Shown here: piece by piece, positions 1 through 64,000 of the stretch
How the letters are laid out: every line of letters begins with the position of its first letter
Position numbering within the stretch: position 1 is the first letter of the stretch
Assembly: GCF_004367745.1 (NCBI RefSeq)
Contig: NZ_CP037993.1
Location: 3,100,001 to 3,164,000 of the forward strand
DNA length: 64,000 nucleotides
Source of the DNA: Herbaspirillum huttiense
GTDB taxonomy: Bacteria > Pseudomonadota > Gammaproteobacteria > Burkholderiales > Burkholderiaceae_D
Direction: 5' to 3'
Made by a program: the position numbers and the translations under genes
Notes under the pieces: generated by a model
What the model was told of the DNA's origin: nothing
Seen by the model: the letters and a program-made list of their open reading frames with translations, nothing else
Databases searched by the model: none

Positions 1-2
1 CC

Positions 3-50
3 CTGTCGAGCCGGCTGCGGCGCATGATCCAGGACGGCCATGCCCATTGA
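3..50 (+). CDS. 3' end of an upstream gene (partial, unidentified)
   Basis: An open frame runs in from the left edge and stops with TGA at 48-50, giving only 15 C-terminal residues (about LSSRLRRMIQDGHAH). It is too short to assign. Its position directly upstream of the alcohol dehydrogenase and phnX suggests a phosphonate-related gene transcribed in the same direction, but that is inference from context only. Confidence 0.4.
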   Translation: MSSRLRRMIQDGHAH

Positions 51-90
51 CTTCGCCCCTCCCCGTTTTGATGCAAGAAGAGAAAAAAAC

Positions 91-1182
91 ATGTGGCATT
101 TCCATAATCCTGTCGAGCTCCATGCCGGTGTCGGCAGCCTCGCACAATTGCCGCAGCTGCTGGCCGGCCGGCCCGCATTGCTGATCACCTTTCCCGAAGC
201 CGCTGCCCTGGGGCTGCAACAGAAGGTTGCCGACCTGCTGGGCCCGCAACTGGTTGGCATCGACAACAGCGTCCTGCCCAATCCTGACGTGAGCTGGCTC
301 ACCGGCATGCACCAGCGCCTGTGGCAGCGCCACGCCGAGGTACCCTGCCTGATCGCCCTCGGGGGCGGCAGCGTCATCGATTGCGCCAAGGCCATGCTGG
401 CGCCCACGCCGTCGGGACGCTTTGACGAACTGCTAGCGCATCTGCGCGAAGACACCCCCTTTGAACCCGACCCGGCGCATCTGAAATCGCTCATTGCCAT
501 CCCCACCACGGCCGGCACCGGCAGCGAAGTCACGCCCTGGGCCACGCTGTGGGATGCGCAGGGCGGGCGCAAGTATTCACTGCATCGCCCCTGGACCTGG
601 CCGCAGGCCGCCATCATCGATGCCAGCCTGATGCTGAGCCTGCCTGCACCGGCAACGCTGGCCAGCGGCCTGGATGCGCTCTCCCACGCGCTGGAGGCGA
701 TCTGGAACGTGCATCGCAACCCGGTCTCCTCGACCCTGGCCAGCAGCGCCGCCCGCGCCATCGTGGCCACGCTGCCGGCGCTCGTCCGCCAGCCTGACGA
801 CCTGGCCCTGCGCGAACAGATGGCATTGGCTGCGCTCCAGGCCGGCCTGGCCTTTTCCAATACCCGGACTGCGCTGGCGCACTCCTTGTCCTATGACATC
901 ACGCTGCAGCGCGGTGTCCCGCACGGCATCGCCTGTTCCTTCTCGCTGCCGCACATCCTGCGCCTGGCGATGGGGCGCGACAGCGCGGTCGATGCCCTGT
1001 TGCTGCAGATCTTCGATGCCACAAGTACCGAGCAGGCCGTCGCGCGCCTGGCCGGCTTGCTCGAATCGCTGGGCGTGTCCACCGACCCGGCCCACTATGG
1101 CCTGCAAGACCGCTGGGAAGCGGCCCTGCAGGCAGCGCTGTGCGGACCGCGCGGACGCAACTTCATCGCCGCCCGCCACTGA
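91..1182 (+). CDS. iron-containing alcohol dehydrogenase, probable phosphonoacetaldehyde reductase-like
   Basis: This is a 363-residue group III (iron-dependent) alcohol dehydrogenase. The dinucleotide-binding motif GGGSVIDCAK lies near residues 91-100 and TAGTGSE near 140. The expected metal ligands are all present: Asp195 and His199 in DALSHALEA, His264, and His278 in PHG. An in-frame ATG at 40 overlaps the preceding gene. The ATG at 91 is preferred because the purine-rich aagaagagaaaaaa lies just before it and the family N-terminus (WHFHNPVELHAGVG) begins there. The next gene is phnX, 31 bp downstream, so the likely substrate is phosphonoacetaldehyde or a related phosphonate aldehyde. That substrate is inferred from context; the family assignment is secure. 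Confidence 0.85.
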   Translation: MWHFHNPVELHAGVGSLAQLPQLLAGRPALLITFPEAAALGLQQKVADLLGPQLVGIDNSVLPNPDVSWLTGMHQRLWQRHAEVPCLIALGGGSVIDCAKAMLAPTPSGRFDELLAHLREDTPFEPDPAHLKSLIAIPTTAGTGSEVTPWATLWDAQGGRKYSLHRPWTWPQAAIIDASLMLSLPAPATLASGLDALSHALEAIWNVHRNPVSSTLASSAARAIVATLPALVRQPDDLALREQMALAALQAGLAFSNTRTALAHSLSYDITLQRGVPHGIACSFSLPHILRLAMGRDSAVDALLLQIFDATSTEQAVARLAGLLESLGVSTDPAHYGLQDRWEAALQAALCGPRGRNFIAARH

Positions 1183-1213
1183 CTTCTGCTGACTCACTTT
1201 CAAGGAAAATCCC

Positions 1214-2041
1214 ATGCACCCATCTCTCGCCCGTCCGCGCAACCTGCAAGCCGTCATCTTCGACTGGGCCGGTACACTGGTCGACTTCGGTTCGCTGGCG
1301 CCCACGCAAATCTTCGTCGATGCCTTCAAGAGCTTCGGCATCAACCTCACCCTGCAACAGGCACGCGGCCCCATGGGCCTGTCCAAGTGGCAGCATATCC
1401 GCGTGCTGCTGGACGATACGGCCATCGCGGCGCAGTGGCAGCAGCAGAGCGGCCGGGCGCCCACCGATGCGGATGTCGATGCCATCTATGCCCGCTTCAT
1501 GCCGATGCAGATCGCCAAGGTCGGCCAGTATTCGCAGCCCATCGCGGGCGCGGCGCAGGTGCTGGCCTGGCTGCGCGGCCAGGGTCTCAAAATCGGTTCC
1601 TGCTCCGGCTATCCGCGCCAGGTGCTGGATGTGCTGCTGCCGATGGCGGCCGAGGAAGGCCTGCGCCCCGACCACGTGGTGGCCGGCGACGAACTGGAGG
1701 CCGGTGGCCGTCCGGGCCCCTACATGGCGCTGGCCAACGTACTGGCGCTGCAGATCGATGACGTGGCCTGTTGCATCAAGGTCGACGATACGGTGCCGGG
1801 AATTGAGGAAGGTATTCGCGCCGGCATGTGGAGCGTTGGCCTCTCCCTTTCGGGCAATGAAGTGGGGCTCACGCGTGCCGAACTGGACGCCTCGCCGACC
1901 GAGGAAATCGAGCGCCTCAAGACACACGCCGAAACACGCCTGCTCGCCGCCGGCGCGCACTACGTGATCGATTCGGTGGCCGACCTGCCGCAGATCGTGG
2001 CCCACGTCCGGGCACGTCTGGCAAGGGGTGAACGCCCCTGA
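1214..2041 (+). CDS. phnX: phosphonoacetaldehyde hydrolase (phosphonatase)
   Basis: This 275-residue HAD-superfamily enzyme cleaves the C-P bond of phosphonoacetaldehyde to give acetaldehyde and phosphate, the second step of 2-aminoethylphosphonate breakdown. The nucleophile motif IFDWAGT places Asp17 at the catalytic position. The characteristic [11 protein letters not shown] segment supplies Lys58, the Schiff-base lysine of the cap domain. The later HAD motifs are visible as CSGYPR and KVDDTVPGI. The length matches the family. Its ATG follows an AAGGAAAAT ribosome site, and it is probably co-transcribed with the dehydrogenase before it. Confidence 0.95.
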
Positions 2042-2081
2042 AAACAGGCGAGATCGGCTGCCGCGCCCCCTTTTGCGGTCG

Positions 2082-2111
2082 TTGACAAGCCCGTCGCCGG
2101 GCTCATAGAAT
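2082..2111 (+). promoter_or_regulatory. sigma70-type promoter for the kinase-glpP pair, with a palindrome in its spacer
   Basis: A perfect -35 TTGACA (2082-2087) is followed after 18 bp by TAGAAT (2106-2111, five of six consensus positions). The spacer contains a perfect 6-bp inverted repeat, AGCCCG at 2088-2093 and CGGGCT at 2098-2103. Lying between the hexamers, it could be a repressor operator. Transcription would start near 2118. Confidence 0.65.
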
Positions 2112-2132
2112 TGCCCGGCAGATAATTCACAC

Positions 2133-2159
2133 AAGAGACCATCTGCAAGATGGTCTCTT
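2133..2159 (+). promoter_or_regulatory. perfect leader hairpin, candidate GlpP antitermination target
   Basis: Two perfectly complementary 12-base arms, AAGAGACCATCT (2133-2144) and AGATGGTCTCTT (2148-2159), flank a GCA loop about 15 nt into the predicted transcript. There is no T-tract after the stem, so a classical intrinsic terminator is not shown. The GlpP-family gene in this operon makes it a candidate RNA regulatory site. Confidence 0.55.
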
Positions 2160-2207
2160 CACGCGCGCAGTGCGCAGGCCTCTTGCAGTCAACTTCAGGA
2201 GAGCCCT

Positions 2208-2342
2208 GTGCACACCGCAGTCCCCTTGCGCGACATCGACGATGTCGCCGCCTTGATTGACTCCCGCCCCTACCGCTCCGGCCACGCCACCGCCAGCAGT
2301 GCGCCCGTTCCTGTCGACAGAAGCCGCCATGAACAGCCGTGA
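2208..2342 (+). CDS. possible 44-residue leader ORF with GTG start
   Basis: A GTG at 2208 is preceded at good spacing by TTCAGGAGAG and opens a 44-codon frame that ends at TGA 2340-2342, overlapping the kinase ATG at 2329. The product (beginning MHTAVPLRDIDDVAAL) resembles nothing I recognise. It could be a translationally coupled leader peptide, the remnant of a gene, or chance. The ribosome site is better than the one in front of the kinase itself, which is why it is listed. Confidence 0.3.
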   Translation: MHTAVPLRDIDDVAALIDSRPYRSGHATASSAPVPVDRSRHEQP

Positions 2343-3855
2343 CGGGATCCTCGCCATCGACGCCGGCAGCTCCAGCACCCGCGCGGCGATCGTGACGGCC
2401 GACGGCCTGGTCTCCTGCCTGCACCGACGCCCCTTGCGCACGCACTCCGCGCGCAGCGGCGTGGTGGAACAGGATGCGGCCCTGATCTGGCAGCAGACCC
2501 TCACCGCGTGCCGCGCCAGCCTGCAGCAGGCGCGCCAGAAGGGACTGCGGGTGCGCGCCATCGGCCTGTGCAACCAGCGCGCCAGCGCCGTGGTGTGGGA
2601 TACCGTGAGCGGAGAACCGCTGGCACCGGCACTGTCCTGGCAGGACAGCCGGCACGCGGCCGAACTGGCGGCACTGGCACCGCACTGGGATCAGCGGCTG
2701 CGACCGCGTCTGGGGCGACCGGTCGGCAGCCGCTCGCCCTACCTCTGGGCGGCCCATCTGCTGCGCCATCAGCCGCGCGTGGCGCGTGCCTGGGCGCAAG
2801 GACGGCTGGGCTTTGGCGGCATTGACACCTGGCTGCTGTGGCAACTGAGCGGCCGCCGCCTGCTGGCTACCAGCGCGACCAATGCCACGGCCTGCAATGC
2901 CTATGTGCTGGACGCGCATGCGTATGCGCTGGACTGGCTGGAGGCGCTCGGCTTCCCCGCCACGCTGCTGCCAGCGCTGTGCCAGGATGCCGACGACTAC
3001 GGCCGCAGCGACGCTGCCCTACTCGGTACCGCCCTGCCGATTCGCGCCTGCGCCGGAGATCAGCTGGCCGCTGCCATCGGGCAGGGTTGCCTGGAACCCG
3101 GCCAAGCGCTGTGTCAGCACGGCACCGGCAGCTTCATCGACGTGCTGGTCGGCCCGCGCGTTGCACTCGCCCCCGCCGACAGCACCGCCGAGGGCAGCGT
3201 AGTAGTCACCGCCAGGCGTCAGAACGGCGTCTCCCACTTCGCCCTCGAAAGCTACACCGCCACCACCGGTGCCGCCCTCACCTGGGCCTGCCAGCGCCTG
3301 CGCTGGTTTCCGGATGCGCGCCAGCTGCTGGCCCTGGCGGCCAGCGTGAGTTCGGCCGGCGGCGTCAGCTTCCTGCCGGCGCTGGCCGGGATGCAGTCAC
3401 CGCAACGCCAACCCGCAGCGCGAGCAGCCCTGCAGGGGATGTCGCTGGCCACGGGCCGCGCCGAAGTGGCACATGCGCTGGTGGAGGGAATCGCGCAATC
3501 GGTGACCGCGTGCGTCAGTGCCAGCGCCGACACGGCCGGACTACCGGTCTCGCGGATCATGAGCGGCGGCACGCTGGCCAGCAGCGACCTGCTGCTGCAG
3601 TTGCAAGCCGACCTGTCGGGCGTAACCACCTGCCGCACCCACCAGAGTGCGCACGCCAGCCTGCGCGGCATCGCTTTCCTGGCCGGCAGCCATGGCCTGC
3701 TGTGGGATGACTTGCACCAGGCCTGCGCCCGGACCCGGTTGCAGGCCGTCTTCAAGCCACGCATCGACTACGCCGAGCGTGCCTGCCGCCGTGCCCGGTG
3801 GCAGGCACGGCTGTGTGCCGAACTGGACCATGTGCGCCAGGAAACCGCACCTTAG
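2329..3855 (+). CDS. FGGY-family carbohydrate kinase, glycerol-kinase-like
   Basis: This 508-residue kinase transfers phosphate from ATP to a polyol or sugar. The phosphate-1 motif AIDAGSSSTR contains Asp11. The catalytic-base motif CAGDQLAAAIGQG puts Asp244 almost exactly where Asp245 lies in E. coli GlpK. The adenosine motif SGGTLASSDLLLQLQADLSG lies near the C-terminus. The ATG at 2329 is chosen because the family N-terminus starts there; the longer frame from 2257 adds a proline-rich stretch unlike the family. The GlpP homologue downstream suggests glycerol or a glycerol-like substrate, but other FGGY substrates remain possible. It sits behind the promoter and hairpin at 2082-2159. Confidence 0.85.
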   Translation: MNSRDGILAIDAGSSSTRAAIVTADGLVSCLHRRPLRTHSARSGVVEQDAALIWQQTLTACRASLQQARQKGLRVRAIGLCNQRASAVVWDTVSGEPLAPALSWQDSRHAAELAALAPHWDQRLRPRLGRPVGSRSPYLWAAHLLRHQPRVARAWAQGRLGFGGIDTWLLWQLSGRRLLATSATNATACNAYVLDAHAYALDWLEALGFPATLLPALCQDADDYGRSDAALLGTALPIRACAGDQLAAAIGQGCLEPGQALCQHGTGSFIDVLVGPRVALAPADSTAEGSVVVTARRQNGVSHFALESYTATTGAALTWACQRLRWFPDARQLLALAASVSSAGGVSFLPALAGMQSPQRQPAARAALQGMSLATGRAEVAHALVEGIAQSVTACVSASADTAGLPVSRIMSGGTLASSDLLLQLQADLSGVTTCRTHQSAHASLRGIAFLAGSHGLLWDDLHQACARTRLQAVFKPRIDYAERACRRARWQARLCAELDHVRQETAP

Positions 3856-3914
3856 CCGCGCGTCTTCCATTCGCCTTTCTTTCTTGCTTCTCATTTTTTA
3901 CTCTGGAACCTTGC

Positions 3915-4574
3915 ATGCGCTCTCCCTCTCCCCCTCGTTCCCCGGCACGCGCCGCCGCCGCGCCGGCCTCTCAGCCCGCCTCCTCTGACGACCGCTCCCT
4001 GCAAGCCAGGCTCAGGCGGCATCCGGTCATGGCAGCGCTCTATGGAACCCAGCACCTCCCTGCCTTTCTCGCCAGCGCCGCTGAAGTCGGCATCGTTGCC
4101 AACGTGGAGTTGCGTGAGTTGCAGGCGCTCAGCACCCGTGTCCGGGATGCGGGCAAGTTCCTGATGCTCAATGTGGACACCTGTGAAGGACTGGCGCAGG
4201 ACAAGGCCGCCATCGATTATCTGGTCGCCCTGGGCGTACCGTCGCTGGTGTCAACGCGGGTGGCCACGCTGCTGCGGGCCAGCCGGGCCGGCATGATCAC
4301 CATGCAGAAGGTATTCGTGACCGATCGCACCACCTGGCCGCGCAGCCTGAAGGCGCTCGAACAGAGCGAACCCAACCTGGTGCAACTGATGCCGGCACCG
4401 ATGCTCAAGCAACTCAAGCCGGCGGACCGCGCCGTGCTTCCGCCCATCGTCGCGTCGGGCTTCGTCTGCAATGCAGACGATGCGCGTGCGGCATTGGCGG
4501 GTGGCGCGGTGGCCTTGTCCACCAGCGAGCAGGCCATGTGGAACCTGCCCGCCGGGACTTTCGGCAAGCCATGA
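3915..4574 (+). CDS. glpP: GlpP-family glycerol-3-phosphate-responsive antiterminator
   Basis: The protein has 219 residues. After a Pro/Ala/Ser-rich N-terminal segment of about 35 residues it matches the GlpP fold: a VANVELRELQ strand region, LMLNVDTCEGL, GVPSLVSTR, MITMQKVFVTDRT, LVQLMPAPML and the closing VASGFVCNADDARAALAGGAVALSTS. In Bacillus, GlpP binds leader RNA of glp genes with glycerol-3-phosphate and prevents termination. Here it follows the glycerol-kinase-like gene by 59 bp, and a perfect hairpin sits in that operon's leader. An internal ATG at 4029 would give a protein closer to the family's usual length. Confidence 0.8.
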   Translation: MRSPSPPRSPARAAAAPASQPASSDDRSLQARLRRHPVMAALYGTQHLPAFLASAAEVGIVANVELRELQALSTRVRDAGKFLMLNVDTCEGLAQDKAAIDYLVALGVPSLVSTRVATLLRASRAGMITMQKVFVTDRTTWPRSLKALEQSEPNLVQLMPAPMLKQLKPADRAVLPPIVASGFVCNADDARAALAGGAVALSTSEQAMWNLPAGTFGKP

Positions 4575-4585
4575 CGACCATCCGA

Positions 4586-4606
4586 CCGGGGCAACGTGAA
4601 CCCCGG
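4586..4606. terminator. weak hairpin between convergent genes
   Basis: CCGGGG (4586-4591) and CCCCGG (4601-4606) can pair around a 9-nt loop between the convergent glpP and DUF3141 genes. No T-tract follows, so its function as a bidirectional terminator is only possible. Confidence 0.3.
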
Positions 4607-4617
4607 CCTTGAGCATT

Positions 4618-7122
4618 TCAACTGCGCTTGGAGCGCGTGCGCGCCGGTGTGCCGCTCCGGGTGGTCTTGGCGGTCCCCGTGGCTTTGGCGACAGGCGCAG
4701 ACTTCGTTGTCTTGGCAGAGGTCTTGGCCTTGGCGCTGGCAGGCTTGGACGAAGGCGCGCTGTTGACCGGCTTTGGCGGCGCACTCGCCTTGGCCGGCTT
4801 GGCCACGGGCGCAGGCGCGCGTGCCGCCCGCTTGCGCGGTGCGGCCGCCGGTCGCGCCGGTTCCTCGTCGGACGACGGCAAGGTCAGCGCATCACCGTCT
4901 TCACCAATGGCCTTGGTCAGCTTGCGGGCCAGCGCAATCACGCGATCGGGATCAACCTCCAACGTTCCGACCAGCAGTTCAATGATTTCCGAGCGCGGAT
5001 TGGCCAGCGTCGGTTCGATCATCATCACCGCCGCTGCCAGCGCCAGCGCGCGCTCGCGCGAGGCTGCATCGGGCAGCATCTGCCCGAGTGCATTGAGTGC
5101 CTCCACCGGGGCCACCGCCGTAATACGCGCTTGCTCCTTCAACAGTTGCACCCAGTTGGTCTGGGGCGACACGCTGGCATGCATGTTCGGCAGTTGCGCC
5201 AGCAGCCTGGCCAGACGCAGGCTGCGCCGTTCGAACGCACCGATGGAGACCATGCCGGCGATGACGATCCGGCAAACCGCTTCGGCAAAGCCGCCGTCGG
5301 CAATCTGGCCGATGACCGTATCACGGTAGCGTCCCAGCTCCTGCTGCGCCCAGCGCTGGGCGAGTTCGGCATCCGGCTCGCGCGGCGGCAGCCAGGCCCC
5401 CAGTCCGGTCGGACCGAACAGCTGGCGCGTCATCCGTACCGTGCGGGCATCGCGCTGGTCGCGCCAGGCATTGAGCTCGTCGGTGATCTTCTGCGCCATG
5501 CGCCGTTCGTATTGCTTCAGCGGATGTTCCGGATCCAGCTGTACCCGTTGCGCGCGCGCGGTAGCGGCCTGCTGGCGGATGAAGGCGGCGGCCGGATGCT
5601 TGTCCGAGAACAGTTGCCGCTGCATGCGCAAGGGATTCATGCGCATCAGCGTATTGGCGCTGTCGCGGGTCGCCGTCATGCGCACCCAGGGCCGGACCCA
5701 GGTCTTGTACCACTGCGCATTGAGTTGCGACCACTGGCTGATGGTCGAGAACAGCGACTCTTCCTCGCGGCCCTCGGGATTGAGCTTGCGCAGGTCTTCC
5801 ATGGTGCGGTGCTCGTAGTGCACCGTGTAATCGCCAGGCTCCAGCGCATCCCAGCGCTGGGTCGCGCGGCCGTCCTTGCGTTCCAGCTTCATTTCGTAGA
5901 GCCCTGGTGGCAGGCTCTCGATGACGTCCAGCGAGCTGACCAGCTGGTCGTGTTCCTTGAGCGCCACCGAGCCGCCCACGAAGATGCCCAGATGGCCCAC
6001 GCTCTCGTGCAGCACGTAGATGATGGTGCGGCCGGCGGCGGCGATGGCGCGCTCGTCGCCCCAGACATCGATGATCCAGTTCAACGCCTGCGGCGGCGGC
6101 GTGATGTTGTCGCCCCAGGAGGCGAAGACCACGATGGGCGCAGTGATGTCGCGCAGATTGACTGCCCTGCCCTTGACCTCCAGCTCTCCGCGCGCCAGCT
6201 TGTTGCCCACGAACAGATTCTCGGTGATGGCCTCGATCTCGGCCCCGGTCATGCGGAAGAAACCGCCCCACCAGCGTTCGAATTCCAGGAAACGCCCTGC
6301 CTCCTGGTCGACTCCGGCCCAGAGGTTGTAATACTTGCTCCAGAAGGTATTGGCCGGATTGAGCTTCTCGAAGTTCTCGACCAGATAGGCGCCATCGAAG
6401 CGGTCGGCCCCGAGATCGGCGGCCAGCGAGGCCAGCCAGGTCCCGCCGAGGTTGGCACCGCTGTAGCGCATGGGATTGAGCGTGGAGCTGCCGGCCCAGT
6501 AGGAGGCCGGGGCACCGACCATCATCAGCGGCCCGAACAGCTCGGGCCGCACGGCATCAAGCGTCATCATGGCCCAGCCGGCCTGACAATTGCCGATCAC
6601 TACCGGCTTGGCCGGGCATTGCGGATGGCGGCGTATCACTTCTTCGAGGAAGCGCGCCTCCGCATCCATCACGGTGACCAGCGTCTGGCCCTCCTCGGGC
6701 TCCGGCCGGAAAGTGACGAAATACACGGTATGCCCGGCCTTCATCGCCATGCCCACTTCCGAATCGAACTTGAAGCCGCCAATACCGGGGCCGTGTCCCG
6801 CGCGCGGATCGACCACCACCACCGGTCGTGCCTGCGGATCGACCGGCAGGCCCGGCGGCGGTTGCAGGCGCAGCAAGGCGTAATTGCAGGGCTGCGGCAG
6901 GTCGTGACCGTCCAGCACCAGTTCGTGATCGAATTTCAGGAGCGGCGGCGTGCCCTGCTCCAGATGCTCCAGGTAGTCATTGCCACGGTCGAGCAAGGTA
7001 TCGAGGAAAAGGAAACTGCGCTGTACGCAATCCTGCACATAATTCGGTACATCTCCCCACGCCCCGGCGGGCGTGACGGGCTGCTCGGGAGGATGCGGGT
7101 CGGACGTCTTGCGGCTTGCCAT
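4618..7122 (-). CDS. DUF3141 protein, PHA-synthase-like alpha/beta hydrolase
   Basis: This 834-residue protein belongs to the DUF3141 family, distant relatives of polyhydroxyalkanoate synthase. It has an alpha/beta-hydrolase core (VVVVDPRAGHGPGIGGFK near residue 100, IGNCQAGWAMM near 177). The nucleophile elbow carries Cys (about residue 179) rather than Ser, as in PHA synthases (G-x-C-x-G-G type box). WGDNITPPPQAL and HESVGHLGIFVGG contain the likely Asp and His of a triad. The last 100 residues are an Ala/Lys/Pro tail ending in TRSKRS, probably disordered and nucleic-acid- or granule-binding. The ATG at 7122 has GGAG at good spacing; an upstream ATG at 7155 is possible. The substrate is not known. 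Confidence 0.8.
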   Translation of the reverse strand: MASRKTSDPHPPEQPVTPAGAWGDVPNYVQDCVQRSFLFLDTLLDRGNDYLEHLEQGTPPLLKFDHELVLDGHDLPQPCNYALLRLQPPPGLPVDPQARPVVVVDPRAGHGPGIGGFKFDSEVGMAMKAGHTVYFVTFRPEPEEGQTLVTVMDAEARFLEEVIRRHPQCPAKPVVIGNCQAGWAMMTLDAVRPELFGPLMMVGAPASYWAGSSTLNPMRYSGANLGGTWLASLAADLGADRFDGAYLVENFEKLNPANTFWSKYYNLWAGVDQEAGRFLEFERWWGGFFRMTGAEIEAITENLFVGNKLARGELEVKGRAVNLRDITAPIVVFASWGDNITPPPQALNWIIDVWGDERAIAAAGRTIIYVLHESVGHLGIFVGGSVALKEHDQLVSSLDVIESLPPGLYEMKLERKDGRATQRWDALEPGDYTVHYEHRTMEDLRKLNPEGREEESLFSTISQWSQLNAQWYKTWVRPWVRMTATRDSANTLMRMNPLRMQRQLFSDKHPAAAFIRQQAATARAQRVQLDPEHPLKQYERRMAQKITDELNAWRDQRDARTVRMTRQLFGPTGLGAWLPPREPDAELAQRWAQQELGRYRDTVIGQIADGGFAEAVCRIVIAGMVSIGAFERRSLRLARLLAQLPNMHASVSPQTNWVQLLKEQARITAVAPVEALNALGQMLPDAASRERALALAAAVMMIEPTLANPRSEIIELLVGTLEVDPDRVIALARKLTKAIGEDGDALTLPSSDEEPARPAAAPRKRAARAPAPVAKPAKASAPPKPVNSAPSSKPASAKAKTSAKTTKSAPVAKATGTAKTTRSGTPARTRSKRS

Positions 7123-7262
7123 GGGTGCACTCCGGTCAAGTGAGACTTCCATCATACTGACCTGGATCGTCAGCAAATCGTCCGAACTCTGCGACAATGG
7201 AACCGCAATTCCCGGAATTGCCTGCAAAAAAACCACACAAACCATTGCATGGAGGAACTGTC

Positions 7263-8135
7263 ATGGAGCTCAAGAGCCTGGTAGACCAGCCCGGCAAGCT
7301 GCCGACCATCCCCAAGGTCGTGCAGCAGCTGATGACCAGCTTCAACAGCGAGGAAGTCTCGGCCCAGGATATCGCCCACCAGATTGCGGCCGACCCGACG
7401 CTCACCGCCAAACTGCTGCGACTGGCAAACTCGGCGTTCTTTCACGCTTCGCGCACCATCGGCACGGTCGACGATGCGCTGCGCATGCTGGGTTTCATCA
7501 TGGTGCGCAATCTGGTGCTGGGCAACGGCATGGTGGCGGCTTTCAAGAGCACGCGCGGCATGGAGCTGCCGCAGTTCTGGCGACATACCCTCTACACCGC
7601 GGTGGCAGCGCGCTGGCTGTCCATGCACGCCGGCATCCACGGCGAAGACAATGGCGATGCTGTCTTCACCGTCGGCATGATGCATGGCATCGGCCAGTTG
7701 CAACTGCATGCGGTGGCCGCCGCGACAGTCGCCTCGCTGGACAAGCAATGCAACGTGCTCGACGCCGACCGCGCCGAACGGGAAAAGCAGACCTGGGGCT
7801 TTCACTACGCCGATGTCTCGGCCGAACTGGCGGCGATCTGGAATTTCCCTGAAGCGCTGGTCACGGCACTGCGCTCGGTGCCTGATCCGCTGGCGGCGGG
7901 CCGGCTCGACCGCGCCGCTGCCTGGGTACACCTGGGCGCGTGGGCCGCGCGCGTGACTGTGCTGTCACTGGATGACGAAGCCGCACTGGCCACCTATCCG
8001 GTGGCCGTGGGCAAGAAGCTGGGCGTGGATCCGGCCTGGATGCCGGTGCTGGTGAAACACGATCCCGACAAGGCCGAGCGCGCCATGCCCTCGCTCACCG
8101 AACTGGCGGCGGGGCTGGACGCCATGCTGGAGTAA
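7263..8135 (+). CDS. HDOD-domain signalling protein
   Basis: The 290-residue product is almost entirely an HDOD domain. LPTIPKVVQQLMTSFNSEEVSAQDIAHQIAADPTLTAKLLRLANSAFF-type sequence occupies the N-terminus and VGMMHGIGQLQL follows near residue 140. HDOD domains resemble HD phosphohydrolases but lack the catalytic HD pair, and act as scaffolds in chemotaxis, cyclic-di-GMP or stress signalling. No output domain is attached. GGAGGA lies 6 bp before the ATG. It is divergent from the DUF3141 gene, with a 140-bp shared upstream region. Confidence 0.85.
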   Translation: MELKSLVDQPGKLPTIPKVVQQLMTSFNSEEVSAQDIAHQIAADPTLTAKLLRLANSAFFHASRTIGTVDDALRMLGFIMVRNLVLGNGMVAAFKSTRGMELPQFWRHTLYTAVAARWLSMHAGIHGEDNGDAVFTVGMMHGIGQLQLHAVAAATVASLDKQCNVLDADRAEREKQTWGFHYADVSAELAAIWNFPEALVTALRSVPDPLAAGRLDRAAAWVHLGAWAARVTVLSLDDEAALATYPVAVGKKLGVDPAWMPVLVKHDPDKAERAMPSLTELAAGLDAMLE

Positions 8136-8155
8136 CTGGAGCAATCCGGCCGGCC

Positions 8156-8452
8156 TCAGGTCGCGCAGATGCTGCAGCTGTGACCCTTGCAGTTGTGCAG
8201 CACGCTGCTGCGGCCTGCCCCTGCATGGGTGCCCGGCCCGGTCGCCCCCTGCCCGGCCAGTTGCTCGGCACCGTTGCGCGGCTGCCAGCGATACTTGACC
8301 TGCAAGCCGACATGACCGCCCGTGGGCATGGGTGAGGCGGCCGTCTCCTCCTTGCAATAGGGACAGCAAGTCTGGCCGTGCAATCCCTGAAGGGGAATGA
8401 GGCGTTCGAAGATGCCTTCGCAATGGCTGCAACGAATGTCATACAAGGGCAT
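8156..8452 (-). CDS. fmdB: FmdB-family zinc ribbon protein
   Basis: A 98-residue protein of the FmdB regulatory family. It has MPLYDIRCSHC and a second CPYC pair that form a zinc ribbon in the first 35 residues, then a Gly-rich linker and an extra CxxC pair near the C-terminus (CSIC). FmdB was first described as regulating formamidase genes in Methylophilus. Here it follows fmdA as the last gene of the amide/urea cluster, but an intrinsic terminator lies between the two, so its expression is probably lower or separate. Confidence 0.85.
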   Translation of the reverse strand: MPLYDIRCSHCEGIFERLIPLQGLHGQTCCPYCKEETAASPMPTGGHVGLQVKYRWQPRNGAEQLAGQGATGPGTHAGAGRSSVLHNCKGHSCSICAT

Positions 8453-8481
8453 GGGGACTCCTTCACCAATCCGTTATCACG

Positions 8482-8512
8482 AAAAAAACCGGCCAGGCCT
8501 GCGCCCGGCCGG
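8482..8512 (-). terminator. intrinsic terminator between fmdA and fmdB
   Basis: On the minus strand, CCGGCC and GGCCGG arms (8507-8512 and 8489-8494) close a 12-nt GC-rich loop and are followed at once by seven T residues (complement of 8482-8488). It would end the urt-amiE-fmdA transcript before fmdB. Confidence 0.75.
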
Positions 8513-8538
8513 GAACACACACGTCACTGCGTTGATCG

Positions 8539-9717
8539 TTAGCCCTTGCGGCCCCAATAGGATTTGTCGTTGAGCATGCCCTTGGGCGTGATGTCCTGAT
8601 CGAAGATGGAGGTCGGCAAGGCCACCGTGCAGGCGCAGTTGGGAATATCGACGATGCCGCCGATGCGCCCTTCCACCGGCGCGGCCGTCAGCAGCATGTA
8701 GGCCTGGCTGCCGGTGTAGCCGAAGTGGGTCAGGTAGTCGATGGCCTTCAGGCAGGCTTGACGATAGGCCACGGTGGCGTCGAGATAGTAGTTCACGCCG
8801 TTTTCCACGCTGATGCCTTCGAAGGTCAGCCACTGCTCGTAATGTGGCTTGACGATGCTGGGCATGAAGATGGGCGAGGTGATGTTGTACTTGGCCATGC
8901 CGCCCTTGATGAGGTCGAAGCCGACGTGGCTCACGCCATCCATCTCGATGGCGCCGCAGAAACCGATCTCGCCGTCGCCCTGCGAGAAGTGCAGGTCCCC
9001 CATCGAGAAACCCGCACCCTTCACGTACACCGGGAAGAAGATGCGGGTGCCCGCCGACAGGTCCTTGATGTCGGTATTGCCGCCGTGCTCGCGCGGCGGC
9101 ACGGTGCGGGCGGCGACCTTGGCCATCTCGTCGAATTTCGCACCGGTCAGGCCGCGCAAGACGGCAGTGCTGGGGTTCGGTGGTTGCGCCAGACCCTTGG
9201 CGGCCAGCGGCGCTTCCCGCCGATTCCACTCAGCCAGCAGATCGTGGGACGGCAGGCAACCCATCAGACCAGGGTGGGTCAGGCCTGCGATGCGCACGCC
9301 CGGAATATGGCGCGAGGTGGCATACAAGCCTTTCAGGTCCCAGATGGCCTTGTCGGCTTCGGGGAAATAGTCGGCCAGGAAGCCACCGCCGTTTTCCTTG
9401 GCAAAAACGCCCGAGAAACCGACCGGGGTCACCGGCTTGATGTCCAGCAGGTCGATCACCAGCAGGTCACCCGGCTCTGCGCCCTCGACATGGAAGGGAC
9501 CGGTCAGCGGATGGGCGCGGGTGAGATCGACGTTCTTGACGTCGGAGACATCGTCGGTGTCCTGAATCTGCGCGTCGAGGAAGTCCAGCGACTCGATCAG
9601 GATGGATTCGCCCGGCTTGACCGAGGCCAGGAACGGCAGGTCCGGGTGCCAGCGGTTGTGACCCAGTTCAGCCTGCTCTGCCAGCGGGACGCCGGGCTTG
9701 ATCTTGAAGTGTTGCAT
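8539..9717 (-). CDS. fmdA: formamidase (acetamidase/formamidase family)
   Basis: This 392-residue enzyme hydrolyses formamide to formate and ammonia. The sequence begins QHFKIKPGVPLAEQAELGHNRWHP and contains GCLPSHDLLAEWNRRE, GNTDIKDLSAGTRIFFPV, FSQGDGEIGFCGAIEM and the C-terminal KGMLNDKSYWGRKG. These are diagnostic of FmdA formamidases rather than nitrilase-type AmiF. The length is close to the family's 400-410. It follows amiE by 48 bp in the urt operon, so imported amides can be split by either enzyme. GGAG precedes the start. Confidence 0.95.
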   Translation of the reverse strand: MQHFKIKPGVPLAEQAELGHNRWHPDLPFLASVKPGESILIESLDFLDAQIQDTDDVSDVKNVDLTRAHPLTGPFHVEGAEPGDLLVIDLLDIKPVTPVGFSGVFAKENGGGFLADYFPEADKAIWDLKGLYATSRHIPGVRIAGLTHPGLMGCLPSHDLLAEWNRREAPLAAKGLAQPPNPSTAVLRGLTGAKFDEMAKVAARTVPPREHGGNTDIKDLSAGTRIFFPVYVKGAGFSMGDLHFSQGDGEIGFCGAIEMDGVSHVGFDLIKGGMAKYNITSPIFMPSIVKPHYEQWLTFEGISVENGVNYYLDATVAYRQACLKAIDYLTHFGYTGSQAYMLLTAAPVEGRIGGIVDIPNCACTVALPTSIFDQDITPKGMLNDKSYWGRKG

Positions 9718-9765
9718 GCGATCTCCTTGGTGGTGGATGTGTGATGAGGCCTTGCGCCTTCGGCC

Positions 9766-10797
9766 TCAGGCTGCCGGCTCGGTGGGAATCCCCGGCATCG
9801 GGCATTCGGGCGTACCGGCACTGTTGCGCGTCAATGCCTCGACCTGGGCGCGCGCAGCCTGCGGGTCGTTGACCCAGGTGCGATAGAAGTCGAAAGGACA
9901 GTCGGCCACGCCCGCCGGCGATTCGCCCGAATTGATCTTGCCGGTGTAGCCGCGATGCAGGAGCTTGTAGAGGTGGTTCTGCGACTGCCAGTTGCGGCGT
10001 GCATCGCGGATGGCCGAGACCGACAGTTCGGCATACTGGATGCCCATCTCCTCGGTACCGCATTCGCCCAGCGTGCGGCCGTCGAAACCGACGATGGCCG
10101 AATGGCCGAAGTAGGAATAGACGCCATCGAACCCTGATGCATTGGCCACGGCCACATAGAGGTTGTTCATCCAGGCCATGGCCTTGGAGACCATGATCTG
10201 CTGTTCCTTGGCCGGATACATGTAGCCCTGGCAGCGCACCACCAGTTCCGCACCCTTCATGGCGCAGTCGCGCCAGATCTCGGGATAGTTGCCGTCATCA
10301 CAGATGATGAGGCTGATCTTCAAGCCCTTGGGACCGTCGCAGACGTAGGTGGTATCGCCCGGATACCAGCCCTCGATGGGCGTCCACGGCATGATCTTTC
10401 GATACTTCTGCACGATCTCGCCCTGGTCGTTGATGAGGATGAGCGTGTTGTAGGGCACCTTGCGCGGATGCTCCTCATGGCGCTCGCCGGTGAGCGAAAA
10501 GACGCCCCACACACCGGCGATGCGGCAGGCTTCGGAAAAGATGGCAGTCTCGTCGCCGGGGATGGTGGCGGCGGTCTCGAACATTTCTTCACGGTCATAC
10601 ATGATGCCGTGGGTGGAATACTCCGGGAACACCACCAGGTCCAGCCCCGGCAATCCCTGCTTCATGCCGACCAGCATGGCGGCGATCTTCCTGGCGTTCT
10701 CCAGCACCTCGCCGCGCGTGTGCAGGCGCGGCATCTTGTAGTTCACCACGGCCACGCCGACGGCGTCCCGGCTGGATGAAATGTCTCCGTGTCGCAT
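9766..10797 (-). CDS. amiE: aliphatic amidase
   Basis: This 343-residue nitrilase-superfamily amidase has its catalytic triad at exactly the numbering of Pseudomonas AmiE: Glu59 in FPEYST, Lys134 in KYRKIMPW and Cys166 in [10 protein letters not shown]. It hydrolyses short aliphatic amides such as acetamide and propionamide to the acid and ammonia. The first residues ([21 protein letters not shown]) and the length are typical. It lies between urtE and fmdA in one operon, which supports a role in nitrogen scavenging from amides imported by the Urt transporter. Confidence 0.95.
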
Positions 10798-10826
10798 GGG
10801 CTTGCTCCTCTGAAAAGACGGTCGGA

Positions 10827-11516
10827 TCAGACCGACAGATACTTGCTGATGGTGGGCGCATCGACGTTCTCGCGCGTGTCCTCGTAGACGAAGCGGCCCT
10901 TGTCGATGACCAGGAAACGGTCCGCAATCTCCAGCGTGAAGCTCAGCACCTGCTCCGAGACCACGATGGTGAGCGCACGGATCTTGCGGATTTCCTTGAG
11001 GCTTTTGGCGATGTCCTTGATGATGGAAGGCTGTATCCCTTCAGTCGGTTCATCCAGCAGCAGCACGCGCGGGTTGGTCGCCAGTGCGCGCGCAATGGCC
11101 AGTTGCTGCTGCTGCCCGCCGGACAGATTGCCGCCCTTGCGGGTGCGCATGTCATACAGCACCGGGAACAGCGAATACAGTTCATCGGGCACCTTGCCCT
11201 TGGCCGATGCGGGCAAGCCGGTCTGGATGTTTTCCAGCACCGTCATGTGCGAAAAGATCATGCGCCCCTGCGGCACGTAGGCCACGCCGCGCTCGACGCG
11301 CTGGTGGCTTTCCAGGCCACCGAGTTCCACGCCATCGATGCTGATGCTGCCGCCGCGCAGCGGCAGGATGCCCATCAGGGTCTTGAACAGTGTGGTCTTG
11401 CCCATGCCGTTGCGGCCCATGACGGCGACGATTTCTTCCTTGGCCACCGACAGATCGACATCGTGGATGACCTTGCTCTGGCCGTAGCCGGAGGCGAGTT
11501 GCGAGACTTTGAACAT
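10827..11516 (-). CDS. urtE: urea/amide ABC transporter ATP-binding protein UrtE
   Basis: A 229-residue ABC ATPase of the branched-chain amino acid (LivF) type. It has Walker [10 protein letters not shown], signature [15 protein letters not shown], Walker [15 protein letters not shown] and the typical SEQ switch in VVSEQVL. The ATG at 11516 is chosen because GGAG precedes it and the family N-terminus starts there; an upstream frame to 11561 overlaps urtD. It energises the UrtBC permease from the cytoplasm. Confidence 0.93.
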
Positions 11517-11541
11517 GGCAGGCTCCGAGGGTGAGGAAAGT

Positions 11542-12309
11542 TCAGTGACCGAGATAGACATCGATCACCTTGGGATCGGACTGCACCTTCTCCATGCTGC
11601 CCTCAGCCAGGATTTTTCCCTGGTGCAGCACGGTGACCTTGTGGGCGATGCTCTTGACGAAATCCATGTCGTGCTCGATCACTACCACCGAGCGGCCCTG
11701 GCTGATGCGGCCCAGCAGCTCGGCGGTCTTTTCGCGTTCGGACACGCTCATGCCGGCCACCGGTTCATCCAGCATCAAGAGCTCCGGCTCCTGCATCAGC
11801 AGCATGCCGATCTCCAGCCACTGCTTCTGGCCGTGCGAGAGCAGGTCGGCCTGCGTATGCAGCTGTTGGTCCAGGAAGATCTCTGCGGCCACCGCTTCCA
11901 CCCGCGCCACCACATCCGGCGAACGCTTGAAAGTCAGCGCGCCGAACACCTTGCGGCCACGCGGGAAGGACATCTCAAGGTTCTCGAACACGGAGAGGTT
12001 TTCGTAGATGGACGGGGTCTGGAACTTGCGTCCCACGCCTACCCGCACGATGGCGTGCTCGCTCATCTTCGTCAGTTCGTGATTGTTGAACTTGATGCTG
12101 CCGGAGGTAGCGCGGGTCTTGCCGCAGATCAAGTCCAGCACCGTGGTCTTGCCCGCACCGTTGGGGCCGATCACCACGCGCACCTCATTGCGCTGCACGT
12201 AGAGATTGAGCTTGTCGACTGCCTTGAATCCATCGAAAGACACGGTCAGGTCTTCGATGGCCAGGACCGGATGGGCGTCCGATTCGAAACCGATGACGTT
12301 CTCGCTCAT
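11542..12309 (-). CDS. urtD: urea/amide ABC transporter ATP-binding protein UrtD
   Basis: A 255-residue LivG-type ABC ATPase. Walker A is GPNGAGKTT, the signature region is the degenerate LLSHGQKQWLEIGMLL that is characteristic of UrtD, and Walker B is LLMLDEPVAGMS, followed by the H-loop EHDMDF. Its start overlaps the urtC stop by 4 bp, indicating translational coupling. It pairs with UrtE. Confidence 0.95.
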   Translation of the reverse strand: MSENVIGFESDAHPVLAIEDLTVSFDGFKAVDKLNLYVQRNEVRVVIGPNGAGKTTVLDLICGKTRATSGSIKFNNHELTKMSEHAIVRVGVGRKFQTPSIYENLSVFENLEMSFPRGRKVFGALTFKRSPDVVARVEAVAAEIFLDQQLHTQADLLSHGQKQWLEIGMLLMQEPELLMLDEPVAGMSVSEREKTAELLGRISQGRSVVVIEHDMDFVKSIAHKVTVLHQGKILAEGSMEKVQSDPKVIDVYLGH

Positions 12310-13514
12310 TTGCTGGCCTCCAGGGTCGCGCCCGGCTCGATGCCATCGCGCTTGGGTTCAGGGGTGGATGCTCGGGAAACCGGCTTGGCGGCTTCTGCAG
12401 CAACGGGTGCTACCGGCTTGGATTGACCGCGCAGCTTGTCCATCAGGCGCTTGCCCTGCGTCTGCCAGAGCCCGGCCAAGCCATTGGGGAAATACATCAC
12501 CACCGCGATGAAGAGACCGCCCATCAGGAACAGCCACAATTCGGGGAAGGTTTCGGAGAAGTAGGTTTTGCCAAAATTCACCAGCAGCGTTCCGTACACC
12601 GCGCCCAGCAGCGACATGCGGCCACCCACTGCAGCAAAGATCACCATTTCGATGGAGGGCACGATACCGACGAAGGACGGCGACATGAAGCCCACCTGCA
12701 GCGTGAACATGGCCCCGCCGATAGCCGAGAACATGGCCGCCGCACAGAAGACGAAGACCTTGAAGCTGGCCACGTCATAGCCGGAGAAACGCACCCGTTC
12801 TTCCTTGTCGCGCATGGCCACCAGCAGGCGGCCCAGCTTGGAACCGAGCACGTAGCGGCCGAACAGGATGCAGCCGAACAGCAGTCCCGCATTGACGAAA
12901 TACAGCACCAGCTTGGCATGGTCGGTGCGGATATCCCAGCCCATCAAAGTCTTGAGGTCGGTGATGCCATTGACGCCGCCGGTCAGCCCCTGCTGGCCGA
13001 TGATGAGGATGGACAGGATGGCCGCAATGGCTTGCGTGACGATGGAGAAATACACATCCCCCACGCGGCGCTTGAACATCGCCAGCCCGATCAGCATGGC
13101 CAGCGCGGTCGGCACCACCAGCACGGCAAGAATCGTGAAGGCAAAACTATGGAAGGGCTCCCACATGGCCGGCAAGGCGGTGATCTGGTTCCAGTCCATG
13201 AAGTCGGGGATGCCCGGCGTGGACTGGATTTTGGTGCTGATGGGGTCAGAGGCTTCGAGCTTGAGGAACATGGCCATGCAATAGCCGCCCAGGCCGAAGA
13301 ACACGCCCTGCCCCAGGCTGAGGATGCCGCCGTAGCCCCAGCACAGCACCAGGCCCACGGCCACGAAGGCGTAGGACAGGTATTTGCCCACCAGGTTGAG
13401 ACGGAACATGTCCATCGTCAGCGGGAACACCACCAGCAGCAGTACCGCCATCACCAGCAGGCCAAGCGCACCGGAGCGCCCGCCCAGCAGTTTTTCATAG
13501 GCTGCATTCATCAT
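12306..13514 (-). CDS. urtC: urea/amide ABC transporter permease UrtC
   Basis: This 402-residue polytopic inner-membrane permease is LivM-like. It has the GYGGILSLGQGVFFGLGGY motif near residue 60, and the cytoplasmic coupling region RYVLGSKLGRLLVAMRDKEERVRFSGYD near 215-245 is conserved in UrtC. About 45 residues at the C-terminus are a Pro/Ala/Lys tail beyond the usual end of the family. It forms the heterodimeric channel with UrtB. Confidence 0.93.
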   Translation of the reverse strand: MMNAAYEKLLGGRSGALGLLVMAVLLLVVFPLTMDMFRLNLVGKYLSYAFVAVGLVLCWGYGGILSLGQGVFFGLGGYCMAMFLKLEASDPISTKIQSTPGIPDFMDWNQITALPAMWEPFHSFAFTILAVLVVPTALAMLIGLAMFKRRVGDVYFSIVTQAIAAILSILIIGQQGLTGGVNGITDLKTLMGWDIRTDHAKLVLYFVNAGLLFGCILFGRYVLGSKLGRLLVAMRDKEERVRFSGYDVASFKVFVFCAAAMFSAIGGAMFTLQVGFMSPSFVGIVPSIEMVIFAAVGGRMSLLGAVYGTLLVNFGKTYFSETFPELWLFLMGGLFIAVVMYFPNGLAGLWQTQGKRLMDKLRGQSKPVAPVAAEAAKPVSRASTPEPKRDGIEPGATLEASK

Positions 13515-13560
13515 CGGACCTCGCTCATGTAGTTGGATCGGGAGTGGCCATCTTTCAGAT

Positions 13561-14478
13561 TCATTTGCGCACCTTCGCCGAGAACAGCCCTTGCGGACGC
13601 AACATCAGGATCAGGATCACCGCCGACAAGGTCAGCACCTTGGCCATGGAACCGGTCAGGAAGAATTCCGCCGTGGACTGCGTCTGTGCAATCGAGAAGG
13701 CCGAGGCGATGGTGCCGATGAGGCTTTGCGCGCCACCGAAGACCACCACCAGGAAGGTATCGACGATGTAGAGCGATCCGCTGGTCGGGCCGGTGGAGCC
13801 GATGGTGGTGAAAGCAGCACCGGCCACGCCGGCGACCCCGCAGCCGAGTGCAAAGGTGGTGCGGTCGACCTTGCGGGTATTGATGCCCACGGCCCCGCTC
13901 ATGACACGGTTCTGCATGGTTGCCCGCACCTGCAAGCCCCAGCGTGAACGGAACAGCAATACGAAGATGGCACCGGTGAGCAGCACCGTGAGGCCCATCA
14001 TGAAGAGACCGTTCAAGGGGATGTCGATGGCATCGGTCGGCTTGAAGGAACCCATGAGCCAGTCCGGCAAGGTGGCGCTGACTTCCTTGGCGCCGAAGAT
14101 GGAACGGAAGGTCTGCTGCATCGCCAGCGACAGGCCCCAGGTCGCCAGCAAAGTATCGAGCGGACGCTTGTAGAGGCGGCTGATGAGCAGCAGCTCGGTG
14201 AGATAACCCACGCCATAGGCCACGGCGAAGGACAGCACGATGGCCACGAAGAAATAGAACGGCTGCAAGGCCGGCGCATAGGTGGTGGTCAGGTGCGACA
14301 GCAGGTAGGTGATGTAGGCGCCGATGGTGAGGAATTCACCGTGGGCCATGTTGATCACGCCCATCTGCCCGAAGATGATGGCCAGGCCCAGCGCCATCAG
14401 CAGCAGCACGCAGAAAACCGAGAGGCCATTGAAGCCCTGCATGGCGAAGATGGCGCCGAATTCGGATAGAGAAACCAT
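13561..14478 (-). CDS. urtB: urea/amide ABC transporter permease UrtB
   Basis: A 305-residue LivH-type permease with about eight hydrophobic segments. The motifs ALGLAIIFGQMGVINMAHGEFLTIGAY and FRSRWGLQVRATMQNRVMSGAVGI (coupling helix) are typical of UrtB. The ATG at 14478 is preferred because GGGAG lies before it; the longer frame to 14583 reads through the urtA-urtB spacer. It lies 118 bp after urtA, which allows differential expression of the binding protein. Confidence 0.93.
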   Translation of the reverse strand: MVSLSEFGAIFAMQGFNGLSVFCVLLLMALGLAIIFGQMGVINMAHGEFLTIGAYITYLLSHLTTTYAPALQPFYFFVAIVLSFAVAYGVGYLTELLLISRLYKRPLDTLLATWGLSLAMQQTFRSIFGAKEVSATLPDWLMGSFKPTDAIDIPLNGLFMMGLTVLLTGAIFVLLFRSRWGLQVRATMQNRVMSGAVGINTRKVDRTTFALGCGVAGVAGAAFTTIGSTGPTSGSLYIVDTFLVVVFGGAQSLIGTIASAFSIAQTQSTAEFFLTGSMAKVLTLSAVILILMLRPQGLFSAKVRK

Positions 14479-14596
14479 GATGACTCCCGACGGGGCAGAG
14501 TTGCAGATTGGAGAAATGGGCGGCAGCGCCCGCATGTCACTACAGGCGCCACCGCTTTGCTGCACGAAGGGCCGGTGCGGCACCGGCCGGAACGCC

Positions 14597-15853
14597 TTAC
14601 TGGTAGCCCTTGGGGAAGGGATTCGGCTCGATCAGTTCGGACTCGTAGACCACCTTGAACTGGCCGTCCTTCTGCGCCTCGCCGATGCGGGTCTTGCTCC
14701 ACAGGTGATGGTTTTCATGAACCTTGACGTAGCCTTCGGGCGCGGTCTTGAGTTCGATGCCGGGCGAAGCGGCCACCACCTTGTCGACATCGAAGCTGCC
14801 GGCTTTTTCCACGGCAGCCTTCCACAGCCAGGGGCCGAGATAGGCCGCCTGGGTCACGTCGCCGATGACCGAATTGGCACCGAACTTGGCCTTGAATTCG
14901 GCCACGAATTTCTTGTTGTTGGCGTTGTCGAGACTCTGGAAATACTTCATCGAGGCGAAGAAGCCTTCCACGTTCTCGCCGCCGATGCCCAGCATTTCAT
15001 CCTCGGTCACCGAGATCGTCAGCAGGTTCTGGGTCTTGGCGGTGACGCCGGCGGCCTTCAACTGCTTGTAGAAGGCGACGTTGGAGCCACCGACCACGTC
15101 GGCGAAGATCACGTCGGGCTTTTTCAACTTGATCTTGTTGATGAGCGAACCGAACTGCGTGTTGCCCAGCGGGTAGTATTCCTCGCCCACCACCGAACCC
15201 TTGAGCACGCTCTCGATGTGCTTGCGGGCGATCTTGTTGGAAGTCCGCGGCCAGATGTAGTCCGAGCCGACCAGGAAGAAGGTCTTGGCCTTCTTTTCCT
15301 TGGCCACCCAGTTCAGGCCCGCCAGCACCTGTTGCGTCGCCTCCTGCCCGGTATAGAACACGTTCTTGGATTGCTCCAGGCCTTCATAGAAGGTGGGGTA
15401 ATACAGCAGGCCGTTGTCCTTCTCGAACACCGGCAGCACCGCCTTGCGCGAGGCCGAGGTCCAGCAGCCGAAGACGGCAGCCACGCGGTCGTTTTCCAGC
15501 AGCTTCTTGGCCTTTTCGGCGAAGGTAGGCCAGTCGCTGGCACCGTCTTCCTGGATGATCTTGATCTTGCGGCCGAGGATGCCGCCCATGGCATTGATCT
15601 GGTCGATGGCCAGGCGCTCGGCCTGGATCGAACCGGTCTCGCTGATGGCCATGGTGCCGGTGGCCGAGTGCAGCTGGCCGACCGTGACTTCGGTATCGGT
15701 GATGGCCAGCTTGGTGGTGTTGACCTTGGCGGTCGGATACTGCTGGGCCGAGGCCATGCCCGGCAGGGCCGCTGCTGCCGCCCCGGCGGCCAGGCCCATG
15801 AGGATCTTGCGGCGTGGGAGCGAGGGAGGATTGGAAGACGAGGAATGCGACAT
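14597..15853 (-). CDS. urtA: urea/short-chain amide binding protein UrtA
   Basis: This 418-residue periplasmic substrate-binding protein captures urea or short amides for UrtBCDE. The N-terminus carries a signal with PRRKILMGLAAGAAAAALPGMASA, which has a two-arginine (PRR) motif compatible with Tat-type export. The mature part contains VGQLHSATGTMAISETG and FGCWTSASRKAVLP, both typical of UrtA/FmdD. The ATG at 15853 has a full AAAGGAG at ideal spacing. It is the first gene of the operon, and its promoter region is shared with the divergent permease-kinase gene. Confidence 0.95.
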   Translation of the reverse strand: MSHSSSSNPPSLPRRKILMGLAAGAAAAALPGMASAQQYPTAKVNTTKLAITDTEVTVGQLHSATGTMAISETGSIQAERLAIDQINAMGGILGRKIKIIQEDGASDWPTFAEKAKKLLENDRVAAVFGCWTSASRKAVLPVFEKDNGLLYYPTFYEGLEQSKNVFYTGQEATQQVLAGLNWVAKEKKAKTFFLVGSDYIWPRTSNKIARKHIESVLKGSVVGEEYYPLGNTQFGSLINKIKLKKPDVIFADVVGGSNVAFYKQLKAAGVTAKTQNLLTISVTEDEMLGIGGENVEGFFASMKYFQSLDNANNKKFVAEFKAKFGANSVIGDVTQAAYLGPWLWKAAVEKAGSFDVDKVVAASPGIELKTAPEGYVKVHENHHLWSKTRIGEAQKDGQFKVVYESELIEPNPFPKGYQ

Positions 15854-16010
15854 GCGGTACTCCTTTCGGGCGTTGTTGTTGGACTCGGTCTGGGCCATCG
15901 TGGCGTCATGCAAGCGGTGAAACGAAGACCGGACAAGTCACTGCCCCGGCAGTGGCGCGGCTCGGGAAACCCCTTCCATCACACGGTTCCGGCGCTTCGT
16001 TCTGAGCCGC

Positions 16011-16039
16011 AGAATAGGTTCGCAGGTGCAGCGCAACAA
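16011..16039 (-). promoter_or_regulatory. predicted urtA promoter
   Basis: On the minus strand TTGTTG (16039-16034) and TATTCT (16016-16011) are separated by 17 bp. The weak -35 suggests activator dependence, and a palindromic box abuts it on the upstream side. The transcription start would be near 16004. Confidence 0.5.
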
Positions 16040-16055
16040 TACGTTGTTTGACGTA
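16040..16055. promoter_or_regulatory. palindromic box 1, TACGTTGTTTGACGTA
   Basis: This near-palindrome shares 14 of 16 bases with box 2. Its centre lies about 43 bp upstream of the predicted urtA start, the usual place for an activator that contacts RNA polymerase. The neighbouring LuxR-type response regulator is the obvious candidate ligand. Confidence 0.6.
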
Positions 16056-16212
16056 AGCCCCCTGCTGGTGCGGCCCGCCGGCCTGCACAGCTTTTGCTCA
16101 TGGCTTGCCTGCTGTTGGTGCGCACTTTGCGTACAGGGCGTCGGGATGCGGCGACGGCGTCCATGCCGGCTGCCTTTTCTTGGTGAATTCTCATGTCATG
16201 CAGACAGGCATC

Positions 16213-16228
16213 TACGTCATTTGACGTA
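16213..16228. promoter_or_regulatory. palindromic box 2, TACGTCATTTGACGTA
   Basis: A perfect inverted repeat with 7-base arms (TACGTCA and TGACGTA) around TT. It lies 173 bp from box 1 and upstream of the kinase-side promoter candidate, so it may serve autoregulation or looping. Confidence 0.6.
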
Positions 16229-16245
16229 TGCCCTCTTGCTCCGAA

Positions 16246-16262
16246 TGGTTTGAAAATTGCTT
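16246..16262 (+). promoter_or_regulatory. possible sigma54 promoter for the permease-kinase gene
   Basis: TGGTTTGAAAATTGCTT has the invariant GG (16247-16248) and GC (16259-16260) exactly 10 nt apart and a good TTGCT half. The -24 half is only TGG, so the match is partial. Confidence 0.35.
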
Positions 16263-16363
16263 GGACATAAACACGAGCCGGGCAGTCAGCCTGCGCTGCA
16301 GCACACTGACAAGGCGCTGACGGACATGACCCACCGGAACCCCCGACCCCACCAAGAGCCAAC

Positions 16364-19300
16364 GTGACTCATCCCGCCACTCAACGCATCGTCAAGGTCC
16401 GGCGCGACTACAACACCTGGGTCGCCAACGAGACGCTGGAAGACTACGCGCTGCGCTACACGCCGCTGTCCTTTCGCCGCTGGTCCGAATTTCGCCTGGC
16501 CAACACGGCGCTGGGGGCCACCTCCTTCCTGGCGCTGGAAGCCATCAGCGGGGCCATCACCCTGAGCTATGGCTTCACCAATGCCTTCTGGGCCATCATC
16601 TGCGTGATGGTGCTGTTCTTCGCGACCGGCCTGCCCATCAGCTATTACGCGGCGCGCTACGGGGTGGACATGGACCTGCTCACGCGCGGCGCCGGCTTCG
16701 GCTACATCGGCTCGACCATCACCTCGCTGATCTACGCCAGCTTCACCTTCATCTTCTTCGCGCTGGAAGCGGCGATCATGGCGCAGGCCATCGAGATCTA
16801 TTTCGGCCTGCCGCTGGTGTATGGCTATGTGCTCTGTTCGCTCATCATCATCCCCATGGTGGCCTACGGCATCACCCTGATCAACCGGCTGCAGATGTGG
16901 ACCCAGCCGCTGTGGCTGGTGCTGCTGGTGCTGCCCTATGCCTGCGTGCTGTACAAGGAACCGGAGGCACTGTCGAACCTGATGAGCTTCGCGGGCCGTG
17001 CCGAAGAAGGCAGCTCCTTCAACCTCACGCTCTTCGGCGCGGCCGCCACGGTGGCCTTCTCGTTGATTGCGCAAGTAGGCGAACAGGTCGACTTCCTGCG
17101 CTTCCTGCCGCAGAAGACTGCCGCCAATCGTGGCCGCTGGTGGAGCGCCCTGCTGCTGGCCGGACCCGGCTGGATCCTGCTGGGCGGGGCCAAGATGCTG
17201 GGCGGCACGCTGCTGGCATTCCTCGCCATCCAGCATGAAGTGCCCATGGTGCGGGCCGTGGAACCAACCCAGATGTACCTGATCGGCTACCAGTACGTGT
17301 TCGGCAATCCGGCCTTTGCGCTGGGGGCGGTGGTGCTGTTCGTGGTGGTGTCGCAGATCAAGATCAATGTCACCAATGCCTATGCCGGCTCGCTGGCCTG
17401 GTCCAACTTCTTTGCGCGCCTCACGCACAGCCATCCGGGGCGCGTGGTGTGGCTGGTCTTCAACGTGCTGATCGCGGTGCTGCTCATGGAGCTGGGGGTG
17501 TTCAATGCGCTGGAACACGTGCTGGCGCTCTACAGCCTGGTGGCCATCTCCTGGATCGGGGCCGTGGTGGCCGATCTGGTCATCAACAAGCCGCTGCGCC
17601 TGAGCCCGGCGCACATTGAATTCAAGCGCGCTCACCTGTATGACGTGAATCCCGTTGGTGTCGGTTCAATGGTGATTGCCACCCTGCTCTCCACACTGGC
17701 CATGTCGGGCGTGATGGGCAAGACCATTGCCGCGATGGCCCCCTTCATCGCATTGGGGACGGCGCTGGTGACGGCGCCGCTGATCGCGCTGGCCACCGGC
17801 AGCCGCTACTACATCGCGCGGCGCGATACGCTGTCCGAGCAGAACTATCGGCCCGTCACGCCCGGACAGGCGCACTCGGTACTGGATTGCGTGATCTGTG
17901 GCAATGCGTTCGAGACGCCGGACATGGCGCATTGTCCAGCCTACCAGGGGGCCATCTGTTCGCTGTGCTGTTCACTCGATGCACGCTGCAAGGACCGCTG
18001 CAAAACGCCCCGCGCACGCCTGCCCAACCAGATTCTTCATACGCTGCGCCAGCTGATCCCTGCGCGCTTCGCACTCAAGCTCAATACGCGTATCGGGCAT
18101 TACCTGAGTGTCTTCGGGCTGTTGGCCGGCGGGCTGGCCATCGTGTTGTGGATGCTGTATTTCCAGCAGATGGCCGATCTTTCCGGGCTGAGCTTGTCCG
18201 CACCGGATTCGTTGCGGGGCGTCTTCATCAAGCTGTTCTGCCTGCTGCTGGTAGTGGTTGGCGTCGGCGCCTGGTGGCTGGTGCTGACCAACGAGAGCCG
18301 TGCCGTGGCCCAGGAGGAATCGGAACGCCAGACCAACCTGCTGCTGCAGGAAATCGAAGCCCACAAACAGACCGATGCCGAACTGCAGCGCGCCAAGGAA
18401 GCCGCCGAATCGGCCAACCTGGCCAAGAGCCGCTTCGTGGCCGGCATGAGCCACGAATTGCGCACGCCCCTGAACAGCATCCTCGGCTATGCCCAGATCC
18501 TGCACGTGGACGCCACCATCCCGCCGGCCCGCAAGGAAGCCATCGCCATCATCCGCCGCAGTGGAGAACATTTGCTGAGCCTCATCGATGGCCTGCTCGA
18601 CATCGCCAAGATCGAAGCCGGCAAGATGCGGCTGGCCTCGGACGAGCTGGCGCTGGAAGCCTTCCTGGAACAGATCGTCGGCATGTTCGCGCCACAGGCC
18701 GAACAGAAGGGACTGCACTTCCGCTTCGAGAAATCGGGACGCCTGCCGCAGATCGTGCACGCGGACCAGAAGCGGCTGCGCCAGATCCTCATCAACCTGC
18801 TGGGCAATGCGGTGAAATTCACCGATCACGGCGGCGTCACGCTCAAGCTGCGCTACGCCCGCGAGATCGCGTATTTCGATGTGATCGACAGCGGCATCGG
18901 CATTGCCGACGAGGACCTGGAACGCATCTTCCTGCCCTTCGAGCGCAGCAGCGCCGCCAATCTGCGCGAAGACATCGGCACCGGCCTGGGCTTGGCCATC
19001 AGCCGCATGCTGGTGCACATCATGGGCGGCGAACTGAGCGTGCAGAGCAGGGTCGGCCACGGCAGCAGTTTCCATCTCAAAATCTACCTGCCTGAAATAC
19101 ACGTCCCGCGTCCGCGCATCAAGCTGGAAGACCAGATGTCGGGCTACGCCGGTCCTTCTCGCCACATCCTGGTGGTGGACGACCAGGCCTCGCAACGTCG
19201 CCTGCTCAGGGACATGCTCATGCCGCTGGGATTCGTGGTGAGCGAAGCCGACAGCGGACTGGCCTGCATGGAGCGTCTGGGACGCGAAATCCCGGACCTG

Positions 19301-19810
19301 ATCCTGCTGGACATCGCCATGCCGCAGATGGATGGCTGGACGGTGGCCCGCGCCATCCGCGCACGCGGACTTGCGCAATTGCCCATCCTGCTGGTCTCGG
19401 CCAATGCCTTCGAGAACCTCCATGAGCGCAACGAGCCGCCGCTGGTCAATGATTTCGTGGTCAAGCCGGTCTCGTATCACGAATTGCTGGGCAAGATCCG
19501 CCAGCATCTGCAACTGGATTGGGTGGCGAGCATCCTTCCTGCTGTGCCGGCAGAAGTGCCACCGCCATCTGCGGCGCCACAGGCCCTGATGCTGGTGCCA
19601 CCGCAAGACAAGCTGGCCGCCCTGCTCGAACTGGGCAGCATCGGCTACGCCAAGGAAATCCTGCGCCAGCTCGACGCCATGGAGCGCCAGCAGCCGGCCT
19701 ACCTGCCCTTCACCACCGAGCTGAGGCAGCTGGTCAAGCAATTCCGATTGAATGAATACGTCACCCGCATCAAGGAGCTGATCCGACATGATCTCAACGA
19801 CGTTCGATAG
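16364..19810 (+). CDS. NCS1-type permease fused to hybrid sensor histidine kinase
   Basis: This is a 1148-residue membrane sensor. Residues about 25-490 form a 12-segment NCS1-like (cytosine/purine/hydantoin permease) transporter. Residues about 509-546 are a cysteine-rich module: CVIC, C in AHCPAY, ICSLCC, then RCKDRC. Two more membrane segments lie near 575-640, then a coiled coil, a HisKA domain (H697 in SHELRTPLN), a HATPase (N box NLLGNAVKF, G boxes DSGIGI and GTGLGLA) and a receiver domain with Asp983. A helical tail of about 60 residues closes the protein. The start is GTG at 16364 without a strong ribosome site. Lying divergent to the urt/ami/fmd operon, it probably senses urea, an amide or a related nitrogen compound; the ligand is inference. 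Confidence 0.88.
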   Translation: MTHPATQRIVKVRRDYNTWVANETLEDYALRYTPLSFRRWSEFRLANTALGATSFLALEAISGAITLSYGFTNAFWAIICVMVLFFATGLPISYYAARYGVDMDLLTRGAGFGYIGSTITSLIYASFTFIFFALEAAIMAQAIEIYFGLPLVYGYVLCSLIIIPMVAYGITLINRLQMWTQPLWLVLLVLPYACVLYKEPEALSNLMSFAGRAEEGSSFNLTLFGAAATVAFSLIAQVGEQVDFLRFLPQKTAANRGRWWSALLLAGPGWILLGGAKMLGGTLLAFLAIQHEVPMVRAVEPTQMYLIGYQYVFGNPAFALGAVVLFVVVSQIKINVTNAYAGSLAWSNFFARLTHSHPGRVVWLVFNVLIAVLLMELGVFNALEHVLALYSLVAISWIGAVVADLVINKPLRLSPAHIEFKRAHLYDVNPVGVGSMVIATLLSTLAMSGVMGKTIAAMAPFIALGTALVTAPLIALATGSRYYIARRDTLSEQNYRPVTPGQAHSVLDCVICGNAFETPDMAHCPAYQGAICSLCCSLDARCKDRCKTPRARLPNQILHTLRQLIPARFALKLNTRIGHYLSVFGLLAGGLAIVLWMLYFQQMADLSGLSLSAPDSLRGVFIKLFCLLLVVVGVGAWWLVLTNESRAVAQEESERQTNLLLQEIEAHKQTDAELQRAKEAAESANLAKSRFVAGMSHELRTPLNSILGYAQILHVDATIPPARKEAIAIIRRSGEHLLSLIDGLLDIAKIEAGKMRLASDELALEAFLEQIVGMFAPQAEQKGLHFRFEKSGRLPQIVHADQKRLRQILINLLGNAVKFTDHGGVTLKLRYAREIAYFDVIDSGIGIADEDLERIFLPFERSSAANLREDIGTGLGLAISRMLVHIMGGELSVQSRVGHGSSFHLKIYLPEIHVPRPRIKLEDQMSGYAGPSRHILVVDDQASQRRLLRDMLMPLGFVVSEADSGLACMERLGREIPDLILLDIAMPQMDGWTVARAIRARGLAQLPILLVSANAFENLHERNEPPLVNDFVVKPVSYHELLGKIRQHLQLDWVASILPAVPAEVPPPSAAPQALMLVPPQDKLAALLELGSIGYAKEILRQLDAMERQQPAYLPFTTELRQLVKQFRLNEYVTRIKELIRHDLNDVR

Positions 19811-20771
19811 ACACGTGGTACTGATCGTCGATGACATGCCCGACAACCTGGCCATGTTGTCCGACGCGCTCGATGAGAGCGGCCACATCGTACTGGTCGC
19901 CACCGACGGCCTGGCGGCGCTGGAGCGGCTGGATCACATCACGCCCGACCTGATCCTGCTGGATGCGATGATGCCCGGCATCGATGGCTTCGAGACCTGT
20001 CGCCGCATCAAGCAGGTCAAGCGCGTGGCGCATGTGCCGGTGGTGTTCATGACGGGCTTGTCGGAGACCGAACACGTGGTGCGCGGCTTCGAGGTCGGCG
20101 GCATCGACTACGTGACCAAGCCGATCCGTCCGCAGGAGGTGGTGGCGCGCATTGGTGCGCATATCCGTACTGCGCGCATGATGACGCAGACGCGCGGCAT
20201 GCTGGAACATGCGGCACATGCGGTGATCGTGCTGGGCGGCAATGGCTTGCCGATGTGGCAGACCAGCAAGGCCTCACAGTGGCTGGAAAAATACTATGGT
20301 CCGGCGGCACCGGCCAGTCACAAGCTGCCCGGGCCCTTGCAGGTCTGGCTCAACGAGCAGCTGGTACGGCAGCGCCAGGGCGAGAGCCTGGATCACGTAC
20401 CGCCGTTGATCGTGCGCCAGCAACAGGATGAACTGCACATCACCCTCTCCGGTCCGGGCCAGGGTCATGGCGTGAGCCTGGTGCTGGAGGAGAAGATCGC
20501 CGGCTCGGCGCATCGCGGCGAAGAGCTCATGGTCCTGCCGGCCACTCTGGAAGGTGCACGCCTGACGCCGCGCGAAAGCGACGTGCTGCTCTGGCTGGGC
20601 AAGGGCAAGACCAACCGCGACATCGCCGAGATCCTCGGCATGAGCCCGCGTACGGTCAACAAGCACCTGGAACATATTTTCGTGAAGCTGGGGGTGGAGA
20701 CGAGGTCGGCGGCGGCGGTGCTGGCCAGCAGCCTGACCGGCACCAGCAGCGCCACACAGTTGCTGCAATGA
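19788..20771 (+). CDS. response regulator, receiver plus LuxR-type DNA-binding domain
   Basis: This 327-residue regulator overlaps the kinase gene by 23 bp, so the two are translationally coupled and almost certainly cognate. The receiver domain (1-125) has the acidic pair DD at 15-16, phospho-acceptor Asp59 in LILLDAMMPGIDG and the conserved lysine in VTKPI. A middle region of about 110 residues has no domain I recognise, though its VIVLGGNGLPMWQTSKA segment could be PAS-like. The C-terminal helix-turn-helix (about 258-305: LTPRESDVLLWLGKGKTNRDIAEIL) is NarL/LuxR type. Likely targets are the two palindromic boxes upstream of urtA. Confidence 0.9.
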   Translation: MISTTFDRHVVLIVDDMPDNLAMLSDALDESGHIVLVATDGLAALERLDHITPDLILLDAMMPGIDGFETCRRIKQVKRVAHVPVVFMTGLSETEHVVRGFEVGGIDYVTKPIRPQEVVARIGAHIRTARMMTQTRGMLEHAAHAVIVLGGNGLPMWQTSKASQWLEKYYGPAAPASHKLPGPLQVWLNEQLVRQRQGESLDHVPPLIVRQQQDELHITLSGPGQGHGVSLVLEEKIAGSAHRGEELMVLPATLEGARLTPRESDVLLWLGKGKTNRDIAEILGMSPRTVNKHLEHIFVKLGVETRSAAAVLASSLTGTSSATQLLQ

Positions 20772-20895
20772 AGTCCACGCAACAAAGGCGGACAAGCCGA
20801 CACAAGCCGGCCTGCGCCCGTCCGCTGCAAGGCCGCCATGTCACGCGGCCACCCGCATGCCCGGCTGATGGACCGGAGCGCGCTCCTGCGCTCGG

Positions 20896-22377
20896 TCAAT
20901 GACCTGTCAGCACATCGGCCCCATCCTTCTTGTCATGCAGGGCAAACCGCTCCACCAGCGTAGCACTGGCTTCGTTCAGACCATGGATATGGACCCGTGC
21001 ACCCGCGTGCCGCAGTTTGAGGATGATCTTGTCCAGCGCGCCGATGGCGGTGATATCCCAGAAGTGCGCCTGAGTCAGTTCAATGTGGATGTCGCGGGCT
21101 ACCTGTTGATAGTCGAAGCAATGGACCAGCTGGTCGGCCGAGGCAAAGAAGACCTGACCGGTCACATGGTAGCGTTGCAGCGCTCCCGCACGCTCCGACG
21201 TGACGGTGACATTGAGCAGTCGGCTGACCTTCTGCGCAAAGAACACGCCCGACAGCAGCACGCCCGTCACCACACCCTTGGCCAGATCATGGGTCGCCAC
21301 AGTGACGATGACGGTCGCCAGCATGACCAGGCTGGAGCTGGCCGGATGCGTACGCAGGTTGCGCAGGGAGCGCCAGTTGAAAGTCCCGATGGAGACCATG
21401 ATCATCACCGCCACCAATGCGGCCATGGGAATCTGCTGCACCCACTGTCCGAGGAAGACCACGAAGATCAATAAAAATGCCCCGGCGGCAAAGGTGGACA
21501 GACGAGTGCGTCCACCCGAACGGACATTGATCACGGACTGGCCGATCATCGCGCAACCTGCCATGCCTCCCAAGAAGCCGGTCACCACGTTGGCCATTCC
21601 CTGGCCCAGACATTCCCGGTTCTTGTCGCTGCGGGTATCGGTCATGTCGTCGACGATGGTCGCGGTCATCAGTGATTCAAGCAGGCCGACCAGCGTGAGA
21701 GTGAGCGAGTACGGAAGTATGATCTGCAAGGTCTGTAGATTGAAGGGAACGTCAGGAAGGAGGAAGCGGGGCAAACTGTCCGGCAATGCGCCCAACTCTC
21801 CGACCGTACGGATCGGTAGATGCCATGTCATTGACACGGCCGTCAGCACGATGATGGCCACCAGCGGCGATGGGACCGCGCGGGACAGGTAAGGCAGACC
21901 GTAGATGATGACCAGGCCAGCCAGGGTCATGGCATAGACCGGCCACCCCACGTGGGTCAGTTCGGGCAATTGTGCAAGGAAGATCAGAATGGCCAGCGCA
22001 TTGACGAATCCGGTGATCACCGATTGCGACACAAAACGCATCAGGCGGTCCAGCTTGATCAAGCCGGCAAGGATTTGCAGTACGCCGGTCAGCACCGTGG
22101 CGGCCAGCAGATAATCCAGCCCGTGCGTGCGCACCAGGCTGGCCATCACCAGCGCCATGGCCCCGGTGGCCGCCGAGATCATTGCGGCACGGCCACCGAA
22201 GAAGGCGATCAGGGTCGCTATCGAAAACGAGGCATAAAGCCCGACCCTGGGATCGACACCGGCGATGAGGGAAAAAGCGATCGCTTCCGGAATCAGAGCC
22301 AGTGCGACGACAGGTCCGGCGAGCAAATCGCCGCGGACATTGGAAAACCACTCTTGGCGTATTTTTTGAAGAGACAT
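20896..22377 (-). CDS. SulP-family anion transporter with STAS domain
   Basis: This 493-residue inner-membrane protein belongs to the SulP/SLC26 family. The first 380 residues carry about 11-12 hydrophobic segments, including the family motifs [17 protein letters not shown] and [19 protein letters not shown] short STAS domain ([21 protein letters not shown]) closes the protein. Substrates in the family are sulfate, bicarbonate or dicarboxylates, and the sequence does not decide among them. The ATG at 22377 has GGGAGGT ahead of it; the longer frame to 22428 lacks this. Confidence 0.88.
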
Positions 22378-22994
22378 GGAGATACCTCCCGACCAATCGG
22401 CCAGGTCAAAGGGACGCAGCCCATCCAACGGGATGCGCTACGTTCCAGACAATATGGAAACAGGCCCGCGCCCGTGCCATCGCAGCAGGCGCGCACAAGT
22501 AAGGCTTGGTGATGGCCCGGATGGAGGACCATCAGCCAGCGATGCGAGGAGAGAGACTTAAGGCGGCGTGACGGAACAGAAATAGCCGCGCGGCAGCCCG
22601 GCGCCCGGATAGGCGAGCGCTTCGAGGCACTGCTGCAGGAAGCTCATGCGCCCGACACAGCACGCGGCTGCAACATCGGCATGGAGGGAGGAAGAATACG
22701 GCATAGGGGGCATTGTCGCTCCTGACACGCGACCAGGTCAAGGCTTGGCGAGATCTGGCATGCTGAAGCGTCAAACGCAAGAGGTGGCAAGAGCCCGCAT
22801 GACGCGCCACCAAACCTGGCAGGCAAGCGCCCCTTGGCCACATGCCCAGGCCGGCACCGCCGGGGTACGCTCGGCGGCGCTTGGCCAGTGGCCTGGGTGT
22901 CCACGAGCACAATAAAAGCGGACAAGCCGGGTCAGTTTGGCCTATCCTTGCACAGGGCACTCACGCCCATCATCACCGAAGCAAAGGAGTCAAC
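22378..22994. other. 617-bp region without a recognised gene
   Basis: It separates the divergent SulP and small-protein genes. Short frames on both strands have the low-complexity, Arg-rich look of antisense or chance ORFs. A 29-codon minus-strand frame (22558-22647, beginning MSFLQQCLEALAYPG) is the most peptide-like but lacks a ribosome site. I see no clear promoter or structured RNA. Confidence 0.4.
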
Positions 22995-23192
22995 ATGCCC
23001 AAGAAAGAGAAACTGGACCCGGAAACCGAAGCCCTGATCCAATGGTGTACCGAAGTCGAGCAATTCCTGGTCAAGGGCGGTGCCACGCTGGACCAGGCAC
23101 AAGAGCACATCGAGGAACAGGTCGAATGGTTCACTGACCTCTACTACGATGGCCTCACCCCGGAAGAAGCCGCCAAGGAAGCCCTGGCCTGA
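22995..23192 (+). CDS. small acidic protein of unknown function
   Basis: A 65-residue, strongly acidic, helical protein (MPKKEKLDPETEALIQWCTEVEQ...). A full AAAGGAG stands seven bases before the ATG and a strong intrinsic terminator follows the stop codon, so it is a convincing monocistronic gene. I do not recognise the family. The regular spacing of hydrophobic and acidic residues suggests two or three amphipathic helices. Confidence 0.8.
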   Translation: MPKKEKLDPETEALIQWCTEVEQFLVKGGATLDQAQEHIEEQVEWFTDLYYDGLTPEEAAKEALA

Positions 23193-23218
23193 TTCTCATC
23201 CGCCACTCCCCCAACCGC

Positions 23219-23247
23219 ATCCCGGCCCGCAAGGCCGGGATTTTCTT
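23219..23247 (+). terminator. intrinsic terminator after the 65-residue gene
   Basis: ATCCCGGCC (23219-23227) pairs with GGCCGGGAT (23233-23241) around a CGCAA loop, and a T-rich tail (TTTCTTT) follows. Confidence 0.9.
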
Positions 23248-23432
23248 TGGCTGACACGCCGCACCGTGACACCGGGACCGCCGGGGCAGGCCACCATTCA
23301 CAGGACAAGGCAAGTGAAACGTCTGTGATCTGAGCTGAACCCGGCCAACGTAACGCAGTCAGAGGACGAGCCTGGTTCAGTGATGCCAGGCTTTGCAGGA
23401 CACTCCATTGTTGCTCCTTGGACGCGCACACC

Positions 23433-24632
23433 ATGCTGACAATTTTCTTGCAGACCACCCGAACCACACTGCGTACCGCCTTGCTTTGCCTGTGCGCGGG
23501 ATGCACGCCGCTGGCGCTGGCCGAAGGCAGCGCCTTCGTTCATCCGGGCGGCCTGCACACCACCGCCGATTTCACCCGGATCAAGACCCGCCTGGCCGCC
23601 ATGGACCAGCCTTGGACTGCAGGCTGGCAGCGCCTCACCGGCAACCGCCACGCCGGCCTCGACTGGCAGCCGGCGGCGGTCCCCGTGATCTATCGCGGCA
23701 AGGATGGAGCCGGACATGCAGAAAACTACAGCCGCCTCTTCAACGATGCGGCCGCAGCCTATGCCCTGGCCCTGCGCTGGAAAATCAGCGGCGACGATCG
23801 CTATGCCGCGCGCGCGACGCTCCTGCTTGACGCATGGGCCAGCACCTTGCAGGCTATCGAAGGCAGTTCGGACCGCTTCCTGGCATCGGGCATCTATGGC
23901 TACCAGCTGGCCAACGCAGGAGAACTCCTGCGCGACTATCCACATTGGCCCGGCGGCGGCTTCAACGCGTTCAAGGACATGATGCTGCGGGTCTTCTACC
24001 CGATGAATCACGACTTCCTCACCCGCCACAATGGGGCCCGCATCGATCACTACTGGGCCAACTGGGACCTCGCCAACATGAGTTCGATGATGGCGATCGG
24101 GATCCTGGCCGATCGCCAAGATCTCTACCAGGAAGCCGTCCGCTACTTCAAGCAGGGAGCCGGCAATGGTGCCATCAACAATCTGGTCTGGACGCTCCAT
24201 CCCGACGGCCTTGGCCAGATCCAGGAAAGCGGTCGCGACCAGGGACACAGCCTGCTGGACCTGGCCCTTGCCGGCGCGTTCTGCCAGATGGCCTGGAACC
24301 AGGGTGATGACCTGTTCGGGTACGAGAATAACCGGCTGCTGCGCGGTGCCGAATATGTGGCGCGCTACAACCTGGGCGATACCGTTCCCTTCACGCCTTA
24401 TCACAACAGCGACGTGACGCAGGAGACCATCTCACCCGCAGGCCGTGGCGAACTGCGTCCGATCTGGGAACTGCTGTACCAGCACTATGCGGTGCTCAAA
24501 GGCCTGCCCGCGCCCGCCGTACAACGCTTTGCCGAGAAGGTGCGGCCAGAGGGAGGCGGCGGCGACTACGGACCCAACAGCGGTGGTTACGATCAGACCG
24601 GCTATGGCACCTTGATGTACACCTTGCGTTAG
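23433..24632 (+). CDS. secreted alginate-lyase-family polysaccharide lyase
   Basis: This 399-residue protein has an N-terminal signal peptide (hydrophobic core ALLCLCAGCTPLALA, cleavage likely after LALA). It is followed by an alpha/alpha-barrel resembling the alginate lyase family: HPGGLHTTADFTRIKTRL, NDAAAAYALALRWKISGDDRYA, NWDLANMSSMMAIG and QESGRDQGHSLLDLAL. The conserved NW and H/R/Y residues of the catalytic groove are visible. It would act in the periplasm or outside the cell on uronate-containing polymer; the true substrate is unknown. A TTG at 23418 is an alternative start. It is monocistronic, with a hairpin after it. Confidence 0.82.
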   Translation: MLTIFLQTTRTTLRTALLCLCAGCTPLALAEGSAFVHPGGLHTTADFTRIKTRLAAMDQPWTAGWQRLTGNRHAGLDWQPAAVPVIYRGKDGAGHAENYSRLFNDAAAAYALALRWKISGDDRYAARATLLLDAWASTLQAIEGSSDRFLASGIYGYQLANAGELLRDYPHWPGGGFNAFKDMMLRVFYPMNHDFLTRHNGARIDHYWANWDLANMSSMMAIGILADRQDLYQEAVRYFKQGAGNGAINNLVWTLHPDGLGQIQESGRDQGHSLLDLALAGAFCQMAWNQGDDLFGYENNRLLRGAEYVARYNLGDTVPFTPYHNSDVTQETISPAGRGELRPIWELLYQHYAVLKGLPAPAVQRFAEKVRPEGGGGDYGPNSGGYDQTGYGTLMYTLR

Positions 24633-24646
24633 CAAGCCACCCCTCC

Positions 24647-24685
24647 CGGCAGCGCCAGACAATCAGACGTGCGTCTGGCCTGCCG
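24647..24685. terminator. bidirectional hairpin between convergent lyase and cobQ genes
   Basis: CGGCAGCGCCAGAC (24647-24660) pairs with GTCTGGCCTGCCG (24673-24685) with a single bulged base. Sitting between convergent stop codons, it may end both transcripts, although T-tracts are short. Confidence 0.55.
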
Positions 24686-24687
24686 TA

Positions 24688-26157
24688 TTACTTCAGCGCA
24701 AACCGCGTCGGCACCCGCTGCAGGGCGTCATACAAGGGCCGGCAGGATTCGGCCAGACGCTCCAGGCTGGCCTCGCGCAGCGCGTCCAGATCCACCGGCT
24801 CCGTTCCCGCCAGTCCGGCCCAGGCCAGCAGCGCACCGAAGGCTTGCGGCGTATCGAACATGCCATGCAGGTAGCTGCCCAGGATCTGACCATCTTCCGA
24901 TTGCGCACCCTCGCCGCGCCCGTCGATCACGAACGCAGGACGCCCCAGCGCCGGGCCGGAGGACACGCCCATGTGGATCTCGTAGCCACTGACCGTTGCA
25001 GCCGTCTCAGCGAAGGCGCATTGGCCGACCACCTGAAGCAGTTTCTTCTCACGCGTCAATTCGGTACGCATCGGCAGCAAGCCGAGGCCGACACTGCTGC
25101 CGGGCGCACCTTCCACACCATGCGGATCGTCCACGCTCTCCCCCAGCATCTGGAAGCCGCCACAGATGCCGATGAGCTTGCCGCCATAGCGCAGGTGCCG
25201 CGCGATGGCCGTGTCCCAGCCGTGTTCCCGCAGCCAGCGCAGGTCACCGCGCGTGTTCTTGCTGCCGGGCAGGATGATGAGATCGGCGGGCGGCACCGGC
25301 TGACCGGGCCCGATGAAACGCAGGTCCACACCGGGATGGGCGCGCAGCGCGTCAAAGTCGGTGTGGTTGCTGATGCGCGGAAAGACCGGCACCACAATGC
25401 GGAAATCGCCCTTGACTTCCTGCGTGGCCGCCACGGCATCCTCGGCATCGAGATGCAGTCCGTGCAGGTAAGGCAGCACCGCCAGCACGGGCTTGCCGGT
25501 GCGGGCTTCGAGCCAATCCAGGCCGCCCTGCAAGAGACTGATATCGCCCCGAAAACGATTGATGACGAAGCCGATCACGCGCTCGCGCTCACTCTCGGAA
25601 AGACAATCGAGGGTGCCGGTCAGATGGGCGAAGACGCCGCCCCGGTCGATGTCGGCCACGATGATGACCGGGCAATCGACCGCTTCCGCAAAGCCCATGT
25701 TCGCGATGTCGCGCGCGCGCAGGTTGATCTCGGCCGGACTGCCCGCCCCTTCCACGATCACGCAGGCATATTGCGTGCGCAGACGCTCGTAGGATTGCAG
25801 CACGGCCTGCATGGCTTCGGTCTTGTAGCGGTGATAGTCACGGGCGTTCATATCCGCGCGCACCTTGCCATGCACGATGACCTGAGCGCCGGTATCGCTG
25901 GAAGGTTTCAGCAGCACCGGGTTCATATCGGTGTGGGGCGCGATGCCGGCGGCCTGGGCCTGCAGGGCCTGGGCCCGTCCGATCTCGCCGCCATCGCTGG
26001 TGACGGCGCTGTTAAGGGCCATGTTCTGCGGCTTGAAGGGGGCGACGCCGATGCCATCCTTCTTCAGCAGGCGACACAGCGCAGCGGCCAAGGTACTCTT
26101 GCCGGCATCCGACGTGGTGCCCTGGATCATCAAGGTATGGAAGGGAAAATCAGCCAC
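24688..26157 (-). CDS. cobQ: cobyric acid synthase
   Basis: This 489-residue enzyme amidates side chains b, d, e and g of adenosylcobyrinic acid a,c-diamide using glutamine and ATP. The N-terminal ATPase-like domain starts [24 protein letters not shown] with the deviant P-loop, and [10 protein letters not shown] is diagnostic. The C-terminal class I glutamine amidotransferase has the nucleophile in [11 protein letters not shown] and the catalytic His in SYLHGMFD. It overlaps cobD by 8 bp and is the last gene of the cobalamin operon. Confidence 0.96.
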
Positions 26158-27160
26158 GTTGGCTCCATGTGTTCAAGGCATCTTGCAGACGCGTCCAGCC
26201 CGCTTCATCCGGCGGCAGGCCGAGCCGAATGCCACCGGCGCCGCGCGTGAAGAGGCGCACCCAGATGCCGGCACGCGCCATCGATTCATGAAACACCTGC
26301 GCCTCGGGCTCGAGCCACCACTGGAACAGCGCCGTACCACTGGCGCGGATGCCGTGCTGCGCCAGCAGCGCATGCAGGCGTTCGCCTTCGGCCAGCAAGG
26401 TCTGCAGCGTGGCGGCCTGCCATGGTCGATCACACAGCGCGGCGCTGCCGATCTGCTGGGCCGGGCCGCTGATGGACCAGGGACCGAGCCAGTCGGCCAG
26501 CGTCTCCAGCACGGCGGGCGCAGCCCCCACGAAACCCAGCCGCAAACCGGCCAGGCCAAAAAACTTGCCGACCGACCGCAGCACGATCAGGCCCGGCTGG
26601 TCGCCGTGGGCGGCCACGCTGTGGCCTTGCACGGTGTCGGCAAAGGCCTCATCGACCACCAGCCAGCCACCGCGTGCGGCCAGCAGCGCCGCCCAGCGTA
26701 ATACATCCTCCGGTGCCACCATGGCACCGGTCGGGTTATTGGGATTGCACAGGACCAGCACCTCGCAGTGCGACTCACGGACCGCCTCATCCAGATCGTC
26801 ATACGGCACCTCCCGCACGGCATGCCCTGCACGCCGCCAGCAGTGGGCGTGTTCGGCATAGATGGGGGCCGCGACCACCACCTGTGCCGGTCGGCCTTGC
26901 TGTTGCAGGCGCAGTTGCGGCAATGCCTGTATCGCCGCTTGCGTGCCCGCCACGGCCAGCAGGCGGGGCGCGCCGTAATACGCGCAGGCGGCCTGTTCCA
27001 GCGCGTGCGAGGGCTCGGGCAGGCGATGCCATGCATCGGGCGCAGGTGCAGGGGCCGGGTAAGGACGCGGATTGATGCCGGTAGAGAGGTCCAGCCATTC
27101 ACTGCGCGCACGGCCGTAATGGCGTGCCGCGTCGTTGAGATTGCCGCCGTGTTCAAGCAT
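26150..27160 (-). CDS. cobD: threonine-phosphate decarboxylase (cobalamin linker synthesis)
   Basis: This 336-residue PLP enzyme of the aminotransferase class I/II fold is named CobD in Salmonella and CobC in Pseudomonas denitrificans. It makes (R)-1-aminopropan-2-ol phosphate for the nucleotide loop. The sequence opens [15 protein letters not shown] and has NPNNPTGAM and the PLP-lysine motif [16 protein letters not shown]. It overlaps cbiB and cobQ by 8 bp each. Context and the opening motif favour this role over histidinol-phosphate aminotransferase. Confidence 0.92.
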
Positions 27161-28112
27161 GGTGCGCTCCCGTTCCGACTGCGAGGGTCAGCACTGCCAG
27201 TGCGCTGACCACGGCCACCCACAACGCCGTGGTCATCGCCACCAGACGCCAGGCGCGCACGATGTCCGGCCCTTGCGGCGGCAGGCCACGTCCCAGCGGC
27301 GGGCGCTCTTCGACTTCACCGTCGTAGATGGCAGGTCCGCCCAGGGCCAGGCCCAGTGCGCCTGCTCCGGCAGCCATCACGGGGCCGGCATTGGGGCTGC
27401 TCCATGCGGGTGCCTGTGCTTTCCAGCAATCCAAGGCCTGGCGACGTTGCCCCAGCCACGCGTAGGAGAACGCGGTCAGGCGGGCAGGCAGCCAGTTGAG
27501 GACGTCATCGATGCGGGCGGCAGACCAGCCAAAATACCGGAAGCGCCCATTGCGATAGCCCCACATGGCATCCAGCGTATTGGCCAGCCGGAACAGCAAC
27601 GCCCCCGGACCACCCGCCACCAGAAACCAGAACAAGGTGCCGAAGACGGCATCGTTGCCATTCTCCAGCAGGGATTCAACGCCCGCCTTGGCCAGTTCGG
27701 CCTCCCCGGACTCACGCGTATCCCGGCTGACGATGTACGAGGTCAGCCGCCGCGCCAATGGCAGATCGCCTTGCGCCAGCGCCTGGGCAATCGGCAGCGT
27801 ATGTTCGCGCAGGCTGCGCAGGCCGATGCAGAAATACAGCAGCGCCGCATGCGCCAGCGCGGCCAGCCATCCCGGCAATACGGCAATGATCCAGGCGCAA
27901 GCCAGCACCGGCGGCAACACCGCCAGGCACCAAGCCAGCACGCCGCGCAGACGCAGCGCGGGAGCGTGATTGAGCCTGCCCTCGATGCGCTTGGCCAGGT
28001 TGCCGAAGCCGACCAGCGGATGCCAGCGCCGCGCCTCGCCCAGCAGCAGGTCCAGCGCGATGCCCAGCGCCATCAGTGCGGCCAGCGCGGGCCACGACAG
28101 CCCGCTCAGCAT
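27153..28112 (-). CDS. cbiB: adenosylcobinamide-phosphate synthase
   Basis: A 319-residue membrane protein (CbiB; CobD in Pseudomonas nomenclature) that attaches the aminopropanol linker to adenosylcobyric acid. It has several hydrophobic segments and family motifs [44 protein letters not shown] and [13 protein letters not shown]. The ATG at 28112 is used because the longer frame runs into cobU. Its start overlaps the cobU stop by 7 bp. Confidence 0.94.
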
Positions 28113-28717
28113 GGATGGTCCTTGAAGGTCAGCGGCAGGCCGGCCGCCACCCATTGCACGCGTTCGCAAAGCGCGGCCACAGCCTGGTTCAAGCGGCCCG
28201 CCTCGTCAACAAACCAGCGCGAGATCGCCCCCTGCGGCACGATGCCCATGCCCACTTCATTGGAGACCAGGATCACGGTGCCCTGCACTTCCTGCAAGGC
28301 GCGCAGGAAATCCACGCGCTGCTGCGTGAAGGCCAGCGGCGGCGTGATCGGCCCTACCTCCGGATAGTCCACGCCCTCGGCGAAGAGCAGGTTGGCCAGC
28401 CAGACGGTGAGGCAGTCGACCAGCACCACGGACTCGGGCCGGCTCAGGCTGCGCAGCGCCTGACCCAATGCCAGCGGTTCTTCCACGGTGCTCCAGTGGC
28501 CGCCCAGCGCGCGGCGGCGCTGCTGGTGATGGGCGATGCGTTCCTGCATCTCGGCATCGTCGCGGCTGGCGGCGCGATTGGCGGTGGCCAGATAGACGAT
28601 CTCCTGCGGACCGGACTGCGCCGCCGCCAGGGCCAGGCGTTCTGCGTGGGCACTCTTGCCGCTGCGGGCGCCGCCGAAGATGAGGCTCCGATGTCGGGTT
28701 GAGATTGGGGAAGTCAT
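28106..28717 (-). CDS. cobU: adenosylcobinamide kinase / adenosylcobinamide-phosphate guanylyltransferase
   Basis: A 203-residue bifunctional enzyme (CobU/CobP) that phosphorylates adenosylcobinamide and adds GMP. The P-loop GGARSGKS is near residue 15, followed by YLATA, the guanylyl-accepting His region [21 protein letters not shown] and [11 protein letters not shown]. All the expected motifs are intact. It overlaps bluB by 4 bp (ATGA). Confidence 0.96.
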
Positions 28718-29385
28718 GCTTGTGATGCTCCTTGCACGGGCCAGCGGTCTTCAAAGACCAGGTCCTGCAGACGTTGGCGGGTCGCCCATTGCTCCTGCTC
28801 CAGCATGGGCTTGTCATAGAATGCGGGCACGTGGCCCAGGCACAGCACCGCCACCGGTTCGGCGCCTTCCGGCAGATGCAGCAATTGCGCCAGTGCCACC
28901 GGATCGAAGAGCGACACCCAACCCATCCCCAGCCCTTCGGCACGGGCGGCCAGCCACATGTTCTGCAGCGCGCAGGACAGCGAAGCCAGGTCCATCTGCG
29001 GCAGGGTGCGGCGGCCGAAGATATGGGCCTCGCGCTGGTCCATCAGGGCTGCGACCAGCACCTCGCCACACTCGCGGATACCTTCCACCTTCAGTCGCAT
29101 GAATTCGTCTTCGCGCTGATCCAGTGCGCGGGCAGTGGCGATGCGTTCCCGCTCCACCAGGGCATGGATCTGCTGGCGCAGCGCCTGGCTGCGGATGCGA
29201 ATGAAACGCCACGGCTGCATGAAGCCCACACTGGGACCGTGATGGGCCGCCTGCAGCAGGCGTTCCAGCAGTTCAGGCGCGACCGCATCGGGCAGGAAAT
29301 GGCGCATGTCGCGCCGCTCGCGAATGACGCGGTAGACCGCATCGATCTGCGCCTGCGGATAGCGGTGAGAGACGCCCTCGCTCAT
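28714..29385 (-). CDS. bluB: 5,6-dimethylbenzimidazole synthase
   Basis: This 223-residue flavin-destructase of the nitroreductase fold uses oxygen and reduced FMN to make the lower ligand of B12. Visible family motifs are RRDMRHFLPDAV, AAHHGPSVGFMQPWRFIRI, LQNMWLAARAEGLGMGWVS and the closing FYDKPMLE. Its oxygen need shows that the pathway runs aerobically at least at this step. The ATG at 29385 overlaps the cbiA stop by 4 bp; the longer frame is antisense-like Arg-rich sequence. Confidence 0.95.
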   Translation of the reverse strand: MSEGVSHRYPQAQIDAVYRVIRERRDMRHFLPDAVAPELLERLLQAAHHGPSVGFMQPWRFIRIRSQALRQQIHALVERERIATARALDQREDEFMRLKVEGIRECGEVLVAALMDQREAHIFGRRTLPQMDLASLSCALQNMWLAARAEGLGMGWVSLFDPVALAQLLHLPEGAEPVAVLCLGHVPAFYDKPMLEQEQWATRQRLQDLVFEDRWPVQGASQA

Positions 29386-30716
29386 GAGGCCGCCCCTCCC
29401 AGCAGCGCTGCCACCGTACGCGGTGCTGAGCGGAAATAGGCGTGCAAATAGCTGGCCGTGACCTTGCCACGGCGATAGACGACCTCCCCTTCGGACGAAT
29501 CGAAGAGACGCTCGCCACGCGCGATGAACTCCGCTCCGACCACCGCACGCGAATAGTGGAAGGTATGGCAGCGCAGATGCTCGCCGACTGCGCCGGGCAG
29601 GTTCAGCTGCAAGGTCTGGTAACCCAGTCCCTGCAGGCGCGGCTGCACCGTGGCCTGGCCGGGCAGGATGCCGCACAGCTGGCCGCTGCTGCCGTCACCG
29701 GCAATGACCGTCTCCAGCAGGAACAGCATACCGCCGCATTCCGCATAGAGCGGCTTGCCGGCCCCGGCATGGGCGCGCAGGCTGGATTGGGTCCGTTGCG
29801 CGGCCTGCAAGGCTGGCAGGTGCAGTTCCGGATAACCGCCCGGCAGCCAGACCGCGTCGCACTCCGGGACCGCTTCATCGGCCAGCGGCGAGAAGAAGGT
29901 CACGCTGGCCCCCATCAGCGCCAGCAGATCGAGGTTGGCGGGGTAGATGAAGGAAAACGCCAGATCGCGCGCCACGGCGATGGTTTTGCCCTCCAGCAGG
30001 CGCGGGAATGCGCGTTCCGGCGGGGGCGTACCGAAGTCCACTTCCGGAGGCAGATTGGCCAGTGAAGTAGCGGACATTCTTTCGGCCACGGCATCCAGGC
30101 GCGCATCCAGATCGGCGATCTCGGGCGCAGCCACCAGGCCCAGGTGGCGCTCCGGCAAGGCGAATTGCATGTCGCGCTGCAAGCCGGTCAGCAGCGGCAC
30201 AGAAGGACGTGCATTCTGCAGGCCCTGGCGCAGCATCTGCGCATGGCGCGGACTGGCCACGCCATTGGCCAGCACCCCGGCGAACTTCAGCTCGGGACGA
30301 TAGGCCAGCAAGCCTTGCGCCAGCGCGCCGATGGTCTGGCCCATGCCGCGCGCATTGATGACGGCCACGATGGGAATGCCCAGCAACTGCGCCAGATCGG
30401 CACTGCTGGGCTCGCCATCGAAGAGGCCCATCACGCCCTCCACCAGCAGCACATCGGATTCGGCAGCGGCCAGTGCCACCTGGCGGCGGCAGTGATCCTC
30501 CCCGCCCAGCCACAGGTCGAGGTTGGCCACCGGCTGGCCGCTGGCCTGCTGCAGCACCATCGGATCGAGGAAATCCGGGCCGGTCTTGAACACCCGCACC
30601 CGCTTGCCCTGGTGGCGATACAAGCGTGCCAGGGCGGCGGTGATGGTGGTCTTGCCGTGGCCCGAGGCCGGGGCCGAGATGAACAGGGCCGGGCAACGAT
30701 ATTGCGGGGCAGACAT
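29382..30716 (-). CDS. cbiA: cobyrinic acid a,c-diamide synthase
   Basis: This 444-residue glutamine-dependent amidase (CobB in Pseudomonas terms) amidates carboxylates a and c. The N-terminal domain has the P-loop-like SAPASGHGKTTITAAL and GVMGLFDGEPSSADLA. The C-terminal amidotransferase has YAECGGMLFL with the catalytic Cys and SYLHAYFRS with the His. It overlaps cobO at the stop/start codons. Whether it acts on cobyrinate or hydrogenobyrinate depends on when cobalt enters, which this cluster leaves open. Confidence 0.95.
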   Translation of the reverse strand: MSAPQYRCPALFISAPASGHGKTTITAALARLYRHQGKRVRVFKTGPDFLDPMVLQQASGQPVANLDLWLGGEDHCRRQVALAAAESDVLLVEGVMGLFDGEPSSADLAQLLGIPIVAVINARGMGQTIGALAQGLLAYRPELKFAGVLANGVASPRHAQMLRQGLQNARPSVPLLTGLQRDMQFALPERHLGLVAAPEIADLDARLDAVAERMSATSLANLPPEVDFGTPPPERAFPRLLEGKTIAVARDLAFSFIYPANLDLLALMGASVTFFSPLADEAVPECDAVWLPGGYPELHLPALQAAQRTQSSLRAHAGAGKPLYAECGGMLFLLETVIAGDGSSGQLCGILPGQATVQPRLQGLGYQTLQLNLPGAVGEHLRCHTFHYSRAVVGAEFIARGERLFDSSEGEVVYRRGKVTASYLHAYFRSAPRTVAALLGGAAS

Positions 30717-31318
30717 CAGAACTCCACGCCTTTCTGCGCCTTCACGCCCTGCTCCTTGTAGGGATGTTTCAGCGGGCGCATCTCGCTGACCAGGTCGGCC
30801 TGTTCAATCAAGGCCTCCGGCGCATGGCGGCCGGTGACGACGATGTGCAGCATCTCGCGGCGTGCCGCGAAGACACGCAGCACCTCCTCCAGATCGAGAT
30901 ACTGGTATTTCAGGACGATGTTGAGTTCATCCAGGATCACCATGTCATAGCTCGGATCTTCGATCATGCGTACGGCCTCGGCCCAGCCGTGTGCGGCGGT
31001 GCGCATGTCGGCGTCGCGGTCCTGGGTATCCCAGGTGTAGCCTGCGCCGACGACATGGAAGTCACAGTGGGCGTGCCCGCCGAGAAAGTCACGCTCAGCG
31101 CTGTAGAGCGCGCCCTTGATGAACTGCACCACGCCCAGCTTCATGCCGTGGCCGAGGATGCGCATGCCCATGCCGAAGGCGGCGCTGGACTTGCCCTTGC
31201 CGGTCCCGGTGTTGACGATCAGGAGACCCTTTTCCTTCTGGGCGGCGGCCTTCTTCTTCTCGAAGCCCTCCTTGTGACGCTGGGTCATGCGCTTGTGCGA
31301 TTCGGGATCGGTTTTCAT
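30716..31318 (-). CDS. cobO: cob(I)yrinic acid a,c-diamide adenosyltransferase
   Basis: A 200-residue CobA/CobO/BtuR-type adenosyltransferase. The P-loop is GTGKGKSSAAFG. GVVQFIKGALYSAERDFL, ILDELNIVLKYQYL and VTGRHAPEALIEQADLVSEM are diagnostic. It adds the 5'-deoxyadenosyl group to the corrin cobalt. It lies 31 bp after cobW. Confidence 0.96.
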   Translation of the reverse strand: MKTDPESHKRMTQRHKEGFEKKKAAAQKEKGLLIVNTGTGKGKSSAAFGMGMRILGHGMKLGVVQFIKGALYSAERDFLGGHAHCDFHVVGAGYTWDTQDRDADMRTAAHGWAEAVRMIEDPSYDMVILDELNIVLKYQYLDLEEVLRVFAARREMLHIVVTGRHAPEALIEQADLVSEMRPLKHPYKEQGVKAQKGVEF

Positions 31319-31349
31319 GGTGAGGTTCTTTCCTGGTGCTGCAACAAAA

Positions 31350-32477
31350 TCAAATCCATTCGGTGCCGGTCAACGACGACAGCAACTGCGCCACGCGCGC
31401 GCGACTGGGGTGGTAGCCGATGAAGACCAGCTCAGAGCCCCCTGCGCTCTTGCCACCCTGCGCACTGGCCACGACGGCGCGCGCACGCACGGCTTGCAGC
31501 AATTGCGTGCCGCCCTCGCCGGTGGCGATGAAACCCTTGGTCCGCAGGATGGGCTGGTCCAGCGCCACGGCCACCACCGCACGGCGCAGGGACTCCGGCG
31601 CCTGTGCTGCCTGGCTGCGCAGCGTGAAGGATTGCCAGCCGGGATCCTGCTCATGGAAATGCTTGTGGGTGGACAAGCCATGGCTGTGCGCGCCCAGCCC
31701 GGAGTGCGCATGTCCATTGAAGCGCCACTGGTCCGCCGCCACGGTGGCGCGTTCGCCCGGCATGCCCACCGGCGTGTAATGGTGATGCACGGTGCTGCCT
31801 GCCTGGTGCAGGCGCAGGCCGAGTGCGAGACGGATGTCCAGTCTGGCCCCATAGGCCAGCTCCAGGAAACGCACGTTCGGTGCCAGTGCGCGCACGGTCT
31901 CTTCGGCCTGCAGCAGCGGTGCTTCTTCCATGCCATCGATCTTGTTCAGCACCACCACGTCGGCGCATTCCAGCTGCTGGCGGAACAGCTGCGCCGTCGC
32001 ATCGCGCACGGCGTCACCGCTAGCAAAGGCTTCTTCCAGCAGCAGCGGCGTGTCGACCACGGCCAGCGTGGCATCGAGCACGAAGTGCGGGGCCAGTTCC
32101 GGCGATTGCAGCACTTCCATGACGGCACTGGGCAGGGCCAGGCCGGACGTCTCGATGAGCACGTGATCGATCTGCGCCCGCCGTGCGGCCAGGGCCAGCA
32201 TGGCGGGGACGAAATGTTCATCGTCGCCATAGGCGATGAGGCCATGGGCGAAATCCTGGATCTGTACGTGACCCTGCGCATCCCCTTCGGCACGCAGCAG
32301 GTCGCCATCGATGGCGACCTCACCGAATTCATTGATGAGCAAGGCCAGGCGGCGCGACTGGCGACGCTGGACCAGCCCGCGCAGCAAGGTCGTCTTGCCG
32401 GCACCGAGGAAACCCGTCACCACGGTGACCGGTATCGGCGGCAATGGCGGCGGCAAGGTAGAGACGACGCTGGCCAT
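31350..32477 (-). CDS. cobW: CobW-type GTPase lacking the CxCC metal motif
   Basis: This 375-residue G3E-family GTPase is expected to help deliver cobalt to the chelatase. Walker A is GFLGAGKTT (residues 22-30), switch ILINEFGEVAIDGDLL follows, then ETSGLA and the specificity motif LNKID. The metal site normally written GCICC is replaced by G79-L-I-A-Y83, so all three cysteines are missing. A histidine-rich stretch (HHHYTP... HAHSGLGAHSHGLSTHKHFHE) near residues 230-275 could bind metal instead. The C-terminal CobW domain ends with VFIGYHPSR. It lies between the cobJ-cobK fusion and cobO. Confidence 0.88.
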   Translation of the reverse strand: MASVVSTLPPPLPPIPVTVVTGFLGAGKTTLLRGLVQRRQSRRLALLINEFGEVAIDGDLLRAEGDAQGHVQIQDFAHGLIAYGDDEHFVPAMLALAARRAQIDHVLIETSGLALPSAVMEVLQSPELAPHFVLDATLAVVDTPLLLEEAFASGDAVRDATAQLFRQQLECADVVVLNKIDGMEEAPLLQAEETVRALAPNVRFLELAYGARLDIRLALGLRLHQAGSTVHHHYTPVGMPGERATVAADQWRFNGHAHSGLGAHSHGLSTHKHFHEQDPGWQSFTLRSQAAQAPESLRRAVVAVALDQPILRTKGFIATGEGGTQLLQAVRARAVVASAQGGKSAGGSELVFIGYHPSRARVAQLLSSLTGTEWI

Positions 32478-32479
32478 CT

Positions 32480-34054
32480 TCAGCCCCCGGCCAGTGCTAC
32501 CAGTTGCGCCTGCAGGGTCGGCACATCATGGGCCACCTGCGGATAGGCCAGTGCTGGCCGGCGCACCGTCAACAGCGGGATGCCCAGGGCCCGGGCCGCA
32601 TCGACCTTGGCCCGATAGCCACCGGCCTCTCCCGAATCCTTGGTGACCACGCAGTCGATGCCCCAATCCCGCCACAGCGCTTCATTGAAGGCCTGCGAGA
32701 ACGGTCCCTGCATGGCGCACAGGTGGGCGCGCGGCAAGCCCAGTTCCAGCGCGCGCTTGATGAAGTCCGGATCGGCGGTGACGCGGGCGAACCATTGTTT
32801 TCCGGGCGCACCGGGTGCCTGCAGGAAGCTGCCCAGGTCCTTCGAGCCGGTGGCCAGGAAGATGCGGCCGCCCATGGCGATGGCGCGGGTGGCGGCTTCT
32901 TCCATGTCGGCGCAGACGTGCGGATCATCGCTGGCCAGGTCGCTCGGGCGTTCATAGCGCAGATACGGAATCGCCAACTCGTTGGCCAGCATCATGAGTT
33001 GCTGCGACATCTGCACCGCAAACGGATGCGTGGCATCCACCAGCACACGCGCCTGGCTCTCGCGCAAGGCCTGGCGGCGCGCTTCCACGCCCTGGCGGCC
33101 GGACCAGACGTGAGCCCCCGGACAATCCTGGCTGGCCAGTTCGCCGCCATAAGCGGTCGCCGTGGAGATCACCACCCGCTCGCCCTGTCCGGCCAGCTCG
33201 CGTGCCACCAGATTGCCATCGCTGGTACCGGCAAAGACCCACACCGCCTGCGGCGGCAGTTGCGCCACTTCAGCGGCCTGCGATTCTTCGCTCCAGTCGT
33301 TGTAGCCGCGCGGCGTAAAGATCCAGTCGCGCTTGCGCTGGGTAAAGCGGTTGCCGATGACGATCGAGGTCAGCATGTCGAACTGCAGGCCCGGCAATTC
33401 ATCCAGGCGATGAATGGACACCTGCTGGCCCGGCCGATAGGCGTTGCGCACCACGCCGCACAGGGTGTGCGGGGCCTTGTGTTGCAGCATCAGCTGCAGG
33501 ATGCGATAGACGCCCTCCTGCCGCCCGGCACTCTGCACGTTGTAGAGCACGCAGGCCAGGTCGGCCTGGGCGATGTGGCTGGCGCGCTGCTCGATCCATG
33601 ACCACGGGCACAGCAGGTTCGACAGCGACAGCGTGGCGAAGTCATGCGACAGCGGCGACCCCAGCAGCGAAGCGCAGGCATTGGCCGAGGTCACGCCGGG
33701 AATGACGTTGACCTCATAGGTATCGTCCTCGCGCATGTCGTCGAAGGCCAGCGCGGCCATGGCGTAGATGCCGATGTCGCCGCTGGAGATGAGCGCCACG
33801 CGGCGTCCGGCGCGGGCCTGCTCGATGGCCAGCAAGGCGCGCTCGCGCTCTTGCGTGAGGGGCGGCGTGTGGATTTCCTTGCCCTCGATGTGCGATGCGA
33901 TCCAGCGCAGGTACAACTCGTAGGCGACGATGACCTCGCTGTCGCGCAAGGCCTCGATGGCGCGCGGGATGATCATTTCTTCGAAACCGGGGCCTACGGA
34001 GACCAGGTTCAATACGCCTTTTTTCTTGACGACTTCCATCTGCATACTTTCCAT
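32480..34054 (-). CDS. cobJK: precorrin-3B C17-methyltransferase fused to precorrin-6A reductase
   Basis: This 524-residue bifunctional protein has a CobJ/CbiH SAM-dependent methyltransferase in residues about 10-250: VSVGPGFEEMIIPRAIEAL, SSGDIGIYAMA, VIPGVTSANACASLLGSPLSHDFATLSLS. A CobK/CbiJ NAD(P)H reductase follows from about 265 (WVFAGTSDGNLVAREL, DATHPFAVQMS, TKDSGEAGGYRAKVDAA). It thus joins ring contraction and the later reduction. The ATG at 34054 is 3 bp from the cbiG stop; an ATG at 34039 with GGAAAG ahead of it is an equally good start. Confidence 0.93.
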   Translation of the reverse strand: MESMQMEVVKKKGVLNLVSVGPGFEEMIIPRAIEALRDSEVIVAYELYLRWIASHIEGKEIHTPPLTQERERALLAIEQARAGRRVALISSGDIGIYAMAALAFDDMREDDTYEVNVIPGVTSANACASLLGSPLSHDFATLSLSNLLCPWSWIEQRASHIAQADLACVLYNVQSAGRQEGVYRILQLMLQHKAPHTLCGVVRNAYRPGQQVSIHRLDELPGLQFDMLTSIVIGNRFTQRKRDWIFTPRGYNDWSEESQAAEVAQLPPQAVWVFAGTSDGNLVARELAGQGERVVISTATAYGGELASQDCPGAHVWSGRQGVEARRQALRESQARVLVDATHPFAVQMSQQLMMLANELAIPYLRYERPSDLASDDPHVCADMEEAATRAIAMGGRIFLATGSKDLGSFLQAPGAPGKQWFARVTADPDFIKRALELGLPRAHLCAMQGPFSQAFNEALWRDWGIDCVVTKDSGEAGGYRAKVDAARALGIPLLTVRRPALAYPQVAHDVPTLQAQLVALAGG

Positions 34055-34057
34055 GTT

Positions 34058-34861
34058 TTACAGCTTGTCTTTGAATGTCCGCCAAGCATCGGCGTCATCC
34101 ACCACGGCCACGGTCACCCCGTCCAGCGCGGTCTTGCCCAGCAACAGACGGCCACGGGGGCTGGCGATCAAGGCCGCCGGTTCGCATACGCCGTCCACGC
34201 CGACATTCTGGCGCACCCACTCCGAGGGCTTGCCGACCCAGGCGCGCTGGGCGATCTGCTCGCGTGCAATCGCGCGCAGCGGCAAGTCATGGGTGGCGCA
34301 AAAGGCCAGCAGGCCGGGCTCTTGCGCCTTGATGTCGATGGTGGCCACTTCGCGCACCTGGGCCAGTGACGCGCCGGGGCACAGCGCCAGCGCCTGCGAC
34401 ACGGCAAGGGCAATCTGCTCCGCCGAGGCCAGCTTGCGGCAACCGATGCCCAGTACCAGCGGCTTGACCGCTTCCGTGGCGGTCGTCACCACCGGCTGCG
34501 CCCCCGTCAGTTGCGCTACGCGATAGGCCAGTCCGTTGGCCCCGCCTTCATGTCCGGCCAGCAAGGCGATGGCAAAACGGGCCACCTCATCGACCACCAC
34601 CAGCGCCGGATCGCTGTGCTTGTCCTGCGGCAGGCCGTCCAGGAAGCGCACGGCAATGCCGGTGGCGCCGATCATGATCCATTGACGATGGCGGCGATAG
34701 GCCAGCGCAAACTGCTGCCGCTGCGACAGTCCGCCCTCGGCCTGCAGCCACGGCTGATACAGCTCGCCGCCCAGCCTGTCCTGCAGGTAAAGAGCCAGTG
34801 CCGCCGCCTCGGCACGCACCGACCACAGGCCGAGTTCAGCCGCGGCGACGGGGGGATTCAT
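34058..34861 (-). CDS. cbiG: cobalt-precorrin-5A hydrolase-type protein CbiG
   Basis: This 267-residue CbiG protein opens the delta-lactone and releases acetaldehyde in the oxygen-independent route. The N-terminal part has IGATGIAVRFLDGL, VVVDEVARFAIALLAGHEGGANGLA. The C-terminal CbiG/CobE domain has LVLGIGCRKLASAEQIALAV and ATIDIKAQEPGLLAFC. The family is usually 300 residues or more, so the middle linker domain is short or absent. Its ATG overlaps the cobM stop by 4 bp. The presence of CbiG marks the anaerobic-type ring contraction. Confidence 0.9.
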   Translation of the reverse strand: MNPPVAAAELGLWSVRAEAAALALYLQDRLGGELYQPWLQAEGGLSQRQQFALAYRRHRQWIMIGATGIAVRFLDGLPQDKHSDPALVVVDEVARFAIALLAGHEGGANGLAYRVAQLTGAQPVVTTATEAVKPLVLGIGCRKLASAEQIALAVSQALALCPGASLAQVREVATIDIKAQEPGLLAFCATHDLPLRAIAREQIAQRAWVGKPSEWVRQNVGVDGVCEPAALIASPRGRLLLGKTALDGVTVAVVDDADAWRTFKDKL

Positions 34862-35634
34862 GCGGCGTCCTTGTTCTTCTTGACCACGCGGAAGAGGTGC
34901 GTGAAGTCCTTGGAGTAGAGACTGGATTCGGCGACCTGTTCCTTGTTCAGGGCGGCCCCCACCAGCATCATGGTGGTCAGGTTCCACTCGCCGCGCTTGT
35001 TCTCTTCCAGCACCTTGTCGAGCGATCCCTGGTAAATGCGCTGCTCCGGCCATGTGGCGCGATAGACCAGCGTGACGGGGGTCTCAGGCGGATAGTGCAG
35101 CAGCAGGTCGTTGACGATCTTCTTGAGGTGCGGACCTGAGAGGAAGATGCACATGGTGGCCCGATGTGCCGCCAGCGAAGCGATCGATTCCGATTCCGGC
35201 ACGGCTGAAGCACGTCCCGACACCCGCGTCAGGATCACGCTCTGCGACACCTCCGGCTTGGTCAGTTCAGCCGACACCGCCGCTGCCGCAGCGGTGAAGG
35301 ACGACACGCCCGGCACCACTTCATAGGCAATACCCAGCGCATCGAGGCGGCGCATCTGCTCGGCAGTCGCGCCGTAGATGGCAGGGTCGCCTGAATGCAG
35401 GCGCACAACGTCAATGCCCTGCTCCTGCGCACGCACGTAGCAGGCTTGCTGCTGCTCCAGATCGAGGGCGGCGGTATCGATGATCTCGGCCTCGGGGTGG
35501 CAATGTTCCAGCAAGGCGGTCGGCACCAGCGAACCGGCATACAGCACCATGCGCACCTGGCCCAGCAGGCGCGCACCGCGCAGGGTGATGAGGTCGGCCG
35601 CACCGGGGCCGGCCCCGACGAAATAAACTTTCAT
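34858..35634 (-). CDS. cobM: precorrin-4 C11-methyltransferase
   Basis: A 258-residue SAM-dependent uroporphyrin-III-methyltransferase-like enzyme (CobM/CbiF). The sequence opens KVYFVGAGPGAADLITLRGARLL and contains VLYAGSLV, HSGDPAIYGATAEQMRRLD, PGVSSFTAAAAA and ILTRVSGRASAVPE, all diagnostic of the C11 enzyme. Four-base overlaps join it to cobI and cbiG. Confidence 0.96.
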   Translation of the reverse strand: MKVYFVGAGPGAADLITLRGARLLGQVRMVLYAGSLVPTALLEHCHPEAEIIDTAALDLEQQQACYVRAQEQGIDVVRLHSGDPAIYGATAEQMRRLDALGIAYEVVPGVSSFTAAAAAVSAELTKPEVSQSVILTRVSGRASAVPESESIASLAAHRATMCIFLSGPHLKKIVNDLLLHYPPETPVTLVYRATWPEQRIYQGSLDKVLEENKRGEWNLTTMMLVGAALNKEQVAESSLYSKDFTHLFRVVKKNKDAA

Positions 35635-36389
35635 GCATTTCCTTTCGAATTCTCTTGGGGCGCACGATGGCGCTGCGCCTGCGCCGTCTTGCGGATCAGC
35701 AGCACGGCGAGATAGCCGCTCGCTTCTGCCGCATCCAGCGCGGTGAGGTCACTGGCCAGCACTTCGCCCTCCAGACCGATGCGACGGGCGAAGCCGCAGT
35801 GCTGCGCAATGCCCATCTCCCGCAGCAAGGCCAGCACCCAAGGCAGGCGCGCGCCGACTTTCATCAGCACGACGATGTCATGGCCTTCGATCTCGGCGCG
35901 CAGGGTGGCGGCGTCTTCCGGACAGGGGAGGATCAGCGTGCGCTCCTTGCCCACCCCCAGCGGCCATTCCAGCGCGGCAGCGGCAGCGGCGTAGCTGGTG
36001 ATGCCGGGCAGCGTCACGCACTCACACCCGGGATACAGGTCACGCACCGCCGCCAGCACATAGCCGTAGGTCGAATAGGTCAGCGCATCACCGATGGTGA
36101 GATACACCACCTGCAGGCCCTCACGCAGTTGCGCCGCCAGTTGCTGGCCCAGTTGCGCGTAATGTTCCTGCAGGACCTGGCGATCCGGATCCATGTTGAA
36201 TTCGATTTCGCACAGGCGGCTGCGGTCGAACTCCACGCCTTCCAGGCATTGCAGGGCCACCGACAAGTCCGCGCCACGCGCACGCGGAATGTAGATCACG
36301 TCGGCCGAGCGCAGGGCAGTGAGCGCCGCCAGCGGCAGATAGCCGGCCGGACCGGGACCGACACCGATCCCCGTGAGACGCCCGCTCAT
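35631..36389 (-). CDS. cobI: precorrin-2 C20-methyltransferase
   Basis: A 252-residue SAM-dependent methyltransferase (CobI/CbiL) for the first corrin-specific methylation. Motifs are LTGIGVGPGPAGYLPLAAL, YLTIGDALTYSTYGYV, TLPGITSYAAAAAALEWPL and VLMKVGARLPWVLALL. Its start and stop overlap the neighbours by 4 bp. Whether it prefers the metal-free or cobalt substrate cannot be read from sequence. Confidence 0.95.
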   Translation of the reverse strand: MSGRLTGIGVGPGPAGYLPLAALTALRSADVIYIPRARGADLSVALQCLEGVEFDRSRLCEIEFNMDPDRQVLQEHYAQLGQQLAAQLREGLQVVYLTIGDALTYSTYGYVLAAVRDLYPGCECVTLPGITSYAAAAAALEWPLGVGKERTLILPCPEDAATLRAEIEGHDIVVLMKVGARLPWVLALLREMGIAQHCGFARRIGLEGEVLASDLTALDAAEASGYLAVLLIRKTAQAQRHRAPQENSKGNA

Positions 36390-37579
36390 GCGCCCTCTCC
36401 CAGTTGCCGTCCGTCCAGATCGAACAGCCGCACCACGATGCGTTCAACCGCCGGCACGCGCGCCTGGGTGAGCGCCGCAATGCGGGCTTCGATCTCGCAC
36501 CAGAGGCGGCGCGACAACGCGGCATCCTGCTGGCGCACCAGTTCTATGATTGCTTCCACCGTATTGGCTTCCTTCATCTGCTGCAGCAGGGCGGCGTCAA
36601 AGCAGACGCCCTGCCCCGCCGCGTTCATTTCTTCGGCCACGCGGGCCACGCCCTGCATGGCCATGTTGCTCTTGCTGGAGTGCGTATCCCATACACCATC
36701 CAGCACCTTGGCCAGTTTGCCCGGATGCCCCGCCAGCCACAGCAGCGGCAGCGTGCGTCCCTCTTCGGCCAGCGCCTTTTGCGTGAAGTCCAGCGCATCG
36801 CCGAGGAAATTGGCGATCTGCACGCTGCGCTTGTCGGGCAGGCCCAGCGTCTGTGCCACGAAGACGCGGCCGATCTTGCCCGGCAGGTAAGCCACCGCAT
36901 CGCCCGGCGCGCAGGCGGCCAGGGCGACGCGGATGTAGACCTCGATGGAGGCGATCCACGAGGCCATCGACATCGGCTCCACGATGCCCGAGGTGCCCAG
37001 GATCGAAATGCCACCGACGATGCCCAGCTTGGGATTGAAAGTCTTGGGCGCAATCGAGAGACCTTCGCGACAGCCGATGGTGAGGTCGAATCCGCAAAAG
37101 CTTGCCTCAGGCTGCAGCTCCGCCAGCACCTCCGTCACGGCCGCGCGCATCATGGCACGCGGCACCGGGTTGATGGCCGGCTCACCCACCGCTACGCGCA
37201 GGCCGGGCATGGTGGCCGTGCCGACGCCCTCGCCCGCGAAGAAGCGGATCTCGCCCCCGGCATTGCGCCGCACCTGCGCCACAATGGTCGCACCGTGCGT
37301 GTTGTCGGGATCATCGCCACCGTCCTTGAGCACTTCCGCCTGCGCGGTATCGGCATCGATCATGCTCACGGACTGGATCGGCACACTCAGGTAATGCAAG
37401 CCATCCGGCAGGCTCACTTCGGTCTGCTGCACCGTCATGCCTGCCAGCAAGCGATACAAGGCCGCACGCACCGCAGCGGTGGCGCAACTGCCGGTACTGC
37501 GTCCGCGCCGCAGGCCATTGGGCGCCAGCACGGACAGGTCGTACTCGGCACGCTGCAGCTCGCCGTTGGTCTCGTTCAC
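36386..37579 (-). CDS. cbiD: cobalt-precorrin-5B C1-methyltransferase CbiD
   Basis: A 397-residue CbiD protein, the anaerobic-route C1 methyltransferase. Diagnostic segments are RRGRSTGSCATAAVRAAL near residue 25, GEPAINPVPRAMMRAAV, KTFNPKLGIVGGISILGTSGIVEPMS and LLWLAGHPGKLAKVL. It is the most reliable marker of the oxygen-independent pathway. Four-base overlaps join it to the cbiX-cobH fusion and cobI. Confidence 0.96.
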   Translation of the reverse strand: MNETNGELQRAEYDLSVLAPNGLRRGRSTGSCATAAVRAALYRLLAGMTVQQTEVSLPDGLHYLSVPIQSVSMIDADTAQAEVLKDGGDDPDNTHGATIVAQVRRNAGGEIRFFAGEGVGTATMPGLRVAVGEPAINPVPRAMMRAAVTEVLAELQPEASFCGFDLTIGCREGLSIAPKTFNPKLGIVGGISILGTSGIVEPMSMASWIASIEVYIRVALAACAPGDAVAYLPGKIGRVFVAQTLGLPDKRSVQIANFLGDALDFTQKALAEEGRTLPLLWLAGHPGKLAKVLDGVWDTHSSKSNMAMQGVARVAEEMNAAGQGVCFDAALLQQMKEANTVEAIIELVRQQDAALSRRLWCEIEARIAALTQARVPAVERIVVRLFDLDGRQLGEGA

Positions 37580-39153
37580 TGCACGCCTTCGCTCTGCGCT
37601 TCCTGCGCGACCAGCCAGGCGATGGCATCGATCATCAGCGCATTGACCACGCTGGCCGCCCAGGGCGAGCCGCCTCGCGTACCGCTGTTGGTGATGCGCG
37701 GCACCTGCAGGCAGCGGCGCAGTTCATCCTTGCTCTCGCGCGTGCCGACAAAGCCAACCGGCAAGCCGATCACCAGTTGCGGCCGCCAGCCATGTTCGCG
37801 GATCAGGCGCACTGCCTCGGTAATGGCCGTGGGCGCATCACCGATGGCCAGTACCATGTCGTTGCCAAACTTTTGCCAGGCACGCCGGATACCGGCGGCC
37901 GAGCGGGTCATGCCCAGGTTCTGCGCCATCAGGTGCGATTCGGGATCATGCACGCCGCACCAGGTTTCCACGCCCAGCTGTTCCAGCACGGCGCGCTTGA
38001 GACCGGTCTGCACCATGGTCACATCCGTTACTACCCGCTTGGTGCGCAGCAAGGCCTTCATGCCGGCCTGTACGGCACCGGCGGAAAAATAGATTTCATC
38101 AGCCACGGCGAAGTCGCCGCTGGTGTGGACCAGGCGCTGCAAGACCGTCAGGTGATCGGGCGGGAAACTGCTCCATTCGCGTCCGGCCTGGATGATCTCC
38201 ATGCTTTCCGCTTCGATGGGATGGGGCACGTAAGGGGCCGTGCCTGCCGTGGCCTGCGCCAGCTGCTCGCGCGCGGACAGATCGCGCACCTGCAGGTGAT
38301 GCGCGCGCTGCGGCTCGCCGACCTGCTGCTCGAAGCCGACGATCTGCACCCGGTACTTGCAGAGCGTGCAGTTCATGGCCGCACGGCCTTCAGCGGCATC
38401 ACGCGCGCGTTCCAGCATCACATCGGCCACGTGCGCATGCACGCCCAGATAGGCGGCCTTGAGCACTTCCACGCCTCGCTCGCGCTGTGCCAGTTCATCG
38501 GCAGCAGCGTAGATACGCTTGACCAGCACGCCATCGAAGAGGAAGAACGGCAATACCACCAGACGCTGCCAGCCTTCGCCAGCGGCCTGGGACAAGCCGT
38601 CCCGCACCAGCGGTGTGGCCGTGCCCGAGAAGCAGACCTTGACGCCGCCAAAGCCCATGCCTTCCTGCACCATGCGCGCCAGCTTGGCGATCTCGCCATT
38701 GGCGTCCGGGTCGGTGGTACCACGGCCGACCAGCACCAGGCAGGCATCCTGGCGATGGATGATTTCTTCCGAACCGGCTTCGGCTTCCACCACGCGCTGC
38801 TGCACCAGTTGCAGCAGCAGCGGGTGCAGGTCCATGGGCGCGCCGAAATGGAAATCGACCTGCGGATAATCGCGGGCCAGGGCCAGCAGTTCGGCCGGCA
38901 TGTCGTTCTTGGCATGGCGTGCGCCCAGCAGCACGCCGGGCACCACCGCCACTTCGGTGGCGCCGTCGGCCACGCAGGCGGCGGCCGCTTCCGAGATCGT
39001 GGGGGCCGCAAATTCCAGATAGCCATGGCGCACGATGCGGCCCTCGGCACGATCCCGCACCAGCGCGACCAATGCCTCGAATTCTCGCAGGGCATCGGGA
39101 TCGCGGCTGCCGTGGCCGGCGATCACGACAGCCGATTGGCGCGTGGCGCTCAT
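37576..39153 (-). CDS. cbiX-cobH: sirohydrochlorin cobaltochelatase CbiX fused to precorrin-8X methylmutase CobH
   Basis: This 525-residue fusion has a CbiX-type chelatase in residues about 1-260: [55 protein letters not shown] and [15 protein letters not shown]. It contains two chelatase half-repeats. The CobH/CbiC methylmutase follows from about 320: [42 protein letters not shown] and [16 protein letters not shown]. The ATG at 39153 follows AGGAG. Placing an early cobalt-inserting enzyme on the same chain as a late isomerase is unusual. Confidence 0.93.
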
Positions 39154-39875
39154 GCCGGGGCTCCTGCTGCCACCTTCTCCGGCGGCGGTTCGATCTGGCT
39201 GTCCATGGGCGTCAAGGTACGGATGAGCATGATGCTCATGTCGCTGAATTCCTTGTCGGCACAATCGGCCAGCTTGCCGTGCCACTCGGCATCGCCCCGG
39301 GTCAGGTTTTCCCAGACTTCCGTGGGATGTTCGGGATTGACGCCCTGCTGCAGCAGATAAGTCGCAATGTGACGCGGCATGAAGGAGCGCGCCGCATCCC
39401 ACGGACAAGGGATGACGATGGCATTGCGTCCATCGTTCAATACGTTCACCAGATGGCGCTTGAAAGGCTCCAGATCGCCGCGCCGGTGGAAGGTGATGAA
39501 GGTCGTTTCATCAAAGCACACCCGCGCCCTGGAAGCGAGGATCTGCGCCGAGGAAATGCCCGGCAAGGTCTCCACGCGATGGCCGCAGGCGCGCTCCACG
39601 CGCTCCAGGTACTGGAAGCCGCTGAAGTGGATATCGCCCATGAAGACCACTACGCAGCGCTTGCCCGCGTGATGCAGGGCGGCGACTTCGTCGAGCTTGG
39701 CGACCTGGTCGCGATAACCCATCAGCACGACCTGCGCGCTGACGGGGATGAGGTCCTTGACCACATCGACCACGGCATTGAAGCCGGCCACCACGTCGGC
39801 ATTGCGGATCAGTTCCACGCCGCGCATCGTCAGGTAGGAATGGTCGCCGGGTCCGGCGCCGATGCAGATGATCAT
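39150..39875 (-). CDS. cbiE: precorrin-6Y C5-methyltransferase subunit CbiE
   Basis: This 241-residue SAM-dependent methyltransferase corresponds to the CbiE (N-terminal) half of CobL. Motifs are [55 protein letters not shown] and [16 protein letters not shown]. There is no CbiT decarboxylase domain attached, and none is found elsewhere in the window, so the C15 methylation/decarboxylation step must be encoded elsewhere. It overlaps the cbiX-cobH start by 4 bp. Confidence 0.92.
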
Positions 39876-39888
39876 GTGTTTTCCTTGT

Positions 39889-41871
39889 TCAGCGCGCGCC
39901 CAGTTGCGCGCGCACGGTCAACGCCAGAGCGTCGCCGGTCAATTGTTCGAGGGTCAGGCAAGGCGCACCCAGCGCCTCGGCCAGCTGGGCCGCACGGCCC
40001 AGGCGCAGGTAGCCGGCTTCGGTGTCCAGCACCAGGGCCGGTACGCCCTGCGCGGCCAGCGTCTGTGCAGCTTGCAGGGTTTCGGTCCAGGGGTCGCCGC
40101 TGCTGCCGGGCAGGCTGACGTTGGCCTTGCCGTCGGAGAGGATCACCAGCAGCGGGGGGGCTTCCTGCGCGCTCTGTTGGGCGGCTTGCTGCAGCACTTG
40201 CGCCGCCAGTTGCAGCGCATGCGGCAACGGCGTGCGGCCGCCGGTCGGCAGCTCGCGCAAGCCCTGCTCGGCCAGATCGGCGCTGCGCGTCGGGGCCAGC
40301 AGCAATTGTGCCTGCTCGCCACGGAAGGCGATCACGGCCAGTTGGTCACGGCGCTGATAAGCATCGGTCAGCAGCGCAAGCACCGCGCCCTTGACCGCTT
40401 CCATGCGCCGTTGTGCGGCCATGGAGCCGGACGCATCGACCACGAAGACGATCAGGTTGGCGCCGCGCCCGCTACGGACCTGGCGATGCAGGTCATCGCG
40501 CGTGACGGTGAGGGGCCCATCCGTCTCGCCGGCCAGCGCGCCGCGCACGGCGGCACTGCGCAGGGTGGCGCCGATGGCCAGGCGGTCCGGATTGGCATCG
40601 GGCACGGCGCGCACGGCACTGCCCCGGCTGGCATCGGCGACCGCGCTGCGGCGGCCGCTGGCTGCATTGGCGGCCGATTGCGGCGTCGCAGCCACGCTGA
40701 TTCTGCGGGCCGTACCCGCTGCAGCAACGGCGAAGGTCTGTTGTCCGCCCTCGCCTTCCTGCTCCTGTTCCTGCTGCGGCTCATCGGAGGGAGGCGTCTC
40801 TGCCGCATCTTCGCCTCGGGTATCGCCATCTTCAGCTTGCGGCGGCGGCGGCTCGGGCTGGCGCGCCTGGTCGACCAGATCATCCAGCTTGTCCTCGTCC
40901 ATGCCGGTCTGCTCGAAGGGCTTGCGGCGGCGGCGATGCGGCAGCACCAGCAAGGCGGCTTCGCGTACATCGTCCGGTGTGACCCGCGTGCGGGCTTGCA
41001 GGGCGGCGATGGCGCGGGCGGTCTTGTGCATGACGATGTCGGCCCGCAGGCTGGCCACTTCGAACTCGCAGCAGAGATGGCTGATCAGCTCCAGCATGGC
41101 ATCGTCCAGCACCACGTCCGGGAGCAGGCGCTGAGCCTCGGCCACCTGCGCAAGCAAGGCGTCCTGCTGCGGCTGCCAGCGCTGCGCAAAGGCGGCGGGA
41201 TCGGTCTCGAAGGCAATGCGTCGGCGTACCACCTCGGCGCGCACGGTCTTGTCGGTCGGTGCGCTCACTTCCACCATGAGGCCGAAGCGGTCCAGCAATT
41301 GCGGCCGCAGATCGCCCTCTTCCAGGTTCATGGTACCGATCAGCGTGAAGCGCGCCGGATGGCTGACGGAGATGCCCTCGCGCTGCACTGAATTGACGCC
41401 CATGGCAGCCACATCGAGCAGCACATCGACCAAGTGGTCGGCCAGCAAATTGACTTCATCGATGTAGAGGATGCCGCGATGGGCCGCCGCCAGCAGGCCG
41501 GGCTGGAACGCGCGCTGGCCACCTTGGAGCGCCTGCTGCAGGTCGAGCGAACCGAGCACGCGGTCTTCGGTGGCGCCAAGTGGCAAGGTCACGAAGGGTA
41601 CGGTGTCCTGGCGCTGTACCGGGTCTGTATTGCAAACTGTACAGGCACTGGCCGGCTGGCCCGGTGCGCACTGGAATGCGCAGCCTTCGGTCAGGGTGAT
41701 CGGTGGCAGTACCTGGGTCAGCCCACGGGCAGCGGTACTCTTGGCCGTGCCCTTGTCGCCGCGCACCAGCACGCCACCAATGCCGGGATCGACCGCGCAC
41801 AGCAGCAGCGCCTGCTTCAGCAGGGGCTGGCCGACGATGGCCGCGAAGGGATAGGCATTGAACGCCGTCAT
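39889..41871 (-). CDS. ChlI/ChlD-type AAA+/VWA chelatase subunit (putative cobaltochelatase)
   Basis: The 660-residue protein combines an AAA+ ATPase (residues about 1-330: Walker [10 protein letters not shown], Walker [11 protein letters not shown], sensor GTMNLEEG) with a Glu/Pro/Gln-rich acidic linker (about 335-420) and a VWA domain (about 480-655) with the metal-ion site DASGSM. A CxxC-containing segment (GCAFQC... ACTVC) occurs near residues 63-80. It resembles magnesium chelatase ChlI fused to ChlD and should supply the ATPase for CobN in place of CobS/CobT. It overlaps cobN by 4 bp. Confidence 0.92.
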
Positions 41872-44800
41872 TGCATGTCCTTGGTGTGTTCGCTGCCGCG
41901 CACGGTTTCACCGCGTGCTTCCAGCAGGGCTTCACTGTGCAGGTACAGTGAGCGCAACTGTTCGATGGTCTGTACTGCAGGTGTCTGCCACATGCCACGG
42001 CTGGCGGCTTCCAGCAGACGCTCGGCGATGGCGTTCTGAGCCCAGGGATTGGCCTGCTCCAGGAACTCGCGCATGGCCGGGTCGAAACCATAGGTCTCGG
42101 CCAGTTGCTGATACATCCAGTCTTCCATCACTTGCGCGGTGGCATCGTAGCCGAACAGGTAATCGACGGTGGCCGTCAGTTCCAGGCCGCCCTTGTAGCC
42201 ATGGCGGCGGATGCTGGCCAGCCACTTGGGATTGACCACGCGCGCCCGGAAGACGCGCAGGGTCTCTTCCTTCAGGTCGCGCACGGCGGCGCGCTGCGGG
42301 TCGTGGCTGTCACCGAAATAGTGGCGCGGCTGCTGGCCGGACAAGGCGCGGATGGTGGCGATCATGCCGCCGTGATATTGCAGGTAGTCGTCACTGTCGA
42401 AGATGTCGTGTTCGCGGTTGTCCTGGTTGTGCAAGGCCACTTGCACACCGGAGAGACGCTGGCGGAAGGCCTCGCGCTGGTCCGCGCCCTGCACCTTGCG
42501 GCCGTAGGCATAGCCGCCCCAGTTGATGTAGGCCTCGGCGAAATCGGCCTGGTCCTGCCAGTTCTTTTCCTGGATCAGGGGCAGGATGCCTGCGCCGTAG
42601 CTGCCGGGCTTGGCCCCGAAGACGCGATAGGAGGCCTGCGCCGCCGCCTCGGCCTGGCCCAGTCCGCCCTGCATGGCCTGCTGCAGATCGCGCAGGTAGT
42701 GCTTGCGCACGAAGTTCAGGTGGTCCGGCTCGTCGGCGGCGATGGCCAGCTGCACAGCATCGTCGATCAGTTCGATCAGCTGCGGGAAGGCATCGCGGAA
42801 GAAGCCGCTGATGCGCGTGGTCACGTCGATGCGGGGACGCTGCAGTTGGTCCAGCGGAATCAGTTCGACCCCGGCCACCTGCCGGTTGCCCTCGCGCCAG
42901 ACCGGCTGCGCGCCCATCAATGACAGGATCTGCGCCACATCGTCGCCATGGGTCCGCATGGCGCTGGTGCCCCAGATGCTGATGGCCACGCTCTCGGGAT
43001 AGTCGCCGCTCTCGCGGTGATGGCGCTCCAGCACTTCGCGCGCCAGTTGCTGGCCAACCCGCCAGGCTGATTGCGAAGGTACGCTGCGGGGATCCACGGA
43101 ATAGAAATTGCGCCCGGTCGGGAGAATATGCGCCATGCCGCGCGTGGGCGAACCGCTGGGTCCGGCCGGAATGTAGCCACCGCGCAGGCCGTTGAGCAGG
43201 TTGCCGATTTCCTCATCGGTACGCTGCAGGCGCGGCACCAGCTGCTCGCAGGCGAAGCTGAGGATGCGGCGCACGGCGCTGGTGTCGGTAGCCTTGATGG
43301 CAGCAGCCGGTGCTGCGCGCTTGACCGGCGCGGCCGGTCGCGCCATGGCGCGCATGCCGCCGAGCACGCTGCCCGCACTTTTTTGCAGGGTCGGTTGCAG
43401 GCGCGGTTTTTCTTCGGCCGGGGCGCTGAACAACGGCGCGAACAAGGTCTGGATCACGCCCTCGATGGACTGCACTGCAAAGCCTTGCTGCTGCAGGGAC
43501 TGCATCAGCGACAGGCACAGCGCATCGATGGCTTCGAGCGCGTCGGCACGGGTGACGATGGCGCGCCCGGCCGTGCGAGCCAAGGTATCGTCGATGTTGA
43601 GGCGGCGGCCCTTGTGTTCCAGCAGCATGTCCAGCGACAGGCCGAAGAGCCGCGCCACTTCTTCCTGCAGGCCCGGCAGGTCCTGGTTGGGCAGGCGCGT
43701 CAGGGCCACCAGCATGTCCGGCAATTGCTGCGCATCGGGCATGCGGCCGAGGATGTGCAGGCCGTCGCGGATCTGGGCCGCGCCCAGTTCGCACAGGTAG
43801 CCGTCGAGGTCCTCGATCAGGTGCGCCACACCGGCGCCATCCAGTTCGCTCAGCGCGTGCGGCAGCGCGCCGTCGTCGTGCGCATGGTCATGGTCGTGAT
43901 GATGGTGATGGTCATCGTGATGATGATGTCCGTGATGATGGTGATGCCCATGGTCGTGCCCGTGCTCATGGTCATGATCGTGGTCATGATGCAGCAGCTT
44001 GTACTGCAGGTCCGTATCCAGATTGGTCTGCCGCACCAGCTCCCAGATCTGCTGCTGCAGCAGCGGCAGCTTGGCCGGATCGAGCACCTCGACCTGGTAA
44101 TACTCGTCCACCAGCTGCGTGAGCTGGGCCAGCGCGCCGTAGCTGTCGGCGGTGGTCATGGGCGGCGTCAGGTGGTCCACCACCACGGCATGGGCGCGGC
44201 GCTTGGCCTGCGAGCCTTCGCCGGGATCGTTGATGATGAAGGGATAGAACAGCGGTACGTCGCCCAGCAAGGCGTCCGGGAAGCATTCTTCAGACAGGCC
44301 CACGCCCTTGCCCGGCAACCACTCCAGGGTGCCGTGCTTGCCGACGTGGACGATGGCATCCGCGCCCCATTCTTCATCCAGCCAGCGGTACAGGGCGTAG
44401 TAGTGATGCGTGGGCGGCAGGTCGGGCTGGTGATAGATGGCGTCCGGATCCATGCCGTAGCCGCGCGGCGGTTGCAGGGCCACGAAGGCATTGCCGAGGT
44501 CGAGCCCGGCGATCACCAGATGCTGGTCGTGCACGTAAGCCTCGCCGGGCGCGGCGCCCCATTGGCGCTGCATCCTGGCCTGCAAGGCGGCGGGCAAGGC
44601 GGCGAACCATTGCGCATAGCGCGCCGCCGGGATGCGCGCGGCAGCACGGCGCAGCTGGTCTTCGGTGAGCAGGATGTCGTCGTAGGAGCAACGGTCCACC
44701 AGTTCGTGGATCAGGGACGTGCCGGTGTCGGGCAGATCGCCGATGGCATAGCCATCTGCTGCCAGCGCGCGCAGCACGGCCATGAGCGACTCGGGCGCAT

Positions 44801-45995
44801 CCAGCCCCACGGCATTGCCGATCTGCGCGGCCTTGCTGCTGGAATTGGTGAAGATGAAGGCGATGCGCTTTTGTGCATTGGGCGTGCAGCGCAGGCGCAC
44901 CAGCCGCTGCGCCAGCCCGGCGATGCGGCGCACGCGGTCCGGCAGGGCCTGGTACTGCACCACGCCCGCTTCACTGGTGTGCTTGAAGGACAGCGGCACA
45001 CCGATGATGCGGCCGTCGAATTCGGGCAGGACCACGTTCATGGCCGCATCCAGCGGATTCATGCCGCGCGTGGAATGCTGCCACTGGTCCTGCGTCATGC
45101 CGCTGGTGATGGCCTGCAGCACCGGGCGGTTCAACTGCTCCAGCACCGAGACCGACCAGCCCGCCGGCGTGATGCCGCCTGCCGTAATCTCGCCCATGGC
45201 GAAGCTGGTGGTGTTGATGATGAGATCGACCCGGCCCTCGGCGAAATACGCCAGCGCAGGCGGCAGTGCCGCCCCACTGCCGGCCGACACCCGCAGCGAG
45301 GAAGTAAACACCGGCAGCACATCCATGCCGCGCGCCTCCAGCGCCGCCAGCAGCGCGTCGATGAAGGCGGTATTGCCCGAAAGCCAGTGCGCCCTGTAGA
45401 AGATGATGCCCACCGCCGGCTTGCCCGCCGGGGCCTGAGCGCGCAGGGCCAGCCAGTCGTCGAGGCGGGCATCCTGTTCGAGGTCGGGATGGTAGAGACC
45501 GTGTTCGGGCAAGGCCTGCGCGGGCTCGTAGCCGTAGCCGCTCAGCAGCAGGCGATCCGACAGGCAGCGCAGCAGCTGCGCCAGGTTGACGCTGCCGCCG
45601 CCGTTGAAATACGCCAGCGCCTGCTGTTGCACGTCCGGTGCGGCAGTGGACGCCGCGGCCAGTTCGGCATCGGGCTCGCCGGTACCGGACAACACGATCA
45701 GCTGCCGCCCTTCGGCGCGCGCGGCCCGCAGCAATTCAGGAAAACCGGCCACTGCACCCAGCCGTCCGAGTACGCGCAGCACGATCACCTGCGCGCTGGC
45801 CAGCTCCGCGCGCAGCAGGGTCGCCAGCGTGCGCAGCGGCTGACCCTGCTCATCGGTGCCGGATTGCAGGGCTTGCAAGTCGTAGCCCGCCACGGCGGGG
45901 AATTCCGCCGGCAACTGCGCGCGTGCAGCAGCCAGCAGCGCCAGGTCGGTCGGGGCGTGCGTCAGCAGGACGATGCGGGCCACGGGATCATGCAT
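41868..45995 (-). CDS. cobN: cobaltochelatase large subunit CobN with a histidine-rich insertion
   Basis: This 1375-residue CobN/ChlH-family subunit is about 100 residues longer than the usual 1250-1280. Family motifs include EWLPGKGVGLSEECFPDALLGDVPLFYPFIINDPGEGSQAKRR near 560-610 and GTSAMRTHGDDVAQILSLMG and GAYSGAGILPL-type segments toward the C-terminus. Residues about 669-708 form an insertion with 25 His among 40 residues, mixed with Asp and Gly, encoded by both CAT and CAC codons. This is a likely cobalt-buffering segment. The ATG at 45995 has GGAGGT at good spacing. It inserts Co2+ into the corrin late in the aerobic route, with the ChlI/ChlD-type subunit downstream. Confidence 0.95.
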   Translation of the reverse strand: MHDPVARIVLLTHAPTDLALLAAARAQLPAEFPAVAGYDLQALQSGTDEQGQPLRTLATLLRAELASAQVIVLRVLGRLGAVAGFPELLRAARAEGRQLIVLSGTGEPDAELAAASTAAPDVQQQALAYFNGGGSVNLAQLLRCLSDRLLLSGYGYEPAQALPEHGLYHPDLEQDARLDDWLALRAQAPAGKPAVGIIFYRAHWLSGNTAFIDALLAALEARGMDVLPVFTSSLRVSAGSGAALPPALAYFAEGRVDLIINTTSFAMGEITAGGITPAGWSVSVLEQLNRPVLQAITSGMTQDQWQHSTRGMNPLDAAMNVVLPEFDGRIIGVPLSFKHTSEAGVVQYQALPDRVRRIAGLAQRLVRLRCTPNAQKRIAFIFTNSSSKAAQIGNAVGLDAPESLMAVLRALAADGYAIGDLPDTGTSLIHELVDRCSYDDILLTEDQLRRAAARIPAARYAQWFAALPAALQARMQRQWGAAPGEAYVHDQHLVIAGLDLGNAFVALQPPRGYGMDPDAIYHQPDLPPTHHYYALYRWLDEEWGADAIVHVGKHGTLEWLPGKGVGLSEECFPDALLGDVPLFYPFIINDPGEGSQAKRRAHAVVVDHLTPPMTTADSYGALAQLTQLVDEYYQVEVLDPAKLPLLQQQIWELVRQTNLDTDLQYKLLHHDHDHDHEHGHDHGHHHHHGHHHHDDHHHHHDHDHAHDDGALPHALSELDGAGVAHLIEDLDGYLCELGAAQIRDGLHILGRMPDAQQLPDMLVALTRLPNQDLPGLQEEVARLFGLSLDMLLEHKGRRLNIDDTLARTAGRAIVTRADALEAIDALCLSLMQSLQQQGFAVQSIEGVIQTLFAPLFSAPAEEKPRLQPTLQKSAGSVLGGMRAMARPAAPVKRAAPAAAIKATDTSAVRRILSFACEQLVPRLQRTDEEIGNLLNGLRGGYIPAGPSGSPTRGMAHILPTGRNFYSVDPRSVPSQSAWRVGQQLAREVLERHHRESGDYPESVAISIWGTSAMRTHGDDVAQILSLMGAQPVWREGNRQVAGVELIPLDQLQRPRIDVTTRISGFFRDAFPQLIELIDDAVQLAIAADEPDHLNFVRKHYLRDLQQAMQGGLGQAEAAAQASYRVFGAKPGSYGAGILPLIQEKNWQDQADFAEAYINWGGYAYGRKVQGADQREAFRQRLSGVQVALHNQDNREHDIFDSDDYLQYHGGMIATIRALSGQQPRHYFGDSHDPQRAAVRDLKEETLRVFRARVVNPKWLASIRRHGYKGGLELTATVDYLFGYDATAQVMEDWMYQQLAETYGFDPAMREFLEQANPWAQNAIAERLLEAASRGMWQTPAVQTIEQLRSLYLHSEALLEARGETVRGSEHTKDMQ

Positions 45996-46329
45996 CGGAG
46001 ACCTCCGCTTCCGGCAACACATCGCCGCTGCCCAGGCGATGGAAGACCAGGTCGCTCACTTCGCGTCCGCCTTCCAGATGCTCCACCACCACGCGCTCGA
46101 TGGCGGCGGCATCCTCGCAGCGATACCACACGCCCTCGGGATAGACCACCACCACCGGGGCCTGCGCCTTGCAGGCCACCATGCAGTGGGTACGGGTACG
46201 CTTGACGCGCAGCTCGGGGCGAGCGTCGATCTGTTCGCCCAGCACGCCGAACATGGCTTCGGCCAGCACGCCGTTGTCGGTACAACGCGGACCCACGCAC
46301 ATGAGCACGTGACGATGATGAGTTCTCAT
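45988..46329 (-). CDS. thioredoxin-like [2Fe-2S] ferredoxin
   Basis: A 113-residue protein with the cysteine pattern of thioredoxin-fold 2Fe-2S ferredoxins: VLMCVGPRC (Cys11, Cys16) and THCMVACK (Cys49, Cys53), then VVVVYPEGVWY. Such proteins are found beside cobN in many proteobacterial cobalamin loci and may supply electrons for corrin reduction; that role is inference. It overlaps cobN by 8 bp. Confidence 0.88.
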   Translation of the reverse strand: MRTHHRHVLMCVGPRCTDNGVLAEAMFGVLGEQIDARPELRVKRTRTHCMVACKAQAPVVVVYPEGVWYRCEDAAAIERVVVEHLEGGREVSDLVFHRLGSGDVLPEAEVSDA

Positions 46330-46393
46330 GGCTTTGATGCTTTACTTTCCCCGGCGCAGCAACGCCGGACAGGGGCCCGTCAGGGCCGGCCCA

Positions 46394-47146
46394 TCAACCG
46401 AAGCGGCGATAGAAGAATCCGGTCAGCCCGCCCAGCGCCAGCCAGAACACGGCATTGGCCGCCGCCGTGGCGCGGATGAAGGCTTGTGCCAGCTCTTCGG
46501 GAGCCACGCTGCCATGCACTTCCGGCTGCGGTGCGCCGATGAAATGCGGAACCACCAGGAGCATGACGCCAGCCAGCTTCCACAGCCAGCCACGGGTGAA
46601 GACGAACAAGCCCAGGCTGGCCGCCGTCATGGCGGCGGTCATCACCCACCAGAGCTGGCGCGCCTGCAGCGGTGCGGCCAGGGTACCGGGGACTTCCGGC
46701 GGCAAGCCCAGCGAGGGCGCGACGAAAAACACGCCATAACCGGCCAGGCCCCACAGCAGACCGCTGCGCCAGCTGATCTGGCGTCCGCTCAGGGCAAAGG
46801 CCGCCACCAGCAGCAGGGCGAAACCGACCGCCATGCTGACGTTGGCCAGCACGGTGTAGCCGGTGCGCTCGGCGCCGTCAGCCGGCTCCCAGGCATTGGC
46901 GTCATGCGCGTGTTCGTGCTCATGTGCGTTCGCATGCGAGTGCTCGTGCGCAGCAGCCTGGGCAGCGGGTTCGTGGGCGTGGTCATCGGCCGCGGGGGCT
47001 GCCGATTCGCCGGCCTTTTCATATTCCTCGGCCTTGAGGATGATCTTTTCGACCTGGAATTGCTGCACGCCCGACAGCAGCACGCCTGATAAAGCGCCTG
47101 CCACCACCACAGCCGACGCCATGCGCCGGAATACGGTCCAGTTCAT
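46394..47146 (-). CDS. cbtA: predicted cobalt transporter subunit CbtA
   Basis: A 250-residue inner-membrane protein of the CbtA family with about five membrane segments. The first membrane segment (VVVAGALSGVLLSGVQQFQVEKIILKAEEYE) is diagnostic. A histidine-rich loop near residues 55-85 (HAHEPA... HEHSHANAHEHEHAHD) faces the periplasm and probably captures cobalt. The ATG at 47146 has GAGGAG ahead of it. It works with CbtB, encoded just upstream, and both are under the cobalamin riboswitch. Confidence 0.93.
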   Translation of the reverse strand: MNWTVFRRMASAVVVAGALSGVLLSGVQQFQVEKIILKAEEYEKAGESAAPAADDHAHEPAAQAAAHEHSHANAHEHEHAHDANAWEPADGAERTGYTVLANVSMAVGFALLLVAAFALSGRQISWRSGLLWGLAGYGVFFVAPSLGLPPEVPGTLAAPLQARQLWWVMTAAMTAASLGLFVFTRGWLWKLAGVMLLVVPHFIGAPQPEVHGSVAPEELAQAFIRATAAANAVFWLALGGLTGFFYRRFG

Positions 47147-47156
47147 CGTCCGCTCC

Positions 47157-47372
47157 TCAGTGGCAAGGGAAACCGGCCGAGTGGCGGCCATCGTGAGCGG
47201 CATTGTGCAGCTCGACCTTGGAGGCGAAGCCGGCGCCGTAGATCAGCGCCACACCCAGCGCGAAGGCCAGCAGCGAGGGCGCGATGCGGTCGCGCCAGAC
47301 CTGGCTGCCGGCGTGGCTGGAAGAGGAAGAATCAGCGGTGTGACGGGCGTCGAGACCGGAGGGAGTGGACAT
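47157..47372 (-). CDS. cbtB: predicted cobalt transporter subunit CbtB
   Basis: A 71-residue protein with one membrane helix (LLAFALGVALIYGAGFA) and the invariant CbtB C-terminus HNAAHDGRHSAGFPCH, whose His and Cys residues bind metal. AAGGAAA precedes the ATG. It is the first gene after the cobalamin riboswitch. Confidence 0.95.
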   Translation of the reverse strand: MSTPSGLDARHTADSSSSSHAGSQVWRDRIAPSLLAFALGVALIYGAGFASKVELHNAAHDGRHSAGFPCH

Positions 47373-47523
47373 GCGCTTTCCTTGGCAGGTGGATGAAACG
47401 AAGGAAGCCACACGGCGAGCGCCCAAGCACAATCCCGCCGTCGGCTGACGGCACCGGTTCACACCAGCGGGAAATGATGGAAGCTTTCCGCATGATCGCC
47501 CTCCGCGATGCATTCAAGAACTT

Positions 47524-47703
47524 GCCTCGGGCCGGTCTCCGGGCTGGCGAGGGGAAGCCTGGGCTTCGGGACAGGCGCCTTCCCATGCGCGGGGCACAGT
47601 GGCGTAGTGCGTGTCCTTCCTCGCTTACCGTTGCGGGGGCAGCGCCGGCTTTGGCCCGATGCTGTGGCACCGGCCGCACCGGCTTCCCGTTTCAATTCCA
47701 GGC
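47524..47703 (-). ncRNA. cobalamin riboswitch
   Basis: The minus strand carries the cobalamin aptamer core: GGGAAGCCGGTG (47688-47677), GCCGGCGCTGCCCCCGC (47650-47634) followed by AACGGTAAG, and the B12-box element GCCACTGTG (47603-47595). Paired arms enclose the core out to about 47524. It lies in the leader of cbtB, so B12 should shut down the cobalt-uptake and cobalamin-synthesis operon. Confidence 0.93.
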
Positions 47704-47745
47704 GCGGCTGCGCACAGGAATACCAGAAGCAATGCTAAGGGGCGA

Positions 47746-47774
47746 AGTATAAAGGCGGGGGCGGGCTTGGGCAA
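47746..47774 (-). promoter_or_regulatory. predicted promoter of the cobalamin operon
   Basis: On the minus strand TTGCCC (47774-47769) and TATACT (47751-47746) are 17 bp apart. Transcription would begin near 47739, about 35 nt before the riboswitch. Confidence 0.7.
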
Positions 47775-47810
47775 CCTGCATTGTCAGCCTGTACGGGGCT
47801 GGCGGCAACT

Positions 47811-48446
47811 TCAGCGGGGCAAGGCGGGTTGGAGCGGTAAGGAGGATGAGGGGGAAGCACTGGAGGAAGCAGCCGGCAGTTGCGGCAAGGCAGGCGAAGC
47901 CGCCAGCTTGTAATACAGGCTCATTTCCGCCCCCATGCGGGTGGGAATGCGCGCCACGTACACCGAGCGCTGGCCGGACCGGGGACCGTGCCCGTGCACT
48001 TCCATCAGGCACAGGTAGCGTTCCCCCAGGAAGCCCAGCACGGCAAACGAGGCCTTTTGCGGGCGGGACAGCGGGGGCGCGCGCTCCGGTGACAGGCCGA
48101 TGGCGCGGTCAAGGTAGCCGCGATGGGAATTGACGAACAGATAGTCACGTCCGGGGGGCTTGCCGCTGGCATAACCGATGCGCCACTGGCGATTGTCGCC
48201 ATCGGGCAGATACAGGCTGTAGGGAGATGCCGGGCCGCTTTCCATCACCTCGCCCCGCCCTGCGACCGGATCGATGCTGACCCGGCTGAGGGGAAAATGG
48301 TCTACGGCCAGGCAACTGGCCAGCACTTCTTCGGGCGGCGAAGGCGGACCGGGCAGCGCCGCCAGACAGACGAACAGCAGGACCAAGGGCAGGCAGCGCA
48401 GCGCGCTCTTCTTCCAGGGAGAGGCATGGGCAAGGAAGCAAATCAT
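47811..48446 (-). CDS. exported protein of unknown function
   Basis: The product has 211 residues and an N-terminal signal peptide or anchor (CLPLVLLFVCLAALPG after a Lys-rich start). The rest is a single apparent domain (VDHFPLSRVSIDPVAGRGEVMESG, WRIGYASGKPPGRDYLFVNSHRGYLDRAIGL) with a Ser/Ala/Pro tail. I do not recognise the family. The start at 48446 is well supported by AAGGAG. It is upstream of, and in the same direction as, the cobalamin operon, but a separate promoter follows it. Function unknown. Confidence 0.65.
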   Translation of the reverse strand: MICFLAHASPWKKSALRCLPLVLLFVCLAALPGPPSPPEEVLASCLAVDHFPLSRVSIDPVAGRGEVMESGPASPYSLYLPDGDNRQWRIGYASGKPPGRDYLFVNSHRGYLDRAIGLSPERAPPLSRPQKASFAVLGFLGERYLCLMEVHGHGPRSGQRSVYVARIPTRMGAEMSLYYKLAASPALPQLPAASSSASPSSSLPLQPALPR

Positions 48447-48513
48447 TGACAGCTCCTTCAACAGACGGCGGATCAGATCGGCTGCAGCAGAAACACAACC
48501 GGCCACCATGGTT

Positions 48514-48576
48514 GCAGAAGGGCAATGCCATGGATATCAGAAAACTCTCAATGAGCAGGAACAAGTCACTTGCCAT
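48514..48576 (-). repeat. peptide-coding element A (DLFLLIESFLISMAL)
   Basis: The minus-strand frame from ATG 48576 reads SDLFLLIESFLISMALPFC. It matches element B at 49418-49474 in about two thirds of bases, with several differences at silent third positions. It lies about 70-130 bp upstream of the 211-residue gene. Confidence 0.4.
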
Positions 48577-48643
48577 GGACGGCGTGCGCCCTGTTGTGCG
48601 CCCGGTGCCGATACCGGCGCGCCGATGTCGCCTCGCGACGGCC

Positions 48644-49339
48644 TCAGCGCGGCCCGGCGACCATCTCGGCAAGAAAATCGAGGGCGACGAAGTGCCATTG
48701 CGCCGATTCGGCGTCATACAGCGCGATCTGGTTGATTTCCCGGCCCGGTTCGGTGCGGCCCGGGATGCGCTCCATGGCCCGTTCGGCATGCCAGTGGCGC
48801 TGCTGCGGGTTCAGTTGTTCCAGCCGGGCCGCTGTCTCCGCATGGGCGTAGAGACCGGCGCACTCCCATAGCCGGGCGTGGCATTCGAGATCGGCCAGCC
48901 CGATGTCCAGCGGGATGCTGTCGATGCTCGCCGACACCTGCGCCACCCGCGCCGACGACAGCCGCACCGGATCGCCCTGCGCGCGCACGGCGATGCGGCC
49001 ATCGTGCGCGCCCCATGCCAGATGCAGGCAGTACGGCAAGTGGCCCTGATGACGCGCCACCAGTTCATCGGGGGAAAAGGACGCCACCGGCAGTACCTGG
49101 TAATCCTCCACGTCCAGACCCAGCCAGAGCGCATCGAGATGCGCATCAAAGGGAGACAGGTAGAGCACCATGGCCTGCGCACCGGCAGCCGTCCCGGCCT
49201 TGACCGGCTCGCACAGCACCCGGGCGGTGCTGCTGCCGCTTGGCTGCAGGCGTACCAGCACATGCAGGGGAAGCGCCGCCAGCACGGTGTGGCGGCGGCC
49301 AGCGGGAAAACCCATGGATTGCGGAGGATAGGGATACAA
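48644..49339 (-). CDS. protein of unknown function with TTG start
   Basis: A 231-residue protein that I do not recognise. The start is placed at TTG 49339 because AGGAGT stands six bases before it and no ATG has a comparable site; the next in-frame ATG is at 49315. It has no membrane segment or signal. Segments such as VLYLSPFDAHLDALWLGLDVEDYQVLPVASFSPDELV suggest a globular cytosolic domain. It is followed by the 211-residue exported protein in the same direction, about 200 bp downstream. Confidence 0.6.
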   Translation of the reverse strand: MYPYPPQSMGFPAGRRHTVLAALPLHVLVRLQPSGSSTARVLCEPVKAGTAAGAQAMVLYLSPFDAHLDALWLGLDVEDYQVLPVASFSPDELVARHQGHLPYCLHLAWGAHDGRIAVRAQGDPVRLSSARVAQVSASIDSIPLDIGLADLECHARLWECAGLYAHAETAARLEQLNPQQRHWHAERAMERIPGRTEPGREINQIALYDAESAQWHFVALDFLAEMVAGPR

Positions 49340-49713
49340 GGTGCCACTCCTGACAAGGACGGCGGAGGAGGCAGTCCTGCTCAATTCATCTGCGGTCTCC
49401 GCAAAAAGCAGATGCTTTCACAAATGCAAAGCGGCTTGAACGAGAAAAGTCTCAATCAACACGAAAGAATCGCAGGCGGGATGGAACACTGCAGCGGTGT
49501 CGGTGAGGGCCGAAATCACGGCGGTTTCGGGGCGATATGAAAGAAAAGGACAGTGCGCAGTCGCAATGGCCGCGCAACGGCAGGTTGCACGCTCAATAGC
49601 TGGCAAGAGATGAACGAAAAAGCAAAAAGCAAGGTCGCGACCGGCGGCAGGAAGCGTACCGGAGAACGGCGCGCCTGCCTCGCAAGCGCTGTCTGCCGCT
49701 CTGCAACAGTTAC
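49340..49713. other. 374-bp region with peptide element B and overlapping hairpins
   Basis: No full gene is supported. It contains element B (49418-49474) and, at 49387-49414, two mutually exclusive inverted repeats: CATCTGC/GCAGATG and TGCGG/CCGCA, which share bases. These lie in the leader of the TTG-initiated gene. Confidence 0.45.
49418..49474 (-). repeat. peptide-coding element B (DSFVLIETFLVQAAL)
   Basis: The minus-strand frame ends at TGA 49418-49420 and reads CDSFVLIETFLVQAALHL. It aligns without gaps to element A, and lies about 80-135 bp upstream of the 231-residue gene, the same relative place as A. Confidence 0.4.
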
Positions 49714-49860
49714 CTACATACGCAAAGGCTTGTCGGAAGGCCGGGGATTGTCGGGCGGATCTTGCACCGGCACCGGCTCATCATCGGGCAGTGCCGGCGG
49801 CGGCAGGTTGGGCTCGTTGACCGGCGGGGTTTCTTGCGGGGTGTGCAGGGAATGGTACAA
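49714..49860 (-). CDS. small proline-rich peptide, paralogue of its upstream neighbour
   Basis: A 48-residue frame begins at TTG 49860, five bases after a perfect AGGAGG. The product (MYHSLHTPQETPPVNEPNLP...) is rich in Pro, Asp and Glu and aligns with the C-terminal 34 residues of the upstream frame (MHKPQDTPPVEVPPLDP...). A longer frame from TTG 49914 has no ribosome site. It is probably disordered and its function is unknown. The duplication and ribosome site are the evidence that it is translated. Confidence 0.55.
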   Translation of the reverse strand: MYHSLHTPQETPPVNEPNLPPPALPDDEPVPVQDPPDNPRPSDKPLRM

Positions 49861-49910
49861 ACAGACCTCCTCGGGCAGGGCAATCCTGTTGACGAATCCG
49901 GCAAGCGAGC

Positions 49911-50291
49911 TCAACGCTGGCCGGCCATCGGGTTCTGATGGGGAATCGGGTCCTGGGGCGGCGTCGGATCCAGCGGCGGAACCTCGACTGGCGGGGTGTC
50001 TTGGGGCTTGTGCATGGTGTTCTCCTCTGAGGGTAAAGGGGTAGTGTGGTCGCCGGGCCGTGCCGGCAGCATGGGCAGCAAGCCATCATCGGCATTGGCC
50101 AGCGGGTCTTCAGTGCCGTCGGGCTCAACGACATGGCCGGGATCGGCCACGATGTGATCCGGCGCGGGTGCGCCTGACGGCGCAGGCGGCGTGCCGGGTG
50201 GACGCAGCAGTGCGGCTGCCGGGGTTTCCGGTGGTCGCGCGCCCTGCGCTGCAGCGGACTCTGCAGCGAGATCCGGACGAGGCAGGTTCAT
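49911..50291 (-). CDS. proline-rich protein with a strong internal start
   Basis: The full frame (126 residues, start ATG 50291 after AGGAGG) is Pro/Ala/Asp-rich with no recognisable domain. Inside it, ATG 50015 has AGAGGAG at ideal spacing and would yield a separate 34-residue peptide (MHKPQDTPPVEVPPLDP...). That peptide is paralogous to the next frame downstream. Both products may be made, or only the short one. I cannot assign a function; the composition suggests disordered peptides. Confidence 0.55.
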   Translation of the reverse strand: MNLPRPDLAAESAAAQGARPPETPAAALLRPPGTPPAPSGAPAPDHIVADPGHVVEPDGTEDPLANADDGLLPMLPARPGDHTTPLPSEENTMHKPQDTPPVEVPPLDPTPPQDPIPHQNPMAGQR

Positions 50292-50390
50292 GGCGGTCCT
50301 CCTGACAAGGTGACAAACAATACTTCATCTTACGAAGCCCCTGCCCTGCCCTCAGCCAGACATCGGCCCATTCGCCTGTAGGAAGGCCGG

Positions 50391-50429
50391 AAAAGAAAAC
50401 GCCGCCAACCCCAAAGGGCTAGCGGCGTT
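50391..50429 (-). terminator. intrinsic terminator of pgm
   Basis: On the minus strand AACGCCGC (50429-50422) pairs with GCGGCGTT (50405-50398) and the T-rich TTCTTTT follows, about 30 bp after the pgm stop. Confidence 0.85.
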
Positions 50430-50461
50430 ATCGGCGTGCGCAATGCAGGACGTCAGCGCAT

Positions 50462-52111
50462 TCAGCTGGCCTTGAGCGCGCGCGTCACGATTTCTTGCGC
50501 TTCGGCGAAGATGCGGTCCAGATGCGCCTGGTCGCGGAAGCTCTCGCCATAGATCTTGTAGATGCTCTCGGTGCCGGAAGGACGGGCCGCGAACCAGCCA
50601 TTGTCGGTGACGATCTTCAGGCCGCCGAAGGGCTTGCCGTTGGCCGGTGCGGTCGTCATCACCTCGCGGATGGTCTCGCCGGCCAGCTCGGTCGACGTCA
50701 CATCCTGCGGCGACAGTTTGGACAGGCGCGCCTTCTGCTCCGGCGTGGCGGCGGCTTCCTTGCGGCCATTGACGGGCGCACCCAGCTGGCGGGTCAGGTC
50801 CTGGTAGATCTGGCCGGGATCATTGCCGGTGCGGGCGGTCATCTCGGCGGCCAGCAAGGCGGCGGTGATGCCGTCCTTGTCGGTGCTCCAGGGCTGGCCA
50901 TCGAAACGTACGAAGGAGGCACCGGCGCTTTCCTCGCAACCGAAGCCCAGGCTGCCGTCGTACAGGCCATCGACGAACCACTTGAAACCGACCGGCATCT
51001 CCAGCAGCTTGCGGCCCAGGTGATCGGCCACGCGATTGATCATCTGGCTCGACACCAGGGTCTTGCCCACGGCCGCATCGGCACGCCAGGCCGGACGATG
51101 GCGGAACAGGTAATACACCGCCACCGACAGGTAGTCGTTGGCCGGCAGCAGGCCGGTGCTTTTGGCGACGATGCCGTGGCGGTCATGGTCGGTATCGCAG
51201 GCCATGGCGACGTCAAAACGGTCCTTCAGGGCGATCAGCTCGCTCATGGCATAGGGCGAGGACGGATCCATGCGGATCTGCGCATCCCAGTCCAGCGGCA
51301 CGAAGCGGAAGCTGGCATCGACATCGGTGTTGACCACTTCCAGGTTGAGCTTGTAGCGATCGGCGATGGCCGACCAGTAATGCAGGCCGGCACCGCCCAG
51401 CGGATCCACCCCGATCTTGACGTTGGCCGCCGAGATGGCACCCAGGTCGATGATGTTGGGCAGGTCGCCCACGTAGTTGTCGAGATAGTCGTAGCGGCGC
51501 GTGGTCTCGGCCTTCAGGGCCTTCTCGAAGCTGATGCGGCGCACGCCTTCCAGCTTCTGCTCCAGATAAGCATTGGCGCGCTTCTCGATCCAGCTGGTGA
51601 CGTTGGAATCCGAGGGACCGCCATTGGGCATGTTGTACTTGAAACCGCCATTGTCCGGCGGGTTGTGCGAGGGCGTGACCACGATGCCATCGGCCAGCTT
51701 GTCACGGTGCACGCGGTTGTGCGTGAGGATCGCGTGCGAGACGGCTGGCGTGGGCGCATAGGGGCTGCCCTCGGCCAGCATGGTCACCACTTCGTTGGCG
51801 GCCAGCACTTCCAGCGCGCTGTGCCAGGCCGGTTCCGACAGGGCGTGGGTATCGATGCCCAGGAACAGCGGTCCCTTGAAACCCTGCTCCTTACGGTAGT
51901 CGCAGATGGCCTGGGTGATGGCCAGCACATGCCATTCATTGAAGCTGTGCAGATTGGCATTGCCGCGATGGCCGGAGGTACCGAAAGCCACACGGTGGCT
52001 GGCTTCGGCCACATCAGGACGCAGGCTGTAGTAGTTCGACAGCAGCACCGGCAGGTTCACCAGGGCTGAGGGTGCGGCACGCTTGCCGGCGAGGGGATTG
52101 ACGCTACTCAT
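50462..52111 (-). CDS. pgm: phosphoglucomutase (alpha-D-glucose phosphate-specific)
   Basis: This 549-residue enzyme interconverts glucose-1-phosphate and glucose-6-phosphate. It aligns along its length with E. coli Pgm: RVAFGTSGHRGNANLHSFNE, the phosphoserine loop VVTPSHNPPDNGG, the metal loop CDTDHDRHGIV, GFGCEESAGASF and the phosphate-binding NGWFAARPSGTE. The ATG at 52111 (MSSVNPLAG) is preferred although its ribosome site is weak; a longer frame adds 80 unrelated residues. With galU nearby it supplies UDP-glucose. Confidence 0.96.
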   Translation of the reverse strand: MSSVNPLAGKRAAPSALVNLPVLLSNYYSLRPDVAEASHRVAFGTSGHRGNANLHSFNEWHVLAITQAICDYRKEQGFKGPLFLGIDTHALSEPAWHSALEVLAANEVVTMLAEGSPYAPTPAVSHAILTHNRVHRDKLADGIVVTPSHNPPDNGGFKYNMPNGGPSDSNVTSWIEKRANAYLEQKLEGVRRISFEKALKAETTRRYDYLDNYVGDLPNIIDLGAISAANVKIGVDPLGGAGLHYWSAIADRYKLNLEVVNTDVDASFRFVPLDWDAQIRMDPSSPYAMSELIALKDRFDVAMACDTDHDRHGIVAKSTGLLPANDYLSVAVYYLFRHRPAWRADAAVGKTLVSSQMINRVADHLGRKLLEMPVGFKWFVDGLYDGSLGFGCEESAGASFVRFDGQPWSTDKDGITAALLAAEMTARTGNDPGQIYQDLTRQLGAPVNGRKEAAATPEQKARLSKLSPQDVTSTELAGETIREVMTTAPANGKPFGGLKIVTDNGWFAARPSGTESIYKIYGESFRDQAHLDRIFAEAQEIVTRALKAS

Positions 52112-52425
52112 AGGTTTGTTCTGGATGAATGGATATCTGAGGAAACGAGGTGGCACGGCCACTTCGCTACTTGATCTTTTTTCAACGTCCCGGACATTGT
52201 AACGCCAGGATGGCGCGCTGCAGCATCGATATGAAGATTCTTGCAGAAAGCTTGCCACGAGGCACTGTTCACGGGGCTTTGCGGGCCACGGCGATGCGCG
52301 GGGGCCGCTGACGCATGAAGCTTCTTGCCGAAAAGCAAAACGCGTCCGGGCCAAGGCACGGACGCATTCGGTCAGGGCAGAAACACCGGCCGCGCCCCTT
52401 CAGGCGTGGCCGCGTGCAGGCCTGG
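52112..52425. other. 314-bp upstream region of pgm
   Basis: It holds the pgm leader (a TACAAT -10-like hexamer on the minus strand near 52197-52202, without a clear -35) and the terminator of the GlsB-type gene. No gene is seen. Confidence 0.4.
52331..52365 (-). terminator. intrinsic terminator of the GlsB-type gene
   Basis: On the minus strand GCGTCCG and CGGACGC (52365-52359 and 52348-52342) form a stem followed by a TTTTGCTTTT tail. Confidence 0.75.
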
Positions 52426-52677
52426 TCAGGCTCGCCGGAAGGCGCGCACGATCACCAGCAGCACGATCGCACCCAGCGTAGCGGTGACGATGGAGGCCAG
52501 GATGCCGCCACCCACGGCGATGCCCAGCAGCCCGGCCAGCCAGCCACCGATGACGGCACCGACGATACCGATGAGGATGTCAGCCAGCAGACCGAAGCCG
52601 CCACCCTTGACCAGCACACCGGCCAGCCAGCCGGCAACGGCACCAATGATCAGCCATGCGATGAGTCCGTGTTCCAT
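52426..52677 (-). CDS. GlsB/YeaQ/YmgE-family stress membrane protein
   Basis: An 83-residue, very hydrophobic protein with three membrane helices and the Gly-rich pattern of the transglycosylase-associated family (IAWLIIGAVAGWLAGVLVKGGGFGLLADILIGIVGAVIGGWLAG). The ATG at 52677 has AAAGGGAA ahead of it. These inner-membrane proteins respond to envelope or general stress; their biochemical role is not established. It has its own terminator. Confidence 0.93.
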   Translation of the reverse strand: MEHGLIAWLIIGAVAGWLAGVLVKGGGFGLLADILIGIVGAVIGGWLAGLLGIAVGGGILASIVTATLGAIVLLVIVRAFRRA

Positions 52678-53101
52678 GATGTTCCCTTTCAATCGTTCTG
52701 TCGTTCTTGGGTTGATGTCGGAAACCGTGCAATGCAGGGGCTTCCTCTTGCTTCCACTTCTCTGCAAGCGCTCTGCGCAACAGATGAGGTGATGATAGAA
52801 AAGCGCGCGTCGCCAAGGTATCGGACAGCGGCCCATTTCCTTGTAGGACAAGCCCGGCATGTGGCGCTGTTGAGCCGATCAGTACCAAGCCGCGCTGGTT
52901 TGCGGCGCGCAAAGCGGTCATGGCCGCGCCTTCCTCTTTTCCTACATCGCAAAAGGCGGCATTCCTATAGAGAGGAAGCGCGAGTTTTTTTACTCTTGCT
53001 GCACATAAGCGCAGTGCAGCATCGAACACAGCCTCCATGGCTTGCCGCCGCGCCTGACCAATACCGCATTCGCCAGCCCGATTTCCAAGAGAGCCGCCAT
53101 C
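52678..53101. other. 424-bp divergent intergenic region
   Basis: It lies between the GlsB-type gene and the 135-residue gene. I see no convincing ORF. A T-tract at 52984-52992 and AT-rich stretches nearby may belong to promoters, but none is clear enough to place. Confidence 0.35.
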
Positions 53102-53509
53102 ATGTCCGCCACCGAAACCAGTGCCCGTCCGTCCCCCGTCTTTGCCAATGCCTTCGCGCTGAACACCTTCGGCACTGCACCGCAGGCCGCCGAGGGCGCT
53201 GATTTCGTCGAACACTATGCCCGCTACGCCCGCGAATCGGCCGAGATGCTGCATCAGATTTCGATGAAGGCCCCACAGCTGGCTTCGGTGCTGGACCAAC
53301 TCAACGAAGGCAGCCTGCCGCAGCGCATCGCGCTGGTCGATGAGCAGGCAGCTGCCGCTGTACCGGCAACGCGCCGTCAGCCGCGCGCTTCCCTTCTGGA
53401 GACTGCGGCGCATGCATTGAGCCACGCCTTCCCCGCCGTCGCGCCCCTGTTTCAGGGATGCCGCGCGTTTTTGCAAATGAAGATGATCAAGAACAACAGA
53501 CAGGCGTGA
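53102..53509 (+). CDS. small helical protein of unknown function
   Basis: The product has 135 residues, is mostly helical by composition, and has repeated Ala/Glu/Gln ([34 protein letters not shown]). It has no signal or membrane segment. It faintly recalls phasins, but I would not assign it. The start at 53102 follows AAGAGAG; a longer frame to 53042 is possible. It lies 80 bp upstream of galU and could share its transcript. Confidence 0.55.
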
Positions 53510-53588
53510 GGAGGCGCGAGTCGCTAGCAAGCCTGCATTGTGTGCCTTTGGGTGTCACGCCCTTCACTCAACCAAAACTGGACTTACC

Positions 53589-54602
53589 ATGAAAAAAATC
53601 ACCAAAGCCGTTTTCCCCGTCGCTGGCCTCGGCAGCCGCTTCCTTCCCGCCACCAAGGCACAGCCCAAGGAAATGCTGCCCATCGTCGACAAGCCGCTGA
53701 TCCAGTACGCCGTTGAAGAAGCGGTGGAAGCGGGCATTACCGAAATGATCTTCATCACCGGCCGCAACAAGCGCGCCATCGAAGACCACTTCGACAAGGC
53801 CTATGAGCTGGAATCCGAACTGGAAGCCGCCGGCAAGGTGAAGCTGCTGGAAACCATCCGCAACGTCATTCCCAAGCACATCAACTGCGTCTACGTGCGC
53901 CAGGCCGAGCCGCTGGGCCTGGGCCACGCCGTGCTGCTGGCCAAGCCGCTGGTGGGTGACGAGCCCTTCGCCGTGCTGCTGGCTGACGATTTCATGGATG
54001 CCGCTCCCGGCCAGAAAAACGTGATGGCGCAAATGACCGAACTGTACGAGCGCGAAGGCAAGAGCCTGCTGGCCGTGCAGGACGTACCGCGTCCGGAAAC
54101 CCGCCAATACGGCATCGTCAGCGGCACTGCACACGGCGAGCGTACCGAGCTGCTGAGCGGCATCGTCGAAAAGCCGTCGCCGGAAGACGCACCGTCGACC
54201 CTCGCCGTCGTGGGCCGCTATGTGCTGACCCCGGCCATCTTCGAGCGCCTGGAAAACATCGGCACCGGTGCCGGTGGCGAAATCCAGCTGACCGATGCCA
54301 TCTCTGCCCTGCTGGAACAGGAACAGATCCTGGCCTATCGCTACGAAGGCCAGCGTTTCGACTGCGGCTCCAAGCTGGGCTACCTGAAGGCAGCCGTCGC
54401 CATGGGCTTCAAGCACAAGGAAGTCGGCTCCGGCTTCGCCCAGTTCCTGCAGGAATTCACCAGCCAGAACGATCTGGCGCAGGCCGCCCAGCCCAAGGGC
54501 CCGGCCACCGTGACCCCACTGAAGACTGCTGCCGGCAACCAGCCTGGCAGCACACCGGTCTCCAGCGATAAATTGCCAGCCGTCGCCAACAGCATCATGT
54601 AA
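53589..54602 (+). CDS. galU: UTP-glucose-1-phosphate uridylyltransferase
   Basis: This 337-residue GalU makes UDP-glucose for polysaccharide and glycolipid synthesis. The nucleotide-binding motif [38 protein letters not shown] opens the protein, with [23 protein letters not shown] and [13 protein letters not shown] following. The catalytic domain ends near residue 290; about 45 residues of Ala/Pro/Thr-rich tail extend beyond the usual length. The weak ribosome site (GGACTTACC) is notable for a housekeeping gene. A strong terminator follows. Confidence 0.96.
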
Positions 54603-54628
54603 GTCCCCGGTAGAGAGCGTTGTTGATT

Positions 54629-54663
54629 GCAGTCCGTCCGCAAGGCCGGGCTGCTTTTTTTTG
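54629..54663 (+). terminator. intrinsic terminator of galU
   Basis: GCAGTCCG (54629-54636) pairs with CGGGCTGC (54647-54654), with one G-T pair, and eight T residues follow. Confidence 0.9.
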
Positions 54664-54737
54664 TGGCTTTGCGCTTCGTATAAATTGTTTTGACCTTTGT
54701 CACAGAGTTTTAACCTGGACTTGCTAGCATCGCGGCC

Positions 54738-54854
54738 ATGAATCTGGAGAAGTTCATTTCGCCCGGGACAAGTAATTCGCCGCAATACGGCCAGGCGCGT
54801 ATGCTGTGGTCACCGCACCCTGAAAACGTTTGCAACATCGAAATACGACGATGA
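54738..54854 (+). CDS. possible 38-residue ORF upstream of the H1-like gene
   Basis: An ATG at 54738 opens 38 codons (MNLEKFISPGTSNSPQYGQ...) ending at TGA 54852-54854, in the otherwise empty space between galU and the H1-like gene. The amino-acid composition is balanced rather than Arg/Pro-rich, unlike most chance frames here. There is no clear ribosome site, so translation is uncertain. Confidence 0.25.
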   Translation: MNLEKFISPGTSNSPQYGQARMLWSPHPENVCNIEIRR

Positions 54855-54878
54855 AATCGTTGCCAGGCGGCAGGAATG

Positions 54879-54907
54879 TTGCGGCAAAGGCGCAAAAAAT
54901 ATATATT
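54879..54907 (+). promoter_or_regulatory. predicted promoter of the H1-like gene
   Basis: TTGCGG (54879-54884) and TATATT (54902-54907) are 17 bp apart in an AT-rich island, giving a short leader of about 20 nt before ATG 54936. Confidence 0.6.
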
Positions 54908-54935
54908 GTTTATATCAATTTTCAGAGGAGCGTTC

Positions 54936-55424
54936 ATGGCCACCAGAGTTCAAGCCGCAGCAGCAGCAACCGAAACCAAGAAACCTGTCGCCAAGCCGGC
55001 AGCCCCCAAGCCCGCCGCGGTGAAGAAACCAGCCGTCAAGCCCGCCACCCGCGCAGCCGCCAAGCCGGCCGCTGCAGCAGCTGCACCGGCAGCCCCCAAG
55101 GCCGACAAGAAGGTCGAGAAAGTCGCCAAGCCTGAAAAGGCCGACAAGCCGGTCAAGGCCGAGAAGGTAGAGAAGGTAGAAAAAGTCGAGAAAGCCCCCA
55201 AGGCCAAGAAGGTCAAGCAAGTGCGCGACAGCTTCACCATGCCGGAGAATGAATACGCCGTGCTGGCCCAGGTCAAGAAGACCTGCCTGAAGTCCGGTGT
55301 CGAGATCAAGAAGAGCGACCTGCTGCGTATCGGCGTGTCGCTGATCAAGAACCTCAAGATCAACGAATTGAAGGACATCCTCGGCAGCCTGACCCCGCTG
55401 AAGGTGGGACGTCCCAAGAAGTAA
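54936..55424 (+). CDS. histone-H1-like lysine/alanine/proline-rich protein with conserved C-terminal domain
   Basis: The 162-residue product has two parts. Residues 1-95 are a low-complexity Lys/Ala/Pro/Val tail with KPA- and KVEK-type repeats, like bacterial histone H1 or AlgP tails. Residues about 98-162 form a compact basic domain (DSFTMPENEYAVLAQVKKTCL... KKSDLLRIGVSLIKNL... VGRPKK) ending in an AT-hook-like GRPKK. Nucleoid or DNA binding is the natural inference. AGAGGAG precedes the ATG, and the gene is flanked by its own promoter and a perfect terminator. Confidence 0.8.
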   Translation: MATRVQAAAAATETKKPVAKPAAPKPAAVKKPAVKPATRAAAKPAAAAAAPAAPKADKKVEKVAKPEKADKPVKAEKVEKVEKVEKAPKAKKVKQVRDSFTMPENEYAVLAQVKKTCLKSGVEIKKSDLLRIGVSLIKNLKINELKDILGSLTPLKVGRPKK

Positions 55425-55452
55425 GCCGCCCCCCCCTGCTCTTCACAAACAG

Positions 55453-55488
55453 CAATGCCGCCCGGTTCATCCGGGCGGCATTGTTTTT
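55453..55488 (+). terminator. strong intrinsic terminator after the H1-like gene
   Basis: Perfect 13-base arms CAATGCCGCCCGG (55453-55465) and CCGGGCGGCATTG (55471-55483) with a TTCAT loop and five T residues. Confidence 0.95.
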
Positions 55489-55524
55489 GGCAGCGAGAAT
55501 TTCCTTCGAATTCTTCGATCGCCC

Positions 55525-56691
55525 TCAACTCCTGTCCGGACTGCCGATGCTGCGCACGACGCGCCACCGTCCGCCACTGACGCGATACAAGGTAAATACG
55601 GGATCGCGCAAGTTGCCTTGCGCATCGAAGGCGATCGTGCCGGAAATCCCCTTGTATCGAATCCGGTGCAGACTGGCCGTGACCTTGGCCGGCTCCACCG
55701 AATCGGCCTCGCGCATGGCGGCCGCGATCACGCGCACGGCATCATAGGCAAAGGGCGCATAGAGATAGATCTCGTCCTGATAACGCGCCTTCCAGGCTTG
55801 TTCGAAATGGCTCCACTGCGGGCCCTTGTAGGAAGGCAGTCCCGGTTCCACCACGCTCACCCCCTCCCCGGCGGCACCGGCCAGCTTGAGGAAGGTCGGC
55901 CCAACCAGTCCACCGATCCCCACCAGCGGGGCGCGGATCTGCAGACGCCGCAGGTCCTGTACCAGTTGCGCGGCCTGGGCATCGAGTCCGGCGAAGAAGA
56001 CCACGTCGGGATGGCTGTCGCGGATGCTGCGCAGGATGCTGTTGAAGTCGGAGGTCTTGCTGCTCACCGCATAGCGTCCCGTGACCCTGCTCTGCAAGGC
56101 CGTCAGCGACTTGACGAATTCATCGGCGTAATTGGAGCCAAACACCGTGCTGTCATCGATCACGGCGACGTTGACGCCTTTCAGTTCGCGCACCACATAG
56201 TCCGCAGTCAGGCGCGCGCCCTCGCCATCGTGCGGCACGATGCGAAAGGCGCTGGCGTCGCCCTGCTGCGTGTAAGCCGGGGCCGTTACGGCGGGGGCCA
56301 CGTGCGGAATGCCGGCAGCGGCATAGATGCGTGCGGCGGGGATGCCCACGCCACTGTTCCAGTGACCAACTACGGCGGCCACCTTGCTTTTGACGAAGTA
56401 ATCGGCGATCAGCTCACCCGTACGCGGATCGGCCCGGTCATCCTGCGGCAGCAGCTTGAACAGTACCGGCTCGCCGGCGATGACGGGCTTGCTGTTGTTG
56501 ATGTCGTCCACCGCCAGTCGGGCTGCGCGTTCCAGGCTCACGCCCGTGCTGCCGGACGGGCCGCTCATGGGCGCGGCCAGGCCGATCAGCACGGTACGTG
56601 CCTGGGCCGCAGCGCTGCCGCTGGCAAAAAAGCACCCCGCGCCCGCCAGAGCCAGGGCGAGCAGGAGGGATTGTCGCAATGCATTGATCAT
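55525..56691 (-). CDS. branched-chain amino acid-type ABC transporter substrate-binding protein
   Basis: A 388-residue periplasmic binding protein of the LivJ/LivK type. A signal peptide (LLLALALAGAGCFFASGSAAAQA) leads into VLIGLAAPMSGPSGSTGVSLERAARLAVDDIN, VVGHWNSGVGIPAARIYAAAG and the C-terminal lobe YAPFAYDAVRVIAAAM. The ligand could be an amino acid, amide or aromatic acid. No permease or ATPase gene is adjacent, so it is an orphan. AAGGA precedes ATG 56691. Confidence 0.88.
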   Translation of the reverse strand: MINALRQSLLLALALAGAGCFFASGSAAAQARTVLIGLAAPMSGPSGSTGVSLERAARLAVDDINNSKPVIAGEPVLFKLLPQDDRADPRTGELIADYFVKSKVAAVVGHWNSGVGIPAARIYAAAGIPHVAPAVTAPAYTQQGDASAFRIVPHDGEGARLTADYVVRELKGVNVAVIDDSTVFGSNYADEFVKSLTALQSRVTGRYAVSSKTSDFNSILRSIRDSHPDVVFFAGLDAQAAQLVQDLRRLQIRAPLVGIGGLVGPTFLKLAGAAGEGVSVVEPGLPSYKGPQWSHFEQAWKARYQDEIYLYAPFAYDAVRVIAAAMREADSVEPAKVTASLHRIRYKGISGTIAFDAQGNLRDPVFTLYRVSGGRWRVVRSIGSPDRS

Positions 56692-56765
56692 CTTGTTCCT
56701 TGCTGCGGTACTGCCGAGATGGCTTGAGTTTGGATTGAGATTGACGGGGCTACCCGCCGGGACGC

Positions 56766-57641
56766 TCAGAAATTCAGTTCCCACTCGCAGGCCTGGCCGA
56801 CCTCGATCACGCCGCCCTCCCCGCCGATCACGATGGCATTCTGGCCGAAGGTGAGACCGCCATTCACCCTGGCATTGGCACGATAGGTGGCCAGCGTGTC
56901 CATGGGTTCATTGGGCCACTGCGGATCGCGCTGGCCGCTGTGCTGGTCGATGCCGGGGATGGGACATCTAGCACAAGGCTTCACCAGCTTCAGTTGTACC
57001 GGACGGTCTTCACTGCCCAGGCGCACGGTATCGATGAAGTCTTCTTCATAGGCCTCCCAACCGGCGATCACCAAATTAGGACGGAAGCGATCCATGGGCA
57101 AGGCCGGTGCGCCCTTGGCGGCGAGCCGGGCGTTGAGGTCATCCAGCGAAGCCTGGCCGATCACCAGCAGCGGATAGCCATCCGAAAACTGCGTGGTGGC
57201 ACGATGCTCGCCGGTCCAGCGGGTACTGCAGGCGCGCTTGACGGCCGGATTGAAACGCACCAGGCGGGCGTCATCCTGCAGGTAGGCGGAGAACCACTCG
57301 CGCGCCTGCTCACCCTGGTCGAGCGCTTCGACCCGGCTGTCCCAGACCTTGACGGCGAGCGTGGCACCATCCTGGCCGGCGGCGGCCAGCTGCAGCGCGG
57401 GCATGCCGGGCGCACGCAGCACCAGGGCATCGCCCTCGAAAGCGGGCGTGATGCAGGCCATCGCCGGATGCGTGCGCTGGGTCAGGAACTGGCCCTGGCG
57501 GTCCACCAGCATCCAGTGGCGGTCCAGCGCCAGGCCCAGCGGACTGATCTCGGCGCGGCTCAGGGAGAGCGCGCCGCAGGATTTGATCGGATAGAAGAAG
57601 ATGGCACTGAGCGTGGTGCCGCTGAAGCTCGTGTTCGACAT
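56766..57641 (-). CDS. MOSC-domain protein (YcbX-like)
   Basis: This 291-residue protein has an N-terminal MOSC beta-barrel (LSAIFFYPIKSCGALSLSRAEIS, LDRHWMLVDRQGQFLTQR) and the C-terminal MOSC domain. The conserved cysteine lies in KLVKPCARCPIPGID, near residue 225, with RFRPNLVIAG before it. MOSC proteins carry sulfur or molybdenum cofactor; YcbX-type members reduce N-hydroxylated compounds with a ferredoxin partner. No ferredoxin domain is fused here. The start ATG at 57641 is the family N-terminus. Confidence 0.9.
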   Translation of the reverse strand: MSNTSFSGTTLSAIFFYPIKSCGALSLSRAEISPLGLALDRHWMLVDRQGQFLTQRTHPAMACITPAFEGDALVLRAPGMPALQLAAAGQDGATLAVKVWDSRVEALDQGEQAREWFSAYLQDDARLVRFNPAVKRACSTRWTGEHRATTQFSDGYPLLVIGQASLDDLNARLAAKGAPALPMDRFRPNLVIAGWEAYEEDFIDTVRLGSEDRPVQLKLVKPCARCPIPGIDQHSGQRDPQWPNEPMDTLATYRANARVNGGLTFGQNAIVIGGEGGVIEVGQACEWELNF

Positions 57642-57820
57642 GGTGTGACCGTCCCCCCCGGATGGCGGCGCAAAGAAGCGCCCGATGAGTAGTATTAGTG
57701 ATGAAGTTTCTGCAAGACATTACCACAAGCTGGCGGTTTCGCCCGTCTGACGATACGCCGTGTTCCCACTCATGCGACAATGCGCCACGGACGCATATGA
57801 ACTTTTCTGACGGGAGCGCC

Positions 57821-58276
57821 ATGCTGTTTGCCAAATTCTTCCATCTGCTGGGCCTGACGATCTGGGTCGGCGGCATGTTCTTCGCCCACATGGCCCTGCG
57901 CCCCGCGCTGGGCGTGCTGCATCCGGAGCAGCGGCTGAGCCTGATGGCGGCCGTGCTGGCCAATTTCTTCATCTGGGTCTGGGTCGCCATCGCACTGGTG
58001 CTGGGCAGCGGCCTGCACATGATGGCCATGATGGGCGCTGGCGCTGCCAAGTTGCCGCCCTATGTCCACGCCATGACCGGCATCGGCATCGTGATGATGC
58101 TGATCTTCGCCCACATCTTCTTCGCCCCCTTCCGCCGACTCAAGCTGGCGGCCGCCCAGCAAGACTGGGACCGCGCCTCGCGCGCCCTGCGCCAGGTGCG
58201 CATGCTGGTAGGCATCAACCTGTGCCTGGGCCTGCTGACCATCGCCATCGGCGCACTCGGCCCCTTGAGCGTCTGA
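57821..58276 (+). CDS. CopD-like integral membrane protein
   Basis: A 151-residue inner-membrane protein with four hydrophobic segments. The opening FAKFFHLLGLTIWVGGMFFAHMALRPAL carries the paired His and W-x-G-G-M pattern typical of CopD/DUF-type copper-resistance membrane proteins. The start is placed at 57821, which has GGGAG six bases ahead; an ATG at 57797 is an alternative. It lies 29 bp before the hydratase gene and is divergent from the MOSC gene. A copper role is only inferred. Confidence 0.75.
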   Translation: MLFAKFFHLLGLTIWVGGMFFAHMALRPALGVLHPEQRLSLMAAVLANFFIWVWVAIALVLGSGLHMMAMMGAGAAKLPPYVHAMTGIGIVMMLIFAHIFFAPFRRLKLAAAQQDWDRASRALRQVRMLVGINLCLGLLTIAIGALGPLSV

Positions 58277-58305
58277 ACACAAGCCTTCATTTTGGGGAGA
58301 CCGCC

Positions 58306-59094
58306 GTGCTGACCGATTCACAATGCCAGGAAGCCGCCGACCTGCTGTGGGACTGCTGGGCGCACAACCGCCGCATCCCGCAATTGCCGGCGCATCTGCA
58401 GCCGGGGGACCGGCGTCAGGCCTATGACATCCAGCGCCGCCTGGAAGCGCGCAGCTTCGCGCCGCTGGCCGGCTGGAAGAACGCCGCCACCGGTCCCGGC
58501 GGACAGCAATTGCTCAAGGTCGATGCGCCACTGGCTGGCCGCCTGCTGGCCGAGCGCATTCACCGCAGCGGTGCCCGCATCACGCTGGGCGACAACCTGA
58601 TGCGCGTGGCCGAGGTGGAAGTGGCCTTCCGCATGGGCAGCACGCTCGCGCCACGCAGTACGCCTTACACGCAGGAAGAAGTGATGGCGGCGGTGGCCAC
58701 CGTGCATCCGGCCATCGAGATCCCCGATACCCGGTATGACTTGTTCCGCGAAGTGGGCGCAGCGCAGCTGATCGCCGACAACAGCTGTGCCGACCAGTTC
58801 GTGCTGGGCGCACCGGCCAGCATCGACTGGCGCAGCCTGGACCTGGCCACGCTGGCGACCTCGGCCACCATCGAAGGCGGTGAAAGGCGCACCGGCAGTG
58901 GTGCCCAGGTGCTGGGCGATCCGCGCGTGGCGCTGACCTGGCTGGCCAATGAATTGCGCGAGTACGGCCTGACGCTGGCGGCCGGACAGCTGGTTGCCAC
59001 CGGCTCCACCATCGTGCCCATGCCGGTGCGGGCAGGACAGACTGTGCTGGCCGAGCTGGGCGTGCTTGGCTCGGTGGTGGTGCATCTGGACTGA
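58306..59094 (+). CDS. 2-keto-4-pentenoate hydratase-family protein
   Basis: A 262-residue protein of the MhpD/fumarylacetoacetase-like fold that normally hydrates 2-oxopent-4-enoate or decarboxylates 4-oxalocrotonate. Visible motifs are AYDIQRRLEARSFAPLAGWKNA, EVEVAFRMGSTL, HPAIEIPDTRY and GSTIVPMPVRAG. The GTG at 58306 has GGGGAG at ideal spacing, so it is chosen over the longer frame. There are no other aromatic-degradation genes nearby, so the substrate is uncertain. Confidence 0.85.
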   Translation: MLTDSQCQEAADLLWDCWAHNRRIPQLPAHLQPGDRRQAYDIQRRLEARSFAPLAGWKNAATGPGGQQLLKVDAPLAGRLLAERIHRSGARITLGDNLMRVAEVEVAFRMGSTLAPRSTPYTQEEVMAAVATVHPAIEIPDTRYDLFREVGAAQLIADNSCADQFVLGAPASIDWRSLDLATLATSATIEGGERRTGSGAQVLGDPRVALTWLANELREYGLTLAAGQLVATGSTIVPMPVRAGQTVLAELGVLGSVVVHLD

Positions 59095-59116
59095 GCGCCA
59101 GTCCGGCCGGAATCAG

Positions 59117-59149
59117 AAAAGGGGATGAGCACAGGCTCATCCCCTTTTT
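59117..59149. terminator. bidirectional intrinsic terminator
   Basis: Perfect 14-base arms AAAAGGGGATGAGC (59117-59130) and GCTCATCCCCTTTT (59135-59148) around ACAG lie between convergent genes and give T-tracts in both directions. Confidence 0.95.
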
Positions 59150-59169
59150 CATTGCGCGATCCGAAAGGC

Positions 59170-59664
59170 TCAGTTGGACTTGTCCGTGCCGGGCTTGACT
59201 TCCTCGTAGCGGCGCGCCAGTTCCTGGCGCAGCGACTTGCGGATCACGGCGGCGTCAAAGCGGCGCTTTTCTTCCTGCGAGAAGGGTCGCAGCGGCGGCA
59301 CCGGAATCGGCTTGCGCTGGTCGTCCACGGCCACCATGGTGAAGAAGCAGCTGTTGACGTGGCGCGTTTCCTGGGTGCGGATGTTCTCGGCCACCACCTT
59401 GATGCCGATTTCCATGGACGACTTGCCGGTGTGGTTGACGCTGGCCAGGAAGGTCACCAGCTCGCCCACGTGGATGGGCTGGCGGAACATCACCTGGTCC
59501 ACCGACAGGGTCACCACGTACTGGCCGGCGTAGCGGCTGCCGCAGGCATAGGCCACCTGGTCAAGCAGCTTGAGGATGGTGCCCCCGTGCACATTGCCGG
59601 CGAAGTTGGCCATGTCCGGGGTCATCAGGACCGTCATGGTGAGTTGGTGAGATGGCAGATCCAT
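59170..59664 (-). CDS. acyl-CoA thioesterase (hotdog fold)
   Basis: A 164-residue YciA/BACH-type thioesterase. MTPDMANFAGNVHGGTILKLLDQVAYACG holds the Asn and Asp/Gln of the active site, and HVNSCFFTMVAVD the second conserved stretch. It hydrolyses acyl-CoA to fatty acid and CoA in the cytoplasm. The start at ATG 59664 fits the family; the longer frame to 59817 is Arg/Ala-rich and unlikely. It is monocistronic, with a shared terminator after it. Confidence 0.92.
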   Translation of the reverse strand: MDLPSHQLTMTVLMTPDMANFAGNVHGGTILKLLDQVAYACGSRYAGQYVVTLSVDQVMFRQPIHVGELVTFLASVNHTGKSSMEIGIKVVAENIRTQETRHVNSCFFTMVAVDDQRKPIPVPPLRPFSQEEKRRFDAAVIRKSLRQELARRYEEVKPGTDKSN

Positions 59665-59879
59665 GGTGCGTGGCTCTCTCTGTAGTGTGATGGCGATGGG
59701 TTGATCTTGGAATGAAATGACACCGGGGTGCCGTGCGCCGGCACGCTCCCCCGAGCGCGCGCAGGCGACCGGCCGGGACGCTCTCGTGGAGGAAAGCACC
59801 CCGGCCGCGGCCGACATTATCGGCCAGCCAGCCCGGCTATGGCAAAAAAACTCGCGTCAGCTGTCGCGCAGCCGCCCGC

Positions 59880-60812
59880 TCAGGCTCGCACCACCGGCTC
59901 GGCTGCCGCGAAATGCTCCTCGCAATTGCGCAGGAACTGGCGCACGGAAGCACTGATGGCTTCCGGCGACCAGCCGGCGATGTGCGGGGTCAGGACCACA
60001 TTGGGCAGGCCGATCAGGGCCGCAGGCGGCTTGGGCTCGCCTTCGTAGACATCCAGCCCGGCGCCGGCCAGGCGGCCGGCCGACAGGGCCGCGGCCAGGG
60101 CCTCGGTATCGACGATGCTGCCACGGCCGATGTTGACCAGGTAGCCCTTGGGACCGAGTTCTTCCAGCACGCGTGCATTGATGAGGTGATGGGTCTGGGC
60201 GCCGCCGGGCGCTGCCACGATCAGGCAGTCGGCCCAGCCGGCCAGTTGGGCCACGTCCGGGAAGTAGTGGAAATCGACGTCATCACGCTTCTTGCGGTTG
60301 CAGTAGGCGATCTCGGCATCGAAGGCAGCGGCGCGGCGGGCGATCTTCTTGCCGATATTGCCCATGCCGACGATGCCTACCCGCTTGCCTGCCAGCTGCG
60401 GTTGCAGGGGGAGGGTCTCGCGCCAGCCGCCGTCGCGGGTGTAGCGGTCCAGCACCGGGATGTTGCGCAGGATGGCCAGCAGCAGGCCCAGCGTATGGTC
60501 GGCCACGCAGTCCTCGTTGGTACCGGCACCGGTGGCGATCTCGATGCCATGCGCCTTGGCGTGGGCGGCATCGATGTTTTCAAAGCCGGCGCCCAGGGCA
60601 CACACCAGCTGCAGATGCGGCAAGGCGCGCATTTCGTCGGCAGTCAGGCCGGTGGAGCCGTTGGTCAGCACCACCGCCACCTTTTTGGCCGGGCCGGCGA
60701 TCATCGCGTCACGGCGCTGGCGATCCGGCGCGTAAAGGATGTCGTAGTGGGCGGCGATGGTGGCAGTGCTTTCTTCGGAAAGGTGAATCAGGACGAGCAG
60801 AGGCGGTTTCAT
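59880..60812 (-). CDS. D-isomer-specific 2-hydroxyacid dehydrogenase (glyoxylate/hydroxypyruvate reductase-like)
   Basis: This 310-residue NAD(P)-dependent dehydrogenase has the Rossmann motif VGIVGMGNIGKKIARRAAAF near residue 145, the substrate region LGAGFENIDAAHAKAHGI, the Arg in VNIGRGSIVD, the Glu in GAGLDVYEGEP and the catalytic His in TPHIAGWSPEA. The CNRKKRDDV segment after the Rossmann beta2 strand has Arg/Lys, which suggests NADPH preference. The ATG at 60812 is the family N-terminus. Confidence 0.92.
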   Translation of the reverse strand: MKPPLLVLIHLSEESTATIAAHYDILYAPDRQRRDAMIAGPAKKVAVVLTNGSTGLTADEMRALPHLQLVCALGAGFENIDAAHAKAHGIEIATGAGTNEDCVADHTLGLLLAILRNIPVLDRYTRDGGWRETLPLQPQLAGKRVGIVGMGNIGKKIARRAAAFDAEIAYCNRKKRDDVDFHYFPDVAQLAGWADCLIVAAPGGAQTHHLINARVLEELGPKGYLVNIGRGSIVDTEALAAALSAGRLAGAGLDVYEGEPKPPAALIGLPNVVLTPHIAGWSPEAISASVRQFLRNCEEHFAAAEPVVRA

Positions 60813-60964
60813 GAGGGGGACCTGGCCGGACGAGGAAAAGGAAGACGTGAAGGAAAATGCAATCAACGCCATTTTATTGCGAAACAGCAGAGTGAGCAGC
60901 CTGCCACTCATCAGCCGCTGCCGTCAGCATGCGAATTCCATGCCATCAGCGTCCAATCAATACG

Positions 60965-61002
60965 AAGAAGCCCGATGCGCCGACAGGCGGATCGGGCTTC
61001 TT
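60965..61002 (-). terminator. hairpin next to the MITE, probable displaced terminator
   Basis: AAGAAGCCCGAT (60965-60976) and ATCGGGCTTCTT (60991-61002) form a perfect 12-bp stem that ends exactly where the TA of the 270-bp element begins. Without that element it would lie about 17 bp after the stop of the 80-residue gene. Confidence 0.65.
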
Positions 61003-61272
61003 TAGGGCCTGTTCACATTTAATCTGCGAGTGCGAGAGGTCGCCAAGCGTTGTCTGCCTAGGCGCGGCGACGCGCCGTGGTGGTGCCACGGCAAGGAGCT
61101 GCAACAACGGCAGGCGACGCTTGGCGGCCTCTCCCGGAGGGTTGCCCCCAGAAGGCGCGCTGGCCGCGTTGCACGTCAGGGCTGGTGGCACCACCACCAG
61201 CCCTGACGCGCGCCTTGCCAGCCCGCCTTCTGGGGGCAACGCATCTCGCAGATTAAATGTGAACAGGCCCTA
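61003..61272. mobile_element. 270-bp MITE-like element with 26-bp terminal inverted repeats
   Basis: The ends are a perfect 26-bp inverted repeat (61005-61030 and 61245-61270, outermost GGGCCTGTTCACA), flanked on both sides by TA (61003-61004 and 61271-61272), as expected of a TA target duplication. Inside are a 17-bp stem with one G-T pair (61034-61050 with 61117-61133), a perfect 17-bp stem (61141-61157 with 61224-61240), a perfect 14-bp stem (61174-61187 with 61195-61208) and two smaller hairpins at 61061-61076 and 61074-61092. It encodes no plausible protein. The ends recall IS5-type elements, so it may be a non-autonomous derivative moved in trans. Confidence 0.8.
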
Positions 61273-61286
61273 GTGGGAAACGGCGG

Positions 61287-61529
61287 TCAATGCCGCGCTG
61301 TCTGCTTCTCCAGAAGGTCATGCGCAGCCTGACGCGCGCCCTCCTCGGCCGCCTTTTCATCGGCGAAAGTCTGGTCGGGCAGCACGCGCTGCACCGGGAA
61401 CACCGGGTTGCGATGCATGGGATTGGTGGAATGGCCGAAGATGGCCACCTGGGCCACCCATTCGTCGCCGCCGATGAGGCGCACGCCAGCGTATTCCACT
61501 TCGTAATCGCCTACTTGTTCAGTGGGCAT
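61287..61529 (-). CDS. small conserved-type protein of unknown function
   Basis: An 80-residue protein (MPTEQVGDYEVEYAGVRLIGGDEWVAQVAIFG...) with a beta-rich first half and an amphipathic helix at the C-terminus (ADEKAAEEGARQAAHDLLEK). GAGGAG precedes the ATG. I recognise the general look of small proteins common in Burkholderiales but cannot name a function. It lies 38 bp downstream of the 82-residue gene, probably in one operon, and its terminator is separated from it by the MITE-like element. Confidence 0.75.
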   Translation of the reverse strand: MPTEQVGDYEVEYAGVRLIGGDEWVAQVAIFGHSTNPMHRNPVFPVQRVLPDQTFADEKAAEEGARQAAHDLLEKQTARH

Positions 61530-61567
61530 GATGGTCTCCTCTGCGGATGGGCCGATAGCCTGGGGTC

Positions 61568-61816
61568 TCAGGCCGCGCCGTCGCCGCTGCGTTGGTCCAG
61601 ATGGGTGATGGCGTAGCCTTTCTCGCCGATCTGCATGAAGGCATCTTCCGGCTCCAGCGTGAAATGCCGCTTGCCGTCGCGCTCAAAGTCCACGTTTTGC
61701 TCGTGGAGCTGCCAGTCGGTATTGGTCACCTCTTCCGGCATCGGCTTTTCGTGGGGCAGGACGAGGTAGGAAAACAAACCGTCGCCGTCCGGGCGCTTGT
61801 ACACATCGACTTTCAT
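61568..61816 (-). CDS. small conserved-type protein of unknown function
   Basis: An 82-residue protein (MKVDVYKRPDGDGLFSYLVLPHEKPMPEEVTNTDW...) whose beta-strand-rich sequence and length resemble a small family seen in betaproteobacteria. AGGAGG lies eight bases before the ATG at 61816, so the longer frame to 61957 is rejected. It is the first gene of a two-gene unit with the 80-residue protein. Function unknown. Confidence 0.78.
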   Translation of the reverse strand: MKVDVYKRPDGDGLFSYLVLPHEKPMPEEVTNTDWQLHEQNVDFERDGKRHFTLEPEDAFMQIGEKGYAITHLDQRSGDGAA

Positions 61817-62029
61817 CTTGGGGCCTCCTGGTCGGGTTGAACATGGGCACTGCTTCAAGATGCGACTGAGGGTTCGGGCATTGGTTCGCCGCCGCGATGG
61901 ACTGAACTGCACAAAGCGGGTTGCGCTGTCAGCCGGATCCGACAGGAGCATGGACAATGGAAGAATTCTTCATTTCACGATAGCACCAGCATGGCGCAGA
62001 AGCCAGCCGAGGGCGGACCGCACGCCGAT

Positions 62030-62974
62030 TCAGTCAGCTTGCCGACGCAGCCATGCCAGCGCGCCCGTGAGGCTGCGGAAGTCCGCCAGCGAACGGCAGG
62101 CCATCTGCGGATGGCGCTCGCGCAGCATGCGCGATAGTGCCGCGCCAGGCCCCAGTTCCAACGCGACCGTCACGCCACGCTCAGCCATGGCATCCATGCA
62201 GCCGGCCCACTGGATGGGCTCGACCAGCTGTCGCACCAGCAGTGTTCGCGCCTGCGCTGCATCGGCAATCGCCTGCCCGGTGACACCCGCCAGCAAGGCC
62301 GGACCGGGCGAGCGCAGCTGGAGTGCGGCAAGCTCTGCCGCAAACGAGTCCGTGGCCGCCTGCATCAACGGGGTGTGCGAGGCCAGCCCGACGGGCAACG
62401 TCGAAGTCCGCGCACCGGCGGTTGCAAGCTCATCCGCGGCGGCTTGCAGGGCTTTCCCGCTACCACCGCCGATGAGCGTGTCTTCACCGGTGACGATAGC
62501 CACGTAACCACCATGCCGCGCCAGGCATTCCTGCGCCACGGCAAGCGGCAGTCCACCAATGGCCATCAAGCCTTGTTCCGGTTGCACGCTGGCGGCCTCG
62601 GTCATCGCTGCAGCGCGCCGTGCGGCCAGTGCGACGGATTGCGCGGGATCGAGGACCCCGGCCACCGCATAGGCGGCCAGTTCTCCCACGCTGTAACCCG
62701 CCACCACCAAAGGCGCACCCGCGAGGGCAGCCAACGGCTCCCGCAACGCCTGCCACGCGGCGAGTTGCGCCGCAACAATCAGGGGTTGAGCATTGCGGTT
62801 GGCATAAAGCTGGGCAGGATCGTTGAGTACCGTTTCTACCGCTGCCTGCAGGTGAGACGACAGATCGCTTTGCCTCAGGAAGGCGGTGGCCACGGGATCA
62901 TCGCGCAGCAGATCGAACATGCCCGCATGCTGCGCGCCCTGCCCCGGACACAGGATGGCCAGGCGCAGGCTCAT
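62030..62974 (-). CDS. mdcH: malonate decarboxylase malonyl transacylase subunit
   Basis: This 314-residue FabD-like acyltransferase loads malonyl groups on the malonate decarboxylase acyl carrier protein. LAILCPGQGAQHAGMFDLL is the opening motif, VAGYSVGELAAYAVAG holds the catalytic Ser, GLASHTPLM the His, and the final PGAALSRMLRERHP is typical. Its start overlaps the mdcB stop by 4 bp. The mdc neighbours separate it from fatty-acid FabD. Confidence 0.93.
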   Translation of the reverse strand: MSLRLAILCPGQGAQHAGMFDLLRDDPVATAFLRQSDLSSHLQAAVETVLNDPAQLYANRNAQPLIVAAQLAAWQALREPLAALAGAPLVVAGYSVGELAAYAVAGVLDPAQSVALAARRAAAMTEAASVQPEQGLMAIGGLPLAVAQECLARHGGYVAIVTGEDTLIGGGSGKALQAAADELATAGARTSTLPVGLASHTPLMQAATDSFAAELAALQLRSPGPALLAGVTGQAIADAAQARTLLVRQLVEPIQWAGCMDAMAERGVTVALELGPGAALSRMLRERHPQMACRSLADFRSLTGALAWLRRQAD

Positions 62975-63885
62975 AAGTTGCGAACCTCGTGGACCAGGCA
63001 AGCCGCCGCCAGCAGATCGGCCGCGCCCCCCGGCGACAGGCGGCGGGTGACGAACTCGCGATGGCAGTCCTGCGCCCGCCCTTCCCAATCGGCAAGCGCA
63101 GTACCGCCCGCCGCCAGGAAGGCCGCACTGCGACTGCGAACCAGGGCAGCGCCCTCGGCCCCGCCGCGATGGTAGACATTGGTATCGCTGAGATGCGCCA
63201 TCAGCGCAAAGAGCGCATCGATACGAGCGTGATGCAGATCGCGCCCAGCCGCCAGCGTGGCCTGCAATTGCGGCAAGGCCACCTCGAACACCGCCGGGAA
63301 GCCCAGCGCGCCCTCCTCTCGCGCCCCGCCCACGGCATGCTCGGCGGCCACGCGCTGGCCATGGCTGTGCTGGCCGCACGGCATCGCTACCGCGCTATGG
63401 CGGGCCAGTGCATCGCCCCACTGGATCAGCAAGGTGGCGCGGATAGTGGCGGGTTGCAGGGGCATGTGACGGCCCCGCGCATATCCCGTGGCCGCGCACA
63501 GCATCCCCAGCGCAAAGATCGCGCCGCGATGCGTGTTGATGCCGCCGGTGGCGCGCAACATGCGCTCTTCGGCGCGAATCGCCAGCGTCTGCAGGGTGCG
63601 GAAAGACGCGCCGTCGAGGCCTGCAGCGGCGATCTGGAAAAAGTAATGGCGCAGCGCAAACAGACTGCGCAGGAAAGTCTCGGCCGTCATGTCGGTGTGG
63701 CTGCCATTGTCCACGCGCGAGACCAGGCCGGGCTTGGGATAGAGCACCAGTTCCTGGTACAGGCTGCGCACCGCCAGGCGCGCGAGCTGGCGGCAGAACG
63801 CCAGGTTCTCGCGGGCGGCGCGGCGCTTCTGCGTATGGTGCAGCGGCGGGGTCAGCGTATCGGGATGCTGCATCAGGCGGCGCAT
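62971..63885 (-). CDS. mdcB: triphosphoribosyl-dephospho-CoA synthase
   Basis: A 304-residue enzyme of the CitG/MdcB family that makes the precursor of the malonate decarboxylase prosthetic group. Family motifs are ELVLYPKPGLVSRVDNGSHTDM, RATGGINTHRGAIFALG, and LMAHLSDTNVYHRGG. The ATG at 63885 has AGGAG ahead of it and overlaps the preceding stop codon region; an ATG at 63873 (TGATG with that stop) is an alternative. Confidence 0.94.
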   Translation of the reverse strand: MRRLMQHPDTLTPPLHHTQKRRAARENLAFCRQLARLAVRSLYQELVLYPKPGLVSRVDNGSHTDMTAETFLRSLFALRHYFFQIAAAGLDGASFRTLQTLAIRAEERMLRATGGINTHRGAIFALGMLCAATGYARGRHMPLQPATIRATLLIQWGDALARHSAVAMPCGQHSHGQRVAAEHAVGGAREEGALGFPAVFEVALPQLQATLAAGRDLHHARIDALFALMAHLSDTNVYHRGGAEGAALVRSRSAAFLAAGGTALADWEGRAQDCHREFVTRRLSPGGAADLLAAACLVHEVRNL

Positions 63886-64000
63886 GTCTGCTCCTGCGGC
63901 AGGCTGGCGCGCAGTGCGCCCACGCGTTCGAGCGCTACGCTGGCTGGCCGCTTGACCAGCACCTGGCCTTCGGGATGGCTGCCCAGCACCGCGACCTGTC
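63873..64000 (-). CDS. mdcG: 3' end of probable malonate decarboxylase holo-ACP synthase (partial)
   Basis: The frame enters from the right edge and stops at TGA 63875-63873, inside the mdcB start region. Forty-one residues are visible (VAVLGSHPEGQVLVKRPASVALERVGALRAS...). The identity rests mainly on gene order, mdcG-mdcB-mdcH being common; the sequence alone is too short to be sure. Confidence 0.5.
   Translation of the reverse strand, partial: QVAVLGSHPEGQVLVKRPASVALERVGALRASLPQEQTCAA

Follow-up and report, generated by a model that had tools for sequence, protein, structure and literature searches.

A predicted NCS1-type permease sensor and an eight-cysteine module in a hybrid histidine kinase that likely senses short-chain amides

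We describe a 1148-residue hybrid histidine kinase of Herbaspirillum huttiense in which a predicted NCS1-type permease sensor and an eight-cysteine module precede the kinase domains, and which likely senses an amide of the formamide or acetamide type and, via a REC-LuxR partner, would induce the divergent urtABCDE-amiE-fmdA genes (probability about 0.7). In the mechanism that we propose, a short-chain amide would enter a central permease pocket formed by E135, Q237, E240, Q241, N335, and N338. The permease would then switch state without Na+, with K333 occupying the position of a Na2 ligand in CodB and Mhp1, and the cysteine module and two extra helices would relay the change to H697. The phosphoryl group would move to the LuxR-type partner, enabling it to bind sites resembling TACGTC-N4-GACGTA in the region that separates the two transcription units, and the induction of urtABCDE-amiE-fmdA would lead to uptake and breakdown of amides as a nitrogen source.

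Gene map and domain order

The window, by which we mean the whole 64-kb stretch of DNA analyzed, comprises positions 3100001-3164000 of NZ_CP037993.1 from the single-contig, 5.69-Mb genome of H. huttiense. Confirming the original prediction, the permease, the cysteine module, and the hybrid kinase lie in one chain of 1148 residues with the cysteine spacing that it had given. The features, in window coordinates, are as follows.

8539..9717, minus strand: FmdA, formamidase (NF045496, 558.8 bits; cut-off, 500)
9766..10797, minus strand: AmiE, aliphatic amidase (NF009802, 708.1 bits; cut-off, 427)
10827..11561, minus strand: UrtE-type ATPase (TIGR03410)
11542..12309, minus strand: UrtD-type ATPase (TIGR03411)
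12306..13514, minus strand: UrtC-type permease (TIGR03408)
13561..14583, minus strand: UrtB-type permease (TIGR03409)
14597..15913, minus strand: UrtA-type substrate-binding protein of a predicted amide ABC transporter (TIGR03407, 536.6-537.1 bits; cut-off, 492.75)
16040..16055, no strand: predicted operator palindrome TACGTTGTTTGACGTA, urtA side (palindrome scans)
16213..16228, no strand: predicted operator palindrome TACGTCATTTGACGTA, kinase side (palindrome scans)
16364..19810, plus strand: hybrid histidine kinase with permease sensor, 1148 aa (ORF list, Pfam, and homologue comparison)
16427..17803, plus strand: NCS1-fold permease domain, about residues 22-480
17876..18007, plus strand: eight-cysteine module, residues 505-548 (eight Cys invariant in 87/87 alignment rows)
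18089..18355, plus strand: two predicted extra helices, the second continuing as a coiled coil, residues 576-664 (AlphaFold model)
18422..18622, plus strand: HisKA, H697 with its codon at 18452-18454 (Pfam and residue location)
18764..19090, plus strand: HATPase_c, residues 801-909 (Pfam)
19166..19498, plus strand: receiver domain, D983 (Pfam and residue location)
19788..20771, plus strand: REC-LuxR response regulator, D59 (Pfam: receiver and LuxR-type HTH, GerE)

Pfam searches and residue checks identified HisKA, HATPase, and receiver domains with phospho-acceptors H697 and D983, as in hybrid histidine kinases, and a receiver with a GerE HTH in the partner, as in LuxR-type response regulators. 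The kinase and REC-LuxR reading frames overlap by 23 bases, and the gene map supports the earlier view that the regulator adjoins the urt-ami-fmd operon. A near-identical copy of the kinase occurs in Herbaspirillum aquaticum, with 99% identity across residues 1-629.

An NCS1-type sensor with an altered pocket

The N-terminal part had been predicted to be of the NCS1 rather than the SLC5 type, with an NCS1 profile search as the check. The window kinase did not reach the curated cut-off of PF02133, Pfam gave no matches within residues 1-686, and the best 25 of 153 NCBIfam matches all fell on the kinase part and none on the permease part. Because these searches alone gave no permease match, profile-profile comparison and fold comparison of the predicted model were needed; together they revealed NCS1 similarity spanning the whole helical core, and the best fold matches of the sensor were NCS1 transporters. 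The SLC5 profile PF00474 matched elsewhere in the genome and nowhere on the kinase ORF. The NCS1 assignment therefore held by profile-profile and fold comparison, though not by the PF02133 cut-off. A PDB sequence search with residues 1-645 matched nothing, and a PDB search with the family profile returned weak RING-type matches only (E > 4). A stand-alone relative that is 45% identical to the window protein (L204) passed the PF02133 cut-off, which 5 of the 6 stand-alone relatives tested missed.

We mapped the pocket by aligning Mhp1 and CodB to NCS1 sequences and then NCS1 to the family of the window protein. CodB is described as holding cytosine between W108 and F204 and as coordinating Na+ via T278 and T279 (PMC9379551). 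In this family, F131 stands at the W108 position in 126 of 132 rows, and at the F204 position lies residue 235, which is I or V in most, so that the aromatic ring-stacking pair is absent; among ordinary NCS1 rows (n = 22), 19 have Trp at the former position and 18 an aromatic residue at the latter. The position of Mhp1 Q121 is E135 and that of Mhp1 S312 and CodB T278 is K333, each in 132/132 rows, and I334 stands at the second Na2-site position (CodB T279) in 131/132. Mhp1 N318 corresponds to N338 in all 132 rows, in the least certain of these pairings, with a one-residue alignment gap directly before N338. The Na2-site Ser/Thr residues on TM8 are thus absent here, a weak criterion in that many ordinary NCS1 rows also lack them (Ser/Thr at the T278 position in 7/22 and Thr at the T279 position in 9/22); the loss of the aromatic pair is for this reason the stronger mark.

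Eight polar pocket positions, including E135, Q237, E240, Q241, N335, and N338, are invariant in 132/132 rows, and the family alignment shows higher average conservation in the permease part than in the kinase part. Judged from the aligned residues, loss of the aromatic pair would be consistent with a ligand that is small and has no ring, and the Lys standing in for a Na2 ligand would fit a Na+-independent cycle. In the accessible part of a paper on NCS1 and metformin (PMC13390362), we found no lead toward urea or an amide.

The eight-cysteine module

We searched 299 genomes for the cysteine module, as had been suggested, and obtained 47 matches, 42 of them strong, with all 42 strong matches in reading frames of this family (894-1247 aa); in these 299 genomes, strong matches to the unnamed module thus followed this permease and nothing else. 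Stand-alone permeases that lack a kinase carry the module as well. It was modeled as short strands and one short helix, with a weak model for the isolated module (pLDDT 65.5), and a four-helix STAC domain after the transporter was not found in the AlphaFold model. Since zinc fingers dominate its weak fold matches and one relative has dropped one interleaved set of four cysteines and retained the other, metal binding is plausible on sequence and model grounds, and we predict a cytoplasmic two-site zinc (Cys4-Cys4) finger adjoining the permease. Of the two roles originally offered for the module, metal binding is the one that gained ground, and no evidence spoke for redox sensing in its own right. 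The STAC domain of CbrA lies below the transporter, whose motions it may pass on (PMC13022988); by analogy, we propose that the cysteine module plays this relay role here.

Family distribution and origin of the sensor

In even samples of genomes, the family was found in 54/398 from Pseudomonadota, in 18/369 from the source organism's own class, and in 10/194 from the phylum of the cyanobacterium Elainella, itself counted. At least 588 relatives occur in named genomes, and at least 7999 proteins were scored. Stand-alone proteins of about 550 aa, consisting of permease and cysteine module, have hosts that include Cyanobacteria, Acidiferrobacter, Acidihalobacter, Leptospirillum, Vulcanimicrobiaceae, and Limnocylindria (names as given by the sources).

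A tree of 133 of the 168 rows collected, with short and near-identical rows left out, split the kinases from the stand-alone proteins (SH-aLRT 99). The kinase or stand-alone state changes twice on this tree, once at P0241 inside the cyanobacterial kinases, and the amide or urea label requires six changes with stand-alone rows counted. The sensor probably arose by fusion of a kinase to an amide/urea permease whose family persists in stand-alone form. Several branches of kinases seem to have exchanged amide genes for urease or urea-type Urt genes, or the reverse.

Kinase and stand-alone genes often lie near amide or urea genes

The even-sample search gave 60 matches, from which we set aside the window itself, two fragments (G586 and G637), and a distant permease (G544:C40, also L202), and we fetched 20 kb at each of the remaining 56 kinase loci. 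With amide and urea classes assigned by set BLAST cut-offs, 37 loci were amide-linked, 17 were urea-linked, and 2 had neither class, both on contig-cut stretches (10,372 and 4,779 bases). The nitrogen-compound signal in the original prediction is therefore supported by amide or urea genes within the fetched 20 kb at 54/56 loci. The amide-linked loci encode FmdA in 37/37 cases, an amide-type UrtA in 35, and AmiE in 20, and the urea-linked loci encode UreC in 12 and a urea-type UrtA in 9. Four genomes (G596, G728, G575, and G509) carry one amide-linked and one urea-linked kinase together, and Pseudomonas loci carrying the kinase are L015-L017, L019, and L020.

Among 80 loci picked by similarity to the window, 48 had amide genes, 12 had urea genes, 3 had both, and 17 had neither nearby, 10 of these last being cyanobacterial. 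A comparison of 15 loci for conserved neighbors of cyanobacterial kinases found nothing recurring in three or more. In the same comparison, a receiver-type gene was common to three non-cyanobacterial loci.

Stand-alone permeases occupy similar surroundings. In one genus, three genomes have a locus (L203, L207, and L208) at which a regulator and kinase are followed by a divergent stand-alone permease-FmdA-AmiE unit in which the permease with its cysteine module takes the usual place of urtABCDE. At L204, genes for UreC, UreF, and a UreG-type protein are followed by the stand-alone permease on the same strand, and the stand-alone permease adjoins a PF01425 amidase at L206 and FmdA at L025. With these twins beside the same catabolic genes, the family offers a natural case in which to test how a transporter turns into a receptor.

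Amide, urea, or another signal

The amide or urea neighbors, the stand-alone twins, the lost ring-stacking aromatics, and the invariant Na2 Lys make a short-chain amide the most likely ligand on the sequence evidence, with urea in some relatives. No difference at pocket positions between urea- and amide-linked kinases passed a phylogenetic test with 3-5 independent pairs, and the choice between amide and urea consequently rests on neighbors and not on pocket residues. Candidate specificity columns (e.g., 448, 197, 205, 300, and 390) were set aside as lacking significance with so few pairs.

That urea itself is sensed here too, with the neighboring Urt proteins forming a true urea transporter, would fit their NCBIfam labels, which are those of urea transporters at scores above the cut-offs, and the urea linkage of 17/56 family loci. 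We nonetheless consider it unlikely: the window locus encodes AmiE and FmdA and no urease, and a second UrtA of the same genome scores higher (586.6 versus 536.6-537.1 bits) and is located at 5571243, with the urease alpha gene about 7.6 kb away at 5578867. The presence of this second urt cluster next to urease makes short-chain amides a better fit than urea at the window locus. For a Bradyrhizobium Urt-like cluster linked to FmdA and AmiE, the authors likewise considered an amide carrier likely, rather than one for urea (PMC3098086), and a Pseudomonas strain with chromosomal amiE-fmdA-fmdB-urtABCDE is reported to use formamide and acetamide as sole nitrogen source (PMC13209695). According to the accessible text of the latter source, AmiC and AmiR are lacking at the chromosomal locus and are both present in a second, plasmid amidase operon. 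In another study, a urtABCDE operon is accompanied by LuxR-family two-component genes, and a legend names a hybrid kinase; the text available mentions no transporter domain (PMC13296017). The NCS1 fold would also be expected of a sensor for a nucleobase or hydantoin, as recognized by classical NCS1 transporters, and both compounds had been on the original ligand list. They are unlikely ligands given that the aromatic pair of CodB and Mhp1 is now F131 and mostly I/V235 and that E135 is invariant; with Lys at the Na2 position and amide or urea genes at 54/56 loci, in a survey that covered those two gene classes only, we give this alternative almost no weight. From that list, amides are thus retained, together with urea, which fits some relatives better than the window kinase.

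Two further alternatives concern the roles of the cysteine module and of the permease. Eight invariant cysteines could mean that the cysteine module is the true sensor of redox state, metal, or an iron-sulfur cluster and the permease a membrane anchor. This is very unlikely in our view, as conservation is on average higher in the permease than in the kinase, the pocket residues are invariant, kinase-free permeases have the module too, and structural zinc fingers make up most of the module's weak fold matches. The domain might instead be an active transporter whose flux, rather than occupancy, is read by the kinase, a variant compatible with the amide-sensor reading that we hold only tentatively. 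Stand-alone relatives with the same pocket residues occupy the places of transporters, as this variant would predict, but the genes next door already encode an ABC transporter for this class of substrate.

A predicted operator and its regulator

The region between kinase and urtA contains both of the genome's two copies of TACGT-N6-ACGTA. A reversed control pattern has three copies genome-wide, so about three copies of the palindrome would be expected by chance, and its position, not its rarity, is the evidence; the exact palindrome did not occur in 100 shuffles of the 64-kb window. An exact copy with spacing 6 lies upstream of 51/140 family genes and in none of the equal in-gene stretches, and the other spacings from 0 to 12 gave one upstream match among these 140 genes. 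The relaxed form TACGY-N6-RCGTA, which was chosen after viewing these loci and whose counts are non-independent as many loci are closely related, lies upstream of 71/84 amide-linked, 2/29 urea-linked, 2/3 doubly linked, and 1/19 unlinked kinases; its density is 1.25 per kb in the stretches upstream (98 sites) and 0.011 per kb elsewhere (29 sites). In an unbiased scan of 5-base palindromes, TACGT with spacing 6 ranked first in the amide class (44/84), against an in-gene control in which conserved coding sequence yielded up to 39/84 for another palindrome. From these patterns, we infer that the REC-LuxR regulator would bind the palindrome as its operator.

For the urea-linked class, the best palindrome reached 6/29 loci, below the in-gene background of 15/29, and was rejected. 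Operator base 5 and regulator residue 291 co-vary (30/33 against 3/19), a strong count that reflects just three tree changes and that we do not use as evidence. One loose sigma-54 match, on the plus strand, and no strict site were found in the urtA-kinase region.

A regulator-like gene lies downstream of 110/135 family kinases. Within the 56-locus set, the count was 48/56 when genes best matching the kinase's receiver were omitted and 50/56 when counted more loosely, which is perhaps still low. The gene at L016 of Pseudomonas, for one, is a REC-LuxR gene when read by eye.

Comparison with known systems

Transporter-kinase fusions studied so far, as far as we encountered them, use SLC5 or Amt domains. 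Like this family, the SLC5/STAC kinases CbrA, CrbS, and RpuS have a LeuT-type fold that is connected to the kinase part through a small cytoplasmic module (PMC13022988 and PMC9100948); here, the transporter is NCS1-like, the eight-cysteine unit replaces the four-helix STAC bundle, and two helices are added. The Kuenenia Amt-histidine kinase also has a nitrogen-source transporter domain as sensor (PMC5764959), but one from a different transporter family, and residues 1-686 of the window kinase are without a Pfam match. Mhp1 and CodB share the NCS1 fold and profile with the sensor, which differs from them in its replaced substrate-stacking aromatics, Na2 Lys, and added cysteine module.

AmiC-AmiR likewise controls an aliphatic amidase operon; it consists of a binding protein and an antiterminator (PMC13209695), in contrast to the membrane kinase and LuxR-type regulator here. 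The urt-ure region of Herbaspirillum seropedicae also encodes a Urt-type ABC transporter for a small nitrogen compound, but its urt genes adjoin urease and are thought to be Ntr-controlled via a sigma-54 promoter (PMC3093359), unlike the window locus with no strict sigma-54 site.

One study describes CbrA as a rare example of a transporter fused to a kinase (PMC13022988). The NCS1-type family is common in Pseudomonadota. It is a real and widespread transporter-kinase family: transceptors as a kind are already known, and we did not find a kinase with an NCS1-type permease and cysteine module described in the literature searched, a scope outside which most subscription journals fell. The family yields one candidate for regulating the use of formamide/acetamide and urea, and another for the carrier that would serve organisms reported as having urease without a urea transporter. 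A broader hypothesis, to which we give even odds, is that an unnamed NCS1 branch, marked by the eight-cysteine zinc module and the Na2 Lys, consists of amide/urea permeases; a single ancient fusion to a kinase would have turned it into the receptor that many Pseudomonadota and some Cyanobacteria chiefly use for amides and urea, equipped with an operator of its own, and the stand-alone proteins of the branch would be the missing urea or amide importers of bacteria in which urease or formamidase occurs without a known carrier. As a minor observation, JGI protein names for relatives already pair a histidine kinase with a purine-cytosine permease-like protein.

Diversity among kinase-sensor permeases and their relatives

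In the family of hybrid histidine kinases with an NCS1-fold permease sensor, we observed the permease and the eight-cysteine (Cys) module to be constant at L224 (9964-13179, plus strand), L225 (6153-10046, minus strand), and cyanobacterial loci; the kinase end varied in length and make-up, with reading frames spanning 953 to 1298 amino acids. A more distant permease was found at another locus, L202.

L202:9791-11446, plus strand, distant permease without the Cys module, scoring above the PF02133 (NCS1 transporter) cut-off

This gene adjoins an open reading frame weakly similar to AmiE and a UrtA-like gene of the Peripla_BP_5 type, and its product may represent a bridge linking ordinary NCS1 proteins to the kinase-sensor permease family.

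Two stand-alone relatives were also noted. At L204 (8432-10117, minus strand), the permease gene follows ureC, ureF, and a gene of the ureG type; the Cys module of its product retained one four-Cys set and lost the other. The second, P0211, is from Acidihalobacter prosperus (species name as given by the source). For this species, urease is reported but no urea transporter (PMC9062700), and P0211 is a candidate carrier.

Genomic surroundings in H. huttiense

Beyond the window, positions 3904656-3911415 of the genome contain two more UrtA-like binding proteins (TIGR03407, 254 and 344 bits, both under the cut-off). This stretch is possibly another uptake locus for an amide or urea-like compound. 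Other genes within the window were as follows.

4618-7245, minus strand, DUF3141 protein of 875 amino acids (PF11339, 761 bits), weakly similar to PHA synthase and encoded downstream of the amide operon
20896-22428, minus strand, SulP-type permease with a STAS domain, convergent to the REC-LuxR regulator gene
24688-46022, minus strand, cobalamin biosynthesis genes (CbiA/GATase_3 protein, CbiJ, CbiD, CbiC/CbiX fusion, Mg-chelatase-like ATPase, CobN)
24688-26157, minus strand, the CbiA/GATase_3 protein of this set, cobyric-acid-synthase-like

The cobyric-acid-synthase-like gene lies ~4 kb away from the regulator gene, and a gene 39% like it is directly divergent from the kinase in two other genomes (L221 and L222).
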